From Alsobacter soli (lineage in GTDB: Bacteria > Pseudomonadota > Alphaproteobacteria > Rhizobiales > Beijerinckiaceae), in the NCBI RefSeq assembly GCF_003004785.1, contig NZ_PVZS01000035.1:1-51241 (forward strand): a stretch of DNA of 51,241 bases, given 5' to 3'. The notes below the pieces were generated by a model. The model was given only the letters and a program-made list of their open reading frames with translations. It ran no database searches and was not told the origin of the DNA. Position numbers and translations under genes: made by a program. Positions 1-51,241 of this stretch are shown here, one piece after another (the first letter of the stretch is position 1; every line of letters begins with the position of its first letter).

Positions 1-515
1 GCCTGCGCGAGCATGGCCGCGATCGCGTCCTGCGCGGCCCGCCCGAGCCCGCGCGCGCCGGCGATGCGCCCGTCCTGCGCGGCCCTGCGCAGCTGCTCGC
101 GCGTGCGCACGCCCAGGTCCCGCCACAGCGCCATCGCGCGCCTGGGCCCGATGCCGGGAATCTCCAGCAACTCAACCACGAAGTGGGGGACCCTGTGGCG
201 GAGGTCGCGCAGCAGGGCGTGGCTGCCTGTGAGGGCGCATTCGGAGATCTTGCCGGCGAGGTCCTCGCCGATCCCGGGAAGGTCCGTGAGCGGCGGGCCC
301 TTGGACATCATCTCGGCGACGGACACGCCGTGCCTGCGGATGGTGCGGGCGGCGTTGCGGTAGGCGCGGACCCGGAACGGGTTGGCGTCCTGCAAGTCCA
401 GCAGGTCGGCCGTTTCATCCAGCCTGTCCGCCACATAGATGTTGTCCCGCGCCCGCTCCTGCGGCGGCACGGTCGCGGCGCCCGGCCCGACAGTGCTCGC
501 AACGGGTGTTTGCAT
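1..515 (-). CDS. PolX-type helix-hairpin-helix protein (3' end outside window)
   Basis: This gene reads off the left edge of the window; about 171 codons are visible from an ATG at 515. The protein has the N-terminal layout of bacterial PolX (family X DNA polymerase with a C-terminal PHP nuclease). An early segment reads NPFRVRAYRNAARTI, typical of the 8-kDa lyase-like domain. Two helix-hairpin-helix signatures follow, LPGIGEDLAGKI and IPGIGPRRAMALW. In this family these bind DNA, and the full enzyme does gap-filling repair synthesis. The polymerase and PHP domains would lie beyond the edge, so a shorter HhH-only protein cannot be excluded. A GGTGGG stretch just upstream of the ATG could be the ribosome site. 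It lies 193 bp downstream of rtcB on the same strand and may share its transcript. Confidence 0.82.
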   Translation of the reverse strand, partial: MQTPVASTVGPGAATVPPQERARDNIYVADRLDETADLLDLQDANPFRVRAYRNAARTIRRHGVSVAEMMSKGPPLTDLPGIGEDLAGKISECALTGSHALLRDLRHRVPHFVVELLEIPGIGPRRAMALWRDLGVRTREQLRRAAQDGRIAGARGLGRAAQDAIAAMLAQ

Positions 516-708
516 GACCCACCATGGAGGTTGGAACGGGAGCGTGTAGGCCGGCGGTCAGGCCCGCAGCCCACGCCTTCGCCCGACCCGTCCGGAAGTC
601 CCGCATTCGGTTCAGATGCGCCACACTAGGCCGCAGCGCGCGAACGGGGTTGCTGAGGATCAGTTCTGGCCTGCGGCGCGGTCCAGACAAGGGCGGCGGA
701 TCCGGCTG
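516..708. other. Gap between rtcB and the PolX-type gene
   Basis: No convincing gene, RNA or terminator was seen here. The overlapping reading frames have no recognisable protein content. The sequence may hold the promoter of the PolX-type gene, but no clear -35/-10 pair was identified. Confidence 0.4.
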
Positions 709-2139
709 TCACCCTTTCACGCAAGCGAAGGGGGAGAGCCGCGCCACGCGCCGGGCCAGGCCCGCCATCTCGGCGGCGAGCACGACCGCGTCGAGGTTCT
801 TGTAGGCGTCGGGCGCTTCCTCGGCGATGCCGCGGGTGGAGGGGCTCTTCACCACGATTCCCTCGCTGGCGAGGTGGTCCTGGATCTGGCGTCCGCCGAA
901 GCGCCGGAGCGCCTCGTGCCGGCTCATGGCGCGGCCTGCGCCGTGGCAGGCGGAGGCGAACGCCGCCCGCTCCGCCTCGGGCGTCCCCACGAGCACATAG
1001 GAGCCCACCGCCATGCTGCCTCCGATCAGCACGGGCTGGCCATAGGGCCGGAGGTCCTCGGGCAGATCCGGATGGCCGCCGGCCAGCGCCCGCGTGGCTC
1101 CCTTGCGGTGCACATGCAACCGCCTGCGCTCCCCCGCGACCACATGACTCTCGACCTTGCAGGTGTTGTGCGACACGTCGAACAGCAGTGACAGTCGTCC
1201 CCGCTCGAACATCCGGGCGAAGACCTGGCGCGTCAGGTGGGCCACGATCTCGCGGTTGGCCAAGGCGCAGTTCACGGCGGCGCGCATGGCTCCCAGGTAG
1301 CGCGTCCCGAGCTCGGACCTGATCGGGGCGCAGGCCAGCTCGCGGTCGGGAAGATGAAGGCCGAACCCAGGCGCCGCCAGCAGCATCTCCCGCATGAACT
1401 CTGTCCCGATCTGATGGCCGAGCCCGCGCGAGCCGCAGTGAATGCTGACGACGACGCGTCCGCGCTCCAGGCCGTAGCCGGCCGCGACGGCCTCGTCGAA
1501 GATCTCGGTCACTTCCTGGACCTCCAGGTAGTGGTTGCCTGAGCCAAGCGTGCCCATTTCCCGGCGCTGGCGTCGCCGGGCCTGCTCGGAGACGGCCTCC
1601 GGCATTGCGCCGCCCATGGCGCCGCCTTCCTCGATGCGGGGGAGGTCCTCCGGGCGACCCCAGCCCCGCTCCACGGCCCAGCGCGCCCCGCCGTTGAGCA
1701 TGGCGGTCATGTCGATGTCGTCCAGCGTGATCGCACCTTCGCTGCCCAGGCCAGCCGGGACGCCGCGGAACAGGGCCTCCGCGAGTTCTCCCCGGCGCGG
1801 ACGCGCGTGGGCGGCCGAGAGCTCGCTGACGAGAAGGCGGACACCGCAAGAGATGTCGAACCCCACGCCGCCGGCGCAGATCACCCCGCCGGCGTCCGCA
1901 TCGAATGCGGCCACGCCGCCAATGGGGAAGCCGTAACCCCAGTGGGCGTCCGGCATCGCGACCGCGTCGCCGACGATGCCCGGCAGGCTCGCGACGTTCG
2001 ACAACTGGACGCGGACCTTGTCGTCCATCCCCAGGATGAGGTCTCGATCGGCGTAGATCACGCCCCGGACGCGCATGGCGCCCGTTGGCGGGATCACCCA
2101 GCGGCAGCGATCTTCGCGCTTGAGCAGGGACGGATCCAT
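709..2139 (-). CDS. rtcB: RtcB-type RNA ligase
   Basis: The 476-residue product matches RtcB, the GTP- and manganese-dependent ligase that joins 2',3'-cyclic-phosphate and 5'-hydroxyl RNA ends in tRNA and mRNA repair. Visible family motifs in order are GVGFDISCGVR (residues 92-101, with the metal-binding Asp and Cys), MGTLGSGNHYLE (195-206), SIHCGSRGLGHQ (232-243), FDVSHNTCK (320-328) and HGAGRAMSR (399-407). His399 corresponds to the histidine that is guanylylated in the family. The start MDPSLL at 2139 is chosen because it lies one base past the archease stop and RtcB homology begins there; a longer frame to 2292 runs antisense through archease. The tight coupling to archease, its activating partner, supports the call. 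Confidence 0.95.
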   Translation of the reverse strand: MDPSLLKREDRCRWVIPPTGAMRVRGVIYADRDLILGMDDKVRVQLSNVASLPGIVGDAVAMPDAHWGYGFPIGGVAAFDADAGGVICAGGVGFDISCGVRLLVSELSAAHARPRRGELAEALFRGVPAGLGSEGAITLDDIDMTAMLNGGARWAVERGWGRPEDLPRIEEGGAMGGAMPEAVSEQARRRQRREMGTLGSGNHYLEVQEVTEIFDEAVAAGYGLERGRVVVSIHCGSRGLGHQIGTEFMREMLLAAPGFGLHLPDRELACAPIRSELGTRYLGAMRAAVNCALANREIVAHLTRQVFARMFERGRLSLLFDVSHNTCKVESHVVAGERRRLHVHRKGATRALAGGHPDLPEDLRPYGQPVLIGGSMAVGSYVLVGTPEAERAAFASACHGAGRAMSRHEALRRFGGRQIQDHLASEGIVVKSPSTRGIAEEAPDAYKNLDAVVLAAEMAGLARRVARLSPFACVKG

Positions 2140-2140
2140 C

Positions 2141-2602
2141 TCACACGTCCACCACGCATTGGGCGACCCAGCGGCCCTCCGGCTCGCGCGCGACCCGGGC
2201 CTCCGTGAAGGTGGCGCCCTTGGGCTCGGCGGCCGGGTGGTGCCGGACGATGTCGATGGGCTCGCCCCAGGCCTCGCCGTCGAGGCGACCATCCTGGATG
2301 GCGACCCGGAACCGCCCGAAGATCAGGCGACCGGCGCTGATCTCGACGATGATGGCGTTCAGCCAGTCCACCAGGAGGACGACGGGGTCGTCCGCCTGGC
2401 AGGCGATCTTGCGACCCTCTAGGCAGCGCACGCCCTCGGGATCCACGGCGACGCTCACGAGCGCCAAGGCCGCCATCGCGAAAGCTTCAGCGCAGGTGGC
2501 CCCATAGCCCCTCACGCCGATGTCGGCGTCGTGCGGAAAGGTCTCCCATCCGCTCTGGCCGACGGCGGGTTGAGACGCGTGCTGGGGCGAACATGGAAGC
2601 AT
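2141..2602 (-). CDS. Archease, RtcB activator
   Basis: This 153-residue protein has the archease pattern: an N-terminal HDADIGVRGYG segment (residues 24-34), the central VDWLNAIIVEI helix (78-88), and a C-terminal KGATFTEARV strand (128-137) ending in VVDV, where the family keeps an acidic metal ligand. Archease accelerates guanylylation and turnover of RtcB. The stop codon lies one base from the rtcB start, so the two are co-transcribed and probably translationally coupled. A GGAAGGGG stretch about 7 bases before the ATG is a good ribosome site. The N-terminal 20 residues are less conserved and the true start could be slightly later. Confidence 0.9.
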   Translation of the reverse strand: MLPCSPQHASQPAVGQSGWETFPHDADIGVRGYGATCAEAFAMAALALVSVAVDPEGVRCLEGRKIACQADDPVVLLVDWLNAIIVEISAGRLIFGRFRVAIQDGRLDGEAWGEPIDIVRHHPAAEPKGATFTEARVAREPEGRWVAQCVVDV

Positions 2603-2630
2603 GCTTCGGCCCCTTCCAATTCACAGCCGC

Positions 2631-3068
2631 CTAGGGCACGGCGATCGTCGGCCAGAGGCTTCGAACCTCCGAGGGCATGGACTGGATGACCTTGGCGGTC
2701 TCGCCCGGGTCCAACTCTTCCCAAAGCAGCTTCAGGACCGCTTCGGCTGTCGCTTCGGCCGAATAAGGAAACTGCGGCGGGAATTCGGAGGCGATCCGCG
2801 CCAGGAATTCCGGCAGGTGACGATCCGGGGCGGGCGAACGCGACGGTTTCCAGCCTTCGTAGTAGATGCCCCGAACCAGCATGGGAAATTGCGCGCCCAG
2901 GTGGATCGCCTGCTCCGGCGTGAGCCTGTCTCGGAGGGCGTGGAGCACGGCCCTGAGCCCGGAATAGGCCTGGTGGCGGTCCGCGAATGCGCCGGCCTCC
3001 AGCTTCTTCAGCCAGGCGTTGGTCTGTTCGATGGTGTGGTCCAGGGCGGAGACATGGGTGGTGTTCAT
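2631..3068 (-). CDS. DUF2267 protein, copy 1
   Basis: About 145 residues from the ATG at 3068; an upstream in-frame ATG at 3104 would add 12 residues and neither start has a clear ribosome site. The sequence fits the DUF2267 family, small alpha-helical proteins of unknown biochemical role that are common in stress-related regions of proteobacteria. Recognisable parts are LRAVLHALRDRLTPEQAIHL, then FPMLVRGIYYEGWKP, and a C-terminal segment ending in EVRSLWP. No signal peptide or membrane segment is seen. A diverged paralogue sits at 4254-4682 on the other strand. Homology is clear; function is unknown. Confidence 0.85.
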   Translation of the reverse strand: MNTTHVSALDHTIEQTNAWLKKLEAGAFADRHQAYSGLRAVLHALRDRLTPEQAIHLGAQFPMLVRGIYYEGWKPSRSPAPDRHLPEFLARIASEFPPQFPYSAEATAEAVLKLLWEELDPGETAKVIQSMPSEVRSLWPTIAVP

Positions 3069-3185
3069 GGCCGCGATTGCGGGCGAGCGCCCGCCTCCGT
3101 TCATGACAGGGGTTTCGCCGCGGGGCGCCGTTGCCGGGCTCCAGGGCCGGGACGCGCGGGCCGGGCGCCCGCGCGAGAGGGGCGG

Positions 3186-3296
3186 TCAGGCCGCCTTGAC
3201 GGTGATCCTGGTCTCTTTCTAGGCCTCGGCCGTCTTCGGCAGCATGACCTTGAGCATGCCCTCGGACTGGACGGGAAGCTTCGTGAACTCGGACAT
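3186..3296 (-). pseudogene. Internally deleted small heat-shock protein (Hsp20) remnant
   Basis: A frame starting at ATG 3296 has a good ribosome site (AGGAGAG, about 5 bases upstream). It encodes MSEFTKLPVQSE, then GMLKVMLPKTAEA, a TAG stop at 3221-3219, then KETRITVKAA and TGA at 3186. The second half matches the end of Hsp20 proteins, where the usual text is close to LPKTAEAQKE...I.VKAA. The TAG therefore seems to replace a CAG glutamine codon. The alpha-crystallin core of about 90 residues is missing between the two parts. The reading is that the original start was joined to the C-terminus by a deletion and then gained a nonsense mutation. A sequencing error could explain the stop but not the missing core. 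Confidence 0.6.
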
Positions 3297-3460
3297 GATG
3301 CTCTCCTGCCGGTGCGTGGGTCGCGAGCACCCTACGCGGTCACGCGGAAGCCGCCCTGTTCGGGATCAGTTCCGGGCCGAGGGCCGACGTGACTGCCTGG
3401 AATTGCGCGCCTCGCCTTGGCCGGTCGCCGCAAGGGCCAAGGATTGTGGCCTGTTCTGAT

Positions 3461-4090
3461 TCACGGTTCAGGGGAAAGATGTTCTTCGAACCAATCGGCC
3501 GCGGCGAGAGACACGGCTTCAAGGGCCCCTGGTTCTTCGAACAGATGCGTCGCGCCTGGGATGATATGCAGTCGCGCTTCGCAGGACATCTGCGACATGG
3601 CGCTCCGATTGAGCGCGAGAACTTGGCTATCGTGACCGCCGACGATGAGGAGCGTCGGCGCCCGCACGCGCGCCAGATCCTGGCCCGCGAGATCGGGCCG
3701 TCCGCCGCGCGAGACGACCGCGAAGACCCTCTCGGGCCGTCTCGCCGCCGCGACGAGGGCCGCGGCTGCGCCCGTGCTCGCGCCGAACAGGCCCAGGGGC
3801 TGCTTCGCCATCCCGGTCAGCTTCGTCAGGTGAGTCATTGCGTCCTCGAGCCGCGACGCGAGGAGGGCGATATCGAAGACGTTTCCGCGGTCGCAAGCCT
3901 CGCTCTCGGTGAGCAGATCGAACAGCAAGGTCCCGAACCCGCGTTCCACGAGGATCTGCGCGACAGCCGCATTGCGCGGGCTGAGGCGACTCGATCCGCT
4001 GCCATGGGCGAAGAGGATGAGGCCGCGAGCCTGATCCGGGCCCGCCAAGGTCCCGTTTCGATCTCCGGACAAAGGAATCAAGCGATGCAT
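3461..4090 (-). CDS. Alpha/beta hydrolase, dienelactone-hydrolase-like
   Basis: The 209-residue protein is a compact alpha/beta hydrolase. HGSGSS (29-34) fits the oxyanion region and LFGASTGAAAAL carries the nucleophile elbow with Ser105. Asp154 in VGGHDSQ and His182 in PGATHLFEEPG complete a plausible catalytic triad. Similar domains are found alone or fused to phosphoribosyltransferase domains; here it stands alone. The start at 4090 is supported by AAGGA about 8 bases upstream; a longer frame to 4375 would run antisense through the neighbouring DUF2267 gene. No signal peptide is visible, so a cytoplasmic location is expected. The substrate is not predictable. Confidence 0.85.
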   Translation of the reverse strand: MHRLIPLSGDRNGTLAGPDQARGLILFAHGSGSSRLSPRNAAVAQILVERGFGTLLFDLLTESEACDRGNVFDIALLASRLEDAMTHLTKLTGMAKQPLGLFGASTGAAAALVAAARRPERVFAVVSRGGRPDLAGQDLARVRAPTLLIVGGHDSQVLALNRSAMSQMSCEARLHIIPGATHLFEEPGALEAVSLAAADWFEEHLSPEP

Positions 4091-4253
4091 CGCCCTGTCC
4101 TTCCCTCGGGACAGAGAATGGCCCGCCTCCAGCATCGCCCACGGCGCGGATTCGATACTGAGCGAACGCAGTCCACGCCAGATCAGGCCTCCTAGACTGA
4201 CGCCCCTCGACACCGAGCCGCGAGAACCGGCGGTCGGACCGCGAGAGGTCGAA

Positions 4254-4682
4254 ATGTCCCCATCAGCTTCGCAACCTCGGGCGCTCGAAGAGGCGCTGGC
4301 CGTAAGCGCCCGGTGGATCGAGGACCTTGGGGATCGCCTGGGATGGCGTGAGCGTCGCAACGTCCTGCCAGCCATGATCGCCGCCCTCCATGGGCTGCGG
4401 GACGCAATCGATCGCGAGGAGGCGATCGCGCTCGGCGCATGCCTGCCGACGCTGCTGCGTGGGTTCTACTACGAGGGTTGGCGCCCTTCGGCGCGGTTGT
4501 CGCCAACGCGGGCCCACCTCCTCGAACGGATCCATGAAGCCGTCCACAGGGAGCCGGGGATCGATCCGGAACAGGTCGCCCGCGCCGTCTTCGCCCTCCT
4601 GGCTGAGCGCCTGCCCGGCCCCGAACTGGAAGAAGCCAAGGCGTTCACGCCGGATGAACTGCGCTCGTTGTGGCCCGATTGA
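4254..4682 (+). CDS. DUF2267 protein, copy 2
   Basis: This 142-residue paralogue of the protein at 2631-3068 has LHGLRDAIDREEAIALGACL followed by LPTLLRGFYYEGWRP and ends in TPDELRSLWPD, the same order as copy 1. A GAGAGG sequence about 5 bases before the ATG is a good ribosome site. It is divergent from the alpha/beta hydrolase, and the 163-bp gap between them should hold both promoters. Its TGA overlaps the ATG of the CapA-type gene as TGATG, so those two genes are translationally coupled. The molecular function of DUF2267 is unknown. Confidence 0.85.
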   Translation: MSPSASQPRALEEALAVSARWIEDLGDRLGWRERRNVLPAMIAALHGLRDAIDREEAIALGACLPTLLRGFYYEGWRPSARLSPTRAHLLERIHEAVHREPGIDPEQVARAVFALLAERLPGPELEEAKAFTPDELRSLWPD

Positions 4683-5836
4683 TGGACGCCGTGGCTGCTC
4701 CTGCCGTCGATATCAAACCCCTGCGCCTGGCCCTGGCGGGAGACGTGATGCTCGGGCGAGGGATCGACCAGATCCTGGGCCATCCGTCCTCGCCCGCGCT
4801 GAAGGAGGGCTACCTCCATTCCGCGCTGCAGTATGTGGAACTCGCGGAAAGGCGGCTCGGGACGGGCATTCCGCGCAACGCCCCTCCTGAATACCCCTGG
4901 GGTTCGGCGCTTGCGACGCTCGGCAGCGCGGATGTGGACGCCAGGATCATCAATCTGGAAACGAGCGTCACAGAGCACGACGCGTTTGAGCCCAAGGGCA
5001 TCAACTACCGCATGCACCCGCTCAATATCGGCGTGCTGGAAGCCGCCCGCATCGACTGCTGCGCGCTGGCGAACAACCACATCGGGGACTTCGGCATGGA
5101 GGGGCTTCTCGACACCCTCGACTGCCTCCGAAAAGCGGGGATCGCCTTTGCGGGCGCCGGCCGAAACTGGTCGGAAGCCACGGCGCCGGCCCCCATTCCA
5201 GTTCGGGGCGGGCGCGTTCTCGTTTTTTCCTGCGCGACGAGGTCGAGCGGGGTTCCTTCCCGATGGGCGGCCGGGGGCGCTGCGCCTGGCGTGTGGCTTC
5301 TGCCCGATCTGGGCGATGAAGCGGTGGCGGAGATAGGAGCCGTCCTTTCGGCCGCGCGCAGGCCGAATGACCTGGTGATCCTGTCCATTCACTGGGGTCC
5401 GAATTGGGGCTATGCGATCGAGCCATCGCAGCGGGCGTTCGCCCATGCGGTCATCGAGAGGGCTGGGGTCCAGATCGTCCACGGCCACTCATCGCACCAC
5501 CCCAAGGCAGTGGAGCTTCATCAGGGCGGGCTCATCCTCTACGGGTGCGGAGACCTGATCAACGACTACGAGGGCATCGAAGGTTACGAAGACTTTCGTC
5601 CCGATCTGAGTCTGATTTACATGCCGGTCATGGACGTGCAGCGACGCAAACTGCTGCATCTGGAGGTTGCCCCATTCAAAATGCAGGGCTTCCGACTCAT
5701 CGACGTCAACGGCGAGGAACGCGCCTGGCTTGAGCAAAGGCTGGCTACTCAGGCGCGAGGCTGCAGCGTGTCGCATGGGCGCAGTGGCGCTGTCCTTGAG
5801 GTGGCTGAGAGCGGGGGGCGACGCCGTGGCTCGTGA
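4682..5836 (+). CDS. CapA-family metallophosphatase-like protein
   Basis: The 384-residue product matches the CapA/PgsA superfamily, calcineurin-like metal-dependent enzymes named from poly-gamma-glutamate capsule synthesis. Metal-site signatures are LAGDVMLGRG (18-27), INLETSVT (90-97), LANNHIGDFG (129-138), SIHWGPNWG (235-243) and HGHSSHH (267-273). Unlike PgsA it has no obvious N-terminal membrane anchor and no capB/capC genes are nearby, so a role in polyglutamate synthesis is not supported. The ATG at 4682 overlaps the previous stop; an in-frame GTG at 4670 is an alternative. The last 40 residues are basic and low in similarity to the family core. Confidence 0.85.
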   Translation: MDAVAAPAVDIKPLRLALAGDVMLGRGIDQILGHPSSPALKEGYLHSALQYVELAERRLGTGIPRNAPPEYPWGSALATLGSADVDARIINLETSVTEHDAFEPKGINYRMHPLNIGVLEAARIDCCALANNHIGDFGMEGLLDTLDCLRKAGIAFAGAGRNWSEATAPAPIPVRGGRVLVFSCATRSSGVPSRWAAGGAAPGVWLLPDLGDEAVAEIGAVLSAARRPNDLVILSIHWGPNWGYAIEPSQRAFAHAVIERAGVQIVHGHSSHHPKAVELHQGGLILYGCGDLINDYEGIEGYEDFRPDLSLIYMPVMDVQRRKLLHLEVAPFKMQGFRLIDVNGEERAWLEQRLATQARGCSVSHGRSGAVLEVAESGGRRRGS

Positions 5837-5927
5837 CAACGAGGCCATGCCGACCAGAGGGAGGTCGACACGGGGGACGCCAAGCGGGAAAACCCTAGAC
5901 CCAAGACCTCCGCTCCGAGGGGGAGCC

Positions 5928-6074
5928 ATGAAAGCCGGCGGCCAGCCGCCGCCCCTGCCGGAGGTGTACAACTGCCCGATCTGCGGCGGTCCCGTCCGCC
6001 CGGAGCACGGCTCTTATCGCTGCGGGCGCTGCGGGCTCGTTGAGGCCTGCTGCGAGGGCGCCCCATCGAGCTGA
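5928..6074 (+). CDS. Small zinc-ribbon protein (48 aa)
   Basis: A 48-codon frame begins with ATG after a strong GGGGGAG ribosome site. It encodes two knuckles, CPICGGPV and CGRCGLVEACC, spaced as in a zinc ribbon, with a proline-rich start. No other domain is present, so its partner cannot be inferred. Such small CxxC proteins are often missed by gene callers; the ribosome site and paired cysteine motifs are the evidence. It lies 91 bp after the CapA-type gene. Confidence 0.6.
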   Translation: MKAGGQPPPLPEVYNCPICGGPVRPEHGSYRCGRCGLVEACCEGAPSS

Positions 6075-6267
6075 CCTTCCCTGCCTTCTCGGGATCGCAG
6101 GCCGGCCCCGAGGCTCAAGGCTCTGCGGCCCGGATGCTTTCACCGCCGGACAGTGGCGCTAGAAGCGACCATCAATATGAAGTCGCGTCCGAACTGATTC
6201 AGATCACGGCCACGGGGCGCGCCGGGGCGCACCCTTCGACTGGAAAAAGTCACCGGGGCAGACCGCC

Positions 6268-8025
6268 GTGACCTGGCCCACAATCCACAAAAGTGACGAA
6301 GAGCGCGCTGGAGCCAACCTGCCCGACTACGAAGCCGGGGCTCGAGCCTTCTCCTGGCGGCAGGCCCGCGCCATGCTCGACGGCCTGCCCGGGGGTGGGC
6401 TCAACATCGCCTACGAGGCGGTCGAGCGCCATGTCCGAGCGGGGCGGGGCGAGGCGCTCGCCTTGCGCTGGCTCGGACGGGACGGCTCCGTCAGGGACTT
6501 CAGCTATGCGGATCTCAACGCCCTAGTGAACCGCTTCGCCAACCTCCTGGCCTCAAGGGGAGTCGGCAAAGGCGATCGAGTCTTCTCCCTGCTCGGGCGC
6601 GTCCCTGAGCTTTATTTCACCGCGCTGGGGACGTTGAACAACGGCAGCGTCTTCTCGCCCCTCTTCTCCGCCTTCGGACCAGAGCCTGTGCGGGCGCGCA
6701 TGACGATTGGCGGGGCGCGAGTCCTCGTCACGTCGGAAACCTTGTACCGCAGGAAGGTGGAGCCCTGGCGCGCGGATCTGCCCAGCCTCGAAACGGTGTT
6801 TCTCACCGACTGCTCCGCCACTCCTCCGACCGGAACGATCCCACTCGCGGGAGCCCTCGAAGAGATGCCGGTCACCTTCGAGACGGTTCGCACCGATCCC
6901 CAAGACATGGCCCTTTTGCATTTCACAAGCGGGACAACAGGCCGGCCAAAGGGCGCAGTCCACGTGCATGAGGCGGTTGTGGCGCATCATGTGACGGGAC
7001 GCTTCGCCCTCGACCTACGGGAAGGGGACATCTTCTGGTGCACGGCCGATCCAGGATGGGTGACGGGCACGTCCTACGGACTGATCTCACCGCTGACCAA
7101 TGGCGTGACGCTCGTCGTCGACCAGGCTGAGTTCGATGCCGCGCGTTGGTACGCCATCCTGCAGGATCAAAAAGTCAACGTCTGGTATACCGCGCCAACC
7201 GCCATCCGCATGCTGATGAAAGTCGGCGCCAGTGTCGCGAAGCGCTTCGATCTCTCGGCGCTCCGGCTGATGGCGAGCGTCGGCGAGCCGCTGAACCCCG
7301 AGGCAGTGGCCTGGGGACTCGAGGCATTCGGCAAGCCGTTCCACGACAATTGGTGGCAGACCGAGACCGGCGGCATCACGATCTCCAACTTCCTGTCCAT
7401 GGACGTAAAGCCGGGCTCGATGGGCCGTCCGATCCCGGGCGTGGAGGCGGGCATTGTCGAGCGCCTCCCGGACGGCGGCGTCCGCGAGGTGGGGCGGTCC
7501 ATGACGAGCGGAGAATTGGCGCTGCGACCGGGCTGGCCCTCCATGATGCGAGGCTACCTCAACGAGGAGGAGCGCTACCGCAAATGCTTCGCCGGCGGCT
7601 GGTATCTCACCGGCGACCTCGCGATGCGCGACGCCGAAGGATACTACTGGTTCATCGGCCGCGCCGATGACGTCATCAAGAGCGCCGGACACCTCATCGG
7701 TCCCTTCGAGGTCGAGAGCGCGCTCATGGAGCACCCTGCCATCGCCGAAGCCGGGGTGATCGGAATTCCGGATCCGACGGCAGGAGAGGCCATCAAGGCC
7801 TTCGTCGCGCTCAAGCCGGGTTTCGCGGCGGGGGAGGAACTCCGGAAGGAGCTGCTCGGCCATGCCCGCAAGCTTCTGGGGCCCGCGGTCGCGCCGAAGG
7901 ACATCGCCTTCCGCGACAGCCTCCCGAGGACGCGCAGCGGGAAGATCATGCGCCGGCTGCTGAAGGCGCGCGAACTTGGACTTCCGGAGGGGGACACGTC
8001 GACGCTCGAAGGCGAGGAGCATTGA
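6268..8025 (+). CDS. Acetyl-CoA-synthetase-like acyl-CoA ligase
   Basis: The 585-residue protein is an ANL-superfamily adenylate-forming ligase close to acetate-CoA ligase. It shows the P-loop [19 protein letters not shown] (around 215-233), the [13 protein letters not shown] motif used for adenylate binding, the hinge region [19 protein letters not shown], and the C-terminal TRSGKIMRR segment around residue 555 with the catalytic lysine that can be acetylated in Acs enzymes. It starts with GTG at 6268; no strong ribosome site is visible. It is shorter than classical AcsA (about 650) and resembles the shorter Bacillus-type AcsA. It is the first gene of a five-gene operon with 2-oxoacid dehydrogenase subunits, so it may supply acyl-CoA to, or share a product pool with, that complex. 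Confidence 0.9.
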
Positions 8026-8026
8026 C

Positions 8027-9029
8027 ATGCTGCGTACCGACAAGCCCCACCTGACCCGCGACCATCTGCTCTGGCTGCTGCGCCAGATGGTCCGCATCCG
8101 CCGCTTCGAGGACAAGTGCGCGGAGCTCTACACGCAGGAGAAGATTCGCGGATTCCTGCATCTCTACGATGGCGAGGAAGCCATTGCGGTAGGGGTCATT
8201 CCTGTACTGGAGGAGCGGGACCGGGTCGTCGCGACCTATCGCGAGCACGGGCACGCCTTGGTGCGCGGCGTGCCGATGAACGCAGTCATGGCGGAGATGT
8301 ACGGCAAGGTGGAGGGCTGCAGCCGGGGCCGGGGCGGCTCCATGCACCTCTTCGACCGCACGACGAATTTCTACGGCGGCAACGCCATCGTGGGCGGCGG
8401 ACTGCCGCTTTCCGTCGGGCTCGCCCTTGCCGACCACATGCGGGGCGAACCGCACGTGACCGCCTGCTTCTTCGGGGAAGGCGCAGTCGCGGAGGGCGAG
8501 TTCCACGAGAGCCTCAACCTCGCGGCGCTGTGGCGCCTGCCGGTCCTGTTCGTGTGCGAGAACAATCTCTACGCGATGGGGACGGCGCTGGCGCTCTCTG
8601 AGTCCGAGACCGACATCCAGCGCAAGGCCGCCTGCTACAGGATCTCGTCCGAGGCTGTGGACGGCATGGACGTCGTCGCCGTCGAGGCCGCGGCGCGGCG
8701 GGCCGTCGCCGCCATCCGGGGCGGCGGAGGCCCGCGCTTTCTCGAGTGCCGGACCTACCGGCTTAGGGCTCATTCGATGTTCGACGCCCAGCTCTACCGG
8801 GAGAGGAAGGAGGTGGAGGAGTGGCGCAGCCGCGAGCCGATCGTCCGCTTTCAGGGCTGGCTGAAGGAGAACGACATCGTCCACGAGGCGGATCTTGCGT
8901 CGATCGAGGCGGAGGTGGCGGCCGAAATCGCGGAAGCGGTCGCCTTCGCCGAAGCTGGCGCGTGGGAGCGCGTCGAGGAGCTCACCCGCTTCACCTATGC
9001 GGAGAAGCCGGGCGAAGGGGCCGCCCACC

Positions 9030-9040
<11 letters not shown>
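8027..9040 (+). CDS. 2-oxoacid dehydrogenase E1 alpha subunit
   Basis: This 337-residue thiamine-diphosphate enzyme subunit resembles the E1 alpha of pyruvate and acetoin dehydrogenase complexes. The cofactor motif begins at GEG (150-152) and ends at [10 protein letters not shown], with NN at 179-180; most relatives have GDG at the first position. [12 protein letters not shown] (99-110) is the conserved active-site loop. The loop corresponding to the phosphorylated serine region in mitochondrial E1 reads HSMFDAQLY (249-257). With E1 beta it would decarboxylate a 2-oxoacid or acetoin and reductively acylate the E2 lipoyl group. The ATG at 8027 follows the ligase stop by one base. Sequence alone does not decide between pyruvate, acetoin and branched-chain substrates. 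Confidence 0.9.
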
Positions 9041-10034
<994 letters not shown>

Positions 10035-10043
10035 GAGGCGTCG

Positions 10044-11270
10044 TTGGCCGAGTTCCGAATGCCCTCTCTAGGCGCCGACATGGAGGCCGGCACGCTCGTC
10101 GAATGGCTCGTGAAGCCGGGGGACCAGGTTCATCGGGGCGACGTTGTCGCCGTTGTCGAGACGCAGAAGGGCGCCATCGAGATCGAGATCTTCGAATCCG
10201 GAACCGTTGAGGAGATTCTCGTTCCTCTCGACGAGAGGGTGCCGGTCGGGACTCCCCTGGCGAGACTTCGGCTGGAAGGCGAGGGGGCCGAGCCTGCCCC
10301 TCGCCCTCCGCCGTCCTCGCCGGAAGCCACGGCGGCGCTTGGGGCGGCCCCGGAGGGCGGCGAGCCGAAGCCTTTCCTGCCCCTCGCGCGTCCCGGGCCG
10401 GCCGCGCCGGCCGAAGCGGAGCTTCGCCCTGCGGCCGAGCGCATTCTTGCCTCGCCGGCCGCGCGCAGGATCGCCAGCGAGCGCGGTCTCGACCTCGCGG
10501 CCTTGACCGGCAGCGGCCCTGGGGGCGCTGTTATCAGCCCGGACCTCGACCGAGCGCCCGCGGAAGAGCCCCGGGTGGCTGGCCCACGGGCAAGGCCCGG
10601 CCTCGATCTCGACGCCATGCGTTCCGCCATTGCGGGGGCCATGGCGCGGTCCAAGCGGGAAATACCCCACTACTACCTCCAGCACACCGTCGACATGGCC
10701 ACGGCCCTGGATTGGCTCGCGGAGGCGAACGCCGGGCGAACACCGGAGCGCCGGCTGCTCGCGGGGGCCCTGTTCATCAAGGCCGTCGCGCTGGCCGCCC
10801 GGCGCTTTCCGGCCCTCAACGGATTTTTCGGCACGAAGAATTTCGAGCCTTCGCGTGCGGTCCATGTCGGAGTGGCCATCGCCATCCGTGGCGGCGGCCT
10901 AGCGGCGCCCGCCCTGCATGACGCCGATCGTCTGTCCCTCGGCGAGCTGATGGACGGGATGCGCGACCTCGTGCAGCGGACCCGCGCAGGGCGCATGCGC
11001 AGCTCGGAAATCGCCGACGCCACGATTACGGTGTCGAGCCTCGGCGAGCGCGGCGTGGAGGCCCTCTACGGCGTTATCTACCCGCCCCAGGTCGCCATCG
11101 TCGGTTTCGGCAAAATTGTCCAGCGGCCCTGGGTCATCGACGGCGCAGTCGGCCCCCGGCCGGTCGTGACGGCGACGCTGGGGGCCGATCACCGGGTCAG
11201 CGACGGCCACGCAGGCGCGCTCTTTCTCGCCCATATCGACAAGCTTCTCCAGGAGCCAGAACGCCTATGA
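10044..11270 (+). CDS. Dihydrolipoamide acyltransferase, E2 subunit
   Basis: The 408-residue protein has the standard E2 layout. A lipoyl domain covers residues 1-75, with the modified lysine in VVETQKGAIEIE (Lys42) where most E2 proteins read DKA. A proline/alanine-rich linker covers 80-130. A peripheral subunit-binding domain follows at about 135-168 (ILASPAARRIASERG), and the acyltransferase core at about 185-408. The core ends with the catalytic DHRVSDG motif (His383, Asp387). It transfers the acyl group from lipoamide to CoA. The TTG start at 10044 is chosen because a perfect AGGAGG lies 5 bases upstream. No dihydrolipoamide dehydrogenase (E3) gene follows, so the complex must use an E3 from elsewhere. 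Confidence 0.92.
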   Translation: MAEFRMPSLGADMEAGTLVEWLVKPGDQVHRGDVVAVVETQKGAIEIEIFESGTVEEILVPLDERVPVGTPLARLRLEGEGAEPAPRPPPSSPEATAALGAAPEGGEPKPFLPLARPGPAAPAEAELRPAAERILASPAARRIASERGLDLAALTGSGPGGAVISPDLDRAPAEEPRVAGPRARPGLDLDAMRSAIAGAMARSKREIPHYYLQHTVDMATALDWLAEANAGRTPERRLLAGALFIKAVALAARRFPALNGFFGTKNFEPSRAVHVGVAIAIRGGGLAAPALHDADRLSLGELMDGMRDLVQRTRAGRMRSSEIADATITVSSLGERGVEALYGVIYPPQVAIVGFGKIVQRPWVIDGAVGPRPVVTATLGADHRVSDGHAGALFLAHIDKLLQEPERL

Positions 11271-11539
11271 GCACGCCGCCCATCGAGACGACCATTCTCG
11301 AGGAACTCGGAAACATTGCGCCGGAGGCCGACCTGTCCTCCCTAGACAGGCGGGCCGACCTGCGTGAGGCGCTCGACATCGACTCCATGGACTTCCTCAA
11401 CCTCGTCGCCGCCCTGCACAAGCGCCTCGGCATCGACATTCCTGAACTCGACTATCCACAGATGTTTACGCTCGACGGGGCCCTCGCTTACTTGGGCAGG
11501 CGGATCGGGCGGCAGCTTGAGCCAGATCCTCGAGCGTGA
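11267..11539 (+). CDS. Acyl carrier protein
   Basis: The 90-residue protein is an acyl carrier protein: helix 1 is acidic, and the phosphopantetheine site is in LDIDSMDFLNLVAAL with Ser40 as the attachment residue. It overlaps the E2 stop as ATGA, so it is translationally coupled to the 2-oxoacid dehydrogenase genes. An ACP in this position is unusual. Possible roles are acceptance of acyl groups from the E2 or ligase, or a carrier role for lipoyl/octanoyl transfer to the complex. These are inferences; the sequence shows only the fold, the serine motif and the operon position. Confidence 0.88.
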   Translation: MSTPPIETTILEELGNIAPEADLSSLDRRADLREALDIDSMDFLNLVAALHKRLGIDIPELDYPQMFTLDGALAYLGRRIGRQLEPDPRA

Positions 11540-11717
11540 TGCAGGATCAGCGCTCAATAGCACATCTTCTGTAGCGCTATTTACAGCGTTCTCTTGGGTC
11601 AACGAATTCGAGGCCGAGTTTCCACGACTTCGCGCACGTCTGGCCTGCGCCGCAGCATTGACTGGGCGCTCTGGTCCTCTCGAGCCGGAGTGGTCGCCTG
11701 GGTTCGTTGTATGTCCC
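11540..11717. other. Start of the gap after the ACP operon
   Basis: No gene is supported between the ACP stop and the weak minus-strand frame at 11718-12014. AGCGCT occurs twice around 11551-11576, but the spacing and lack of a T-run do not make a convincing terminator. Confidence 0.35.
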
Positions 11718-12014
11718 TCACGAGACCTGCAGCGTCGCCTTTTCCGCCTCGTCACTCCCATGCAGGCCTCGCTTGAGCGCCGGATCAGGGTTTGCCTTGG
11801 TCAAAGGCTCGCCGGTTGCCTCCAGCTTCGCGCCTGCAGCGGCCTCACGAGGCGGATCGGCAGGACGGCCGCTCCCGACCCAGCGCAGGTATTCTGGATC
11901 GACGAAGGGGGACGGCCAGGACTGCCCTTCGAAGCGGGCGCCTGCGCGCGTCACCGCAGGGCGTCTGTTAGGTGGACGCCCGTGGTTCACCGGTTCGAGG
12001 GCGTGTAATCTCAC
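11718..12014 (-). CDS. Possible hypothetical protein (98 aa)
   Basis: A 98-codon frame starting with GTG at 12014. Codons in its middle part mostly end in G or C, as in neighbouring real genes, which is the main support. The product contains EGQSWPSPFVDPEYLRWVG and a charged end, and no family was recognised. There is no good ribosome site, and codons at both ends look less biased. It may be a remnant of a longer gene or a chance frame. It is divergent from the histidine kinase at 12073. Confidence 0.25.
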   Translation of the reverse strand: MRLHALEPVNHGRPPNRRPAVTRAGARFEGQSWPSPFVDPEYLRWVGSGRPADPPREAAAGAKLEATGEPLTKANPDPALKRGLHGSDEAEKATLQVS

Positions 12015-12015
12015 G

Positions 12016-12040
12016 GGGACGGACGGGCTTCGCTCCCGTT
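12016..12040 (+). promoter_or_regulatory. Possible EcfG-type stress promoter
   Basis: GGGAC at 12016-12020 and CGTT at 12037-12040 are 16 bases apart. The alphaproteobacterial general-stress sigma factor EcfG is known to use GGAAC-N16/17-CGTT. The element lies 32 bp before the HWE kinase start. One base differs from consensus, and such short motifs occur by chance, so this is only a candidate. Confidence 0.28.
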
Positions 12041-12072
12041 AGATGCGGAGACATGAAGACTGGAGCTAGGCC

Positions 12073-13068
12073 ATGAACCTAGAGGATCTATATCGTCTTC
12101 TCCGGAGCAGCCATGTTCAGGCGCAGGGGATTGTCGATACCATCGACGAGCCCCTCGTCGTCCTGGACGAACACGGCTGCGTGCTCGACGCCAACCGAGC
12201 TTTCTTCAGCACCTTCCTGGTCGAACGAGACGACACCATCGGTGGCCGCCTGCGTGACCTCGGCAATGGTCAGTGGGACATTCCCGAGCTTACGACGCTG
12301 ATCTCGGAGGTGATCCCGAAGGCTACAGCCGTGATCGACTACGAGGTCACGCACACGTTTCCTCATATCGGCATGCGCACATTCCTCGTGACGGCACGAC
12401 GGTTGTGGAAGCCTGACGACAACAGCACCAACGTCCTGGTCGTGTTCAGCGATGTGACGGAGAGCCAGGAGAAAGAGCGAGAAAGCTCGCTCCTTTTCTC
12501 CGAACTGCGCCATAGGATGTCGAACCTGCTCGGAGTGGTGCGCGCCATCGCGAACCAGACGGAAACGAAGGGCAAGACGGCAGACGAGTACAAGGCCGCC
12601 TTCCTGGGCCGTTTCGAGACTTTGTTGATAGCCCAATCGCTCATGGAGGGCGGCGGCCATCCTGTTCAGCTTGCCGACCTGATCACCAAGGTGGTCGCCG
12701 GTCTCGGCGGGGACAGGCTCCATCTCTCGGGAGGACCAGGCGTCCTCATTGCTGAGAAGCAGATCGTACCACTGACCATGATTGTCCATGAACTGGGAAC
12801 GAATGCGCTCAAATACGGCGCGTTCTCGGAGAACACCGGCGCCGTGGACATAAGCTGGGAGATTGTCTCCGAAAACACATCGCGCTCTCTCCGTCTGGTT
12901 TGGCGCGAGAGGTGCGCGGCTCCCGTATCTCGTCCTGAACGAACGGGCGTTGGAACGGGTGTGATCCAGAACAGCGCCAAAATCGGCCTACACGGATCAG
13001 CGGAGCTAAAGTTCGAGAGGGAAGGTTTGGTCGCAACCCTCCTCGTGCCGCTGATCGAACCGGATTGA
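12073..13068 (+). CDS. PAS-domain HWE-type sensor histidine kinase
   Basis: The 331-residue cytoplasmic kinase has an N-terminal PAS-like domain (about 15-130, with DEHGCVLDANRAF and VVFSDVTESQEKE). The HWE dimerisation region SELRHRMSNLLGVVRAI follows, with the phospho-accepting His147. The ATP-binding domain includes the N-box VHELGTNALKYGAFS (238-252) and the W-x-E part of the HWE signature in LVWRERCA (277-279). HWE kinases are largely alphaproteobacterial, and several feed the PhyR-NepR-EcfG general stress system. No response regulator is adjacent, so its partner is encoded elsewhere. No membrane segment is present, so the signal is sensed in the cytoplasm, possibly by the PAS domain. 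Confidence 0.9.
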   Translation: MNLEDLYRLLRSSHVQAQGIVDTIDEPLVVLDEHGCVLDANRAFFSTFLVERDDTIGGRLRDLGNGQWDIPELTTLISEVIPKATAVIDYEVTHTFPHIGMRTFLVTARRLWKPDDNSTNVLVVFSDVTESQEKERESSLLFSELRHRMSNLLGVVRAIANQTETKGKTADEYKAAFLGRFETLLIAQSLMEGGGHPVQLADLITKVVAGLGGDRLHLSGGPGVLIAEKQIVPLTMIVHELGTNALKYGAFSENTGAVDISWEIVSENTSRSLRLVWRERCAAPVSRPERTGVGTGVIQNSAKIGLHGSAELKFEREGLVATLLVPLIEPD

Positions 13069-13166
13069 TGAAGACACGCGCGAGCGCCTAGCCCACGAAG
13101 CCGCCGATCTGGGCGCGCTCGGCCGGCTGGACACGATTGCTGGCGGCCCAACAGTGGCAGTTCCCC

Positions 13167-13301
13167 ATGGATGAACGATATGTCTTCGGCTGGCGTCACA
13201 ACGTGCTTGGGGACAACGCCAATGCGGCGACCCTTCGTGTCCTCGTCTACATCGCGGTTGCCGACCTCGCTCTGGTGCTGATCTCGTACCTGCTTTGGTG
13301 A
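13167..13301 (+). CDS. Possible small membrane protein (44 aa)
   Basis: A 44-codon frame starts MDERYVFGWRHN and continues into one hydrophobic segment from about residue 24 to the end (LRVLVYIAVADLALVLISYL). Codons mostly end in G or C as in real genes of the window. There is no strong ribosome site. It lies between the HWE kinase and the sigma region 1.1 protein on the same strand. No family was recognised. Confidence 0.42.
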   Translation: MDERYVFGWRHNVLGDNANAATLRVLVYIAVADLALVLISYLLW

Positions 13302-13381
13302 CGCTGCTAAGAGGCTCAACCGCTTTGCAGGTTGAGGCGTTGCCCCAGGCCAGCCGGAACATGTGTAATGGGAGCGCGCCT

Positions 13382-13825
13382 ATGCCTGCAGCAATCTCCT
13401 CGGACCTGCTTGCCCGGCTCCTCGCCAATGGACGGAAACGTGGCCGCCTGACCGTGGACGATCTGGCGCAGGTCCTGCCCATCGACTCGATGGCGCCCGA
13501 CGAAATCGCGCTCGTGGTCGCCCATCTGGAAGAAGCAGGAGTCCCCGTGGAGGTGGATGAGGCATTGCTTCGAGGGCGGCCCGCGTCAGGGGCAGCGCGT
13601 CCGGCCCCGGGTGGCTTCACCTTGCCCGAGGAACCAAGGCGGGATGGACCACGGGCTACATCACCACAGCAGCTGGGAGGCGCACCGACCGGGCCCTCCG
13701 TGTCTCGAGCGGAATCAAGGGCTGTCGGCTGGTCGCAGTGGAGAATGCCGGTCCTCCTTGCAGCCGTCGTGTTCGCGATTGTGCTGGTGTGGACTCTCAT
13801 CCGCTGGGTCGGGGTAGCTGGATGA
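13382..13825 (+). CDS. Membrane-anchored sigma-70 region 1.1-like protein
   Basis: The first 63 residues look like region 1.1 of the housekeeping sigma factor: LLARLLANGRKRGRLTVDDL, then AQVLPIDSMAPDEI and VVAHLEEAGVPVEV. In RpoD this acidic domain occupies the DNA channel of RNA polymerase holoenzyme before promoter opening. A proline/glycine-rich linker (64-118) leads to one strongly hydrophobic helix (about 122-141) and a six-residue tail. This predicts a tail-anchored protein with the sigma-like domain in the cytoplasm. No other sigma region is present. The ATG at 13382 has GGGAG 8 bases upstream; an in-frame ATG at 13361 is possible. Stand-alone region 1.1 proteins are known in the Pfam family, but their function is unclear. 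Confidence 0.72.
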   Translation: MPAAISSDLLARLLANGRKRGRLTVDDLAQVLPIDSMAPDEIALVVAHLEEAGVPVEVDEALLRGRPASGAARPAPGGFTLPEEPRRDGPRATSPQQLGGAPTGPSVSRAESRAVGWSQWRMPVLLAAVVFAIVLVWTLIRWVGVAG

Positions 13826-13945
13826 GGATCGGACCCAGCTTGCGACCCAGAGCCGAGATCTTCCCGTAGAAGGCGTCCAGTGGCGCGGAGAGGGCGGGCC
13901 AGTCTGAATGCGTGACGGTCTTCGAGCCCTCAACGAGAACCGGAC
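13797..13945 (-). pseudogene. DUF72 (YecE-like) gene fragment
   Basis: Read on the minus strand, this stretch encodes SKTVTHSDWPALSAPLDAFY followed by GKISALGRKLGPILIQLP and a stop. DUF72 proteins have closely similar text in their middle, where a lysine/threonine-histidine segment precedes a helix and then LG.KLGPILWQLPP. The rest of the domain (about 250 residues) is absent on both sides. The fragment overlaps the 3' end of the sigma region 1.1 gene. It is best read as the leftover of a deleted gene. Confidence 0.45.
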
Positions 13946-14067
13946 CTCCCGCAATGCTTGAATCGGTTGGCCGGGAACTCCCGAAGGCGTGACCCATTAT
14001 GCATAGCTCACGGTTCGTACGTGCGTGACGCTTGGGAGATCGGCCTCGAGAGAACCAGGAGGATTCA

Positions 14068-15552
14068 ATGGAACGGCTCGGAGGCGAGGCCGAGACTGGC
14101 ATCGCCGGGTTGGACGACGTTCTCAACGGGGGCCTGGAGAGAGGCCGTGTTTTTCTGTTTGAGGGCAGCCCCGGGACTGGCAAAACCACGGTGGCGCTGC
14201 AGTTCCTCTTGCAGGGCGCCGCGCAGGGCGAGCGGTGCCTCTACGTTACCCTTTCCGAGACTGAAGACGAGTTGCGCGCCTCCGCCGCCTCGCACGGATG
14301 GTCGCTCGAGGGGATGGAGGTCTACGAACTCGTCCCCCCGGAGAGCCTGCTCGATGAGGACCAGCAGCAGAGCCTGCTTTATTCGTCAGATCTTGAGCTT
14401 GGCGAAACCACGAAGCGCATTTTCGAGGCTTTTGATCGCCTGACACCGGACAGAGTGGTGCTCGACAGCCTTTCCGAGATCCGCTTGCTGGCGCAGAGTT
14501 CCCTGCGCTACCGGCGCCAGATCTTGGCCCTGAAGCACTTTTTCGCCCGCCAGAATGCGACGGTGATGATGCTGGATGACCTCACGAGCGATACTGGCGA
14601 CAAGACGGTGCACTCGATTGCGCATGGCGTGGTCCGACTTGAGGAGTTGTCGCCCGAATACGGCGCGGAGCGTAGGCGGCTCAGAGTTCTCAAATACCGA
14701 GGTCGCCGCATCCGTGGCGGTTTCCATGACTTCGCAATCAAAACGGGCGGCGCCAAGGTATTCCCGAGGCTCATCTCGGCCGAACACAGAGGAACCTTCA
14801 CGCGCGACGTGCTTTCGACGAACTCGGCGGAGTTCAATGCGCTGCTCGGCGGGGGCGTCGAGCGAGGATCGAGCGTCCTGATCCTCGGCCCGGCCGGAAC
14901 AGGCAAGACCATCATCACCCTGACGTTCGTAAAGAGCGCGATAGAGCGCGGCGAACATGCCGCCATGTTCGTGTTTGACGAGGAGCTCGGGCTGCTGATT
15001 GAGCGCGCCGCCGCGCTCGGCATCGACCTGCAATCCATGATCGACTCCAGGGCTCTCGTGCTTGAGCAGGTGGATGCGGCCGAGTTGACGCCGGGCGAAT
15101 TCGCTGAACGCGTTCGCGTGTGCGTGGAGACGCATGGCGCGCGTACTGTCGTGATTGACAGTCTCAATGGTTATCAGGCCGCGATGCCGGGGGAGCACGC
15201 GCTAGTCCTCCACATGCACGAGCTGCTGCAGTATCTGAACCGACGGGGCGTGACGACTTTCCTGACCGTCGCCCAGCACGGCCTCGTGGGCGACATGAAA
15301 GCGCCAGTCGATATCACTTATCTAGCCGATACTGTGGTCCTGCTGCGCTACTTCGAGGCGTTGGGTCGCGTCCGAAGGGCGATCTCGGTAATGAAGAAAC
15401 GCACCGGAACGCACGAGGACACGATCCGCGAGTATCAGATCGACCGGGCGGGGGTGACGCTCGGACCGCCGCTCTCCAACTTTCAGGGCGTGTTGCGCGG
15501 CGTTCCGGTTCTCATCGGGAACGAAGGGCTGATGGAGCGCAATCCATCATGA
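14068..15552 (+). CDS. KaiC-like tandem RecA-type ATPase
   Basis: The 494-residue protein has two KaiC/RecA-type ATPase domains. The first has Walker A GSPGTGKTT (Lys39) and Walker B-like RVVLDSLSEI. The second has GPAGTGKTI (about 274-282), an acidic FDEELGLL segment and TVVIDSLNGY. Both domains carry the family's C-terminal arginine-rich MKKRTGTHE-type region. In cyanobacteria KaiC is the clock oscillator; in other bacteria KaiC homologues often sit beside histidine kinases and have signalling or stress roles. No kaiB or kaiA is present. The ATG at 14068 follows an AGGAGG site. The stop overlaps the start of the next gene, a hybrid histidine kinase, as ATGA. Confidence 0.92.
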   Translation: MERLGGEAETGIAGLDDVLNGGLERGRVFLFEGSPGTGKTTVALQFLLQGAAQGERCLYVTLSETEDELRASAASHGWSLEGMEVYELVPPESLLDEDQQQSLLYSSDLELGETTKRIFEAFDRLTPDRVVLDSLSEIRLLAQSSLRYRRQILALKHFFARQNATVMMLDDLTSDTGDKTVHSIAHGVVRLEELSPEYGAERRRLRVLKYRGRRIRGGFHDFAIKTGGAKVFPRLISAEHRGTFTRDVLSTNSAEFNALLGGGVERGSSVLILGPAGTGKTIITLTFVKSAIERGEHAAMFVFDEELGLLIERAAALGIDLQSMIDSRALVLEQVDAAELTPGEFAERVRVCVETHGARTVVIDSLNGYQAAMPGEHALVLHMHELLQYLNRRGVTTFLTVAQHGLVGDMKAPVDITYLADTVVLLRYFEALGRVRRAISVMKKRTGTHEDTIREYQIDRAGVTLGPPLSNFQGVLRGVPVLIGNEGLMERNPS

Positions 15553-17582
15553 AGCGCGCCACCGTCTCGGAGCGAGGCCTAGTCCTAGCCCCGCTGGGTC
15601 GGGACGCGGCCATTGCGTCGGCGATGCTGTCCGAGGGCGGGATCGTCGCAACGGTCTGCCCAACGCTCTCTTACCTGCTGCAAGAGCTCGATGCTGGCGC
15701 GGGCTTTGTCGTCGTCACGGAGGAGGCGATCGATACCGCGGATCTCCACGGTCTCTCAACATGGATCAAAGAACAGGAGGAGTGGTCGGACCTCCCATTC
15801 GTCCTCCTGACGAGCCGCGGCGGAGGCCTGGAACGCAATCCCGCGGCCGTGCGGCATCTCGACGTCTTGGGCAATGTCACGTTCCTGGAACGTCCGTTTC
15901 ATCCTACCACCCTCATCAGCCTTGCTCGTTCGGCGTTGCGGGGGCGGAGGCGGCAATATGAGGCGCGCAGCAGACTCGTCGCCCTGAGGGAAAGTGAAGC
16001 GCGCTATCGAATGCTCTTCGACACCATGGACGAGGGTTTCTGCATCATCGAGTTCCTCGATGGGCCGCACGGACCATTGAGCGACTATGTGCACGTCCAG
16101 GCAAACCCCGCCTATGAACGCCACGCCGGCATCACCAATGTGGTCGGGAAAAGAGTGCGCGATATGGTTCCAGATGAGGCGGAGGGCTGGGTGGAGCTTT
16201 ACCGCCGCGTCCTGCTGACCGGCGAGCCCGTCCGGTTCCAGCGGAAGCTCGAGGCGACTGGCCGTCATTTGGAGCTGGCGTCCTTCCGCGTCGACCCGCC
16301 CAGCCGGCGCGAAGTCGCGGTCGTGTTCCAGGACGTGACCGATCGCCAGCGTGCGGAGCAAGATCTTCGTGACCTCAACGAGACACTGGAGCGAAGGGTC
16401 GAGGAGGCTGTCGCGGAGCGCGGCACGGCTTTGGCTCAGCTCCATGAAGCGCAGAAGCTGGACACGCTGGGGCAGCTGACAGGCGGGGTCGCGCACGACA
16501 TCAACAACCTGCTCACGCCAATCACGGGCGCTCTCGACGTCCTGAACCGCCGCTACGCCGGCAGTGACGCGCGTGCGGCTCGCCTGCTCGACGGGGCTCT
16601 CCAATCCGCCGAACGGGCCAAGACTCTCGTGAATCGGCTGTTGGGGTTTGCTCGCCGGCAGGCGCTGGAGACCCACGCAGTCGATATCAGCGGCCTGCTA
16701 AAGGGGATGCGCGATCTCGTCGCGAGCTCGATCGGATCCGCCGTGGAGCTCCGGATGGTGCCCGACCGTGACCTCCCGGCGGCGCTCGCCGATCCGAACC
16801 AGTTGGAGCTCGCAGTCCTCAATCTTTGCGTCAACGCGCGCGACGCCATGGAAAACGGCGGCGTCCTGACGATCGCGGCGGAACGGGCGGTGATTGGCCC
16901 GCGCAGCCCAGCGAACTTGAAGCCTGGCGCCTATGTGAAGCTGTCCGTGATCGATACCGGATCGGGCATGGACGAAGCGACCCTGGCCAAGGCCGTGGAG
17001 CCGTTCTTCTCAACGAAAGGTGTGGGGCGGGGCACCGGCCTGGGGCTCTCGATGGTGCACGGGCTCGCGGGCCAGCTCGGAGGCGCGTTCGTCCTTACGA
17101 GCGCCCTCGGCGAGGGAACGCGTGCGGACCTTTACCTGCCTGTCGCGCAGTCTCCCGCGAAGCCAAGCACGCGAGGCCATACGCCTCTGGCGCCGAGCGT
17201 GCGCGCGCTTTCTGTGCTGCTCGTTGACGATGAGGATCTCGTCCGCCGAGGCACCGCAGAGATGCTCCGGGAAATGGGCCACAACGTGCACGAGGCGTCC
17301 GGCGCAGCGCAGGCCCTCGCGGTCCTGGGCGCGGGCGCCTCAGTCGACGTATTGGTGACGGACTACATGATGCCCCACATGAATGGCGCCGAACTCGCCC
17401 GATGCGTGTGGCGCGCCCAACCTAATCTTCCGGTGCTCGTGATAACGGGCTACGCCGGCCGGGAGCTAGATTCTGGGCTGGCGCAGTTGGCGAAGCCGTT
17501 CAGACAGTCGGAACTGGCCGCCGCACTCGACGTGTTGGTGCGCCCTCGAGAAGGAAACGTCGTGCCCCTTATTCGACCCTAG
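15549..17582 (+). CDS. Hybrid histidine kinase with pseudo-receiver, PAS and REC domains
   Basis: The 677-residue protein has, in order, a receiver-like domain at about 10-135, a PAS domain (about 150-275), a coiled coil (275-310), a HisKA domain with GGVAHDINNLLTPI (phospho-accepting His near 316), and an ATPase domain with NLCVNARDAM, DTGSGMDEA and GTGLGLSMVHGLAGQ. A C-terminal receiver follows with LLVDDEDLVRRG and VTDYMMPHMNG (phospho-acceptor Asp near 603). The first receiver reads FVVVTEEAID where the acceptor aspartate is expected, so it is probably not phosphorylated. There are no membrane segments. Its start overlaps the KaiC-like gene, so the two should act together, perhaps with the ATPase binding the pseudo-receiver. 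Confidence 0.9.
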   Translation: MKRATVSERGLVLAPLGRDAAIASAMLSEGGIVATVCPTLSYLLQELDAGAGFVVVTEEAIDTADLHGLSTWIKEQEEWSDLPFVLLTSRGGGLERNPAAVRHLDVLGNVTFLERPFHPTTLISLARSALRGRRRQYEARSRLVALRESEARYRMLFDTMDEGFCIIEFLDGPHGPLSDYVHVQANPAYERHAGITNVVGKRVRDMVPDEAEGWVELYRRVLLTGEPVRFQRKLEATGRHLELASFRVDPPSRREVAVVFQDVTDRQRAEQDLRDLNETLERRVEEAVAERGTALAQLHEAQKLDTLGQLTGGVAHDINNLLTPITGALDVLNRRYAGSDARAARLLDGALQSAERAKTLVNRLLGFARRQALETHAVDISGLLKGMRDLVASSIGSAVELRMVPDRDLPAALADPNQLELAVLNLCVNARDAMENGGVLTIAAERAVIGPRSPANLKPGAYVKLSVIDTGSGMDEATLAKAVEPFFSTKGVGRGTGLGLSMVHGLAGQLGGAFVLTSALGEGTRADLYLPVAQSPAKPSTRGHTPLAPSVRALSVLLVDDEDLVRRGTAEMLREMGHNVHEASGAAQALAVLGAGASVDVLVTDYMMPHMNGAELARCVWRAQPNLPVLVITGYAGRELDSGLAQLAKPFRQSELAAALDVLVRPREGNVVPLIRP

Positions 17583-17753
17583 AGCAAAGCGGCCCTTCGA
17601 AGCTGCCGCTGCGAGGTGCGGCTTGCGCCAACTCGGGATTTGGTTCGTTCGGAAAGTGTGTGTGCGCCCCGCAGCCACTGATCAAAGAGCCCGCCTTGCC
17701 GCCCACGTTGCGCCCCTTGGATCCGCACCACTGGGCTCCGGAAGGCGAGCCGC

Positions 17754-19241
17754 CTATTGCAGCGCGGAGGTCAGGCGGGCGAGGTTCTCGACCGCTCGCG
17801 CGCCGAGCGGGCGCTTGCGCCAGTGCGCGAGATCGAGGGGCCGGGCACAGGCCGCATAGGCGTCGAGCGCGTGCTTCAGCGGCGCCACGGCCACTTCCCC
17901 ATAGAGCAGAAGCGTGACCTCCATGTTGAGGGTGAAGGAGCGGATGTCGAGGTTGCTCGAGCCGATCGCCGCGAGGTCGCCGTCCACCACCATGGCTTTG
18001 GCGTGCAGGAGCGCGGGGGCGGGATAGAGCCGCACATCGATGCCCGCCTGCATCAACTGCTCGTAGAAGGAGCGCTGGGCATAGACCACGAACGTCTGGT
18101 CCACGGCCTCGGAATTGATGAGCGTGACCGCGACGCCGCGTTCGGCGGCGCTGGTGATGGCGAGCATCAGGGCGTCGTCCGGAACGAAGTAGGGCGTCGC
18201 CACGACCAGGCTGCGCCGGGCCGCATGCATGAGCCCCGTGAAGAGCCGGAGGTTGTTCTCGTCGTCGAAGCCCGAGCCGCTAGGAAGGACCTGGGCCGTG
18301 ACACCCTGTCCGGATTCGCGGGAGCCTGTCTCCACGGCAGGGTGGAAGGACGCGTCCAGCAGTTCGCCGGTCTCGGAGTACCAGTCTGTCACGAACACGG
18401 CCTCGAGTTCGAAAACGGCCGGCCCAGTCAGGCGAACGCAGAGTTCCTCGTAGGAGATGTCGTCCTTGCGGTGGTAGCCCGGGGCGATGAGGTTCAGCGA
18501 CCCTGTGAGAGCCTCGAGGCTGTCGACCACCAGGATCTTGCGGTGGTTGCGCAGATCGATGCGCAGGAGCTCCCTGGGATTGAGGACCGGCAGCATGTAG
18601 CGCCACTGGACGCCCGCTCCCGTGAGCCGGGCCTCCATGGCCTTGCGCCGCGGGAACTTGCGCGACCCCATCTGGTCCAGCAGCAGGCGAACGGTGACGC
18701 CGCGGGCGACCGCCGCCTCCATGGCGGCGAAGAGCGGCTCCGTGGTCGCGTCCATGGCGATCACATAGAATTCCACGTGCGCGTAGTGGCGCGCCCGGCC
18801 AATTGCCTCCGCCATGCGGACGATGATGTCTTCGTACCCGTGCAGGATCTCGATGCCATTGCCCGTCATGGGCGGCATTCCGCCGAGTCGTTCAGCGAGC
18901 TGCGCGTGAGGCGCCATGCGCTCGCCAAGGCTTTCCGGCGGCGCCGGCCCGGACTCCGCAGCGCTGCCCGTCTCCGCCAGCGCGGCGGCGATCATGCGCG
19001 TCATCTGCCGCTGCAGCTTGCGCCGGCGCTTGGGCAGCTTGGGGCTTCCGATGGCGAGAAACAGGAGAACGCCGAAGAAGGGCGCGGACACGATGAGGAG
19101 GAGCCAGGCGGTCGCCGACGAAGGCTTGCGGTCGATCGGCACGGTCAGGAATGCTGCGATCACGACCGCGCCATGCAGGGCCAGAGGCAGCACGCTCCAG
19201 AAGCTATCCCTCATGCGATCCAGCTCGTCTTGAAAAAGCAT
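17754..19241 (-). CDS. cls: Cardiolipin-synthase-like phospholipase D enzyme
   Basis: The 495-residue protein has two N-terminal membrane helices (about 16-35 and 44-64) and two phospholipase-D HKD motifs: RNHRKILVVDSLEALTGSLN (His233, Lys235, Asp240) and LLHAKAMVVDGDLAAIGSSN (His413, Lys415, Asp420). This is the layout of bacterial cardiolipin synthase, which condenses two phosphatidylglycerol molecules at the inner membrane. The start at 19241 is the most upstream ATG before the first helix; ATG 19214 is an alternative, and neither has a strong ribosome site. It is divergent from the SemiSWEET gene and convergent with the hybrid kinase. Confidence 0.9.
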   Translation of the reverse strand: MLFQDELDRMRDSFWSVLPLALHGAVVIAAFLTVPIDRKPSSATAWLLLIVSAPFFGVLLFLAIGSPKLPKRRRKLQRQMTRMIAAALAETGSAAESGPAPPESLGERMAPHAQLAERLGGMPPMTGNGIEILHGYEDIIVRMAEAIGRARHYAHVEFYVIAMDATTEPLFAAMEAAVARGVTVRLLLDQMGSRKFPRRKAMEARLTGAGVQWRYMLPVLNPRELLRIDLRNHRKILVVDSLEALTGSLNLIAPGYHRKDDISYEELCVRLTGPAVFELEAVFVTDWYSETGELLDASFHPAVETGSRESGQGVTAQVLPSGSGFDDENNLRLFTGLMHAARRSLVVATPYFVPDDALMLAITSAAERGVAVTLINSEAVDQTFVVYAQRSFYEQLMQAGIDVRLYPAPALLHAKAMVVDGDLAAIGSSNLDIRSFTLNMEVTLLLYGEVAVAPLKHALDAYAACARPLDLAHWRKRPLGARAVENLARLTSALQ

Positions 19242-19339
19242 TCTGACGAGCGCGGCGCAGGGCTGCAACCCGAGCGCAAGCGAGCGGCCGTCCGAGCAGT
19301 CCTTTGTAGAACCTCGGCGGCGTCGTGGTGTTGAGCCGG

Positions 19340-19642
19340 ATGTCCGCGTCTGACTATCTCGGCTACGTCGCCGCCCTCTGCTCCACATCGGCCTACGCGC
19401 CCCAGGTCATCAAGGCCTGGCGAACGCGCCGGACCAAGGACATCTCCCTCAAGGCTTTTTCGGTTCTCGTCACCGGCCAGTGCCTGTGGCTGACCTACGG
19501 CTACTTGAAAGGCGAGTGGCCGCTGGTCGCCTCCAACATGGTGACGCTCTGCTTCACGGGCACGATCTTGTACCTGAAATGGTGCGAACCCCCGGATTGC
19601 AAACCTGAAGGCCGCCGATCTGCGCCGGCGCTCGGCGAGTGA
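19340..19642 (+). CDS. SemiSWEET family small membrane transporter
   Basis: The 100-residue protein has three predicted membrane helices and the PQ-loop motif SAYAPQVIKAWRTRRTKDIS in the first repeat. This is characteristic of bacterial SemiSWEET proteins, which dimerise to move sugars or related small molecules down their gradient. The ATG at 19340 is chosen because homology starts with DYLGYVAALCSTSAYAPQ. The C-terminal 18 residues are polar and likely cytoplasmic. No sugar-metabolism genes are adjacent, so the substrate is unknown. Confidence 0.88.
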   Translation: MSASDYLGYVAALCSTSAYAPQVIKAWRTRRTKDISLKAFSVLVTGQCLWLTYGYLKGEWPLVASNMVTLCFTGTILYLKWCEPPDCKPEGRRSAPALGE

Positions 19643-19921
19643 CCAAGGAAGCAGCTGCTCACGAAAATTGCTAAGCCTTGAGCTGATCCAAGCTCCCCAG
19701 AACAGGCTGAAGCCGGCCCGCCGAGCAGAGCGTAGACCTCATCGTCCATCGTCCGAAGCGAGCGGCTCGGCGGCCTCCAGGATCCTCCCGAGCCGAGCCT
19801 TCACCGCGTCCTGCTGCTCCCCGAACATGCGCCATCGCTCGCCCCAAGCCCTGAACAGGGCGGCTGATCCAGCGGGCGCGATTACCTGCCGCAATGAACG
19901 GAGCGCCCGTTTTTAACCAGC
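19643..19921. other. Non-coding or decayed stretch after the SemiSWEET gene
   Basis: The open frames here have no recognisable protein content and weak codon bias. It leads directly into the GcvT-like fragment and is best read as part of the same decayed region. Confidence 0.4.
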
Positions 19922-20158
19922 TTGGCGATCCGGGCGAGCCACTTCGAAGATGAAGAGCGCGCCAAAGGGAGCAAACGCGTCATCACTTCGGGCGGCTACT
20001 CCTACACGCTCGAAAAGGACGCCGGGCTGGCCTTGCTGCCCGTTGAGCACGGCGCCCCCGGGACCGACCTACAGCTCTCGATCCTCGGCGAGATGCGAAG
20101 CGCTCGGGTCATCTGCGAGTCTCCGTATGATCCGGCGGCGTTACGGAGCCGCCTCTGA
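19922..20158 (+). pseudogene. GcvT-like C-terminal domain fragment
   Basis: The frame encodes RVITSGGYSYTLEKDAGLAL, then LPVEHGAPGTDLQLSILGE and ARVICESPYDPAALRSRL. This closely follows the C-terminal beta-barrel of aminomethyltransferase-like proteins (GcvT_C), as found in dimethylglycine or sarcosine dehydrogenases. There the text is near TSGGYGY..GKSLALAY.P......G..L.V.I.GER..A.V...P.YDP...R.R. The several-hundred-residue folate-binding and FAD parts are absent upstream, where no frame shows related sequence. The likely reading is the surviving 3' end of a deleted gene. It still has an ATG-like start, but no good ribosome site. Confidence 0.6.
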
Positions 20159-20209
20159 AGAGCGTGGTTGGCCACCGTTGCGGACCTTCGCGGTGTCGAG
20201 GCGAAGGGT

Positions 20210-20449
20210 CTATCGGTGATGGTGGCGCACGACTCTGTGGCGATGAACCCGGTGGCGGCTTCCGTAGCGGGAGCCGACCACCGCTCCGCCCACGCCGCCC
20301 ACGGCAGCCCCGACCGGCCCGCCGACGACAGCGCCGCCCACGGCGCCCACTCCGGCTCCGACCAGCGTCGAGCGCGACTGCGCCTGCGCCAACATAGGTG
20401 CAGTGACGACGAGCCCCGCCACCCCGATCGCGAAGAGGATCTTACGCAT
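20210..20449 (-). CDS. Exported glycine-zipper protein
   Basis: The 79-residue product starts MRKILFAIGVAGLVVTAPML and has a signal peptide with likely cleavage after AQA near residue 23. A glycine-zipper segment follows with repeated GA/GG/VG spacing (about 32-58, for example GAVGGAVVGGPVGAAVGG). The tail is rich in His and Arg (SRHRVHRHRVVRHHHR). Glycine zippers mediate helix packing in membranes, and small proteins of this type are common in the periplasm or outer membrane of proteobacteria. A GGAGAAG sequence lies 4-5 bases upstream of the ATG. The histidine-rich end could bind metal, but this is conjecture. Confidence 0.72.
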   Translation of the reverse strand: MRKILFAIGVAGLVVTAPMLAQAQSRSTLVGAGVGAVGGAVVGGPVGAAVGGVGGAVVGSRYGSRHRVHRHRVVRHHHR

Positions 20450-20842
20450 GCTGCTTCTCCATTCCCGTCTCCGTCCCTGAACGCAGATTGCCCGGTGCGG
20501 TTTCGGGAAGAGGCGCGCTCGGTCGATGAGCCCCACGGGCCGAAAGGCACGCGTCGGCGCTTCGTGATTGATCGCGCCCGCAATCCGTTGCTGTGGCGGT
20601 CAGCACCCCCAGCCGCGGGCTCAAGAATGTCAATGGCGGCATCGTAGGCGCCCGTCTTACCCAGGGGTCGTGAGCAGTGGCCTAGGGCAACGCCCCGCAC
20701 TGCAGAGGAGCCGCGATCTGCAATCGGTCGCGGTGAAGCGGAATTGAGCCGCGTCATCTCGGTCTCGGGCGGGCGCGCTAGCCTTGGCCGGAAAGGAGGG
20801 CGGCCCGATCGCTCAGGCCAACCGTCAAGCAAGGAGATTGGC
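20450..20842. other. 393-bp gap with no recognised gene
   Basis: Frames on both strands are interrupted or lack codon bias. One minus-strand frame reads GAYDAAIDILEPAAGGADR around 20600-20660, which looks protein-like but was not recognised and breaks down on either side. The 3' part must contain the promoter for the gene at 20843. Confidence 0.4.
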
Positions 20843-21115
20843 ATGAACCGACTGTTCGCCGCTGCACTGGCGGGAGCAGCTGGCGTGATCGCATGGAACC
20901 TATCGCGGCCAGCGCGCCACCGCCCGGGCGCGCCAGGCTGGATGGCAAGGCACATGCTCAGTCACATGGAGCGCATGCTGGCGAGCTTGCCTGACAACGC
21001 GCCGCCCAAGCTGGTCATGTCGGTCCTGCCCAAGCTGCAAGCGCAAAACGAGACCATCATTGCGCTTCTCCGCGAGCAGAACGAACTCCTGCGCGGGCAG
21101 CGGCCCATCCCGTAG
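20843..21115 (+). CDS. Small membrane-associated hypothetical protein
   Basis: The 90-residue protein begins with a hydrophobic segment (MNRLFAAALAGAAGVIAWNL) that may be an uncleaved anchor. A basic, proline-containing stretch follows, then a helix-forming tail with heptad-like leucines (LPKLQAQNETIIALLREQNE). A strong AAGGAG ribosome site precedes the ATG by 6-7 bases, and codon use fits real genes of the window. No family was recognised. It lies inside the decayed region but itself appears intact. Confidence 0.6.
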   Translation: MNRLFAAALAGAAGVIAWNLSRPARHRPGAPGWMARHMLSHMERMLASLPDNAPPKLVMSVLPKLQAQNETIIALLREQNELLRGQRPIP

Positions 21116-21119
21116 CCGC

Positions 21120-21250
21120 GAGCGGCTCCGCCGGAAGCGCTGTCCGACCGCCGATATGTCGTACAGGCCGGAATAAACATAGGCCAAGAGCCCGCCTGTC
21201 GCCGACACCGTCGCGATAAAGCCCCAGAACAACAGGACGAGCGGCGATCG
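21120..21250 (-). pseudogene. Possible cytochrome c N-terminal fragment
   Basis: On the minus strand this stretch encodes LLFWGFIATVSATGGLLAYV followed by YSGLYDISAV, after which the frame turns into arginine-rich nonsense over the neighbouring gene. A hydrophobic anchor followed by a YSG.YDI.A segment is typical of the N-terminus of membrane-bound c-type cytochromes in alphaproteobacteria. No CxxCH haem site follows. The reading is a truncated remnant; homology is short, so confidence is limited. Confidence 0.35.
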
Positions 21251-21314
21251 CGTGGCCCGACAGGCGGTTAGGCTTTTACCGCGGCAACGCGGCCCATGAG
21301 GGCGTCTGAAAGAC

Positions 21315-21425
21315 GGACGATGGGAAAGCCCATTTCGCGCCGCCTGCGGTCCTGTCCGCCGTCGGGTATGCGGACGAGGAGGGACGTCTGCGGCTGATCA
21401 CGTTGCGGAGCAATGATCAGTTCAC
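21315..21425 (+). pseudogene. Molybdopterin oxidoreductase (FdhF/YdeP-like) fragment
   Basis: In one plus-strand frame the text GKAHFAPPAVLSAVGYADEE is followed by GRLRLITLRSNDQF and then loses similarity. FdhF/YdeP-like molybdopterin oxidoreductases contain near-identical text (L.L.TLRSNDQFNTT) just before their C-terminal cofactor-binding part. The remainder of the protein of about 700 residues is absent. The fragment lies within a run of decayed sequences. Confidence 0.48.
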
Positions 21426-21484
21426 ATGCGCCAGGGCGGAGGGTGGCGTCATCGACAGGCGTTGTGCCAATGGCGAAGCTTCAG

Positions 21485-22648
21485 TCAGCTCAGCACATCA
21501 GGCGCCTTTACGGCGCCGCCGCCCACAACAGTACTTGAGGACCGTTCGGGGTCCGCTGGCGCCTCGTCCCGCCGCTCCGCCGCGGTGAGGTCGGCAACGT
21601 CATCGGACACCAGGCCCAGGGCGGACGCGTGCCGGGCCATGGCGATGCTGTCGGCCGCGAGCAGCAGGCTGGAGCCCGCTTCTGTGACTCTGGTCGCGAG
21701 CTCCTCAATCGCATGCGTGCGCGCTGGGTGGCGGCTGACGTCTCGGATCAAGACCGTCAGGACCCGGCCGGGATGCCTCGCGACGATGCGCGCGTAGATC
21801 TCGGGGTCGTGCTGGCCGCTGTCTCCGATCAGCACGAACGGCAGGGACCCATAGAGCGCCAACATGTGATTGATGAGTTCCTCCTTGTGCGTCTCGGCCT
21901 TCCTCGGCACAGGCGAGGTCCAGGTCACGCCCCACTCGCGCAGGAAGAGAATTGGGCCGACGGGAATTGCATGCAGGTGGAAGAATTCGTCGAGCACCTC
22001 ATACGTGCCCCACGGCGCCCTGGACACGTAGAGCATCGGATTGAGCTCCTTGCCCGACCTGCCCGCGTGCAATCCCCGGTACAGGGCGGCCACGCCAGGA
22101 AAGGCCGTCCGGCTTTTGGCGTCAGCCACGAACAGTCGCCAGAGCATCAGGACCTTGTTGGCGACCCCGGTCTCGACGACGGTGTCGTCGATGTCGCTGA
22201 TCACCACGAAGCGACATTGTGGGGGCGGAACGAAGACCTGGGCGGTCGCGGTGAGTTGAGCCTCCTCAAGCGTCAGGGCCACGTCGTGCCAGCAGGTGTG
22301 TTCTGGCGGAGGCGCGGCGAGACGCAAATGGATGCGGAAATAGCCGTCAGCGTCAGTGATCGCGCGTTCGGTCGCGCTCCCGAAGCGGGCTGCAACGGCC
22401 ATGCCCGGGAATGGGTGTCGCGTGATCCGCCTAAGCAGGTTGCGCAGGAGCCCCGGGAAGCCTCGCGTTCGGTCCCGCCGTGCTCCCTGGCGTTGCCGGA
22501 ATACGCGGCCAATCAGGAACATCTCCTCGCGCGAGCCGTAGCCCCGGTAGGGCAGGAGCGCGATCCCAGCCCCGGTTCGAGACCGGGACACCGGCCGCGC
22601 CGCGGCGGCAAGCAATCCCCTGCCGAACTGGCGAATGGCGTCAAGCAT
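21485..22648 (-). CDS. APP1-type phosphatidate phosphatase (DUF2183)
   Basis: The 387-residue protein has the DUF2183/APP1 catalytic domain, a HAD-like phosphatase known in yeast App1 to dephosphorylate phosphatidate. The signature VVISDIDDTVVETG carries the DxDxT motif (Asp152, Asp154, Thr156). Further family segments are NPMLYVSRAPWGTYEVLDEF and PFVLIGDSGQHDPEIYARI, the latter matching the conserved GDSGQ.D.E.Y. The preceding beta-rich part includes ITDADGYFRIHL. The start at 22648 has GGGAG 7 bases upstream; a GTG at 22669 is an alternative. It is divergent from the P450 gene. Confidence 0.9.
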   Translation of the reverse strand: MLDAIRQFGRGLLAAAARPVSRSRTGAGIALLPYRGYGSREEMFLIGRVFRQRQGARRDRTRGFPGLLRNLLRRITRHPFPGMAVAARFGSATERAITDADGYFRIHLRLAAPPPEHTCWHDVALTLEEAQLTATAQVFVPPPQCRFVVISDIDDTVVETGVANKVLMLWRLFVADAKSRTAFPGVAALYRGLHAGRSGKELNPMLYVSRAPWGTYEVLDEFFHLHAIPVGPILFLREWGVTWTSPVPRKAETHKEELINHMLALYGSLPFVLIGDSGQHDPEIYARIVARHPGRVLTVLIRDVSRHPARTHAIEELATRVTEAGSSLLLAADSIAMARHASALGLVSDDVADLTAAERRDEAPADPERSSSTVVGGGAVKAPDVLS

Positions 22649-22815
22649 TCTCGTACTCCCGGGCACCAACGTATGCGGGGGCGCGCGGTTCTGATCGGTC
22701 AGGGACGTGTCGGGCCCTGTGCGTTCGGCGCGACGTCTGATTGGCTGGTCCGGAGCCGCCCCGCTTTGGGCTCAATCGGCTGTTCGGCTTGGCTTCCTCC
22801 CTGGAGGACTGCGGC

Positions 22816-24174
22816 ATGCCGGCGACCAGCACCCTTCTCGTCCCGCCCCGTCCCGATCCGGCGCGCGCGCCGCTGTCCACGTTGGAACTGGGACTGAAGC
22901 TCGGACGCAACATCCTGTCGATATGGACCGAGGACGCCTACCGCCAGGACCTGCTCGTGGCGCCGTTCTTCGGGGTCAACAGCTTCACCCTGAACGGCTC
23001 CGACGCCATCCGGCACGTCTTCGTGGACAACCCCGAGGCCTACGGCCGCTCGCTGGTGACCAGGCGCATGCTGCAGCCTATCCTCGGACGTGGCCTGTTC
23101 CTGGCCGAGGGCGAGGAATGGCGCCGCCAGCGCCGGGCCCTCGCGCCTGCTTTCACGCCACGGTCCATAGACCCGCTGCGCGGCATCATGACGGCCGTCG
23201 CCCGGGAGAAGCTGGATCAGCTGGCTTCCCGGGTGGGGCGGCCTATCGACCTCTTCGCCTTCACCCAGCGGCTCGCCCTTGAAGTCGCCGGGCGGACCAT
23301 GTTCTCGCTCGAAATGTCGGACCGGGCCGAGGAAATGCGTCGCCACGTCGACGCTTACGCGGAGGCGATCGGACCCTCGCTGTTCGATCTCGTTCTTCCC
23401 GAAGCCTGGCCGAACCCGACGGACCTGAGGCGGCGCCGGATCGCCCGACGCTGGCGGCGCTTCATCGAGGACCTCATCGACGAGCGACGCACACAGGGAG
23501 CGGCGCCCGAGGCGCCGCGTGATCTGTTCGACCTGCTGACGACAGCCTCAGACGCCGGTGATGGCGCCGAGGAGCGCGCTTATTTGCGGGACCAAGTTGC
23601 GACCATGATCTTGGCCGGCCATGAAACCACGGCCATCGGGCTCTTTTGGTCCTTTCTCCTGCTCGCCCTCGATCCGGCTGTCCAGGACCGGGCGGCGGCG
23701 GAAGCTTGCGCTTGGCCGGGCGACAACGGCGCCGCCATCCCGACGCAGCTGCCTTTCCTCCATGCCGTCGCGAGCGAAGCGCTGCGGCTCTACCCGCCCG
23801 CGTTCCTCGTCACCCGGGTGGCCCTGAAGCCGGATCGCATCGGCGCGCGGCGCGTGAACCCGGGCGACATCGTCTCGGTCTCGCCATGGCTGCTGCATCG
23901 CAGCGCGCGCCGATGGCGCGATCCACACGCGTTCGATCCCAGCCGCTTTCTCCCGGACGCGCCGGCCGTCGACCGGTTCGCCTATCTGCCATTCGGGATC
24001 GGACCGCGCGTGTGCATCGGCGCCCACTTCGCCATGACGGAGCTCGTCCTGGTCCTCGCCGAGGCGCTGAAGCGCTATCGCTTCGAGCGCACCGATTCCG
24101 AGCCCGTTCTGCCGGTCGCGGTGGTGACGCTGGGTCCCGACCACAAGGCGCGCTTCCGCCTCCGTCCGCGATGA
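22816..24174 (+). CDS. Cytochrome P450
   Basis: The 452-residue protein is a class I-type bacterial P450 monooxygenase. It shows the I-helix oxygen-activating motif LAGHETTA (near 265-272), the K-helix ExxR in SEALRLYPPA (Glu321), and the haem loop FGIGPRVCIGAHFA with the axial Cys400. WRRQRRALAPAFTP near residue 103 is the C-helix. There is no membrane anchor, and no ferredoxin or reductase is adjacent, so redox partners come from elsewhere. GGAGG about 8 bases before the ATG at 22816 supports the start over the longer frame at 22741. The text resembles fatty-acid or terpenoid hydroxylases, but the substrate is unknown. Confidence 0.93.
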   Translation: MPATSTLLVPPRPDPARAPLSTLELGLKLGRNILSIWTEDAYRQDLLVAPFFGVNSFTLNGSDAIRHVFVDNPEAYGRSLVTRRMLQPILGRGLFLAEGEEWRRQRRALAPAFTPRSIDPLRGIMTAVAREKLDQLASRVGRPIDLFAFTQRLALEVAGRTMFSLEMSDRAEEMRRHVDAYAEAIGPSLFDLVLPEAWPNPTDLRRRRIARRWRRFIEDLIDERRTQGAAPEAPRDLFDLLTTASDAGDGAEERAYLRDQVATMILAGHETTAIGLFWSFLLLALDPAVQDRAAAEACAWPGDNGAAIPTQLPFLHAVASEALRLYPPAFLVTRVALKPDRIGARRVNPGDIVSVSPWLLHRSARRWRDPHAFDPSRFLPDAPAVDRFAYLPFGIGPRVCIGAHFAMTELVLVLAEALKRYRFERTDSEPVLPVAVVTLGPDHKARFRLRPR

Positions 24175-24348
24175 TGCCGGCGGCTCCGCATGGGGCCGCA
24201 TTCCGTCCACGAGAGGATTTTCGGCGGCCCGATCTGGGCGGGCCTATTCCTCAGGTCAAGCCGTCGGAAATCGCGATCCTCCGGCGAGACCGCCGGCCCG
24301 GTGGGGCGGCGGCATCGTCTCGAACGCCGGCAGCGTCGGTCCGGGCTA

Positions 24349-24948
24349 TCACAGGCCACCCTGCGAATGTCCCGGCCTGGTCCGCAGCTCCCCCTCGTAG
24401 TCGCGCTTCCCGAGCGGCACGCCGCGCATGCGCAGGATGTCGTAGGCGGTCACGGCGTGGAAATGGAAGTTCGGCAGCGAAAACGAGAGAATGAGGGTTT
24501 CCGGCGTGAACAGGAGCCTGCGGGGACCGATCTGGAGGTCCAACTCCTTGCCTGACCAGCCGTTGACCTCGTCAGGAGTGAACGCCTCCAGCGCCGCTTG
24601 CGCCCTGGCCATCATGGCGCGCAGGTCGGAGAAGGGTGCGGGACCCACCAGGGCAGGCGGGGCGAATACGCCGGTTCTCGCGGCCTCGAGCCCCCACACG
24701 GCATGGTGCCACGTGGCTTCGATCTGGAAGTGGAAAGGCGCCATGTCTTCGCAGAGCCGGACGTTCACGAAATCGTCCGGATCAGCGCCTGTCTCGGCGC
24801 AGTGCCGCACCGCACGGTCGAGATAGCCCCGGACGGCCCGCACGGTCTGCAGGAAGGTCGGAACGCTGAGCTCGTAGAGCGTCGTCGATATCGCCCGTTC
24901 CTCCGAAGACGCCCACGAATGGGGGCGATCGGATGCGATCAGCCGCAT
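24349..24948 (-). CDS. DUF1993 protein
   Basis: The 199-residue protein matches DUF1993, a DinB-like four-helix family. STTLYELSVPTFLQTV near the start and FHFHAVTAYDILRMRGVPLG near the end are characteristic, the latter with the conserved FH.....YDILR.G. An internal FVNVRLCEDMAPFHFQI segment also fits. The first 20 residues precede the homology and the true start may be later. Function is unknown; it is convergent with the P450 gene and shares no operon. Confidence 0.85.
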   Translation of the reverse strand: MRLIASDRPHSWASSEERAISTTLYELSVPTFLQTVRAVRGYLDRAVRHCAETGADPDDFVNVRLCEDMAPFHFQIEATWHHAVWGLEAARTGVFAPPALVGPAPFSDLRAMMARAQAALEAFTPDEVNGWSGKELDLQIGPRRLLFTPETLILSFSLPNFHFHAVTAYDILRMRGVPLGKRDYEGELRTRPGHSQGGL

Positions 24949-24970
24949 CCTTCTATCACATCCCGATCGG

Positions 24971-26287
24971 TCACGCGGTCAAGCCAGCTTTCGTCAGCTT
25001 GATCACTGCTTCCATGAAACTCTCGATGTCGGCCTCGGTCATGGGAGTCGAGAGGAATCCCTTCCCCGTACCCGCTATATGAAAACCTTCTTCGGTCAGC
25101 CCTCGTTGCAGGGCTTTGATGCACTTGGCTTCCGCTGGCGAGGCGTAAGCCGACCGATAGTCGACGATCGGCCGCTTGTGGCCGAAGATCATGAACATCG
25201 ACGCGAACCCGGTCACCTGGCCCGGGAAACTCGACCGCTCGAATGCTGAGTTGAGCGAGCGCACAAGGCGCTCGTTCAGGTGGTTGATGCGGTCGATGGC
25301 TGCATCGTCGAGCAACTCGAGGGTGACCTGTCCGGCAGTCATCGTCACAGGGTTAGCGGTGAACGTGCCGCTCCATGGGAGTGCGGGCTTGCCAGCGCGG
25401 TGGTCGTATACGCTCATGAACGCGCGCCGGCCGGCCACCGCCCCGACCGGGAAGCCACCGCCAATGATCTTGCCGAGCGTCGTGATGTCCGGGTCGATTC
25501 CGAGGAGGGTCTGCGCGCCCCCCCTGTGGGCCCGGAAGGTGATGACCTCGTCAAGAATGAAAACGGCGCCAATCTCCCGCGTCACGCGCTCGATCATGTC
25601 GATGAAGGCCTGCGACATGGGAGTGAAGCCGAGATAGCTGGGCGCTGGATCCATCAACACCGCCGCGATTTGCGGCGCGTTCGCACGGATGATGCGTTCG
25701 GCGGCTTCGACATCGTTGAAGGGAACGACGACGACGTCGTCGGCGACGCCCTTCGGCACGCCCTTGGAATACCCGATCGAAATGGGGTCGTTGCCCCAGT
25801 TCGAGGGATTGGAATCCAAGCTGACCTCGGCGTAATCGTAGGAACCGTGGTACACCCCCTCGGCCTTCACGATCTTGGGGCGACCCGTCAGCGCACGCGC
25901 GGCCTTGATGGCGCTCATGACGGCTTCCGAACCGGAGTTGCAGAAGCGTATCTGCTCGAAGCTTTCGGCGCGCGCGCAGATGACCTCGGCGAGCGCCACC
26001 TCACGCTCTGTCGGGAGCGCGAACGCCGTCCCGTCGCCCACCTGCCTGCGCACTGCCTCGACCACGGCCGGGTGCGCATGGCCGTGCACGAGAGTGGCGA
26101 AGTTGTTCAGCAGGTCGAGCCGCCTCGTCCCGTCCACGTCGACGACATAGGCTCCTTCGCCCTTCGCGGCGTAGACCGGGAACGGTTCCTGCCATGGCAG
26201 TGTTCGCGTGATCCCGCCCGGAAAAACTTCCAGCCCTCGTTCATAGAGCTGCTTGGACCTGCTGGTCGGTTCGGGCCATCGAGCCAT
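24971..26287 (-). CDS. Class III aminotransferase, glutamate-1-semialdehyde aminomutase-like
   Basis: The 438-residue PLP enzyme resembles HemL-type proteins: YERGLEVFPGGITRT near the start, NNFATLVHGHAHP, the cofactor contact segment FCNSGSEAVMSAIKAARAL, VFILDEVITFR with the PLP-binding Asp, and TTLGKIIGGGFPVGA with the Schiff-base lysine at about Lys273. It is not placed with haem synthesis genes, and the text differs enough from HemL that a dedicated transaminase or aminomutase role is more likely. The ATG at 26287 is preferred; a GTG at 26338 would add 17 residues. It lies 87 bp downstream of the methyltransferase on the same strand, suggesting a two-gene operon for an amino compound. Confidence 0.86.
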   Translation of the reverse strand: MARWPEPTSRSKQLYERGLEVFPGGITRTLPWQEPFPVYAAKGEGAYVVDVDGTRRLDLLNNFATLVHGHAHPAVVEAVRRQVGDGTAFALPTEREVALAEVICARAESFEQIRFCNSGSEAVMSAIKAARALTGRPKIVKAEGVYHGSYDYAEVSLDSNPSNWGNDPISIGYSKGVPKGVADDVVVVPFNDVEAAERIIRANAPQIAAVLMDPAPSYLGFTPMSQAFIDMIERVTREIGAVFILDEVITFRAHRGGAQTLLGIDPDITTLGKIIGGGFPVGAVAGRRAFMSVYDHRAGKPALPWSGTFTANPVTMTAGQVTLELLDDAAIDRINHLNERLVRSLNSAFERSSFPGQVTGFASMFMIFGHKRPIVDYRSAYASPAEAKCIKALQRGLTEEGFHIAGTGKGFLSTPMTEADIESFMEAVIKLTKAGLTA

Positions 26288-26374
26288 ATCGGTACTCAGC
26301 CTCGTCAGATGGATATCTCGCGAAAGGAGCCCGCTCACAGTTCGAGCGAGTAACGCACGCGCGCGTCTCTCTCC

Positions 26375-27211
26375 TCAAGAGCTCCGGACCGAGAAGATCA
26401 TCTGAATCGGGGCGATCGTTCCCGATCGGATCCCGGCGATCATATTGGCCATCTTCTGCTGAACCGTCGGCCCCATCAGGTGGTGCAGCCCGAGCGGCGG
26501 GGGCGCGGCGCTCCCGGCTTGAGCCTGAACGCGGGAGAAGAACTCAATGGCGATGTCGCGTCGGTTCTCCTCGGAATCGAGGGTGAACCCAGCATTGTCG
26601 GCGGACTCGCGATAGGTCTCGGGCGGGGCCAACGCGGACACGTCTGGCGTTTCCGCCCATGGAACCGGGAAAGAGAGTTCACCGTCGCCGGTTCGCATCA
26701 CCTCATAGATTGCGAACTTCCCGCCATCGCGGAGCACCCGGCGCGCCTCACGAAACAAGGCAGCCTTGTCCGGCACATTCATGCCGACGTGGAGGAGCAA
26801 CGCGAGGTCGAAGCTAGAGGCCTCACATGGCAACGCGACAGCGCTCCCGGCTTCGAACCGCACGCGATCAGCCATGCCGCACATGGCCGACAGCGCGCGA
26901 GCGGTTTCGACGAATTGCGGAGTGAGGTCCACACCTGTCACTTGGCACCCGTACCGCTCGGCGATCATTCGAGCCGGGCCGCCGATGCCCGACCCAATGT
27001 CGAGAACCTCGAGGCCGGGGCGAATACCTGATTTTTCGAGAAGGGCTGCAGTGGCCTCGGCGCCGCCGATGTGAAACTCATCGACTGCTTTCAGGGCCTC
27101 GGGTGTGATCTTGTCAGGATCAAGCCCCATCGCGACGAGTCCGTCGCGAATTCGGGGGAGCACATCGTAGGACGAGTAGTGCTTCGATACTCCGAGTTCA
27201 TGTTCACGCAC
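26375..27211 (-). CDS. SAM-dependent methyltransferase
   Basis: The 278-residue protein has a class I methyltransferase fold: the SAM-binding motif LEVLDIGSGIGGPARMIAE, acidic loop VTGVDLTPQFVETAR, the AGSAVALPCEASSFDLALLL segment, and LRDGGKFAIYEVM after the fourth strand. It resembles the N- or O-methyltransferases that act on small metabolites, such as sarcosine/dimethylglycine or tocopherol-type enzymes. The GTG start at 27211 has GGGAGA about 8 bases upstream. Its product may be the substrate or product of the neighbouring aminotransferase; this is inference from position. Confidence 0.87.
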   Translation of the reverse strand: MREHELGVSKHYSSYDVLPRIRDGLVAMGLDPDKITPEALKAVDEFHIGGAEATAALLEKSGIRPGLEVLDIGSGIGGPARMIAERYGCQVTGVDLTPQFVETARALSAMCGMADRVRFEAGSAVALPCEASSFDLALLLHVGMNVPDKAALFREARRVLRDGGKFAIYEVMRTGDGELSFPVPWAETPDVSALAPPETYRESADNAGFTLDSEENRRDIAIEFFSRVQAQAGSAAPPPLGLHHLMGPTVQQKMANMIAGIRSGTIAPIQMIFSVRSS

Positions 27212-27578
27212 GGATGTTCTCCCTGACGTGGGGCCAATCCAGCGACGCCGGCACAGAATGCCATTCATCTTTGTCCCAAGCTAGACAAGCAAAGCTGGGG
27301 TCAACCAACTTTTATGCGCAAGAGTTGGGAACGCAGCGCCGGGAAGCACGCGGTCCGACCTCGCTGCAGCGCAGGCCGATGTTGCCTTGGCGGTGGCGCT
27401 CCCCTTGAGGCTCCGAGTCAGCAGACCCGCCACGCAAACGCCAACCCGGCGTTGCGTCTTCAGTCCGCTCACGCGTGGTTGGCAGGCATCACCGCAGCTG
27501 ATGAAACGCATTCAACCGCTGCGCTGGACCTACCCCGCAAACCTCGCCACGCTGGTCATTCAACGATGAGAGCCAGCG
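27212..27578. other. Divergent intergenic region, methyltransferase / phzF
   Basis: No gene is supported. The region contains a 24-bp imperfect palindrome at 27305-27328 and a leftward TTGACC (minus strand) directly beside it, which may be the methyltransferase promoter. The remainder, about 27330-27578, is GC-rich with no recognised feature. Confidence 0.4.
27305..27328. promoter_or_regulatory. Imperfect palindrome, possible operator
   Basis: CCAACT at 27305-27310 is inverted as AGTTGG at 27323-27328, and the arms extend to nine positions with eight matches. On the minus strand the palindrome is followed at once by TTGACC, a good -35 for the methyltransferase gene, with a weak TAGCTT 15 bases on. 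A regulator bound here could control the methyltransferase-aminotransferase pair. No T-run follows, so a terminator is unlikely. Confidence 0.35.
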
Positions 27579-28466
27579 ATGCCGCGTTTCGCTTATCAGA
27601 CCGTCGACGTGTTCACCGACCGCCCATTCGGCGGCAATCCGCTGGCGGTCTTCACCGACGCGCGTGGGATGACCGACGCGCAGATGCAGGCCCTTGCGGC
27701 GGAGATGAACTACAGCGAGACCACATTCGTGCTGCCCCCGGATGAACCGGCCCACGACGCTCGCGTCCGGATTTTCCATCGTACGGCCGAGATGCCGTTC
27801 GCAGGCCATCCCAACGTGGGGACCGCTTGGGTTCTGGCGCGCCAGGGCCGGGACCGGGGCGGCATTCTCCGATTCGAGCAGATGGCGGGCCTCGTCGAGA
27901 TCGCCATCGACCGCGATGAAACCGGCGAGGTCAGCGGCGCTGTAATCGCCGCGCCCCAGCCGCTGTCGCGGGGGCTGGAGTTGACGGTCGAGGAGGTCGC
28001 GCCCTGCGCCGGGCTGGAGGCCGCGGATCTTGTCACGGCGGCGCACCCGCCCGTGCAAGCCTCGGTGGGCGTTTCCTTCGTCCTTGCGCAGGTCGCCCCC
28101 GCAGCGCTGGCCAGGGCCACCCCAGACCTGGCGGCCTTCCGCGCGCTTTCGGCCAGACATCCCGGTCTCGCCGGCCGGGTTTCCCTGTTTCTCTACGTCC
28201 GCGACGGCTCCGCGATCAGGGCTCGCATGTTCGCCCCTCTCGCGGGCACCTGGGAAGACCCGGCGACCGGCAGCGCCAGCGCCACACTCGGGGCATTGCT
28301 GCTTTCGCTGGATGGCGGCGAAGCAGCCGCCTTCTCGATCACGCAAGGCGTGGAGATGGGCCGCCCCAGCCAGCTTCGCGTCTCGGCGCATCGAGACCAG
28401 GACGGCGTCCGCGCCCGCGTCGGGGGCTCATGCGCGCCCATGTTCCACGGCGAGGCGGTCCTGTAA
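27579..28466 (+). CDS. PhzF family isomerase-like protein
   Basis: The 295-residue protein has the two-lobed PhzF/diaminopimelate-epimerase-like fold. The start reads FAYQTVDVFTDRPFGGNPLA. Glu near residue 47 in MNYSETTFVLPP is the catalytic acid in PhzF, and AEMPFAGHPNVGTAWVL and WEDPATGSASATLGALL are the two glycine-rich family signatures. PhzF itself isomerises a phenazine precursor, but no phenazine genes are present and most family members have unknown substrates. The gene stands alone between divergent and convergent neighbours. Confidence 0.93.
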   Translation: MPRFAYQTVDVFTDRPFGGNPLAVFTDARGMTDAQMQALAAEMNYSETTFVLPPDEPAHDARVRIFHRTAEMPFAGHPNVGTAWVLARQGRDRGGILRFEQMAGLVEIAIDRDETGEVSGAVIAAPQPLSRGLELTVEEVAPCAGLEAADLVTAAHPPVQASVGVSFVLAQVAPAALARATPDLAAFRALSARHPGLAGRVSLFLYVRDGSAIRARMFAPLAGTWEDPATGSASATLGALLLSLDGGEAAAFSITQGVEMGRPSQLRVSAHRDQDGVRARVGGSCAPMFHGEAVL

Positions 28467-28499
28467 GCACGCGTGCTCGCCAGCATGGGCGCGTACGCC

Positions 28500-29411
28500 T
28501 CAGGCCCGCGATGCGGCTCCCGGCGTGAGAACCGGGATGCCGTGGTGCTTCGCCTTGCCCTCGGGCTCGACGTGGATGGTGACCACGGCCCCGTGAACCG
28601 CCTCCTTCAGGGCGGCCTCGATCCGGTCGCAGATGGCGTGCGAGGCGTCCACGGTCATGGAGCCCGGCACCACCAGGTGAAGGTCGACGAAGGTCGCCTT
28701 GCCCGCGTGGCGGGTGCGCAGGTCGTGCGCCTCGATGGCGCCTTGGGCGTTCGCGGAGATCGCCGCCATGATGGTGGCGCGCTCCTGCGGCGTCACGGCT
28801 GCGTCCATCAGGCCGGCGGTCGAGTCCCGGACGAGGCCCCAGCCGGACCACAAGATGTTGACGGCGACGAGGGCCGCCAGCAGCGGGTCGAGCACAGACC
28901 ACCCCGTCAGGGCCGCCAGCGCCACGCCCAGCACGACGCCTCCGGAAGACAGCACGTCGCTGAGCAGGTGCTTGCCGTCGGCTACCAGCGCCGGCGAGCG
29001 CATCCGCTTGCCGCGCGAGATCAAAACCCAGCACCAAGCCCCGTTGATCGCGCTGGCGAACCCGTTGACGAGCAGGCCCTTCAGCGGCGCCTCGATGGCC
29101 CGCGGATTGAGGTACGCCGCGTAAGCCTCATGCAGGATCGCCACGGCCGCCACGATGATGAGCGCGCCTTCGAGCACCGCTGAAAAGTACTCGGCCTTGT
29201 GGTGGCCATAGGGGTGGTTCTCGTCCGCGGGCTGGGCGCTGTACCAGACCGCGATCAGCGCCGCGACGGCCGCCGCGACATTGATCACGCTCTCCACCGC
29301 GTCGGAGTAGAGCGCCACGCTGCCGGTCCACACGAAGGCCAGGTACTTCAGGCCGAGAACCAGCACCCCTACGGCGATGCTGCCGAAGGCCAGTTTCAGA
29401 CCGGTCTCCAT
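28500..29411 (-). CDS. Cation diffusion facilitator family transporter
   Basis: The 303-residue protein has about six membrane helices and a cytoplasmic C-terminal domain, as in FieF/CzcD-like metal/proton antiporters. Metal-site helices read LYSDAVESVINV in TM2 and ADGKHLLSDVLSSGGV in TM5. NHPYGHHKAEYFSAVLE is the family's conserved loop. The C-terminal domain ends with HVEPEG, a histidine-containing segment typical of the dimer metal site. The ATG at 29411 has GAGGACGAG just upstream. The exported metal (Zn, Fe, Co or Mn) cannot be assigned from the motifs. It lies 153 bp downstream of the Rnk-like gene on the same strand. Confidence 0.92.
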   Translation of the reverse strand: METGLKLAFGSIAVGVLVLGLKYLAFVWTGSVALYSDAVESVINVAAAVAALIAVWYSAQPADENHPYGHHKAEYFSAVLEGALIIVAAVAILHEAYAAYLNPRAIEAPLKGLLVNGFASAINGAWCWVLISRGKRMRSPALVADGKHLLSDVLSSGGVVLGVALAALTGWSVLDPLLAALVAVNILWSGWGLVRDSTAGLMDAAVTPQERATIMAAISANAQGAIEAHDLRTRHAGKATFVDLHLVVPGSMTVDASHAICDRIEAALKEAVHGAVVTIHVEPEGKAKHHGIPVLTPGAASRA

Positions 29412-29564
29412 CTCGTCCTCTCGTCCAGGTGCTGCTTCGCGTCTTTCGGCAGGCAGACAGCACAGGGACCAGGGTTCGTCCAACGTTATGTTTGCTCCTG
29501 CGAACCAGTTGCACGAGCGGAAGCTGTCCGCGATCTCTGCCCGCCGGGGTCGCGGACATCTCCC

Positions 29565-29987
29565 TCAGGCTTCGGCTTCGGCCCTGGCGACGTTCAGGAC
29601 GGTGAGCTCGCGCTGCTCGCCGGTGTGCGTGTGGAACGTGATGGCCCTGCCGGCCGCCACCCCGAGCAGGGCTGCGCCGATCGGCGTCAGCACCGAGACC
29701 CTCTTCTTCTCGATGTCGGCGTCCTGCGGGTAGACGAGAACGACCTCCTGGGTACGCCCGGTGCATTCGTCGCGGAAGCGGACCAGGCTGCCCAGCCCCA
29801 CGACGTTGCGTGGAAGTCGCTCGACGACGCTGGCGCGCTCCAGCTCGCCGGCCAGGAACTCGGAGACCTCGGGATGGGTGGCGCTCGCGGCGGCCGCAAG
29901 GGCGGAGAGCCGGCGGTAATGCTCCGCCTCGATCGAGACGGGCGGGGTTCGAACCGCCTGACGGCGGACTCTGGCTGATGCTGGCAT
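29565..29987 (-). CDS. Rnk / GreA-GreB C-terminal domain factor
   Basis: The 140-residue protein resembles Rnk (regulator of nucleoside diphosphate kinase). A short N-terminal helical part (SIEAEHYRRLSALAAAASAT) is followed by a GreA/GreB-type C-terminal domain: VVGLGSLVRFRDECTGRTQE, VVLVYPQDADIEKKRVSVL and LTPIGAALLGVAAGRAI. The coiled-coil arm of GreA with its acidic tip is absent, so it would bind RNA polymerase without promoting transcript cleavage. A longer frame runs upstream but homology starts at ATG 29987. Confidence 0.9.
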   Translation of the reverse strand: MPASARVRRQAVRTPPVSIEAEHYRRLSALAAAASATHPEVSEFLAGELERASVVERLPRNVVGLGSLVRFRDECTGRTQEVVLVYPQDADIEKKRVSVLTPIGAALLGVAAGRAITFHTHTGEQRELTVLNVARAEAEA

Positions 29988-30569
29988 GGCTAAGGTCTCA
30001 CTGGGCTGTGTGGGGCGCGGTCGGGGGGCGGATCCGTTCTGGGGCGATGTCGGTTGGACGCCAAGCCGCTGGGGACGGGGCGGCTCCCCAGCGAGGCGAC
30101 CTTGGAATCCGGATCTGAGACGGTCGGACGGCGACCGCGTGTGCTTGAAGGGTTGTCGCCGGCATCGCGCGCTCCCGCGCACCCGGCAGCGACGAGCGCG
30201 GGAGTGGTTCGACGTGACGGATTGTTTCGGACGCACGTGGCGGCTGGCGCACGTTGCGGACCCGGCGCCCCGAACCAGACCGGGCGCAACCGGACGGCTC
30301 GGGGCTAGAGGCCCGCGATCAGCACCCCTGTAAAGCGCTGGAAGCGCGAGATGATCGTCCGGTTCTTCATGACGGCGGAACGTTACTATACAAAATCCCA
30401 ATGTCAAATTGAGCCGCTCGGCGGCCTGGCGCCAGGGCAGCCCGGAGCCCGACGGGGGACTTAGCACGGGGCAGCTCGGCGCCCTCGCAGGCTTGGCGGG
30501 CCTCCCTGCGCTCAGCGGCCACCCCGTCGACCCAAGGCGGTCGTCCCGGCCGGGAGCGAACGGCTCCAG
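29988..30569. other. 582-bp gap with an AT-rich island
   Basis: No complete gene is supported. At 30371-30412 a short AT-rich island interrupts GC-rich DNA; on the minus strand it contains TTGACA and TATAGT, but only 11 bases apart, so it is not a standard promoter. It is followed by a 21-codon minus-strand frame (30370-30305) ending in RFQRFTGVLIAGL. That text is reminiscent of the C-terminal end of LysE/RhtB exporters and could be a tiny remnant. Confidence 0.4.
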
Positions 30570-31772
30570 CTATCCGACTTGCCACTTCCAGAAGGCGTCG
30601 CCTTCCTTCTGCATGGCGTTGTGCAGCACCATGCGGTGCACCTCGTCGGCGCCATCCACCAGACGCGCCTGGCGGGCGTAACGGTAGATCCACTCCAGCA
30701 CGGTGTCCTTGGAGTAGCCGCGGGCTCCGTTGATCTGGATCGCCACGTCGGCCGCCTGGTGCAGCACGTTGGCGACCTGGACCTTGGCCATCGAGATCTC
30801 CTTGCGGGCGAACCCGCCGCGGTCGAGCTCCCAGGCGGCCTTCATGACCAGCATCCGGCCGATCTCGATGTCCATCCCGAGGCGCCCGAGCATGAGCTGG
30901 ACGCTCTCGCGCTCCGCCAGCTTCACGCCGAAGCCCGAGCGCTCCGCCGCATAGGCCTTGGCGATCTCGACGCAGCGCTTCGAGAGGCCGAGCCAGCGCA
31001 TGCAGTGGGTGAGGCGCGCGGGCCCGAGCCGCATCTGGGTGAGCTTGAGCCCCTGGCCCTCGCCCAGCAGGACGTTCTCGGCCGGGATCTCCAGGCCCTC
31101 GAAGGCGAGCTCGCAGTGGCCTCCGTGCTCCTCCGGGCCCATGATGCCGATGCGGCGCAGGATGCGCCAGCCGGGCTGGTCGCGGTGGAACAGGAAGGCG
31201 GTGAGCCCGTGCCGCGGGTCGTCAGAGGTGCGGGCGATCAGGATGAAGTGCGCCGCGTCCTCCGCGCCGGTGATGAACCACTTGCGACCGGTGACCACGT
31301 AGACGTCGCCGCGCCGCTCGGCCCGCGTGGTCATCATGGATGGGTCGGAGCCCCCGCCGGGATGCGGCTCCGTCATGGCGAAGGCGGAGCGCAGCTCGCC
31401 GCGCACGATGGGCTGGAGCCAGCGCTCCTGCTGGGCAGGCGTGGCCGACTTCTCCAGCACCATCATGTTGCCGTCGTCCGGCGCGGCCGAGTTGAACGCG
31501 ACAGGTCCGAAGATGGAGCGGTTCATGGCCTCGTAGCAGACCGCCATGCCGACCTTGCCGAGGCCGAGGCCGCCGGTCTCGGGCTTCAGCTGGAGGCACC
31601 ACAGGCCTTCCGCCTTCGCCTTGGCGCGAAGCGCGGCCAGCGGGGCGGGCGCGATGTTTTCGTGGGCGTCATAGGCGGTCGGGTCGGACTCAAGCGGCAG
31701 GATTTCGCGCTCGACGAAGGCGGCGATGCGGGCGCGGGTGTCCTCGACGGTGGCCGGGATGGTGAAGTCCAT
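30570..31772 (-). CDS. Acyl-CoA dehydrogenase, ACAD10/11- and LvaC-like
   Basis: The 400-residue flavoprotein has the acyl-CoA dehydrogenase layout: FAMTEPHPGGGSDPSMMTT is the flavin/substrate loop, GRKWFITGAEDAAHFILIA the middle beta domain, and NGARGYSKDTVLEWIYRYAR with VDGADEVHRM the C-terminal signature. The GGGSDPS form and ending are those of the ACAD10/ACAD11 branch. That branch works with an aminoglycoside-phosphotransferase-like kinase on 4-hydroxyacyl-CoA (LvaA and LvaC of the levulinate pathway in Pseudomonas putida). Such a kinase is encoded two genes upstream in the same operon. It is the last gene of this leftward operon, 27 bp after the SDR. Confidence 0.9.
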   Translation of the reverse strand: MDFTIPATVEDTRARIAAFVEREILPLESDPTAYDAHENIAPAPLAALRAKAKAEGLWCLQLKPETGGLGLGKVGMAVCYEAMNRSIFGPVAFNSAAPDDGNMMVLEKSATPAQQERWLQPIVRGELRSAFAMTEPHPGGGSDPSMMTTRAERRGDVYVVTGRKWFITGAEDAAHFILIARTSDDPRHGLTAFLFHRDQPGWRILRRIGIMGPEEHGGHCELAFEGLEIPAENVLLGEGQGLKLTQMRLGPARLTHCMRWLGLSKRCVEIAKAYAAERSGFGVKLAERESVQLMLGRLGMDIEIGRMLVMKAAWELDRGGFARKEISMAKVQVANVLHQAADVAIQINGARGYSKDTVLEWIYRYARQARLVDGADEVHRMVLHNAMQKEGDAFWKWQVG

Positions 31773-31799
31773 GGGTCGATCCTGTTCAGCGCAGCGGGT

Positions 31800-32573
31800 T
31801 CAGAGAGACGACACGAGGTGTCCGCCATCGACGGCCAGGGCCGAGCCGGTCATCCAGCCCGAGGCGTCGGAGGCGAGCAGCAGCACCGCGGCGTCCAGGT
31901 CCTCCGGGCGGCCCAGGCGGCGCATGGGAATGCGATCGATCATGCGCTTGCCGGCGTCCGTGGCGAAGTACTCGGCGTTGATGTCCGTGCCGATGTAGCC
32001 CGGGCAGAGCGCGTTCACCCGGATGCCGAAGCGCGCCCACTCCAGGGCGAGCGACTTGGTCATCTGGATCAGGCCCGCCTTGGAGATCGAATAGGGCGCC
32101 ACGCCTGTCCCGGGCCGCAGGCCAAGGATGGAGGCGACATTCACGATGGCGCCCGGCCGCTTCGCCGCGCGCCAGGCCCTGGCCGCCTCCACGGACAGGA
32201 GCCATGCGCCCCTGAGATTGGTGTCGAGGATGCGGTCGAACTCGGCCGCGCCGACGTCCATGGCGAGCCGGGTGTCGGCCACCCCGGCGTTGTTGACGAG
32301 CACGTCGAGGGGAGGGGCCCCCGCCGCCTCCAACTCTGGGAAGACTCGGGCCACGGACCCTTCGTCCGCCACGTCGAGAGCGATGGCGCGGGCCTGCGCG
32401 GCGCCGGCGGCCCGGAGTTCGTCGACCAGCCTGTCCAGGCGCTCCTTGCGCCTCGCCGCGACCGTGACCACGGCCCCGTGGCGGGCGAAGAGCCGGGCGA
32501 AGTGCTCGCCCAGCCCGCCCGATGCGCCGGTGACGAGGAGGTGGCGACCGGCGATGAGGGCTCCGAGATCCAT
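31800..32573 (-). CDS. Short-chain dehydrogenase/reductase, possibly LvaD-like
   Basis: The 257-residue protein is a classical SDR with TGASGGLG (15-22) for NAD(P) binding, NNAG (94-97), catalytic Ser148, and YSISK (Tyr161, Lys165). The C-terminus SGWMTGSALAVDGGHLV is typical of FabG-like enzymes. It sits between the APH-type kinase and the acyl-CoA dehydrogenase genes, as an SDR does in lva operons. A role in oxidising a hydroxyacyl-CoA is plausible, but the family motif alone does not show the substrate. Confidence 0.9.
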   Translation of the reverse strand: MDLGALIAGRHLLVTGASGGLGEHFARLFARHGAVVTVAARRKERLDRLVDELRAAGAAQARAIALDVADEGSVARVFPELEAAGAPPLDVLVNNAGVADTRLAMDVGAAEFDRILDTNLRGAWLLSVEAARAWRAAKRPGAIVNVASILGLRPGTGVAPYSISKAGLIQMTKSLALEWARFGIRVNALCPGYIGTDINAEYFATDAGKRMIDRIPMRRLGRPEDLDAAVLLLASDASGWMTGSALAVDGGHLVSSL

Positions 32574-32606
32574 GGCGAGATTCCCTTGAGGCGGGTGGCG
32601 AGGCGT

Positions 32607-33656
32607 TCAGGCGCCCTGCGCCACGGCGAGGGCGCGGCGGGCGAAGTTGACGGCGAGGCGCCCGGTCGCGGCTGCGTCGGCGTCCGCCGCCGTTCCCGCC
32701 CGGGCGCGGTCGGCGATGCCTACGAAGATGACCGCGAAACGGAACAGCGCAAAGGCCAAGTGGAACGGCTGCAGCCGGCCGGACGGGTGCGGCCTGCCCT
32801 CGTAGCGCGCCACGAAGTCCTCCATGGTCGGGATGCCGAGCGCCGGAAGGTCGAGGCCGCGGATTCCGGCGTATTCCTCCGGCCCGATCAGCCAGGTCAT
32901 GCAGCAGAACCCGAGGTCCGCGAGCGGATCGCCGACGGTGGCGAGCTCCCAGTCGAGGATGCCGATCACCCGGGGTTCCGTCGGGTGGAAGATCAGGTTG
33001 CCGATGCGGTAGTCGCCGTGCGCGACCGAGAGCGCGCCGTCGTCCGGCGGCAGCCGCTCCTCGAGCCAGGCGATCACCGCGTCGAGCTCGGGAATGTCTC
33101 GCGTCGGGGATTCGGCCCATTGCCTGCCCCAGCGCCTGAGCTGGCGCGCGAAGTAGTTGCCGGCGCGGCCGAAGTCAGCGAGGCCGACGCTGGCCGGATC
33201 GACGGCGTGCAGCGCCGCCAGGGCGTCCGCCGCCGAGAGGTACATCGCACGCCGCTCGTCTGGCGACACACCCGGCAGGGCGCTGTCGTGGAACACGCGG
33301 CCGTCGAGCCGCTCCATGAGGTAGAACGGCGTGCCCACAACGTCGTCCTCGGCGTGGAACAGCACCGGGCGCGGGGTCGGCGCCGGGGTGTCGGCGAGCG
33401 CCTGCAGCACACGGAACTCGCGGTCCACCGCGTGGGCCGAGGCCAGCGTGGCCCCGTTCGGCCGCTTCCGCAGCACGAGGTCGCGCCCGGTCGCCGAGAC
33501 GAAATAGGTCGGGTTCGACTGGCCGCCCCCGACGCGGGCGATGTCGATCTCGCCCGAGACGCCGAGCTGGCGGCTCAGGAAGGCGGCGAGTCTCGCCGGA
33601 TCGAAATCGACCGGCCCTTCCACGCGGCCGACACGAACGGCGCCTGGGCCGCTCAT
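32607..33656 (-). CDS. APH-family phosphotransferase, LvaA/ACAD10-type acyl-CoA kinase
   Basis: The 349-residue protein is an aminoglycoside-phosphotransferase-fold kinase. RVGGGQSNPTYFV (41-53) and DLVLRKRPNG (59-68) form the nucleotide-binding lobe. HGDYRIGNLIFHP (213-225) has the catalytic Asp215 and Asn220, and ILDWELATVGDPLADLGF (233-250) carries the second metal-binding Asp235. This is the text of the kinase domain fused to ACAD in animal ACAD10/11 and of LvaA, which phosphorylates the 4-hydroxyl of 4-hydroxyacyl-CoA, rather than of antibiotic-resistance kinases. Its ATG overlaps the CoA ligase stop as ATGA. Operon position between a CoA ligase and an acyl-CoA dehydrogenase supports the acyl-CoA role. 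Confidence 0.87.
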   Translation of the reverse strand: MSGPGAVRVGRVEGPVDFDPARLAAFLSRQLGVSGEIDIARVGGGQSNPTYFVSATGRDLVLRKRPNGATLASAHAVDREFRVLQALADTPAPTPRPVLFHAEDDVVGTPFYLMERLDGRVFHDSALPGVSPDERRAMYLSAADALAALHAVDPASVGLADFGRAGNYFARQLRRWGRQWAESPTRDIPELDAVIAWLEERLPPDDGALSVAHGDYRIGNLIFHPTEPRVIGILDWELATVGDPLADLGFCCMTWLIGPEEYAGIRGLDLPALGIPTMEDFVARYEGRPHPSGRLQPFHLAFALFRFAVIFVGIADRARAGTAADADAAATGRLAVNFARRALAVAQGA

Positions 33657-35305
33657 GACGGGGAGCCGCCAGCCGCGCGCTGACGCAGAATGTCCTTGCG
33701 GACCTTCCCGGTCGGCGTCTTCGGCAATTCCTCGACAACCTCCAGGCGGATCGGGATCTTCTGCTTGGCCAGATGCCGCTCGACGAGGAAGCGGGCCGCC
33801 TCCGCCTGGTCGATGCGACCCTCGGGCCGGCACGTCACGTAGGCGCAGACGGCCTCGCCCAGGCGTTCGTCCGGCATGCCCACCACGGCGGCTTCCTGCA
33901 CGGCCGGATGCTCCAGAAGCTTGTCCTCGATTTCGCGCGGGCTGAGGTTCTCGCCCCCGCGGATGATCAGGTCCTTGGAGCGACCGGTCGTGACGATGTA
34001 GCCGGGCGGGTCGATCTTGCCGAGATCGCCGGTGCGGAAGAAGTCGCGCCCGTCGAAAGCCGCCTCGTCGTCGCGCGGGTCGAGGTAGCCCACGAAGGTC
34101 TGTGGGCCCCGCAGCAGGATTTCGCCTTCCTGGCCGGGCGCGACGTCCTGCCCGGTTCGCGGGTCGACGATCCGGACATCGGCGTTGAAGATCTCGCCGT
34201 CCGTCTCGGCCGCGAGGCGGGCGTCGCCGTTGCGCGCCCCGAAAGCGATGGGCCCGGAAACCTCGGTGGCGCCGTAGATCCGGCACACGACGCACGGCGC
34301 GAGCGCCCGCTGGGCCCGGTAGGCGACCTCCGGCGGGACAGGAGCCCCGCCGCATGGAAACAGCCGCAGGCTCGGGAGCGGGCGTCCGCTGCGCTCCACC
34401 GAGGCGGCGAGCTCATTCAGAAAGGGCGTCGCCCCAAAGGCGATGGTGCAGCCGTGCGTCCGGATGAGTTCCGCCGCCGTGTCCGGCTGCCAGACGTCCA
34501 TCAGCACGGCGGGCGTCGACAGCACGAAGGGCTGCTCCAGCGCGTAGAGGTAGCCCGTGATGTGGCTGACCGGCGAGGCCATGAACACGCAGTCTTGCGG
34601 CGTCACGCTCCAGAAATCGCCGAAGGTGCGCATGGCGGCCATGATGGTCGCGTGCGTGTGCAGGACGCCCTTGGCGCGCCCGGTGGTGCCGCTTGTATAC
34701 AGGATCAGCTTGATTGCATTCGCGTCGGAGGCGAAGCTCTCGGGCGGCATCGGCGGCCCGGCGACCGCCGTCTCGAAGGCGTCGAACTCGCCGGCTTCGC
34801 CTCGCACGACGACGACCCGCAGCAGGTCGGGGAGGGTTGGCCGCAGGCGCCGCACCATGTCGAGATAATCGTAGCTGCGGAAGCGCTGCGGCGTGAACAG
34901 CGCCTTGCTGCGGCAGTCGGCGAGCATGTAGCCCACCTCCGCGTCGCGGTAGATGGGCACCAGCGGGTTCACGACCAGGCCCGCCATGGCGGCCGCCAGG
35001 TTGAGCACCGCGGCCTCGTACCAGTTGGGCAACTGGTAGGACACCACGTCGCCCGGCCGCAGGCCGGCCTTCTCCAGCCAGGCGGCGAGGCGGGCCGCCT
35101 CGTCCACGAGCCGGCCGAAAGTGACCCGCCGGTCCCCGTCGATCAGCGCCACCCGGTCCGGCCCTTCGGCGCAGCGCCGGAGGGCGAGGCGCGCGATGGT
35201 GTCGCCGGACCAGGCGTCCGAGGCGCGGTATTCGGCCCGGCGCGACTCCAGGCGGCGGCGCCAGGCCGGCGGCGGGGAGGCGTCGGGAGCGAGCGACGTC
35301 GTCAT
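33653..35305 (-). CDS. Acyl-CoA ligase, cyclohexanecarboxylate-CoA-ligase-like
   Basis: The 550-residue ANL-superfamily ligase shows the P-loop LYTSGTTGRAKGVLHTH, adenylate site RIYGATEVSG, the hinge GRSKDLIIRGGENLSPREIE and the C-terminal catalytic PTGKVRKDIL. Its text resembles AliA-type and short/medium-chain acyl-CoA synthetases. It is the first gene of the leftward operon and would activate the free acid for the kinase, SDR and dehydrogenase. It is paralogous to the ligase at 41154-42815 with near-identical motif order. Its promoter, with an operator-like palindrome in the spacer, lies at 35379-35406. Confidence 0.92.
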   Translation of the reverse strand: MTTSLAPDASPPPAWRRRLESRRAEYRASDAWSGDTIARLALRRCAEGPDRVALIDGDRRVTFGRLVDEAARLAAWLEKAGLRPGDVVSYQLPNWYEAAVLNLAAAMAGLVVNPLVPIYRDAEVGYMLADCRSKALFTPQRFRSYDYLDMVRRLRPTLPDLLRVVVVRGEAGEFDAFETAVAGPPMPPESFASDANAIKLILYTSGTTGRAKGVLHTHATIMAAMRTFGDFWSVTPQDCVFMASPVSHITGYLYALEQPFVLSTPAVLMDVWQPDTAAELIRTHGCTIAFGATPFLNELAASVERSGRPLPSLRLFPCGGAPVPPEVAYRAQRALAPCVVCRIYGATEVSGPIAFGARNGDARLAAETDGEIFNADVRIVDPRTGQDVAPGQEGEILLRGPQTFVGYLDPRDDEAAFDGRDFFRTGDLGKIDPPGYIVTTGRSKDLIIRGGENLSPREIEDKLLEHPAVQEAAVVGMPDERLGEAVCAYVTCRPEGRIDQAEAARFLVERHLAKQKIPIRLEVVEELPKTPTGKVRKDILRQRAAGGSPS

Positions 35306-35378
35306 GGCTGGGCGTTCCTCGTGCGGCCGGCCTCTGCGAGCCGGAGCGCCGTCCCCGAGCAGGGCGGTGCGCGGGCCG

Positions 35379-35406
35379 AATCTATCGAATTCAAATTCGA
35401 AATCAA
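35379..35406 (-). promoter_or_regulatory. Leftward promoter with operator palindrome in spacer
   Basis: On the minus strand TTGATT (35406-35401) and TAGATT (35384-35379) are separated by 16 bases. The spacer holds the perfect palindrome CGAATT-CA-AATTCG (35386-35399). A repressor bound there would block RNA polymerase. The 15-mer GAATTCAAATTCGAA at 35387-35401 occurs identically at 43590-43604. Confidence 0.62.
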
Positions 35407-35411
35407 CTTTC

Positions 35412-35440
35412 TTGACCGCGCGGCCGGCCGGCTGTACCGA
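35412..35440 (+). promoter_or_regulatory. Rightward promoter candidate for thioesterase/TetR
   Basis: TTGACC at 35412-35417 and TACCGA at 35435-35440 are 17 bases apart. The pair lies next to the leftward operator, so one bound regulator could control both directions. The -10 element is weak. Confidence 0.4.
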
Positions 35441-35499
35441 AGAAAAAGGGGACCGGCGACCAGCTGGGAGCGGGTGCCCATGGCCGCTGCGGAACCAGC

Positions 35500-36009
35500 A
35501 TGACCCTCGCGCCCACGCTCCTCGAAAGCCTGCCGATTTCGCGCGCCATCGTCGCTCCGGAATGGATCGACGGCAACGACCATATGAACGCCTGCTACTA
35601 CCTGGCCATCATCAAGGAGCCGGCGATCGAGGCCCATAACGCGTGGGACTACGGCGTGGACTTCAGGGTGCGCACCGGAGAATCCAATTTCGTTCTGGAA
35701 TCGCACGTGCGCCACTTCCGGGAGCTCAAGCTCGGCGATCCTTTGCTGGTGTCGACGCGCATTGTCGATCTCGACGACAAGCGCCTGCATCTGGCGTTCG
35801 AGATCCACAACGAGCGCGAAGCCTATCTTGCGGCTGTCGCGGAATATGTGACGATCCATGTGCGCATGGCGCCGCCCGCCGCCAGGCCCTTCCCGGCGGA
35901 GCTCCGGGATCGCCTGGAGCGGATCAAGGCGGCGCACGAGCGCGTTCCCATGGCGTCCGAGGCGCGCGGACGCCTCAGGCTGAGCATCCACACGCGGCCG
36001 GGCCAGTAG
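35500..36009 (+). CDS. Hotdog-fold acyl-CoA thioesterase-like protein
   Basis: The 169-residue protein is a hotdog-fold thioesterase of the 4-hydroxybenzoyl-CoA-thioesterase-like group. EWIDGNDHMNACYYLAII near residue 22 is the N-terminal active-site helix with the D-H-N pattern. SNFVLESHVRHFRELKLGD and LDDKRLHLAFEIHNE form the central strands. It may release free acids or rescue CoA from dead-end thioesters of the neighbouring pathway. It is divergent from the CoA-ligase operon and lies 55 bp before the tetR gene, likely on the same transcript. Confidence 0.85.
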   Translation: MTLAPTLLESLPISRAIVAPEWIDGNDHMNACYYLAIIKEPAIEAHNAWDYGVDFRVRTGESNFVLESHVRHFRELKLGDPLLVSTRIVDLDDKRLHLAFEIHNEREAYLAAVAEYVTIHVRMAPPAARPFPAELRDRLERIKAAHERVPMASEARGRLRLSIHTRPGQ

Positions 36010-36064
36010 TCATGTCCAGCACCGACGAGCCCCGCCGCTCCCCCATCGCAACGGAATTCCGCCC

Positions 36065-36733
36065 ATGAGCATCGACAGCGCCTCGGCGCGGGAGGCGAGG
36101 CCGCGCGCGGCCAAGCCCAAGAAGCCGCCGATCAAGAAATCGGAAGCGACGCGGGCCCGCATCCTGGACGCCGCCGCCTATGTGTTCCGTCGCAAGGGCT
36201 ACGCCCACGCGCGCCTGAGCGACATCGCCAAGAAGGCCCGTACCCAGACGAGCAGCATCTACTACTACTTCGAATCACGGGAGGCGATCGTCTCCGAGGT
36301 GCTGCGCATCGCGAACGAGAAGACGGCGAGCTACGTCAACGCCGCCATCTCGGAGCAACCCGTGGGAGCGACGGCGCGGGAGCGCATCACGGCGGCCATC
36401 CACGGTCATTTCCGGATCGTGCTGTCGGACAACGACTACACCTCCGCCCACATGCGCATCTTCGACCAGATTCCCGAGAAATTGCAGGAGCACTTCCTCA
36501 AGGTGCTCGACCAGAACGCCGGCATCTGGCGCGACCTGTTCGACGCCGCCCGCGCCGAGGGCGCCATCGCGCCCGACGTGGACCTTTCCGTGCTGCGCCT
36601 GCTGCTGCTGGGCATGATGAACTGGTCCATCGAGTGGTTCAAACCGGGCCGCATGTCCGTGGATCAGATCGCCGACCAGGCGGCCCGCCTGTTCTTCGAC
36701 GGGGCCGGTCCGCCTCGCGCGCCCGCGCCCTGA
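36065..36733 (+). CDS. TetR/AcrR-family transcriptional regulator
   Basis: The 222-residue protein has a basic N-terminal tail and a TetR helix-turn-helix: RARILDAAAYVFRRKGYAHA followed by RLSDIAKKARTQTSSIYYYF (about 51-70). The remaining 140 residues are the helical ligand-binding and dimer domain. The family usually represses nearby genes and is released by a small ligand, often an acyl-CoA in catabolic clusters of this type. The shared GAATTC-type palindromes at 35386, 36850 and 43590 are its probable sites, because it is the only regulator gene in the island. The ATG overlaps the TGA of a possible 18-codon upstream frame (36012-36068). Confidence 0.92.
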   Translation: MSIDSASAREARPRAAKPKKPPIKKSEATRARILDAAAYVFRRKGYAHARLSDIAKKARTQTSSIYYYFESREAIVSEVLRIANEKTASYVNAAISEQPVGATARERITAAIHGHFRIVLSDNDYTSAHMRIFDQIPEKLQEHFLKVLDQNAGIWRDLFDAARAEGAIAPDVDLSVLRLLLLGMMNWSIEWFKPGRMSVDQIADQAARLFFDGAGPPRAPAP

Positions 36734-36832
36734 CAGCCGGCTCGCGCCGGCTCGCCTGACCAGGGACCCTTCCCAGACTCGTGCTGCTCGGCGCGCCGGG
36801 CCGCAAGCCTCTCCACGCGCAGGGTCACGTCA

Positions 36833-36869
36833 TTTTCAAAGTCGAATACGAATTCAAAAATGGTTGACG
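36833..36869 (+). promoter_or_regulatory. Promoter/operator region of the rightward transport operon
   Basis: An AT-rich imperfect palindrome of about 28 bp ends in GAATTCAAAAA (36850-36860). It contains CGAATACGAATTC and is followed at 36864 by TTGACG, a good -35; the -10 is weak. GAATTCAAA is shared with the operators at 35387 and 43590, and in both rightward cases TTGACG follows within 6-14 bases. It lies 124 bp before the first Liv-type binding protein gene. Confidence 0.5.
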
Positions 36870-36992
36870 GTCCTGCCGGGCTGTGATCCCTTTTCGGCAT
36901 CGTCGCACCGGCGCCACGAGCGCCGCGGCGCCCGGCCCGCCCCGGATGATGAGGGCGCCGGGCGCACGCCATGCGGCGCCGGGGAGGACATC

Positions 36993-38249
36993 ATGACCAT
37001 CAGCCGCAGAGGCATTCTCAAGACGGTCGCGGCCGGCGCCGGCTTCGCCGCCACGGGCGGGCTCGGCCGGGCCTGGGCGCAGGGAACGGGGCCAATCCGG
37101 ATCGGCTACCTGCTGCCGCTCACGGGATCGCAGGCGACCTACGCGCCGGATTGCCAGCTCTCCGCCCAGATCGCCGTGGACCAGATCAACCAGGCGGGCG
37201 GCGTGCTGGGCCGCACGCTCGAGCTGGTCGTGCGCGACGACAAGGCCAACGCGAACGCCGCCATCTCGGCCGCCCGCGAGCTGATCGGCGACGGCGTGAA
37301 CCTGTTCGTCGGCGGCCTGAACACCGTGTCCGGCCTCGCCGTGTCCGGCATCATGCCCGAGGCGAACGGCGTCTTCATGAGCTGCGGCGCCATCGCCGAT
37401 ACGCTGACGCACGAGGCGTTCAACAGGAACTACTTCCGCATCACGGACAGCAGCTATGTGCGCTGCCACGCCCAGGCGCGGCTTGCGGCCGAGCGCTATC
37501 CGGACGTGACCCGCTGGGGCGCGATGATCCCCGACGCGGAATTCGGCCACGCGGTCTGGAAGGCCTTCTCCCACGGGCTGCGGCAGGACTACCCGCAGAT
37601 CGCCAAGAAGCAGCCGGAGATCTCCGATCCCATCCTGTTCAAGTACGGCGCGATCGACTTCAAGAACCAGGTGGCGAGCCTGATGCAACTGCCCGTGGAG
37701 GCCGTCTACCAGAGCCTCACGGGCGAAGACTTCCTCACCCTGCTGACGCAGGCGCGGCCGCTCGGCCTGACGCGCAAGATCAAGCTGTTCATGGACCTCA
37801 GCGGCGAGCTGATCTACGCTAAGACGCTGAAGAAGAACCTGCCCGAGACCTTCTGGTCGGCGAGCCACTGGTACTACGGATCCTACCTCGACAATCCGAT
37901 CGGCAAGGCGCTCTACGACGAGTACGTGGCGCGCACCAAGGACACGCACCCGACGGGCTACATGGGCCCGCCCCACATGTGCCTCTACGCCTACGCCAAC
38001 GCCATCAAGGCTGCGGGATCGACCGAGACCGCGGCCGTGATCGGCGCGCTCGAAGGCATGAGCTTCGAGAGCTGCAAGGGCCGCATCACCTTCCGCAAGG
38101 AGGACCACCAGGCGATCGGGGACGTGAACCTGATCAAGCTGGGACCGAAGGCCGAGGAGCCGGGCTGGGCCGTGTCCGACCAGGTGAAGCTCAACAGCGC
38201 CGCCATTGCGGAACCTCCGTCGCCCGGCCAGCCGATCCGCTACGCGTAA
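36993..38249 (+). CDS. Liv-type ABC substrate-binding protein, copy 1
   Basis: The 418-residue protein is a branched-chain-amino-acid-type periplasmic binding protein. It begins with a Tat-like signal, TISRRGILKTVAAGAGFA, cleaved after AWAQ. The mature part has PIRIGYLLPLTGSQATY and QINQAGGVLGRTLELVVRDD, as in LivJ-like proteins that often bind organic acids or aromatic compounds rather than amino acids. GGGGAGGA lies upstream of the ATG. It is paralogous to the protein at 39875-41140, sharing FRKEDHQAI near the C-terminus. It would deliver substrate to the LivHMGF transporter at 47671-51017. Confidence 0.9.
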   Translation: MTISRRGILKTVAAGAGFAATGGLGRAWAQGTGPIRIGYLLPLTGSQATYAPDCQLSAQIAVDQINQAGGVLGRTLELVVRDDKANANAAISAARELIGDGVNLFVGGLNTVSGLAVSGIMPEANGVFMSCGAIADTLTHEAFNRNYFRITDSSYVRCHAQARLAAERYPDVTRWGAMIPDAEFGHAVWKAFSHGLRQDYPQIAKKQPEISDPILFKYGAIDFKNQVASLMQLPVEAVYQSLTGEDFLTLLTQARPLGLTRKIKLFMDLSGELIYAKTLKKNLPETFWSASHWYYGSYLDNPIGKALYDEYVARTKDTHPTGYMGPPHMCLYAYANAIKAAGSTETAAVIGALEGMSFESCKGRITFRKEDHQAIGDVNLIKLGPKAEEPGWAVSDQVKLNSAAIAEPPSPGQPIRYA

Positions 38250-38285
38250 GGCGGGTCGCGGCGTCGCGCGAAGGAGGAGAGATCG

Positions 38286-39035
38286 ATGGCGTTCCGAGGA
38301 CTGGACGGCAAGGGCGCGATCGTGACCGGCGGCGCCGGCGCGATCGGGGTGGAGATCTGCAGGACGCTGGCCGCCAACGGCGCCCGCGTCCTGGCGGTCG
38401 ACCTCGACCGCGAGGGACTGGCGCGGCTCGAGCGCGAGATCCCGGGCGTGGTGGGCCTCATCGCGGACGTGTCCAGCATCGAGGGGGCGGACGCCGCCGT
38501 GTCGCGCGCCGTCGAGGCGTTCGGCGGCCTCGACCTGCTGGTCAACGCCGTGGGCATCCTCGGCCGGTCGGGCCCCATCGCCGAGATGGATCCGGACGAG
38601 TTCGACCGCGTCCACCGCGTCAACGTCCGCGGCGTGTTCCTGCCGCTGCGGGCGGGCCTGCGCCAGATGATCCGGCAGGGCCGGGGCGGGGCCGTCGTCA
38701 ACTTCGCCTCCGTGGCTGCGCTCCGGGCGCGGGCGGACCGGGCGCTCTACGGCAGCTCCAAGCGGGCCGTGGTGGCGCTGAGCTCCTCGGCGGCGCTGGA
38801 GAACGGCCGCCATGGCATCAGGGTGAACGCCGTGTGCCCCGGGGCGATCGACTCCCCCATGCTGCAGCAGCTGGCCGTCGGCGCCGGGCTCGGCCCGTGG
38901 GCCGGCGGCGGCCGCGCCATCGACCGCAACGGCCGGCCGGAGGAGGTCGCGAACTTCGTGGCCTTCCTGCTCAGCGACGAGGCCAGCTACTGCACCGGCG
39001 GCGTCTACACCGTCGACGGCGGCCTGATCACCTGA
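38286..39035 (+). CDS. Short-chain dehydrogenase/reductase
   Basis: The 249-residue SDR has TGGAGAIG (14-21), NAVG (87-90), catalytic Ser142 and YGSSK (Tyr155, Lys159), ending in a typical GVYTVDGGL. GGAGAG precedes the ATG. The Asp at the end of the second strand (VDLD) suggests NAD preference. It lies 36 bp after the binding-protein gene and 29 bp before another SDR, so it belongs to one operon. The exact step, probably oxidation of a hydroxyl on the transported compound or its CoA ester, is inferred from the gene set. Confidence 0.9.
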   Translation: MAFRGLDGKGAIVTGGAGAIGVEICRTLAANGARVLAVDLDREGLARLEREIPGVVGLIADVSSIEGADAAVSRAVEAFGGLDLLVNAVGILGRSGPIAEMDPDEFDRVHRVNVRGVFLPLRAGLRQMIRQGRGGAVVNFASVAALRARADRALYGSSKRAVVALSSSAALENGRHGIRVNAVCPGAIDSPMLQQLAVGAGLGPWAGGGRAIDRNGRPEEVANFVAFLLSDEASYCTGGVYTVDGGLIT

Positions 39036-39064
39036 CCCCTTCCGCTCCCTCCACGGAGAACGAC

Positions 39065-39817
39065 GTGACCTACGATCTCAACGGCAAGTTCGCCGTCGTC
39101 ACCGGCGCGGCCAACGGCATCGGCCAGGCCTGCGCCATCACGCTCGCCCGTCACGGCGCGGACGTGGCCATCATCGATATCGAGAAGAACGCGCTGGAGG
39201 AGACGGCCCAGGCCATCGCCGAGCTCGGCCGCCGCCCGCTGCCGCTCGTCGTGGACTGCACCGACCGCTTCAAGGTCGCGGAGGCGTTCGGGACCATCGA
39301 GAAGGAGTTCGGCCAGGTCGACATCCTGCTCAACAACGTCGGCCAGAGCGCCCGCGAGCGGGCGTCGGAGTTCTACTGCTCCGAGTTCGAGACCTGGGAC
39401 TTCGTGATCCGGCTGAACCTCTACACGGCCCTGACCTGCTCGCGCCTCGTCGTCCCCGCCATGCGCGAGCGCCGCTCGGGCAAGATCATCAGCATCTCGT
39501 CCGAGGCCGCGTACATGGGCTCGATCGGGGTGGCGGACTACGCGGCCGCGAAGGCGGGCGTGATCGGGATGACGCGCGCGCTCGCGCGCGAGCTCGCGCC
39601 CTTCCAGGTGAACGTGAACGCGGTGTGCCCGGGCCCGATCCGCACCCGCGCGGCCGACCGCCTGCCCATCTGGAAGGAATACCTCAAGGAAACGCCGCTC
39701 GGCTTCGCCGGCGAGCCCAAGGACATCGCCAACGCCGTGGCGTTCTTCGCGGCGGAGGAGAGCCGCTTCATCACCGGCCAGTCGCTGATCGTGAACGGCG
39801 GGCGGTGGTGGAGCTGA
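39065..39817 (+). CDS. Short-chain dehydrogenase/reductase
   Basis: The 250-residue SDR begins with GTG at 39065 after a GGAGA ribosome site. It has TGAANGIG (13-20), an acidic IIDIE after strand 2 that favours NAD, NNVG (90-93), Ser145/146, and YAAAK (Tyr159, Lys163). CYSEF-type residues around 105 and a WKEYLKETPLGF loop near 200 form the substrate lid. A much longer open frame covers this gene from 37979, but upstream it is only a shadow of two other genes. Close relatives are found in aromatic and alicyclic acid pathways. Confidence 0.9.
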   Translation: MTYDLNGKFAVVTGAANGIGQACAITLARHGADVAIIDIEKNALEETAQAIAELGRRPLPLVVDCTDRFKVAEAFGTIEKEFGQVDILLNNVGQSARERASEFYCSEFETWDFVIRLNLYTALTCSRLVVPAMRERRSGKIISISSEAAYMGSIGVADYAAAKAGVIGMTRALARELAPFQVNVNAVCPGPIRTRAADRLPIWKEYLKETPLGFAGEPKDIANAVAFFAAEESRFITGQSLIVNGGRWWS

Positions 39818-39874
39818 CGGACCGACATTCGTCGCAGCAAGCGCCCGGAAGCGGCGCGGGGGAGGGAGGACACC

Positions 39875-41140
39875 ATGACCACAGGATTGACCAGGCGTTC
39901 GGTGCTGGCCGGCGGATCGGCCCTCGGCGCGCTCGCGGCGGCGGGCGCGGGCCCGGCTTTCGCGCAAGGCGGCGCGCCCATCCGCCTCGGCTACGTGGCG
40001 CCGCTCAGCGGCGCCCAGGAGGTGCTCGGCGCGCCCATGCTGCTGGGCGCCAAGATCGCCGTCGCGCAGATCAACAAGGCGGGCGGCGTCAATGGCCGCA
40101 TGCTCGAGATCGTGGCGCGCGACGACAAGGCGAGCGGCGCCGAGGCCGTGACCCAGGCGCGCGACCTCTTCGGCCAGGACGTGAAGCTCCTGTTCGGAGC
40201 CATCCAGACCGCGTCCGCCATGGGCATGATGCCGCTGCTGGGCGAGGCCAACGCCACGCTGATCTCCTGCGCGGCGATCTCGGACGGGCTCACGCACGAG
40301 AGCTACGTGCCGAACTACTTCCGCATCAGCGACAACTCCTACATGCGCTACCGCGCCCTGGCGCGCGTGATGGCCGAGCGGTACCCGAACGTCACCACCT
40401 GGGCCGGCGTGTTCCCTGACGCGGCCTACGGCTTCTCCGCCTGGGACGCCTTCAAGGACGGGCTCAAGACCTACTACCCGTCCCTGGCCAAGAAGGACGT
40501 GAAGATCCTCGAGCCGGTGCTGACGAAGTTCGGCGCGACCGACTTCAAGCAGCAGCTCACGACGCTCATGCAGACGCCGGCGGAAGGGCTGTACAACAAC
40601 ACCAACGGCGCGGACGCCGTGACCCTGCTGGCGCAGGGCGCGAGCTTCGGGCTGAGCCGCAAGTTCAAGGCGGTGGCCGACGGCGCCAACGAGTTCAACG
40701 TTCCCAAGGCGCTGGGCAAGCGCATGATCCCGAACTTCTGGACGGCCATGCACTGGTACTTCGGCGGCTACGCCGACCAGCCCATGGGCAAGCAGCTCTA
40801 CGATGACTACGTGGCGGCGACCGGGGACAAGTTCCCGCTGGGCTACGTCGAGCAGGGCCACGCGGCCGTCTACGCCTACGCCAACGCCATCCGCAAGGCG
40901 GGCAGCACGGACGCGAAGGCCGTGGTCGCGGCCATGGAAGGCATGTCCTTCGATACGGCCAAGGGAAAGCGGACCTTCCGCAAGGAGGACCACCAGGCGA
41001 TCCTCGACATCAACTTCATCGAGATCAACCCCAAGGACAACGAGCTCGGGTGGGAGGTGTCCAACTTCGTCCGGGTGCCAGGGGCCGACGTCATCGAGCC
41101 GCCGACGCCGGGCCAGGCGGTGAAGTTCCAGAACCTCTGA
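39875..41140 (+). CDS. Liv-type ABC substrate-binding protein, copy 2
   Basis: The 421-residue protein has a Tat-like signal (LTRRSVLAGGSALGALAAAG) cleaved after AFAQ, then PIRLGYVAPLSGAQEVLGAP and QINKAGGVNGRMLEIVARDD. It is clearly paralogous to copy 1: both carry KF/YGA.DFK in the middle and FRKEDHQAI before the end. Two binding proteins beside one permease set suggest that the transporter accepts two related ligands, or that one copy is redundant. GGAGGGAGG precedes the ATG. Confidence 0.9.
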   Translation: MTTGLTRRSVLAGGSALGALAAAGAGPAFAQGGAPIRLGYVAPLSGAQEVLGAPMLLGAKIAVAQINKAGGVNGRMLEIVARDDKASGAEAVTQARDLFGQDVKLLFGAIQTASAMGMMPLLGEANATLISCAAISDGLTHESYVPNYFRISDNSYMRYRALARVMAERYPNVTTWAGVFPDAAYGFSAWDAFKDGLKTYYPSLAKKDVKILEPVLTKFGATDFKQQLTTLMQTPAEGLYNNTNGADAVTLLAQGASFGLSRKFKAVADGANEFNVPKALGKRMIPNFWTAMHWYFGGYADQPMGKQLYDDYVAATGDKFPLGYVEQGHAAVYAYANAIRKAGSTDAKAVVAAMEGMSFDTAKGKRTFRKEDHQAILDINFIEINPKDNELGWEVSNFVRVPGADVIEPPTPGQAVKFQNL

Positions 41141-41153
41141 GGAGTTGGCGGCC

Positions 41154-42815
41154 GTGAACATGCGACGCGACATCAGCGGGTGGTCCATCCGCTGGGACGA
41201 CGACCAGGCGGAGCGCCTCCGCGGCGAGGGCTGGTGGACCGGCAAGACGATCGCGGACTACGCCCGCGAGCGCGTCGCCGCGACGCCCGACAAGGTCCTC
41301 GTGGTCGAGCGCGAGCGCGCGTTCACGGTCGGGCAGCTCTGGGACGAGGCCAACACGCTGGCCCGCGCGCTGGTGGCGCGCGGGCTGCGTCCGGGGGACA
41401 CGATCACCTTCCAGCTGCCCAACTGGGCGGAGGCGGTCGTGATCAACCTGGCGGCGGCGCTCGCCGGCCTGGTGGTCCATCCGATCATCCCGATCTACCG
41501 GGACGCCGAGACCGCCTTCATGCTGCGCGACTGCCGCAGCAAGCTGATCTTCCTCCCGCGGGAGTTCAGGGGCTTCGACTATGTCGAGATGATCGACCGG
41601 GTCTCCGACAAGCTCGAGGCGCCGGTCGAGGTGGTCGTGGTGCGTGGCGACCCGGGCCGCCACCGCTCTTACGCCGACCTCCTGGCGTCGGCCCCGGCCG
41701 ACGCGGGGGAGCTGCCCGGCGCCGACCCGGACGCGGTCAAGCTCATCATGTACACCTCGGGCACCACCGGCCGGGCGAAGGGCGTGCTGCACACCCACAA
41801 CTCCCTTCAGGCGGAGAACGTGGCGCGCATCAGGCATCTGGGGCTCGGGCCGGACGACGTGATGTTCAACCCGACGCCGGTGACCCACGTCACGGGCTAC
41901 CTGTATTCCCTCGTCCTGCCCTGGATGGCGGGTCTGCAGACCGTGATGCTGGACGTCTGGGAGGCCGAGCTCGGCCTCGGCATGATGCGACGGCGCGGCT
42001 GTACCGGCACGGTGGCGGCGACCATCTTCCTGCAGCAACTCGTCGCGGCGGCGAAGAGCCAGGGGGAGAGCCTTCCGGCTCTCCGCTTCTTCCTTTGCGG
42101 CGGCGCGCAGGTGCCCCCGGACCTGATCCGCGAAGCCGCCGCCACATTCCCGAACTGCGCTCCGGCGCGCATCTACGGCTCCACCGAGGTGCCGTGCATC
42201 ACTGCCGGCGTCAACGCGCGGGCCATGCTGGAGCAAGGCGCAGAGACCGACGGCGAGCTCTGCTTCGGGGAGGCGCGCATCGTCGATGCGGCGACCGGCG
42301 CGCCCGTAGCCCCGGGAGGGGAGGGCGAGATCATCGCGCGCGCCCCCCAGATGTTCGTGGGCTACGCCCGGGACGAAGACAACGCCGGCGCCTTCGACCC
42401 TGACGGGTTCTTCCACATGGGCGACCTCGGGCGTTTCGTCGAGGGCCGCTTCATCGTGGTCACCGGGCGGAAGAAGGACATCATCATCCGCGCCGGGGAG
42501 AACATCAGCCCCAAGGAGGTCGAGGACATTCTGCTCGGCCATCCCGACATCGACGACATCGCCATCGTGGCCATGCCGGACGAGCGCACGGGCGAGGCGG
42601 CCTGCGCCTTCGTGATCCCCAAGCCCGGCCGACGCGTCGAGCTTCCCGAGATCCGCCGCTACCTCGTCGGCGCGGGCCTGGCCATGCAGAAGATCCCCGA
42701 GCGCGTGGAGCTCGTGACCGAGTTCCCCCGCACGGCCGTCGGCAAGGTTCGCAAGGACATCCTGCGCGACCGGGCCAAGGGCCTGCGCCGCGCCCCAACC
42801 CAGACCCAGGCCTGA
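41154..42815 (+). CDS. Acyl-CoA ligase, paralogue of the leftward-operon ligase
   Basis: The ANL-superfamily ligase (about 553 residues) has MYTSGTTGRAKGVLHTH, RIYGSTEVPC, GRKKDIIIRAGENISPKEVE and RTAVGKVRKDIL in the same order as the ligase at 33653-35305. The start is uncertain: TTG 41145, GTG 41154 and ATG 41160 are in frame; GTG is chosen because GGAG ends 9 bases upstream. It lies directly after the second binding-protein gene and before an SDR. It likely activates the imported acid or a later intermediate to the CoA ester. Confidence 0.9.
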   Translation: MNMRRDISGWSIRWDDDQAERLRGEGWWTGKTIADYARERVAATPDKVLVVERERAFTVGQLWDEANTLARALVARGLRPGDTITFQLPNWAEAVVINLAAALAGLVVHPIIPIYRDAETAFMLRDCRSKLIFLPREFRGFDYVEMIDRVSDKLEAPVEVVVVRGDPGRHRSYADLLASAPADAGELPGADPDAVKLIMYTSGTTGRAKGVLHTHNSLQAENVARIRHLGLGPDDVMFNPTPVTHVTGYLYSLVLPWMAGLQTVMLDVWEAELGLGMMRRRGCTGTVAATIFLQQLVAAAKSQGESLPALRFFLCGGAQVPPDLIREAAATFPNCAPARIYGSTEVPCITAGVNARAMLEQGAETDGELCFGEARIVDAATGAPVAPGGEGEIIARAPQMFVGYARDEDNAGAFDPDGFFHMGDLGRFVEGRFIVVTGRKKDIIIRAGENISPKEVEDILLGHPDIDDIAIVAMPDERTGEAACAFVIPKPGRRVELPEIRRYLVGAGLAMQKIPERVELVTEFPRTAVGKVRKDILRDRAKGLRRAPTQTQA

Positions 42816-42819
42816 TCCC

Positions 42820-43575
42820 ATGCCCATGTCCCCTTCGTCCAACGGCCGCCTCGCCGGCCGCCGCATCATCGTCACCGGCGCGGCCTCGGGCATCGGCCGG
42901 GAGACCGCCGAACTGTTCGCCAGGGAAGGCGCGGCCCTCGCGTTGTTCGACGTGGGGGAAGGCGCCCGGGAGCTTGCAGGGCGCATCGGCGCACACGCGT
43001 TTTCGGTCGACGTCTCGGACGAGCAGGCGGTCGAGTCCGCCGTGTCGCAGGCCGCCGAGCGGATGGGCGGCTTGGATGGTCTCGTCAACGCGGCGGGTAT
43101 CTTCCCGGTGCGCAAGCTGGAGGAGACCAGCCTGGAGCTCTGGCGCAAGACGCTGGACGTGAACCTGACGGGTCCCTTCCTGGTCTCACGCGCCGCTGCT
43201 CGGCATCTAAGGGCCGCGGGCGCGGCCACGATCGTCAATGTCGGATCAGGCTCGGCCCTGCTGCCCTATCCGGAGCTGTCGGCCTACGGCGCCTCCAAGG
43301 GCGGCCTCGCCATGCTGAGCAAAGTGCTCGCCGCGGAGCTCGCGCCGCAGGTGCGCGTCAACGTGGTGTGCCCGGGCATGACGCGCACCGGCATGGTGAC
43401 GTCCTGGTTCCCGGACCCGGAGGCGCTCGCGGAGCGCGCCAAGTCCGTCTACGCGCTCGGCCGCATCGGCGAGCCGATCGAGGTGGCGCAGGCCATCCTT
43501 TTCCTGACGAGCGCGGAATCCAGCTTCGTGACGGGTGTGACCCTGGCCGTGGACGGCGGGCGCACCTACCACTGA
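42820..43575 (+). CDS. Short-chain dehydrogenase/reductase
   Basis: The 251-residue SDR has TGAASGIG (19-26), NAAG (90-93), catalytic Ser143 and YGASK (Tyr156, Lys160), with a C-terminal TGVTLAVDGG. Asp near the end of strand 2 (LFDVG) suggests NAD. It starts 5 bp after the CoA ligase stop and is the last gene before the second operator region. It is the fourth SDR in the island; together they could handle several hydroxyl/keto steps. Confidence 0.9.
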   Translation: MPMSPSSNGRLAGRRIIVTGAASGIGRETAELFAREGAALALFDVGEGARELAGRIGAHAFSVDVSDEQAVESAVSQAAERMGGLDGLVNAAGIFPVRKLEETSLELWRKTLDVNLTGPFLVSRAAARHLRAAGAATIVNVGSGSALLPYPELSAYGASKGGLAMLSKVLAAELAPQVRVNVVCPGMTRTGMVTSWFPDPEALAERAKSVYALGRIGEPIEVAQAILFLTSAESSFVTGVTLAVDGGRTYH

Positions 43576-43589
43576 CGTAAATAGAAACA

Positions 43590-43638
43590 GAATTCAAATT
43601 CGAAAAACGTTGACGCGCTGCGGCGGGGCCCATAGGCT
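43590..43638 (+). promoter_or_regulatory. Promoter with upstream GAATTC operator for the ACAD-Liv segment
   Basis: The 15-mer GAATTCAAATTCGAA (43590-43604) is identical to that at 35387-35401. It is followed by TTGACG (43610-43615), a 17-base spacer and TAGGCT (43633-43638), which make a plausible promoter for the acyl-CoA dehydrogenase genes. The palindromic core is GAATT-CA-AATTC (43590-43601). Confidence 0.62.
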
Positions 43639-43706
43639 TCGAGGAGCGCGAATGAGCAGCCGGCTTCGAGCCGGCCGCCGCGGAAGCGTCGCCAGGGAGG
43701 ACGCGC

Positions 43707-44900
43707 ATGGACCTGAAGCTCACGGCCGAGGACGAGGCCTTCCGGCGCGAGGTTCGCGACTTCGTGCGGTCGGCCGTGCCGGCCGACATGGCCCGGCGCA
43801 CCCGGCGCGGCGGCCACACCCCGAAGGCCGATCTGCAGGCGTGGAATCGGATCCTGTACGACAAGGGCTGGGTCGCGCCGCACTGGCCGCGGGAGTACGG
43901 CGGGACCGGCTGGTCGGCCCTGCGCATCCACATCTTCGAGGAGGAGTGCGCGGCCGCCGACGCCCCGTTCCTCAGCTATTTCGGCCTGCGGCTGATCGGG
44001 CCGCTGCTCTACACCTTCGGTTCGCCGCGCCAGAAGGAACTGCACCTTGGGCCCATCCTGCGCGGCGACGTGTTCTGGTGCCAGGGCTTCTCCGAGCCGG
44101 GCTCCGGGTCCGATCTCGCGTCCGTGCGCACCACCGCGGCGCGCGACGGGGACGACTACGTGATCAACGGACAGAAGATCTGGACCACGGAGGCGCACTA
44201 CGCCGACAAGATGTTCTGCCTTGCCCGCACCAACCCCGACGTGCCGCCCCAGAAGGGCGGTCTCTCGATCCTGATGTTCGACATGAACCAGCCCGGCGTC
44301 ACGGTTCGGCCCATCGTGACCATCGACGAAGGGCACTCGGTGAACGAGGTGTTCCTCGACAACGTCCGCGTGCCGGCGGTGGATCTCCTCGGCGAGGCGG
44401 GGCAGGGCTGGACCTACGCCAAGTTCCTCCTCGGCAACGAGCGGGTTTCCAACGCCCAGGTGCCGCGCTCCAGGCGCGACCTGCAGCTCCTGCGCGCCCG
44501 CGCCGAGGCGCCGGACGCGAGCGGCGCTCGTCTGGTCGACAATCCCGACATCCGCCAGCGCCTGGCCCAGCTCGAGATCGACCTCGCGGCCCTCGAATGG
44601 TCCGTGCTGCGCGTCCTGGCGAGTCCCGAGGGGGAGCGCACGCAGGCTTCGGCGTCCGGACTCAAGATCACCGGCAGCGAGATCCAGCAGCGCATCAGCG
44701 AACTCGCCTATGACCTGCTGGGGCCGCTGGGCGTCCCCTTCTATGGCGAGGACGACGTGGCCGGCGACTTGCCGGGTTTCGCCTCGCCCGACGTCCCCGG
44801 CGTCGCCGCCCGGCAGCTCTTCCTGCGGGCCGCGTCCATCTACGCCGGATCCAACGAGATCCAGCGCACCATCATCGCCAAGCAAGTGTTCAGCCTCTGA
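43707..44900 (+). CDS. Acyl-CoA dehydrogenase, large (PimC-like) subunit type
   Basis: The 397-residue protein is an acyl-CoA dehydrogenase with WPREYGGTGWSALRIHIFEE, CQGFSEPGSGSDLASVRTTA and GQKIWTTEAHYADKMFCLA. The ending ASIYAGSNEIQRTIIAKQVF is the conserved flavin/C-terminal signature. The text is that of the large subunit of pimeloyl-CoA-type dehydrogenases, which pair with a shorter, diverged subunit encoded next to it, as here. It is first after the 43590-43638 promoter. Confidence 0.92.
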   Translation: MDLKLTAEDEAFRREVRDFVRSAVPADMARRTRRGGHTPKADLQAWNRILYDKGWVAPHWPREYGGTGWSALRIHIFEEECAAADAPFLSYFGLRLIGPLLYTFGSPRQKELHLGPILRGDVFWCQGFSEPGSGSDLASVRTTAARDGDDYVINGQKIWTTEAHYADKMFCLARTNPDVPPQKGGLSILMFDMNQPGVTVRPIVTIDEGHSVNEVFLDNVRVPAVDLLGEAGQGWTYAKFLLGNERVSNAQVPRSRRDLQLLRARAEAPDASGARLVDNPDIRQRLAQLEIDLAALEWSVLRVLASPEGERTQASASGLKITGSEIQQRISELAYDLLGPLGVPFYGEDDVAGDLPGFASPDVPGVAARQLFLRAASIYAGSNEIQRTIIAKQVFSL

Positions 44901-44910
44901 GGTCGCCGTC

Positions 44911-46062
44911 TTGGATTTCTCCCTGACTGAAGAGCAGGCCCTGCTGCGCGACAGCGCGCGGCGCTTCGTGGCCGAGGCCGCCCCCGTCGAGCAGCGTCTG
45001 GCCGCCGCCCGGCAGGGGGATGGCTTCTCGCGGGACCATTGGTCCGCCTTCGCCGAGCTCGGCTGGCTCGGCGCGGCGCTGCCCGAGGAAGCAGGCGGGT
45101 TCGGCGGCGGCATGCTCGAAGCCGCCATCATTCTCGAAGAGCTCGGCCGCGGCCTTGTCGGCGCGCCCCTGCTGAGCACCGCCGTGGTGTGCGCCGGGCT
45201 GCTCGCCCGTTGCGAAGGCTACGCGGAACGCCTCGCGACCCTGGAGCTGGTGGTCGCCGGCGAGAGCCTGCTGGCGCTCGCCACGGAAGAGCCGGGGAGC
45301 CGGTACGACCTGGCCCACGTGGAGACCGCCGCTCGCGAAACGGCAGAAGGCTATCGCCTGTCCGGCCGCAAGATCGTCGTGCTGGACGGCGCTTCGGCGG
45401 ACGCCTTCATGGTTTCCGCCCGCCTGTTCGGCGAAGCCCGCGACCGGCGGGGCATTGGCGTGTTCATGGTCCCGTTTGGAACACCCGGGCTGACCGTCCG
45501 TCCCTACCGGACGCTCGACGGCCGAGGCGCGGCGGATCTCGTCCTGGCTGATGTGGAGATCCCCTCCGGGGCGATGGTCGCCGGCCCCGACGAGGGCTGG
45601 GATCGCCTCGCCGAAGCCGCCGACCGCGCCGCCATGGGCGCCGCCGCTGACTGTCTGGGCGCCATGGAGGCCGCCATCGAGATGACGGCGGACTACCTCA
45701 AGACGCGCCGCCAGTTCGGAAGGCCCATCGGCGAGTTCCAGACGCTCGCCCATCGGCTCGCCGACATGTTCGTGGCGGCGGAGAACGCCCGCTCCATGCT
45801 CTACCGCGGCCTGAGCTTCCTGGACGCGCCTCCTGCGGAGCGCGCCCGGGCCGTGTCCGCCAGCAAGGTGGCGATCACGCAGGCCGCCGCCTTCGTGGGG
45901 CAGCAGGCGATCCAGCTTCATGGCGGAATCGGCATGAGCGAGGAGCACCCCGTGGGCCACTTTTACAAGCGCCTGCAGGTCGCGGGGAAATCCTACGGCG
46001 ACCTCACCTTCCACATGGCGCGCTACGTCGATGGCGACGCCGCGCGCGAGCAGGGGGCCTGA
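44911..46062 (+). CDS. Acyl-CoA dehydrogenase, small (PimD-like) subunit type
   Basis: The 383-residue protein begins with TTG at 44911 (LDFSLTEEQALLRDSARRF). It has GWLGAALPEEAGGFGGG, a weakly conserved middle with ALATEEPGSRYDL in place of the usual TEP.GSD loop, and QAIQLHGGIGMSEEHPVGHF near the end. Reduced flavin-loop conservation is typical of the small subunit in PimC/PimD-type heteromers. It starts 10 bp after the large-subunit gene. An AGGT lies upstream of the TTG; a longer frame from 44710 runs through the previous gene in another phase and was rejected. Confidence 0.9.
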   Translation: MDFSLTEEQALLRDSARRFVAEAAPVEQRLAAARQGDGFSRDHWSAFAELGWLGAALPEEAGGFGGGMLEAAIILEELGRGLVGAPLLSTAVVCAGLLARCEGYAERLATLELVVAGESLLALATEEPGSRYDLAHVETAARETAEGYRLSGRKIVVLDGASADAFMVSARLFGEARDRRGIGVFMVPFGTPGLTVRPYRTLDGRGAADLVLADVEIPSGAMVAGPDEGWDRLAEAADRAAMGAAADCLGAMEAAIEMTADYLKTRRQFGRPIGEFQTLAHRLADMFVAAENARSMLYRGLSFLDAPPAERARAVSASKVAITQAAAFVGQQAIQLHGGIGMSEEHPVGHFYKRLQVAGKSYGDLTFHMARYVDGDAAREQGA

Positions 46063-46064
46063 CC

Positions 46065-46853
46065 ATGTCCGAGCATCCCGAACTGATCATCGAGCGCCGC
46101 GACCGGGTCCTGACCCTGACGCTGAACCGGCCCGACCAGATGAACGCCGTCAACGGCGCCCTGCACACCCGGCTGGCGCGGGTCTTCCGGGACATCGCCG
46201 AGGACCCGGACAGCGATGTCGTCGTGCTTACGGGCGCCGGCCCGGCCTTCTGCGCCGGAGGCGACCTGGAGTGGCTGCAATCGCTGATCGATGAGCCGCA
46301 GGCCTTCAATTATCTGGTGGAGGAGGCCAAGCAGATCGTCTTTTCGCTTCTGGAGCTGCCCAAGCCGGTGATCTGCCGCATGAACGGCGACGCCATCGGC
46401 TTCGGGGCCACGCTGGCCCTGTGCTCCGACGTGGTCGTGGCTGCCGACACGGCCCGCTGGGGCGACCCCCATGTGCGCGTCGGCCTGGTCGCCGGCGACG
46501 GCGCGGCGGTGATCCTGCCCCACGTGGTCGGGTACCTGAGGGCCAAGGAGCTTCTGCTGACCGGCGACCTCCTGGGCGCCGCCGAAGCCGAGCGGATCGG
46601 CCTCGTGAACCACGTTGTCCCGGCGGCGGAGCTCGACGCCAAGGTGGCGGCGATCGCGGGCAAGCTGGCGCGCGGCGCCACGCAGGCGATCCGCTGGACC
46701 AAGGTCGCGGTCAACCGCGGCCTGCGCAACTTCGCGGCCGAGCACATGGACGCGCTGATGGCGTACGAGGCTCTTTCCGCTCGCACGGACGACCACGCGG
46801 AGGCGGTCGCGGCCTTCCGCGAGCGCCGCAAGCCGGTCTTCAGGGGGCGCTGA
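46065..46853 (+). CDS. Crotonase (enoyl-CoA hydratase/isomerase) family protein
   Basis: The 262-residue crotonase-fold protein has LTLNRPDQMNAVNGALHTRL, GAGPAFCAGGDLEWL (the oxyanion-hole strand) and a MNGDAIGFGATLALCSDVVV segment. In enoyl-CoA hydratase the two catalytic glutamates lie in GGGCEL and QPE; here the matching positions read FGATL and DPH, so both appear to be replaced. VGLVAGDGAAVI with its Asp is characteristic of a distinct crotonase subgroup. The enzyme may therefore be an isomerase, C-C hydrolase or lyase rather than a hydratase. It starts one base after the previous stop. Confidence 0.88.
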   Translation: MSEHPELIIERRDRVLTLTLNRPDQMNAVNGALHTRLARVFRDIAEDPDSDVVVLTGAGPAFCAGGDLEWLQSLIDEPQAFNYLVEEAKQIVFSLLELPKPVICRMNGDAIGFGATLALCSDVVVAADTARWGDPHVRVGLVAGDGAAVILPHVVGYLRAKELLLTGDLLGAAEAERIGLVNHVVPAAELDAKVAAIAGKLARGATQAIRWTKVAVNRGLRNFAAEHMDALMAYEALSARTDDHAEAVAAFRERRKPVFRGR

Positions 46854-46854
46854 C

Positions 46855-47661
46855 ATGGCGAACGAACGCATCCGCCTGCGCCAGGTCTGCGTGGCCGCCC
46901 GCGACCTCTACGCCACGGTGGACGACCTGCGCGCCGTGCTCGGCGCGGAGCCCGTGCACGGCAAGGCCGACCTCGGCCGCTATGGCGTGCCCTATGAGCC
47001 GCCTGCGCCGCACTCGGCGGCCTTTTTCGCCAAGCACGGGCTGGTGAACGCCATGCTGCCGGTGGGCGACGATTTCATCGAGGTGGTCGCAGCGACGCGC
47101 CCGGACGCGCCCGTGGTGCGCTTCCTTCAGCGGAAGGGCGGCGACGCCGGGTACATGTTCATCGTGGAGGTGGACGCCCTCGATCCCTACGAGGAGCGCG
47201 CCCGGGCCGCGGGCTTCCGGGTCGCCGGCGGGGCCGACTACCCGCAGTACCGGGACCTGCACCTGGACCCGCGGGACACCGGCGGGACCATGCTGGCCTT
47301 TTCCCTGCAGCGGGAAGGGCGGCCCTTCGACGGCGGCTGGTATCCGGCCGGGCCGCATTGGAAGCCCTCGGGCAGATCCGCGCCCGCGCTCGCCGGCGCC
47401 GAACTCGCCTGCCGCGACCCAGAGGCCGTGGCCCGGCGCTGGAGCGCCGCGATCGGCCGGCCCGTGGAGGGCGCGCGCATCCGGCTCGACGGCGGCGAAG
47501 TGCGCTTCACGACCGCCGGCGAGGGAACGGGCGACAGCCTCGCAGCCGTGGACGTCGCCGGCCTCGACAGGGCTAGAATGCTGCAGGCCGCGAAGCAACG
47601 CGGGCTGGAGACGCGGGCGGACGCGGCGCGGGTCGGCGGCGTCTGGTTCCGGGCGGTCTAG
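46855..47661 (+). CDS. VOC (glyoxalase-like) family protein
   Basis: The 268-residue protein has the repeat structure of vicinal-oxygen-chelate proteins: IRLRQVCVAARDLYATVDDL begins the first module. DFIEVVAATRPDAPVVRFL and GGDAGYMFIVEVDALDPYEE follow, and a diverged second module starts at about 175 (AGAELACRDPEAVARRWSAA). Many VOC proteins bind a metal and act on hydroxy or CoA compounds; the metal ligands cannot be fixed by eye. It begins one base after the crotonase stop, so it belongs to the catabolic operon. An epimerase or dioxygenase-like role is possible. Confidence 0.82.
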   Translation: MANERIRLRQVCVAARDLYATVDDLRAVLGAEPVHGKADLGRYGVPYEPPAPHSAAFFAKHGLVNAMLPVGDDFIEVVAATRPDAPVVRFLQRKGGDAGYMFIVEVDALDPYEERARAAGFRVAGGADYPQYRDLHLDPRDTGGTMLAFSLQREGRPFDGGWYPAGPHWKPSGRSAPALAGAELACRDPEAVARRWSAAIGRPVEGARIRLDGGEVRFTTAGEGTGDSLAAVDVAGLDRARMLQAAKQRGLETRADAARVGGVWFRAV

Positions 47662-47670
47662 GGAGGGGGA

Positions 47671-48537
47671 ATGCTGTTCACCATCATCAACGGCCTCGCG
47701 ACCGGCATGGCGGTGTTCCTCGTCGCCGCGGGCCTGACGCTGATCTTCGGCATCCTGAAGATCCTGAACTTCGCCCACGGCGCCTTCTTCATGATCGGCG
47801 CCTACGTGGCCTTCATGATCGTGGGCAGCAACCCGCCCTCGCTGTGGCTGTTCCTCCTGGCGAGCGTGGCCGCCGGGCTGGTCGTGGGCGCGCTCGGCTT
47901 CATCACCGACCGGACCGTGCTGCGCCGCCTGCGCGACGTGGACGAGGCCTACATGCTGATCGCCACCTTCGCGGTGCTGCTGATCTGCGAGGGGGCGGTG
48001 AAGCTGATCTGGGGCGTCAACTACGCCTCCATCAATCCGCCGCCGCTGCTGGACGACGCCATCATCGTGGGCTCGCTGTTCATCCCCACCTACTCGGCCT
48101 TTCTGATCGGCTTCGGCGTCCTCGTGTACGTCGCGCTGGACCTCGCGATCCACCGCACCTGGCTGGGCAAGCTGCTGCAGGCTATCTCCAACGACAGCTG
48201 GATGACGGGCTTGCTGGGCGTCAACGTCCCGGTGGCGCTGACCTTGAGCGTCGTCGCCAGCTTCATGCTGGCGGGGCTCGCGGGCGGCATCCTGCTGCCG
48301 AACCAGACGCTCTCGCCCGTGCTGGGCGGGTCCTACCTGCTGCTGGCCTTCATTGCGGTGATCATCGGCGGCCTCGGCGACATCCGCGGCGCCTTCATCG
48401 CCTCGGCCCTGCTTGGGGTGATCGAGAGCGCGAGCTCCGTGCTGCTGCCCAACATCCCGGGGCTCGCGACCTACGTGTTCGTCGTCGTCTTCCTGCTGGT
48501 GAAGCCGCAGGGCCTGTTCGGGAGCGCCAGCACGTGA
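47671..48537 (+). CDS. livH: ABC transporter permease, LivH type
   Basis: The 288-residue membrane protein has about eight helices and LivH features: AAGLTLIFGILKILNFAHGA near residue 21, and the cytoplasmic coupling helix around GKLLQAISNDSWMTGLLGVN. With LivM it forms the channel for substrate from the two binding proteins. A strong AGGGAGGGGG site precedes the ATG. Its TGA overlaps the next gene's GTG start as GTGA. Confidence 0.93.
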   Translation: MLFTIINGLATGMAVFLVAAGLTLIFGILKILNFAHGAFFMIGAYVAFMIVGSNPPSLWLFLLASVAAGLVVGALGFITDRTVLRRLRDVDEAYMLIATFAVLLICEGAVKLIWGVNYASINPPPLLDDAIIVGSLFIPTYSAFLIGFGVLVYVALDLAIHRTWLGKLLQAISNDSWMTGLLGVNVPVALTLSVVASFMLAGLAGGILLPNQTLSPVLGGSYLLLAFIAVIIGGLGDIRGAFIASALLGVIESASSVLLPNIPGLATYVFVVVFLLVKPQGLFGSAST

Positions 48538-49553
48538 AGCCGATCCACTTCCTCGCGATCGCCGCAGCTCTCGTCGTCCTCGCGTCCCTGCCGGTCTGGG
48601 CCAACCAGGGGGTGACCTTCATCGTCGGACTCGCCCTGGTCGAGGCGGTGTTCGCCCTGTCCTGGAACCTGCTGTTCGGCTTCACCGGCATGGCGAGCTT
48701 CGGCCACGCCGCCTTCTTCGCCATCGGCGGATACCTCTGCGGCGCCGGCCTGCGCTATGCGACAGGCGTTCCCTTCCTGGCGCTGCTGGGTGGGGCAGGG
48801 GCGCTGGGGGCGCTTACGGCCTTCCTGGTCGGCCTGGTCGCGCTGCGCCGCTCAAGCGGCATCCATTTCGCGATCCTCACCCTGGCGCTCAGCGAGGTGC
48901 TGCGCGTGCTGATCGCCTACAGCACGGCGCTGGGGCGCGAGGACGGCCTGTCCGCGATCCCGCGCCCGGCTGTCAACCTGGGCGTTGCGCGGCTCGACCT
49001 GACCAGCGGCCAGTCCTACTACTGGTTCCTGCTCGTCGCCTCCGCGCTGCTCGCCTGGGTCCTGTGGCTGGTCGCCAAGGGGCCGCTCGGACGCGTGCTG
49101 CAGACTATCCGCCAGGACCCCGAGCGCGCCGCCTTCATGGGCGTCGACGTGTGGCGCTACCGCCTCGGCGCCTTCACCCTGTCGGGCGCGGTGGCGGCGG
49201 TTTCCGGCGCCCTCTACGCGCCCTGGGCGCAGATCATCACCCCGGATTCGGCTCACTGGATCCACTCCACCCAGCCCATGCTGGCCTCCCTGCTGGGCGG
49301 CGCCCAGTCGTTCTGGGGCCCGGTGATCGGCACTATCCTGTTCACGGCGATCAACTACGCGACGCGCACCCTGATCGGCCTGTCCGAAATCGTCATCGGC
49401 GTGGTTCTGCTCGTCATCGTGCTTTCGGCTCCGAGCGGCGTCATGGGCCTCCTCCGCCGGTTCGAGTCGAGGCGCAATCGTCCAGCCGCCGCAGCAGGCG
49501 GCGGCGCCCGAGTCCGCGCCGCGACGGTCCCGACCCCTGCCGGAGAGGCCTGA
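48534..49553 (+). CDS. livM: ABC transporter permease, LivM type
   Basis: The 339-residue permease starts with GTG at 48534 overlapping the livH stop. LSWNLLFGFTGMASFGHAAF and HFAILTLALSEVLR are LivM signatures, and the coupling segment reads GRVLQTIRQDPERAAFMGVD. The C-terminal 25 residues are polar and alanine-rich beyond the last helix. The much longer frame from 47844 is a shadow of livH upstream of this point. It is translationally coupled to both livH and livG. Confidence 0.93.
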   Translation: MKPIHFLAIAAALVVLASLPVWANQGVTFIVGLALVEAVFALSWNLLFGFTGMASFGHAAFFAIGGYLCGAGLRYATGVPFLALLGGAGALGALTAFLVGLVALRRSSGIHFAILTLALSEVLRVLIAYSTALGREDGLSAIPRPAVNLGVARLDLTSGQSYYWFLLVASALLAWVLWLVAKGPLGRVLQTIRQDPERAAFMGVDVWRYRLGAFTLSGAVAAVSGALYAPWAQIITPDSAHWIHSTQPMLASLLGGAQSFWGPVIGTILFTAINYATRTLIGLSEIVIGVVLLVIVLSAPSGVMGLLRRFESRRNRPAAAAGGGARVRAATVPTPAGEA

Positions 49554-50318
49554 TGAGCACGCTCCTGTCCATCGCCGACATCCGCAAGAGTTACGGCGCG
49601 CTCGAAGTGCTCAAGGGCGTCACCCTCGATGTCGCGGAGGGAGAGACCTTCGCGATCATCGGCCCCAACGGGGCCGGCAAGACGACCCTGTTCCGGGTGA
49701 TGACCGGGGAAGCGCCCTGCAACGCCGGGACGGTCCGCTACGCCGGCCGGGACGTCACGCGGGCACCCGCCTTCGAGCGCGTGCGGCTCGGCATGGGCCG
49801 CACCTTCCAGGTCGCGCGCATCTTCCCGGACTTCACCGTCGAGGAGAACGTGATCGTGGCCGTCGAGGCCCGGCGAAGCTCTCGCGGCGACGCTGCCGCC
49901 CCACGCTGGTTCCAGACCCGGCCGCGCGCCGACGTCCGGGCCGAGGCCATGGAGCAGCTCGAGCGCGTGGGCCTCGCCGATAAAGCGGCCTCGGACGCGC
50001 GCTTCCTGTCGCACGGAGACAAGAAGCGGCTCGAGTTCGCCATCGCCCTGGCGGGCCGGCCGAAGATCCTGATGCTCGACGAGCCCACCGCGGGCATGTC
50101 GCCCGCCGACCGCATGGCGACGGCCGAACTGATCCGCCGCCTGCGGGGGGAAAGCGGGCTGACGGTGGTGATGACCGAGCACGACATGGACGTGATCTTC
50201 GGCCTGGCCAACCGCATCTTCGTGATGAACCACGGCGAGCCGATCGCGTGCGGGACGCTGGACGAGATCCGCGCCAACCCGACCGTCCAGGAAGTCTATC
50301 TCGGCAAGGAGATGTACG

Positions 50319-50332
<14 letters not shown>
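49553..50332 (+). CDS. livG: ABC transporter ATP-binding protein, LivG type
   Basis: The 259-residue ATPase has Walker A IGPNGAGKTTLFRVMTG, the Q-loop in GMGRTFQVARIFPDFTVEEN, the signature segment FLSHGDKKRLEFAIAL, and Walker B LMLDEPTAGMSPADR followed by the H-loop MTEHDMD. The C-loop LSHGDKK replaces the usual LSGGQ; LivG proteins often have LSYGQ or LSHG forms. Its ATG overlaps the livM stop as TGATG. Confidence 0.94.

Positions 50333-51241
<909 letters not shown>

Follow-up and report, generated by a model that had tools for sequence, protein, structure and literature searches.

Gene content of the cluster

The 51,241-nt stretch of DNA analyzed here (the window) carries a catabolic gene cluster whose genes, promoters and predicted operators are collected in Table 1; the limits of the operons are those that we infer from strand and spacing. 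In the leftward operon an APH-type kinase gene lies near an ACAD11-like dehydrogenase gene on the same strand, as in LvaA/LvaC-type systems, and the two products both match ACAD11 among solved structures (5.3e-63 for the kinase and 3.8e-68 for the dehydrogenase). The dehydrogenases that head the operator-3 operon are PimC-like and PimD-like, with scores below the curated cut-offs for PimC (391.3 versus 623.85) and PimD (332.6 versus 652.7).

A TetR_N helix-turn-helix protein is encoded among the presumed target genes. Its TetR_N and TetR_C_24 domains score 46.4 bits (cut-off 24) and 76.3 bits (cut-off 26.4), respectively, and no second DNA-binding regulator or second TetR was found among the scanned ORFs between 30.5 and 51 kb; among these ORFs the TetR is the sole regulator gene, as an earlier note on this DNA had stated for the island. 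The structure model lies near the acyl-CoA regulators FadR and AibR, with other TetR folds within 1-2 Z, and Foldseek ranked PfiT and PfmR first. The protein falls below the cut-offs of the NCBIfam models for FadR of the Bacillus type (NF053878, 62.1 bits against 200) and PsrA (NF053516, 28.7 bits against 300).

Table 1. Predicted operators, promoters, genes and presumed operons of the cluster (window coordinates)
Feature	Position	Strand	Description
Operator 1 (predicted)	35385..35400	.	TCGAATTCAAATTCGA; between divergent promoters, fadD1 leftward and thioesterase-tetR rightward
Operator 2 (predicted)	36842..36857	.	TCGAATACGAATTCAA; upstream of binding-protein 1 operon
Operator 3 (predicted)	43588..43603	.	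CAGAATTCAAATTCGA; upstream of acd1 operon
fadD1 promoter	35379..35406	-	-35 TTGATT (35401-35406), 16-bp operator spacer, -10 TAGATT (35379-35384)
Thioesterase-tetR promoter	35412..35440	+	TTGACC, 17 bp, TACCGA; starts 11 bp beyond operator 1
Binding-protein 1 operon promoter	36864..36892	+	TTGACG, 17 bp with conserved TGA, TCCCTT; 6 bp beyond operator 2
acd1 operon promoter	43610..43638	+	TTGACG, 17 bp, TAGGCT; 6 bp beyond operator 3
Presumed leftward operon	30570..35305	-	starts with acyl-CoA ligase, ends with ACAD11-like dehydrogenase
Acyl-CoA ligase (fadD1)	33653-35305	-	leftward operon
APH-type kinase	about 32607-33620, start uncertain	-	leftward operon
SDR	31800-32573	-	leftward operon
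ACAD11-like dehydrogenase	30570-31772	-	leftward operon
4HBT_2 thioesterase-like gene	35500..36009	+	presumed first gene of tetR operon
TetR-family regulator	36065..36733	+	TetR_N + TetR_C_24; presumed operator binder
Presumed operator-2 operon	36971..43575	+	binding protein 1, SDR1, SDR2, binding protein 2, acyl-CoA ligase, SDR3
Presumed operator-3 operon	43707..51017	+	PimC-like and PimD-like acyl-CoA dehydrogenases first, two ABC ATPases last; also enoyl-CoA hydratase, glyoxalase-like protein, two permeases

A shared palindrome in two promoter geometries

The earlier note had described an identical 15-mer at 35387-35401 and 43590-43604 and a related form at 36850 within a longer imperfect palindrome. 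Sequence searches recovered both: the 15-mer, GAATTCAAATTCGAA, is present in two identical copies at these positions, and GAATTCAAA at 36850 is part of an imperfect palindrome (36842-36857) that constitutes a diverged third copy. The sites are therefore real, but what they have in common is the 16-bp palindrome TCGAATnnnnATTCGA rather than the 15-mer.

Chance repetition as the origin of the copies was ruled out. With up to three mismatches, the 15-mer matched the window six times, every time at the three operator places; shuffled windows gave a mean of 0.32 matches and at most 5, and none of 100 shuffles reached six. Under a first-order Markov model, 1.8e-5 occurrences of the 15-mer are expected for the window and 0.0018 for the whole genome. 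The 5,189,410-base (5.19 Mb) genome holds no further exact copy beyond the two in the window; five other genomic places matched with two mismatches, and a reversed control pattern matched none. The window contains 73 AT-rich 15-mers; just two of them recur exactly, GAATTCAAATTCGAA and a version displaced by one base at those two sites. Thus, the shuffles and the Markov estimate, together with the genome search, exclude chance for the shared sites and bear out the earlier argument that such AT-rich 15-mers are improbable in this DNA. As in other local TetR-family regulons, a palindromic operator is common to several promoters: three operators occur here, and they are present in orthologous clusters too.

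Inspection of the promoters upheld the earlier placement of the palindromes, which fill the -35/-10 spacer of the leftward promoter (TTGATT-16-TAGATT) and stand just before TTGACG at the rightward ones, 6 bp away in both cases. Operator 1 is additionally upstream of a rightward TTGACC-17-TACCGA promoter, which refines that description. This thioesterase-tetR promoter has the same layout in G537 and in Prosthecomicrobium hirschii (L025), and the spacer layout recurs in Microvirga, before fadD1 and at a further locus, L094. Site 1 thus precedes the regulator's own operon and probably serves both fadD1 and thioesterase-tetR, which would make tetR autoregulated, a point absent from the earlier note.

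At promoters other than those of the spacer type, the palindrome is followed by a gap, TTGAC, some 17 bp and the -10 element. We aligned 24 of 27 sites on the -35 element, leaving out acd1 of L027 and of L028 (no TTGAC) and fadD1 of L026 (spacer type). The gap from palindrome to TTGAC was 5 bp in five promoters, 6 bp in 13, 7 bp in two, 8 bp in one and 11 bp in three; it was therefore 5-7 bp in 20 of the 24, across various genes and species, or in 18 of the 24 if the stronger of two overlapping copies is used for G558 acd1 and G142 thioesterase, which were aligned by the weaker copy (gaps of 6 and 7 bp, as against 12 and 13 bp). All three 11-bp gaps precede thioesterase-tetR, in the window, in G537 and in P. 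hirschii; the window also has a weaker palindrome copy 6 bp further on, from which the gap is 5 bp. Two geometries of the operator are thus conserved: at fadD1 it occupies the spacer, and at most other promoters TTGAC follows 5-7 bp beyond it. The present analysis adds this layout to the earlier note. Weaker TCGAAT-like repeats with a 6-bp period adjoin or overlap several of the operators.

Conservation and near confinement of the palindrome

Relatives of the TetR were found at 11 loci, among them those of P. hirschii, Microvirga makkahensis, a Hoeflea MAG and Croceicoccus estronivorus. Searches of three genome sets placed the TetR in G092 and G142 (hits at E<=1e-30 in 12 of 149 relatives, mostly at 31-39% identity), in G537, G558 and G572 (six of 397 at E<=1e-48, with the genome under study, G092 and G142 counted in) and, at 44% identity, in G468 (two of 385, again counting the genome under study). 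The locus coordinates in G572 equal those of P. hirschii. All 195 plasmid records of TetR relatives were below 60% identity, with 43.9% at most among the 30 listed. Close relatives (57-83% identity by tblastn) retain the cluster whole or in part, and there the palindrome stands at syntenic promoters, ahead of SBP1 or SDR1, acd1, the thioesterase or fadD2.

The earlier note had proposed that the upstream regions of orthologous clusters be compared. We trained a motif on 23 such regions from eight other genomes, without the window. Each of these training regions contains a place for it, a single one being common to the thioesterase and SDR1 regions of L027. The three sites are the motif's best places in the window (28.1, 24.5 and 20.5 bits), and the next separate place scores 8.7 bits.

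For the genome-wide matrix scan, also proposed earlier, we used 28-position models that scored 150 of 360 (R1) and 150 of 416 (R2) first-look candidates in the own genome. R1 includes the window's sites, so its scan of this genome is not blind; R2 was built solely from sites of other genomes. R2 ranked site 2 (20.6 bits), site 1 (19.7 bits) and site 3 (17.3 bits) as the top three among the candidates scored, followed by C78 (12.8 bits) and C30 (11.9 bits), both inside ORFs. This ranking did not survive reduction to the 16-bp core, with which off-cluster C78 (23.9 bits) outscored site 3 (20.5 bits), C30 and C45 reaching 17.7 and 13.1 bits; with an 18-bp or a 22-bp model, all three window sites were again on top. 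Specificity therefore rests partly on the AT-rich flanks. Of ten off-cluster places examined in this genome, nine are covered by mechanically called ORFs of 90 aa or more and one (L052, at C45) by none; the ORF over C30 is AT-rich for the genome, and its status as a gene is accordingly less sure.

Wide occurrence of the motif outside such clusters, which the earlier note had held would speak against a regulon, was not seen in this genome among the candidates scored by the 28-position models. Across the 149 relatives, R1 matched 15 at E<=0.05, a threshold at which about seven genomes are expected by chance. Three places each were found only in G000, G092 and G142, the only relatives of this set whose TetR reaches 60% identity, and the 12 others had one or two; the G092 and G142 sites belonged to the model, and stricter filters were applied. 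In eight TetR-bearing genomes searched with R1 at E<=0.3, places fell on the TetR contig in seven. In Croceicoccus the three places were all in ORFs of other contigs, and the T-type sites beside its tetR were not recovered. Two new putative targets emerged on TetR contigs: L094 in Microvirga, between GMC oxidoreductase and ABC binding-protein genes and with the spacer layout, and L095 in Hoeflea, between GMC oxidoreductase and DctP binding-protein genes and with the upstream layout (gap of 6 bp). The targets found by motif near TetR clusters are thus again predicted uptake and oxidation genes. More distant TetR relatives mostly lack the motif nearby: L030, L032 and L033 have no site within one mismatch, and among 13 loci of relatives with 31-39% identity only one has a one-mismatch site.

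The operator also changes with the regulator. The recognition helix of the window TetR begins TSS (residues 62-64), residues 62-63 being those that we take to correspond to base-contacting positions of TetR itself. A first count over hand-listed sites gave G at half-site position 3 in 49 of 50 half-sites and T in 15 of 20; this list favored G, and we therefore recounted under one rule with position 3 left free. At zero-mismatch sites, clusters with TSS or PSS helices (eight clusters) have G in 20/20 half-sites, and those with AGS helices (Croceicoccus, Vineibacter and Reyranella) have T in 9/12, counts that are not independent because the sequences are related, so that a Fisher value is no clean probability. 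L041 and L030, also with AGS helices, have no zero-mismatch site. With one mismatch allowed, the separation was less clean (G in 59/80 versus T in 15/24) because chance hits enter. Half-site position 3 thus shifts from G to T along with the predicted recognition helix, a hint of a recognition code in which TSS/PSS helices would go with TCG half-sites and AGS helices with TCT.

Regulatory interpretation and known systems

About twenty genes for uptake and fatty-acid-type degradation form a local set marked by three copies of the palindrome, which related bacteria keep at the corresponding promoters. The sites, their conservation in syntenic positions, their scarcity outside the cluster and the covariation of operator and helix give good support to the earlier claim of a single TetR regulon across the island and do not prove it. 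We consider it likely that the TetR encoded at 36065-36733 serves this cluster as its own local regulator, binds TCGAATnnnnATTCGA and, most probably, represses the cluster until a CoA thioester binds. In the mechanism that we infer, a TetR dimer would bind the palindrome at the three operators and control four promoters, those of fadD1-kinase-SDR-dehydrogenase, of thioesterase-tetR, of binding protein 1 to SDR3 and of acd1 to the ABC ATPases. When substrate is absent, TetR would most likely repress all four; a substrate CoA thioester, formed by either of the two ligases, would then fill the C-terminal pocket and cause release, as with FadR and AibR, and the coregulated thioesterase could subsequently remove the inducer. 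Occlusion is likely at fadD1, since the operator there takes up the -35/-10 spacer; for operators upstream of the -35 element, repression is our default assumption.

The fixed spacing of these upstream operators would also suit contact with RNA polymerase, and the TetR might be a dual regulator that represses fadD1 from the spacer and activates elsewhere from an operator at about -57 to -42 of the inferred start site. The 5-7 bp gap in 20 of 24 promoters fits this idea, and there are precedents in the accessible text of two papers, PsrA repressing psrA and activating rpoS (PMC13104628) and LuxR both repressing and activating (PMC2628434). The spacing may, however, simply be inherited along with the promoters, a dimer bound so near the -35 element could equally block the polymerase, and the gap is 11 bp in three and 8 bp in one of the 24 promoters; we regard activation as unlikely. 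Similarly doubtful is its fuller form, in which an acyl-CoA-sensing TetR would produce opposite outcomes from the same palindrome by position, shutting fadD1 from the spacer and aiding the import and beta-oxidation operons from 5-7 bp above a near-consensus -35, and in which a second dimer could use the TCGAAT-like repeats to bind a hexamer further along, as at the tetR promoter, and so alter the outcome there.

That the palindrome belongs to some other regulator encoded elsewhere, the cluster TetR using other sites, seems improbable to us. P. hirschii (L025) does have a second TetR, of the TetR_C_29 type, beside its cluster, but the scanned window ORFs of the cluster include none, the operator base and the recognition helix of the cluster TetR change together, and among the 149 relatives three places occur only where a close TetR is present. 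UP elements sit where the AT-rich block lies at the rightward promoters, and a conserved run of A residues terminates the block ahead of the -35 element; nevertheless, a UP element or other promoter feature in place of an operator is very hard to reconcile with a base-specific dyad that is conserved across genera, that sits in the spacer at fadD1 in two species, and for which no equally strong place was reported elsewhere in the genome with the 28-position models.

A TetR subfamily without a name gains here a testable operator and a defined regulon. The operator points to more targets in relatives, namely binding-protein genes beside GMC oxidoreductases, which would narrow the search for the substrate; an ACAD11-type kinase-dehydrogenase pair is placed beside an importer under one predicted regulator; and the conserved spacing makes it easy to test whether such a TetR activates or represses.

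Among known regulators, the acyl-CoA-responsive FadR of Bacillus (5gpc, 3whb, 3whc) is 18-21% identical to the window TetR and has an operator that differs from TCGAATnnnnATTCGA. AibR, a TetR-family regulator responding to isovaleryl-CoA (5k7z), is 21% identical and has a different gene set. Pseudomonas PsrA shares with the window TetR its family and a palindromic site; according to the accessible text of PMC13104628, that site is of the GAAACnnnnGTTTC type and PsrA is released by oleic acid, and both its operator and its wide regulon differ from those described here. FadP and LiuQ (of the FadP, LiuQ and PsrA regulons) are called unique to betaproteobacteria in the part of PMC5343134 available. 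EdcR was rejected as the Croceicoccus counterpart, its proposed operator TnnCnnTACnAnTnGTAnnGnnA being different (PMC8700777, accessible text), and the TetR palindromes proposed for Caenibius bile-salt genes likewise differ from the window operator in the accessible portion of PMC12882949. Our literature search did not find a description of TCGAATnnnnATTCGA as an operator. By their ACAD11 matches, the leftward kinase and dehydrogenase appear to make up both halves of the 4-hydroxyacyl-CoA route of LvaA/LvaC and ACAD10/ACAD11, as that route is outlined in the available text of PMC11342911; unlike LvaA/LvaC, they are here predicted to share TetR control with an ABC importer and PimC/PimD-like dehydrogenases. 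A local catabolic regulon under a TetR is of a known kind, to which this cluster adds a member with a well-conserved promoter layout.

Operator-like palindromes in the window and in relatives

The palindrome TCTAATTTAATTTAGA is identical at L029 and L031, loci of two genera with TetR relatives, and by its sequence context it appears to occupy the spacer between candidate -35 and -10 elements (TTGATA ... TATGAT). The weak operator-like match within tetR lies on the recognition-helix codons, and relatives also show such a tetR-internal match; it looks like a coding coincidence. No operator motif was seen in the vicinity of the window's cytochrome P450 gene.

Features of the window (bare coordinates) and of loci from other genomes
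Feature	Position	Remark
Cytochrome P450 gene	22741-24174	left of cluster
APH-type kinase and ACAD11-like dehydrogenase genes	30570-33620	SDR in between; all one strand
Weak operator-like match	36258-36273	within tetR
TCTAATTTAATTTAGA	L029:6109-6124	~4 kb from tetR
TCTAATTTAATTTAGA	L031:6036-6051	~4 kb from tetR
Motif copy, Microvirga TetR contig	L094:1503-1518	marks ABC-type binding-protein gene beside GMC oxidoreductase
Motif copy, Hoeflea TetR contig	L095:1506-1521	marks DctP-type binding-protein gene beside GMC oxidoreductase
Second TetR gene (TetR_C_29)	L025:8274-8990	adjoins Prosthecomicrobium hirschii cluster
Small enoyl-CoA hydratase-like gene	L025:10805-11485	adjoins tetR

Genes adjoining the clusters

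The small enoyl-CoA hydratase-like gene adjoins tetR in several relatives (loci L025 and L026; genomes G092, G142, G537 and G558) and was not seen in the surroundings of tetR in the window. Left of the first operator, the gene order of the kinase, SDR and dehydrogenase is a split ACAD11 or LvaA-LvaC-like arrangement.
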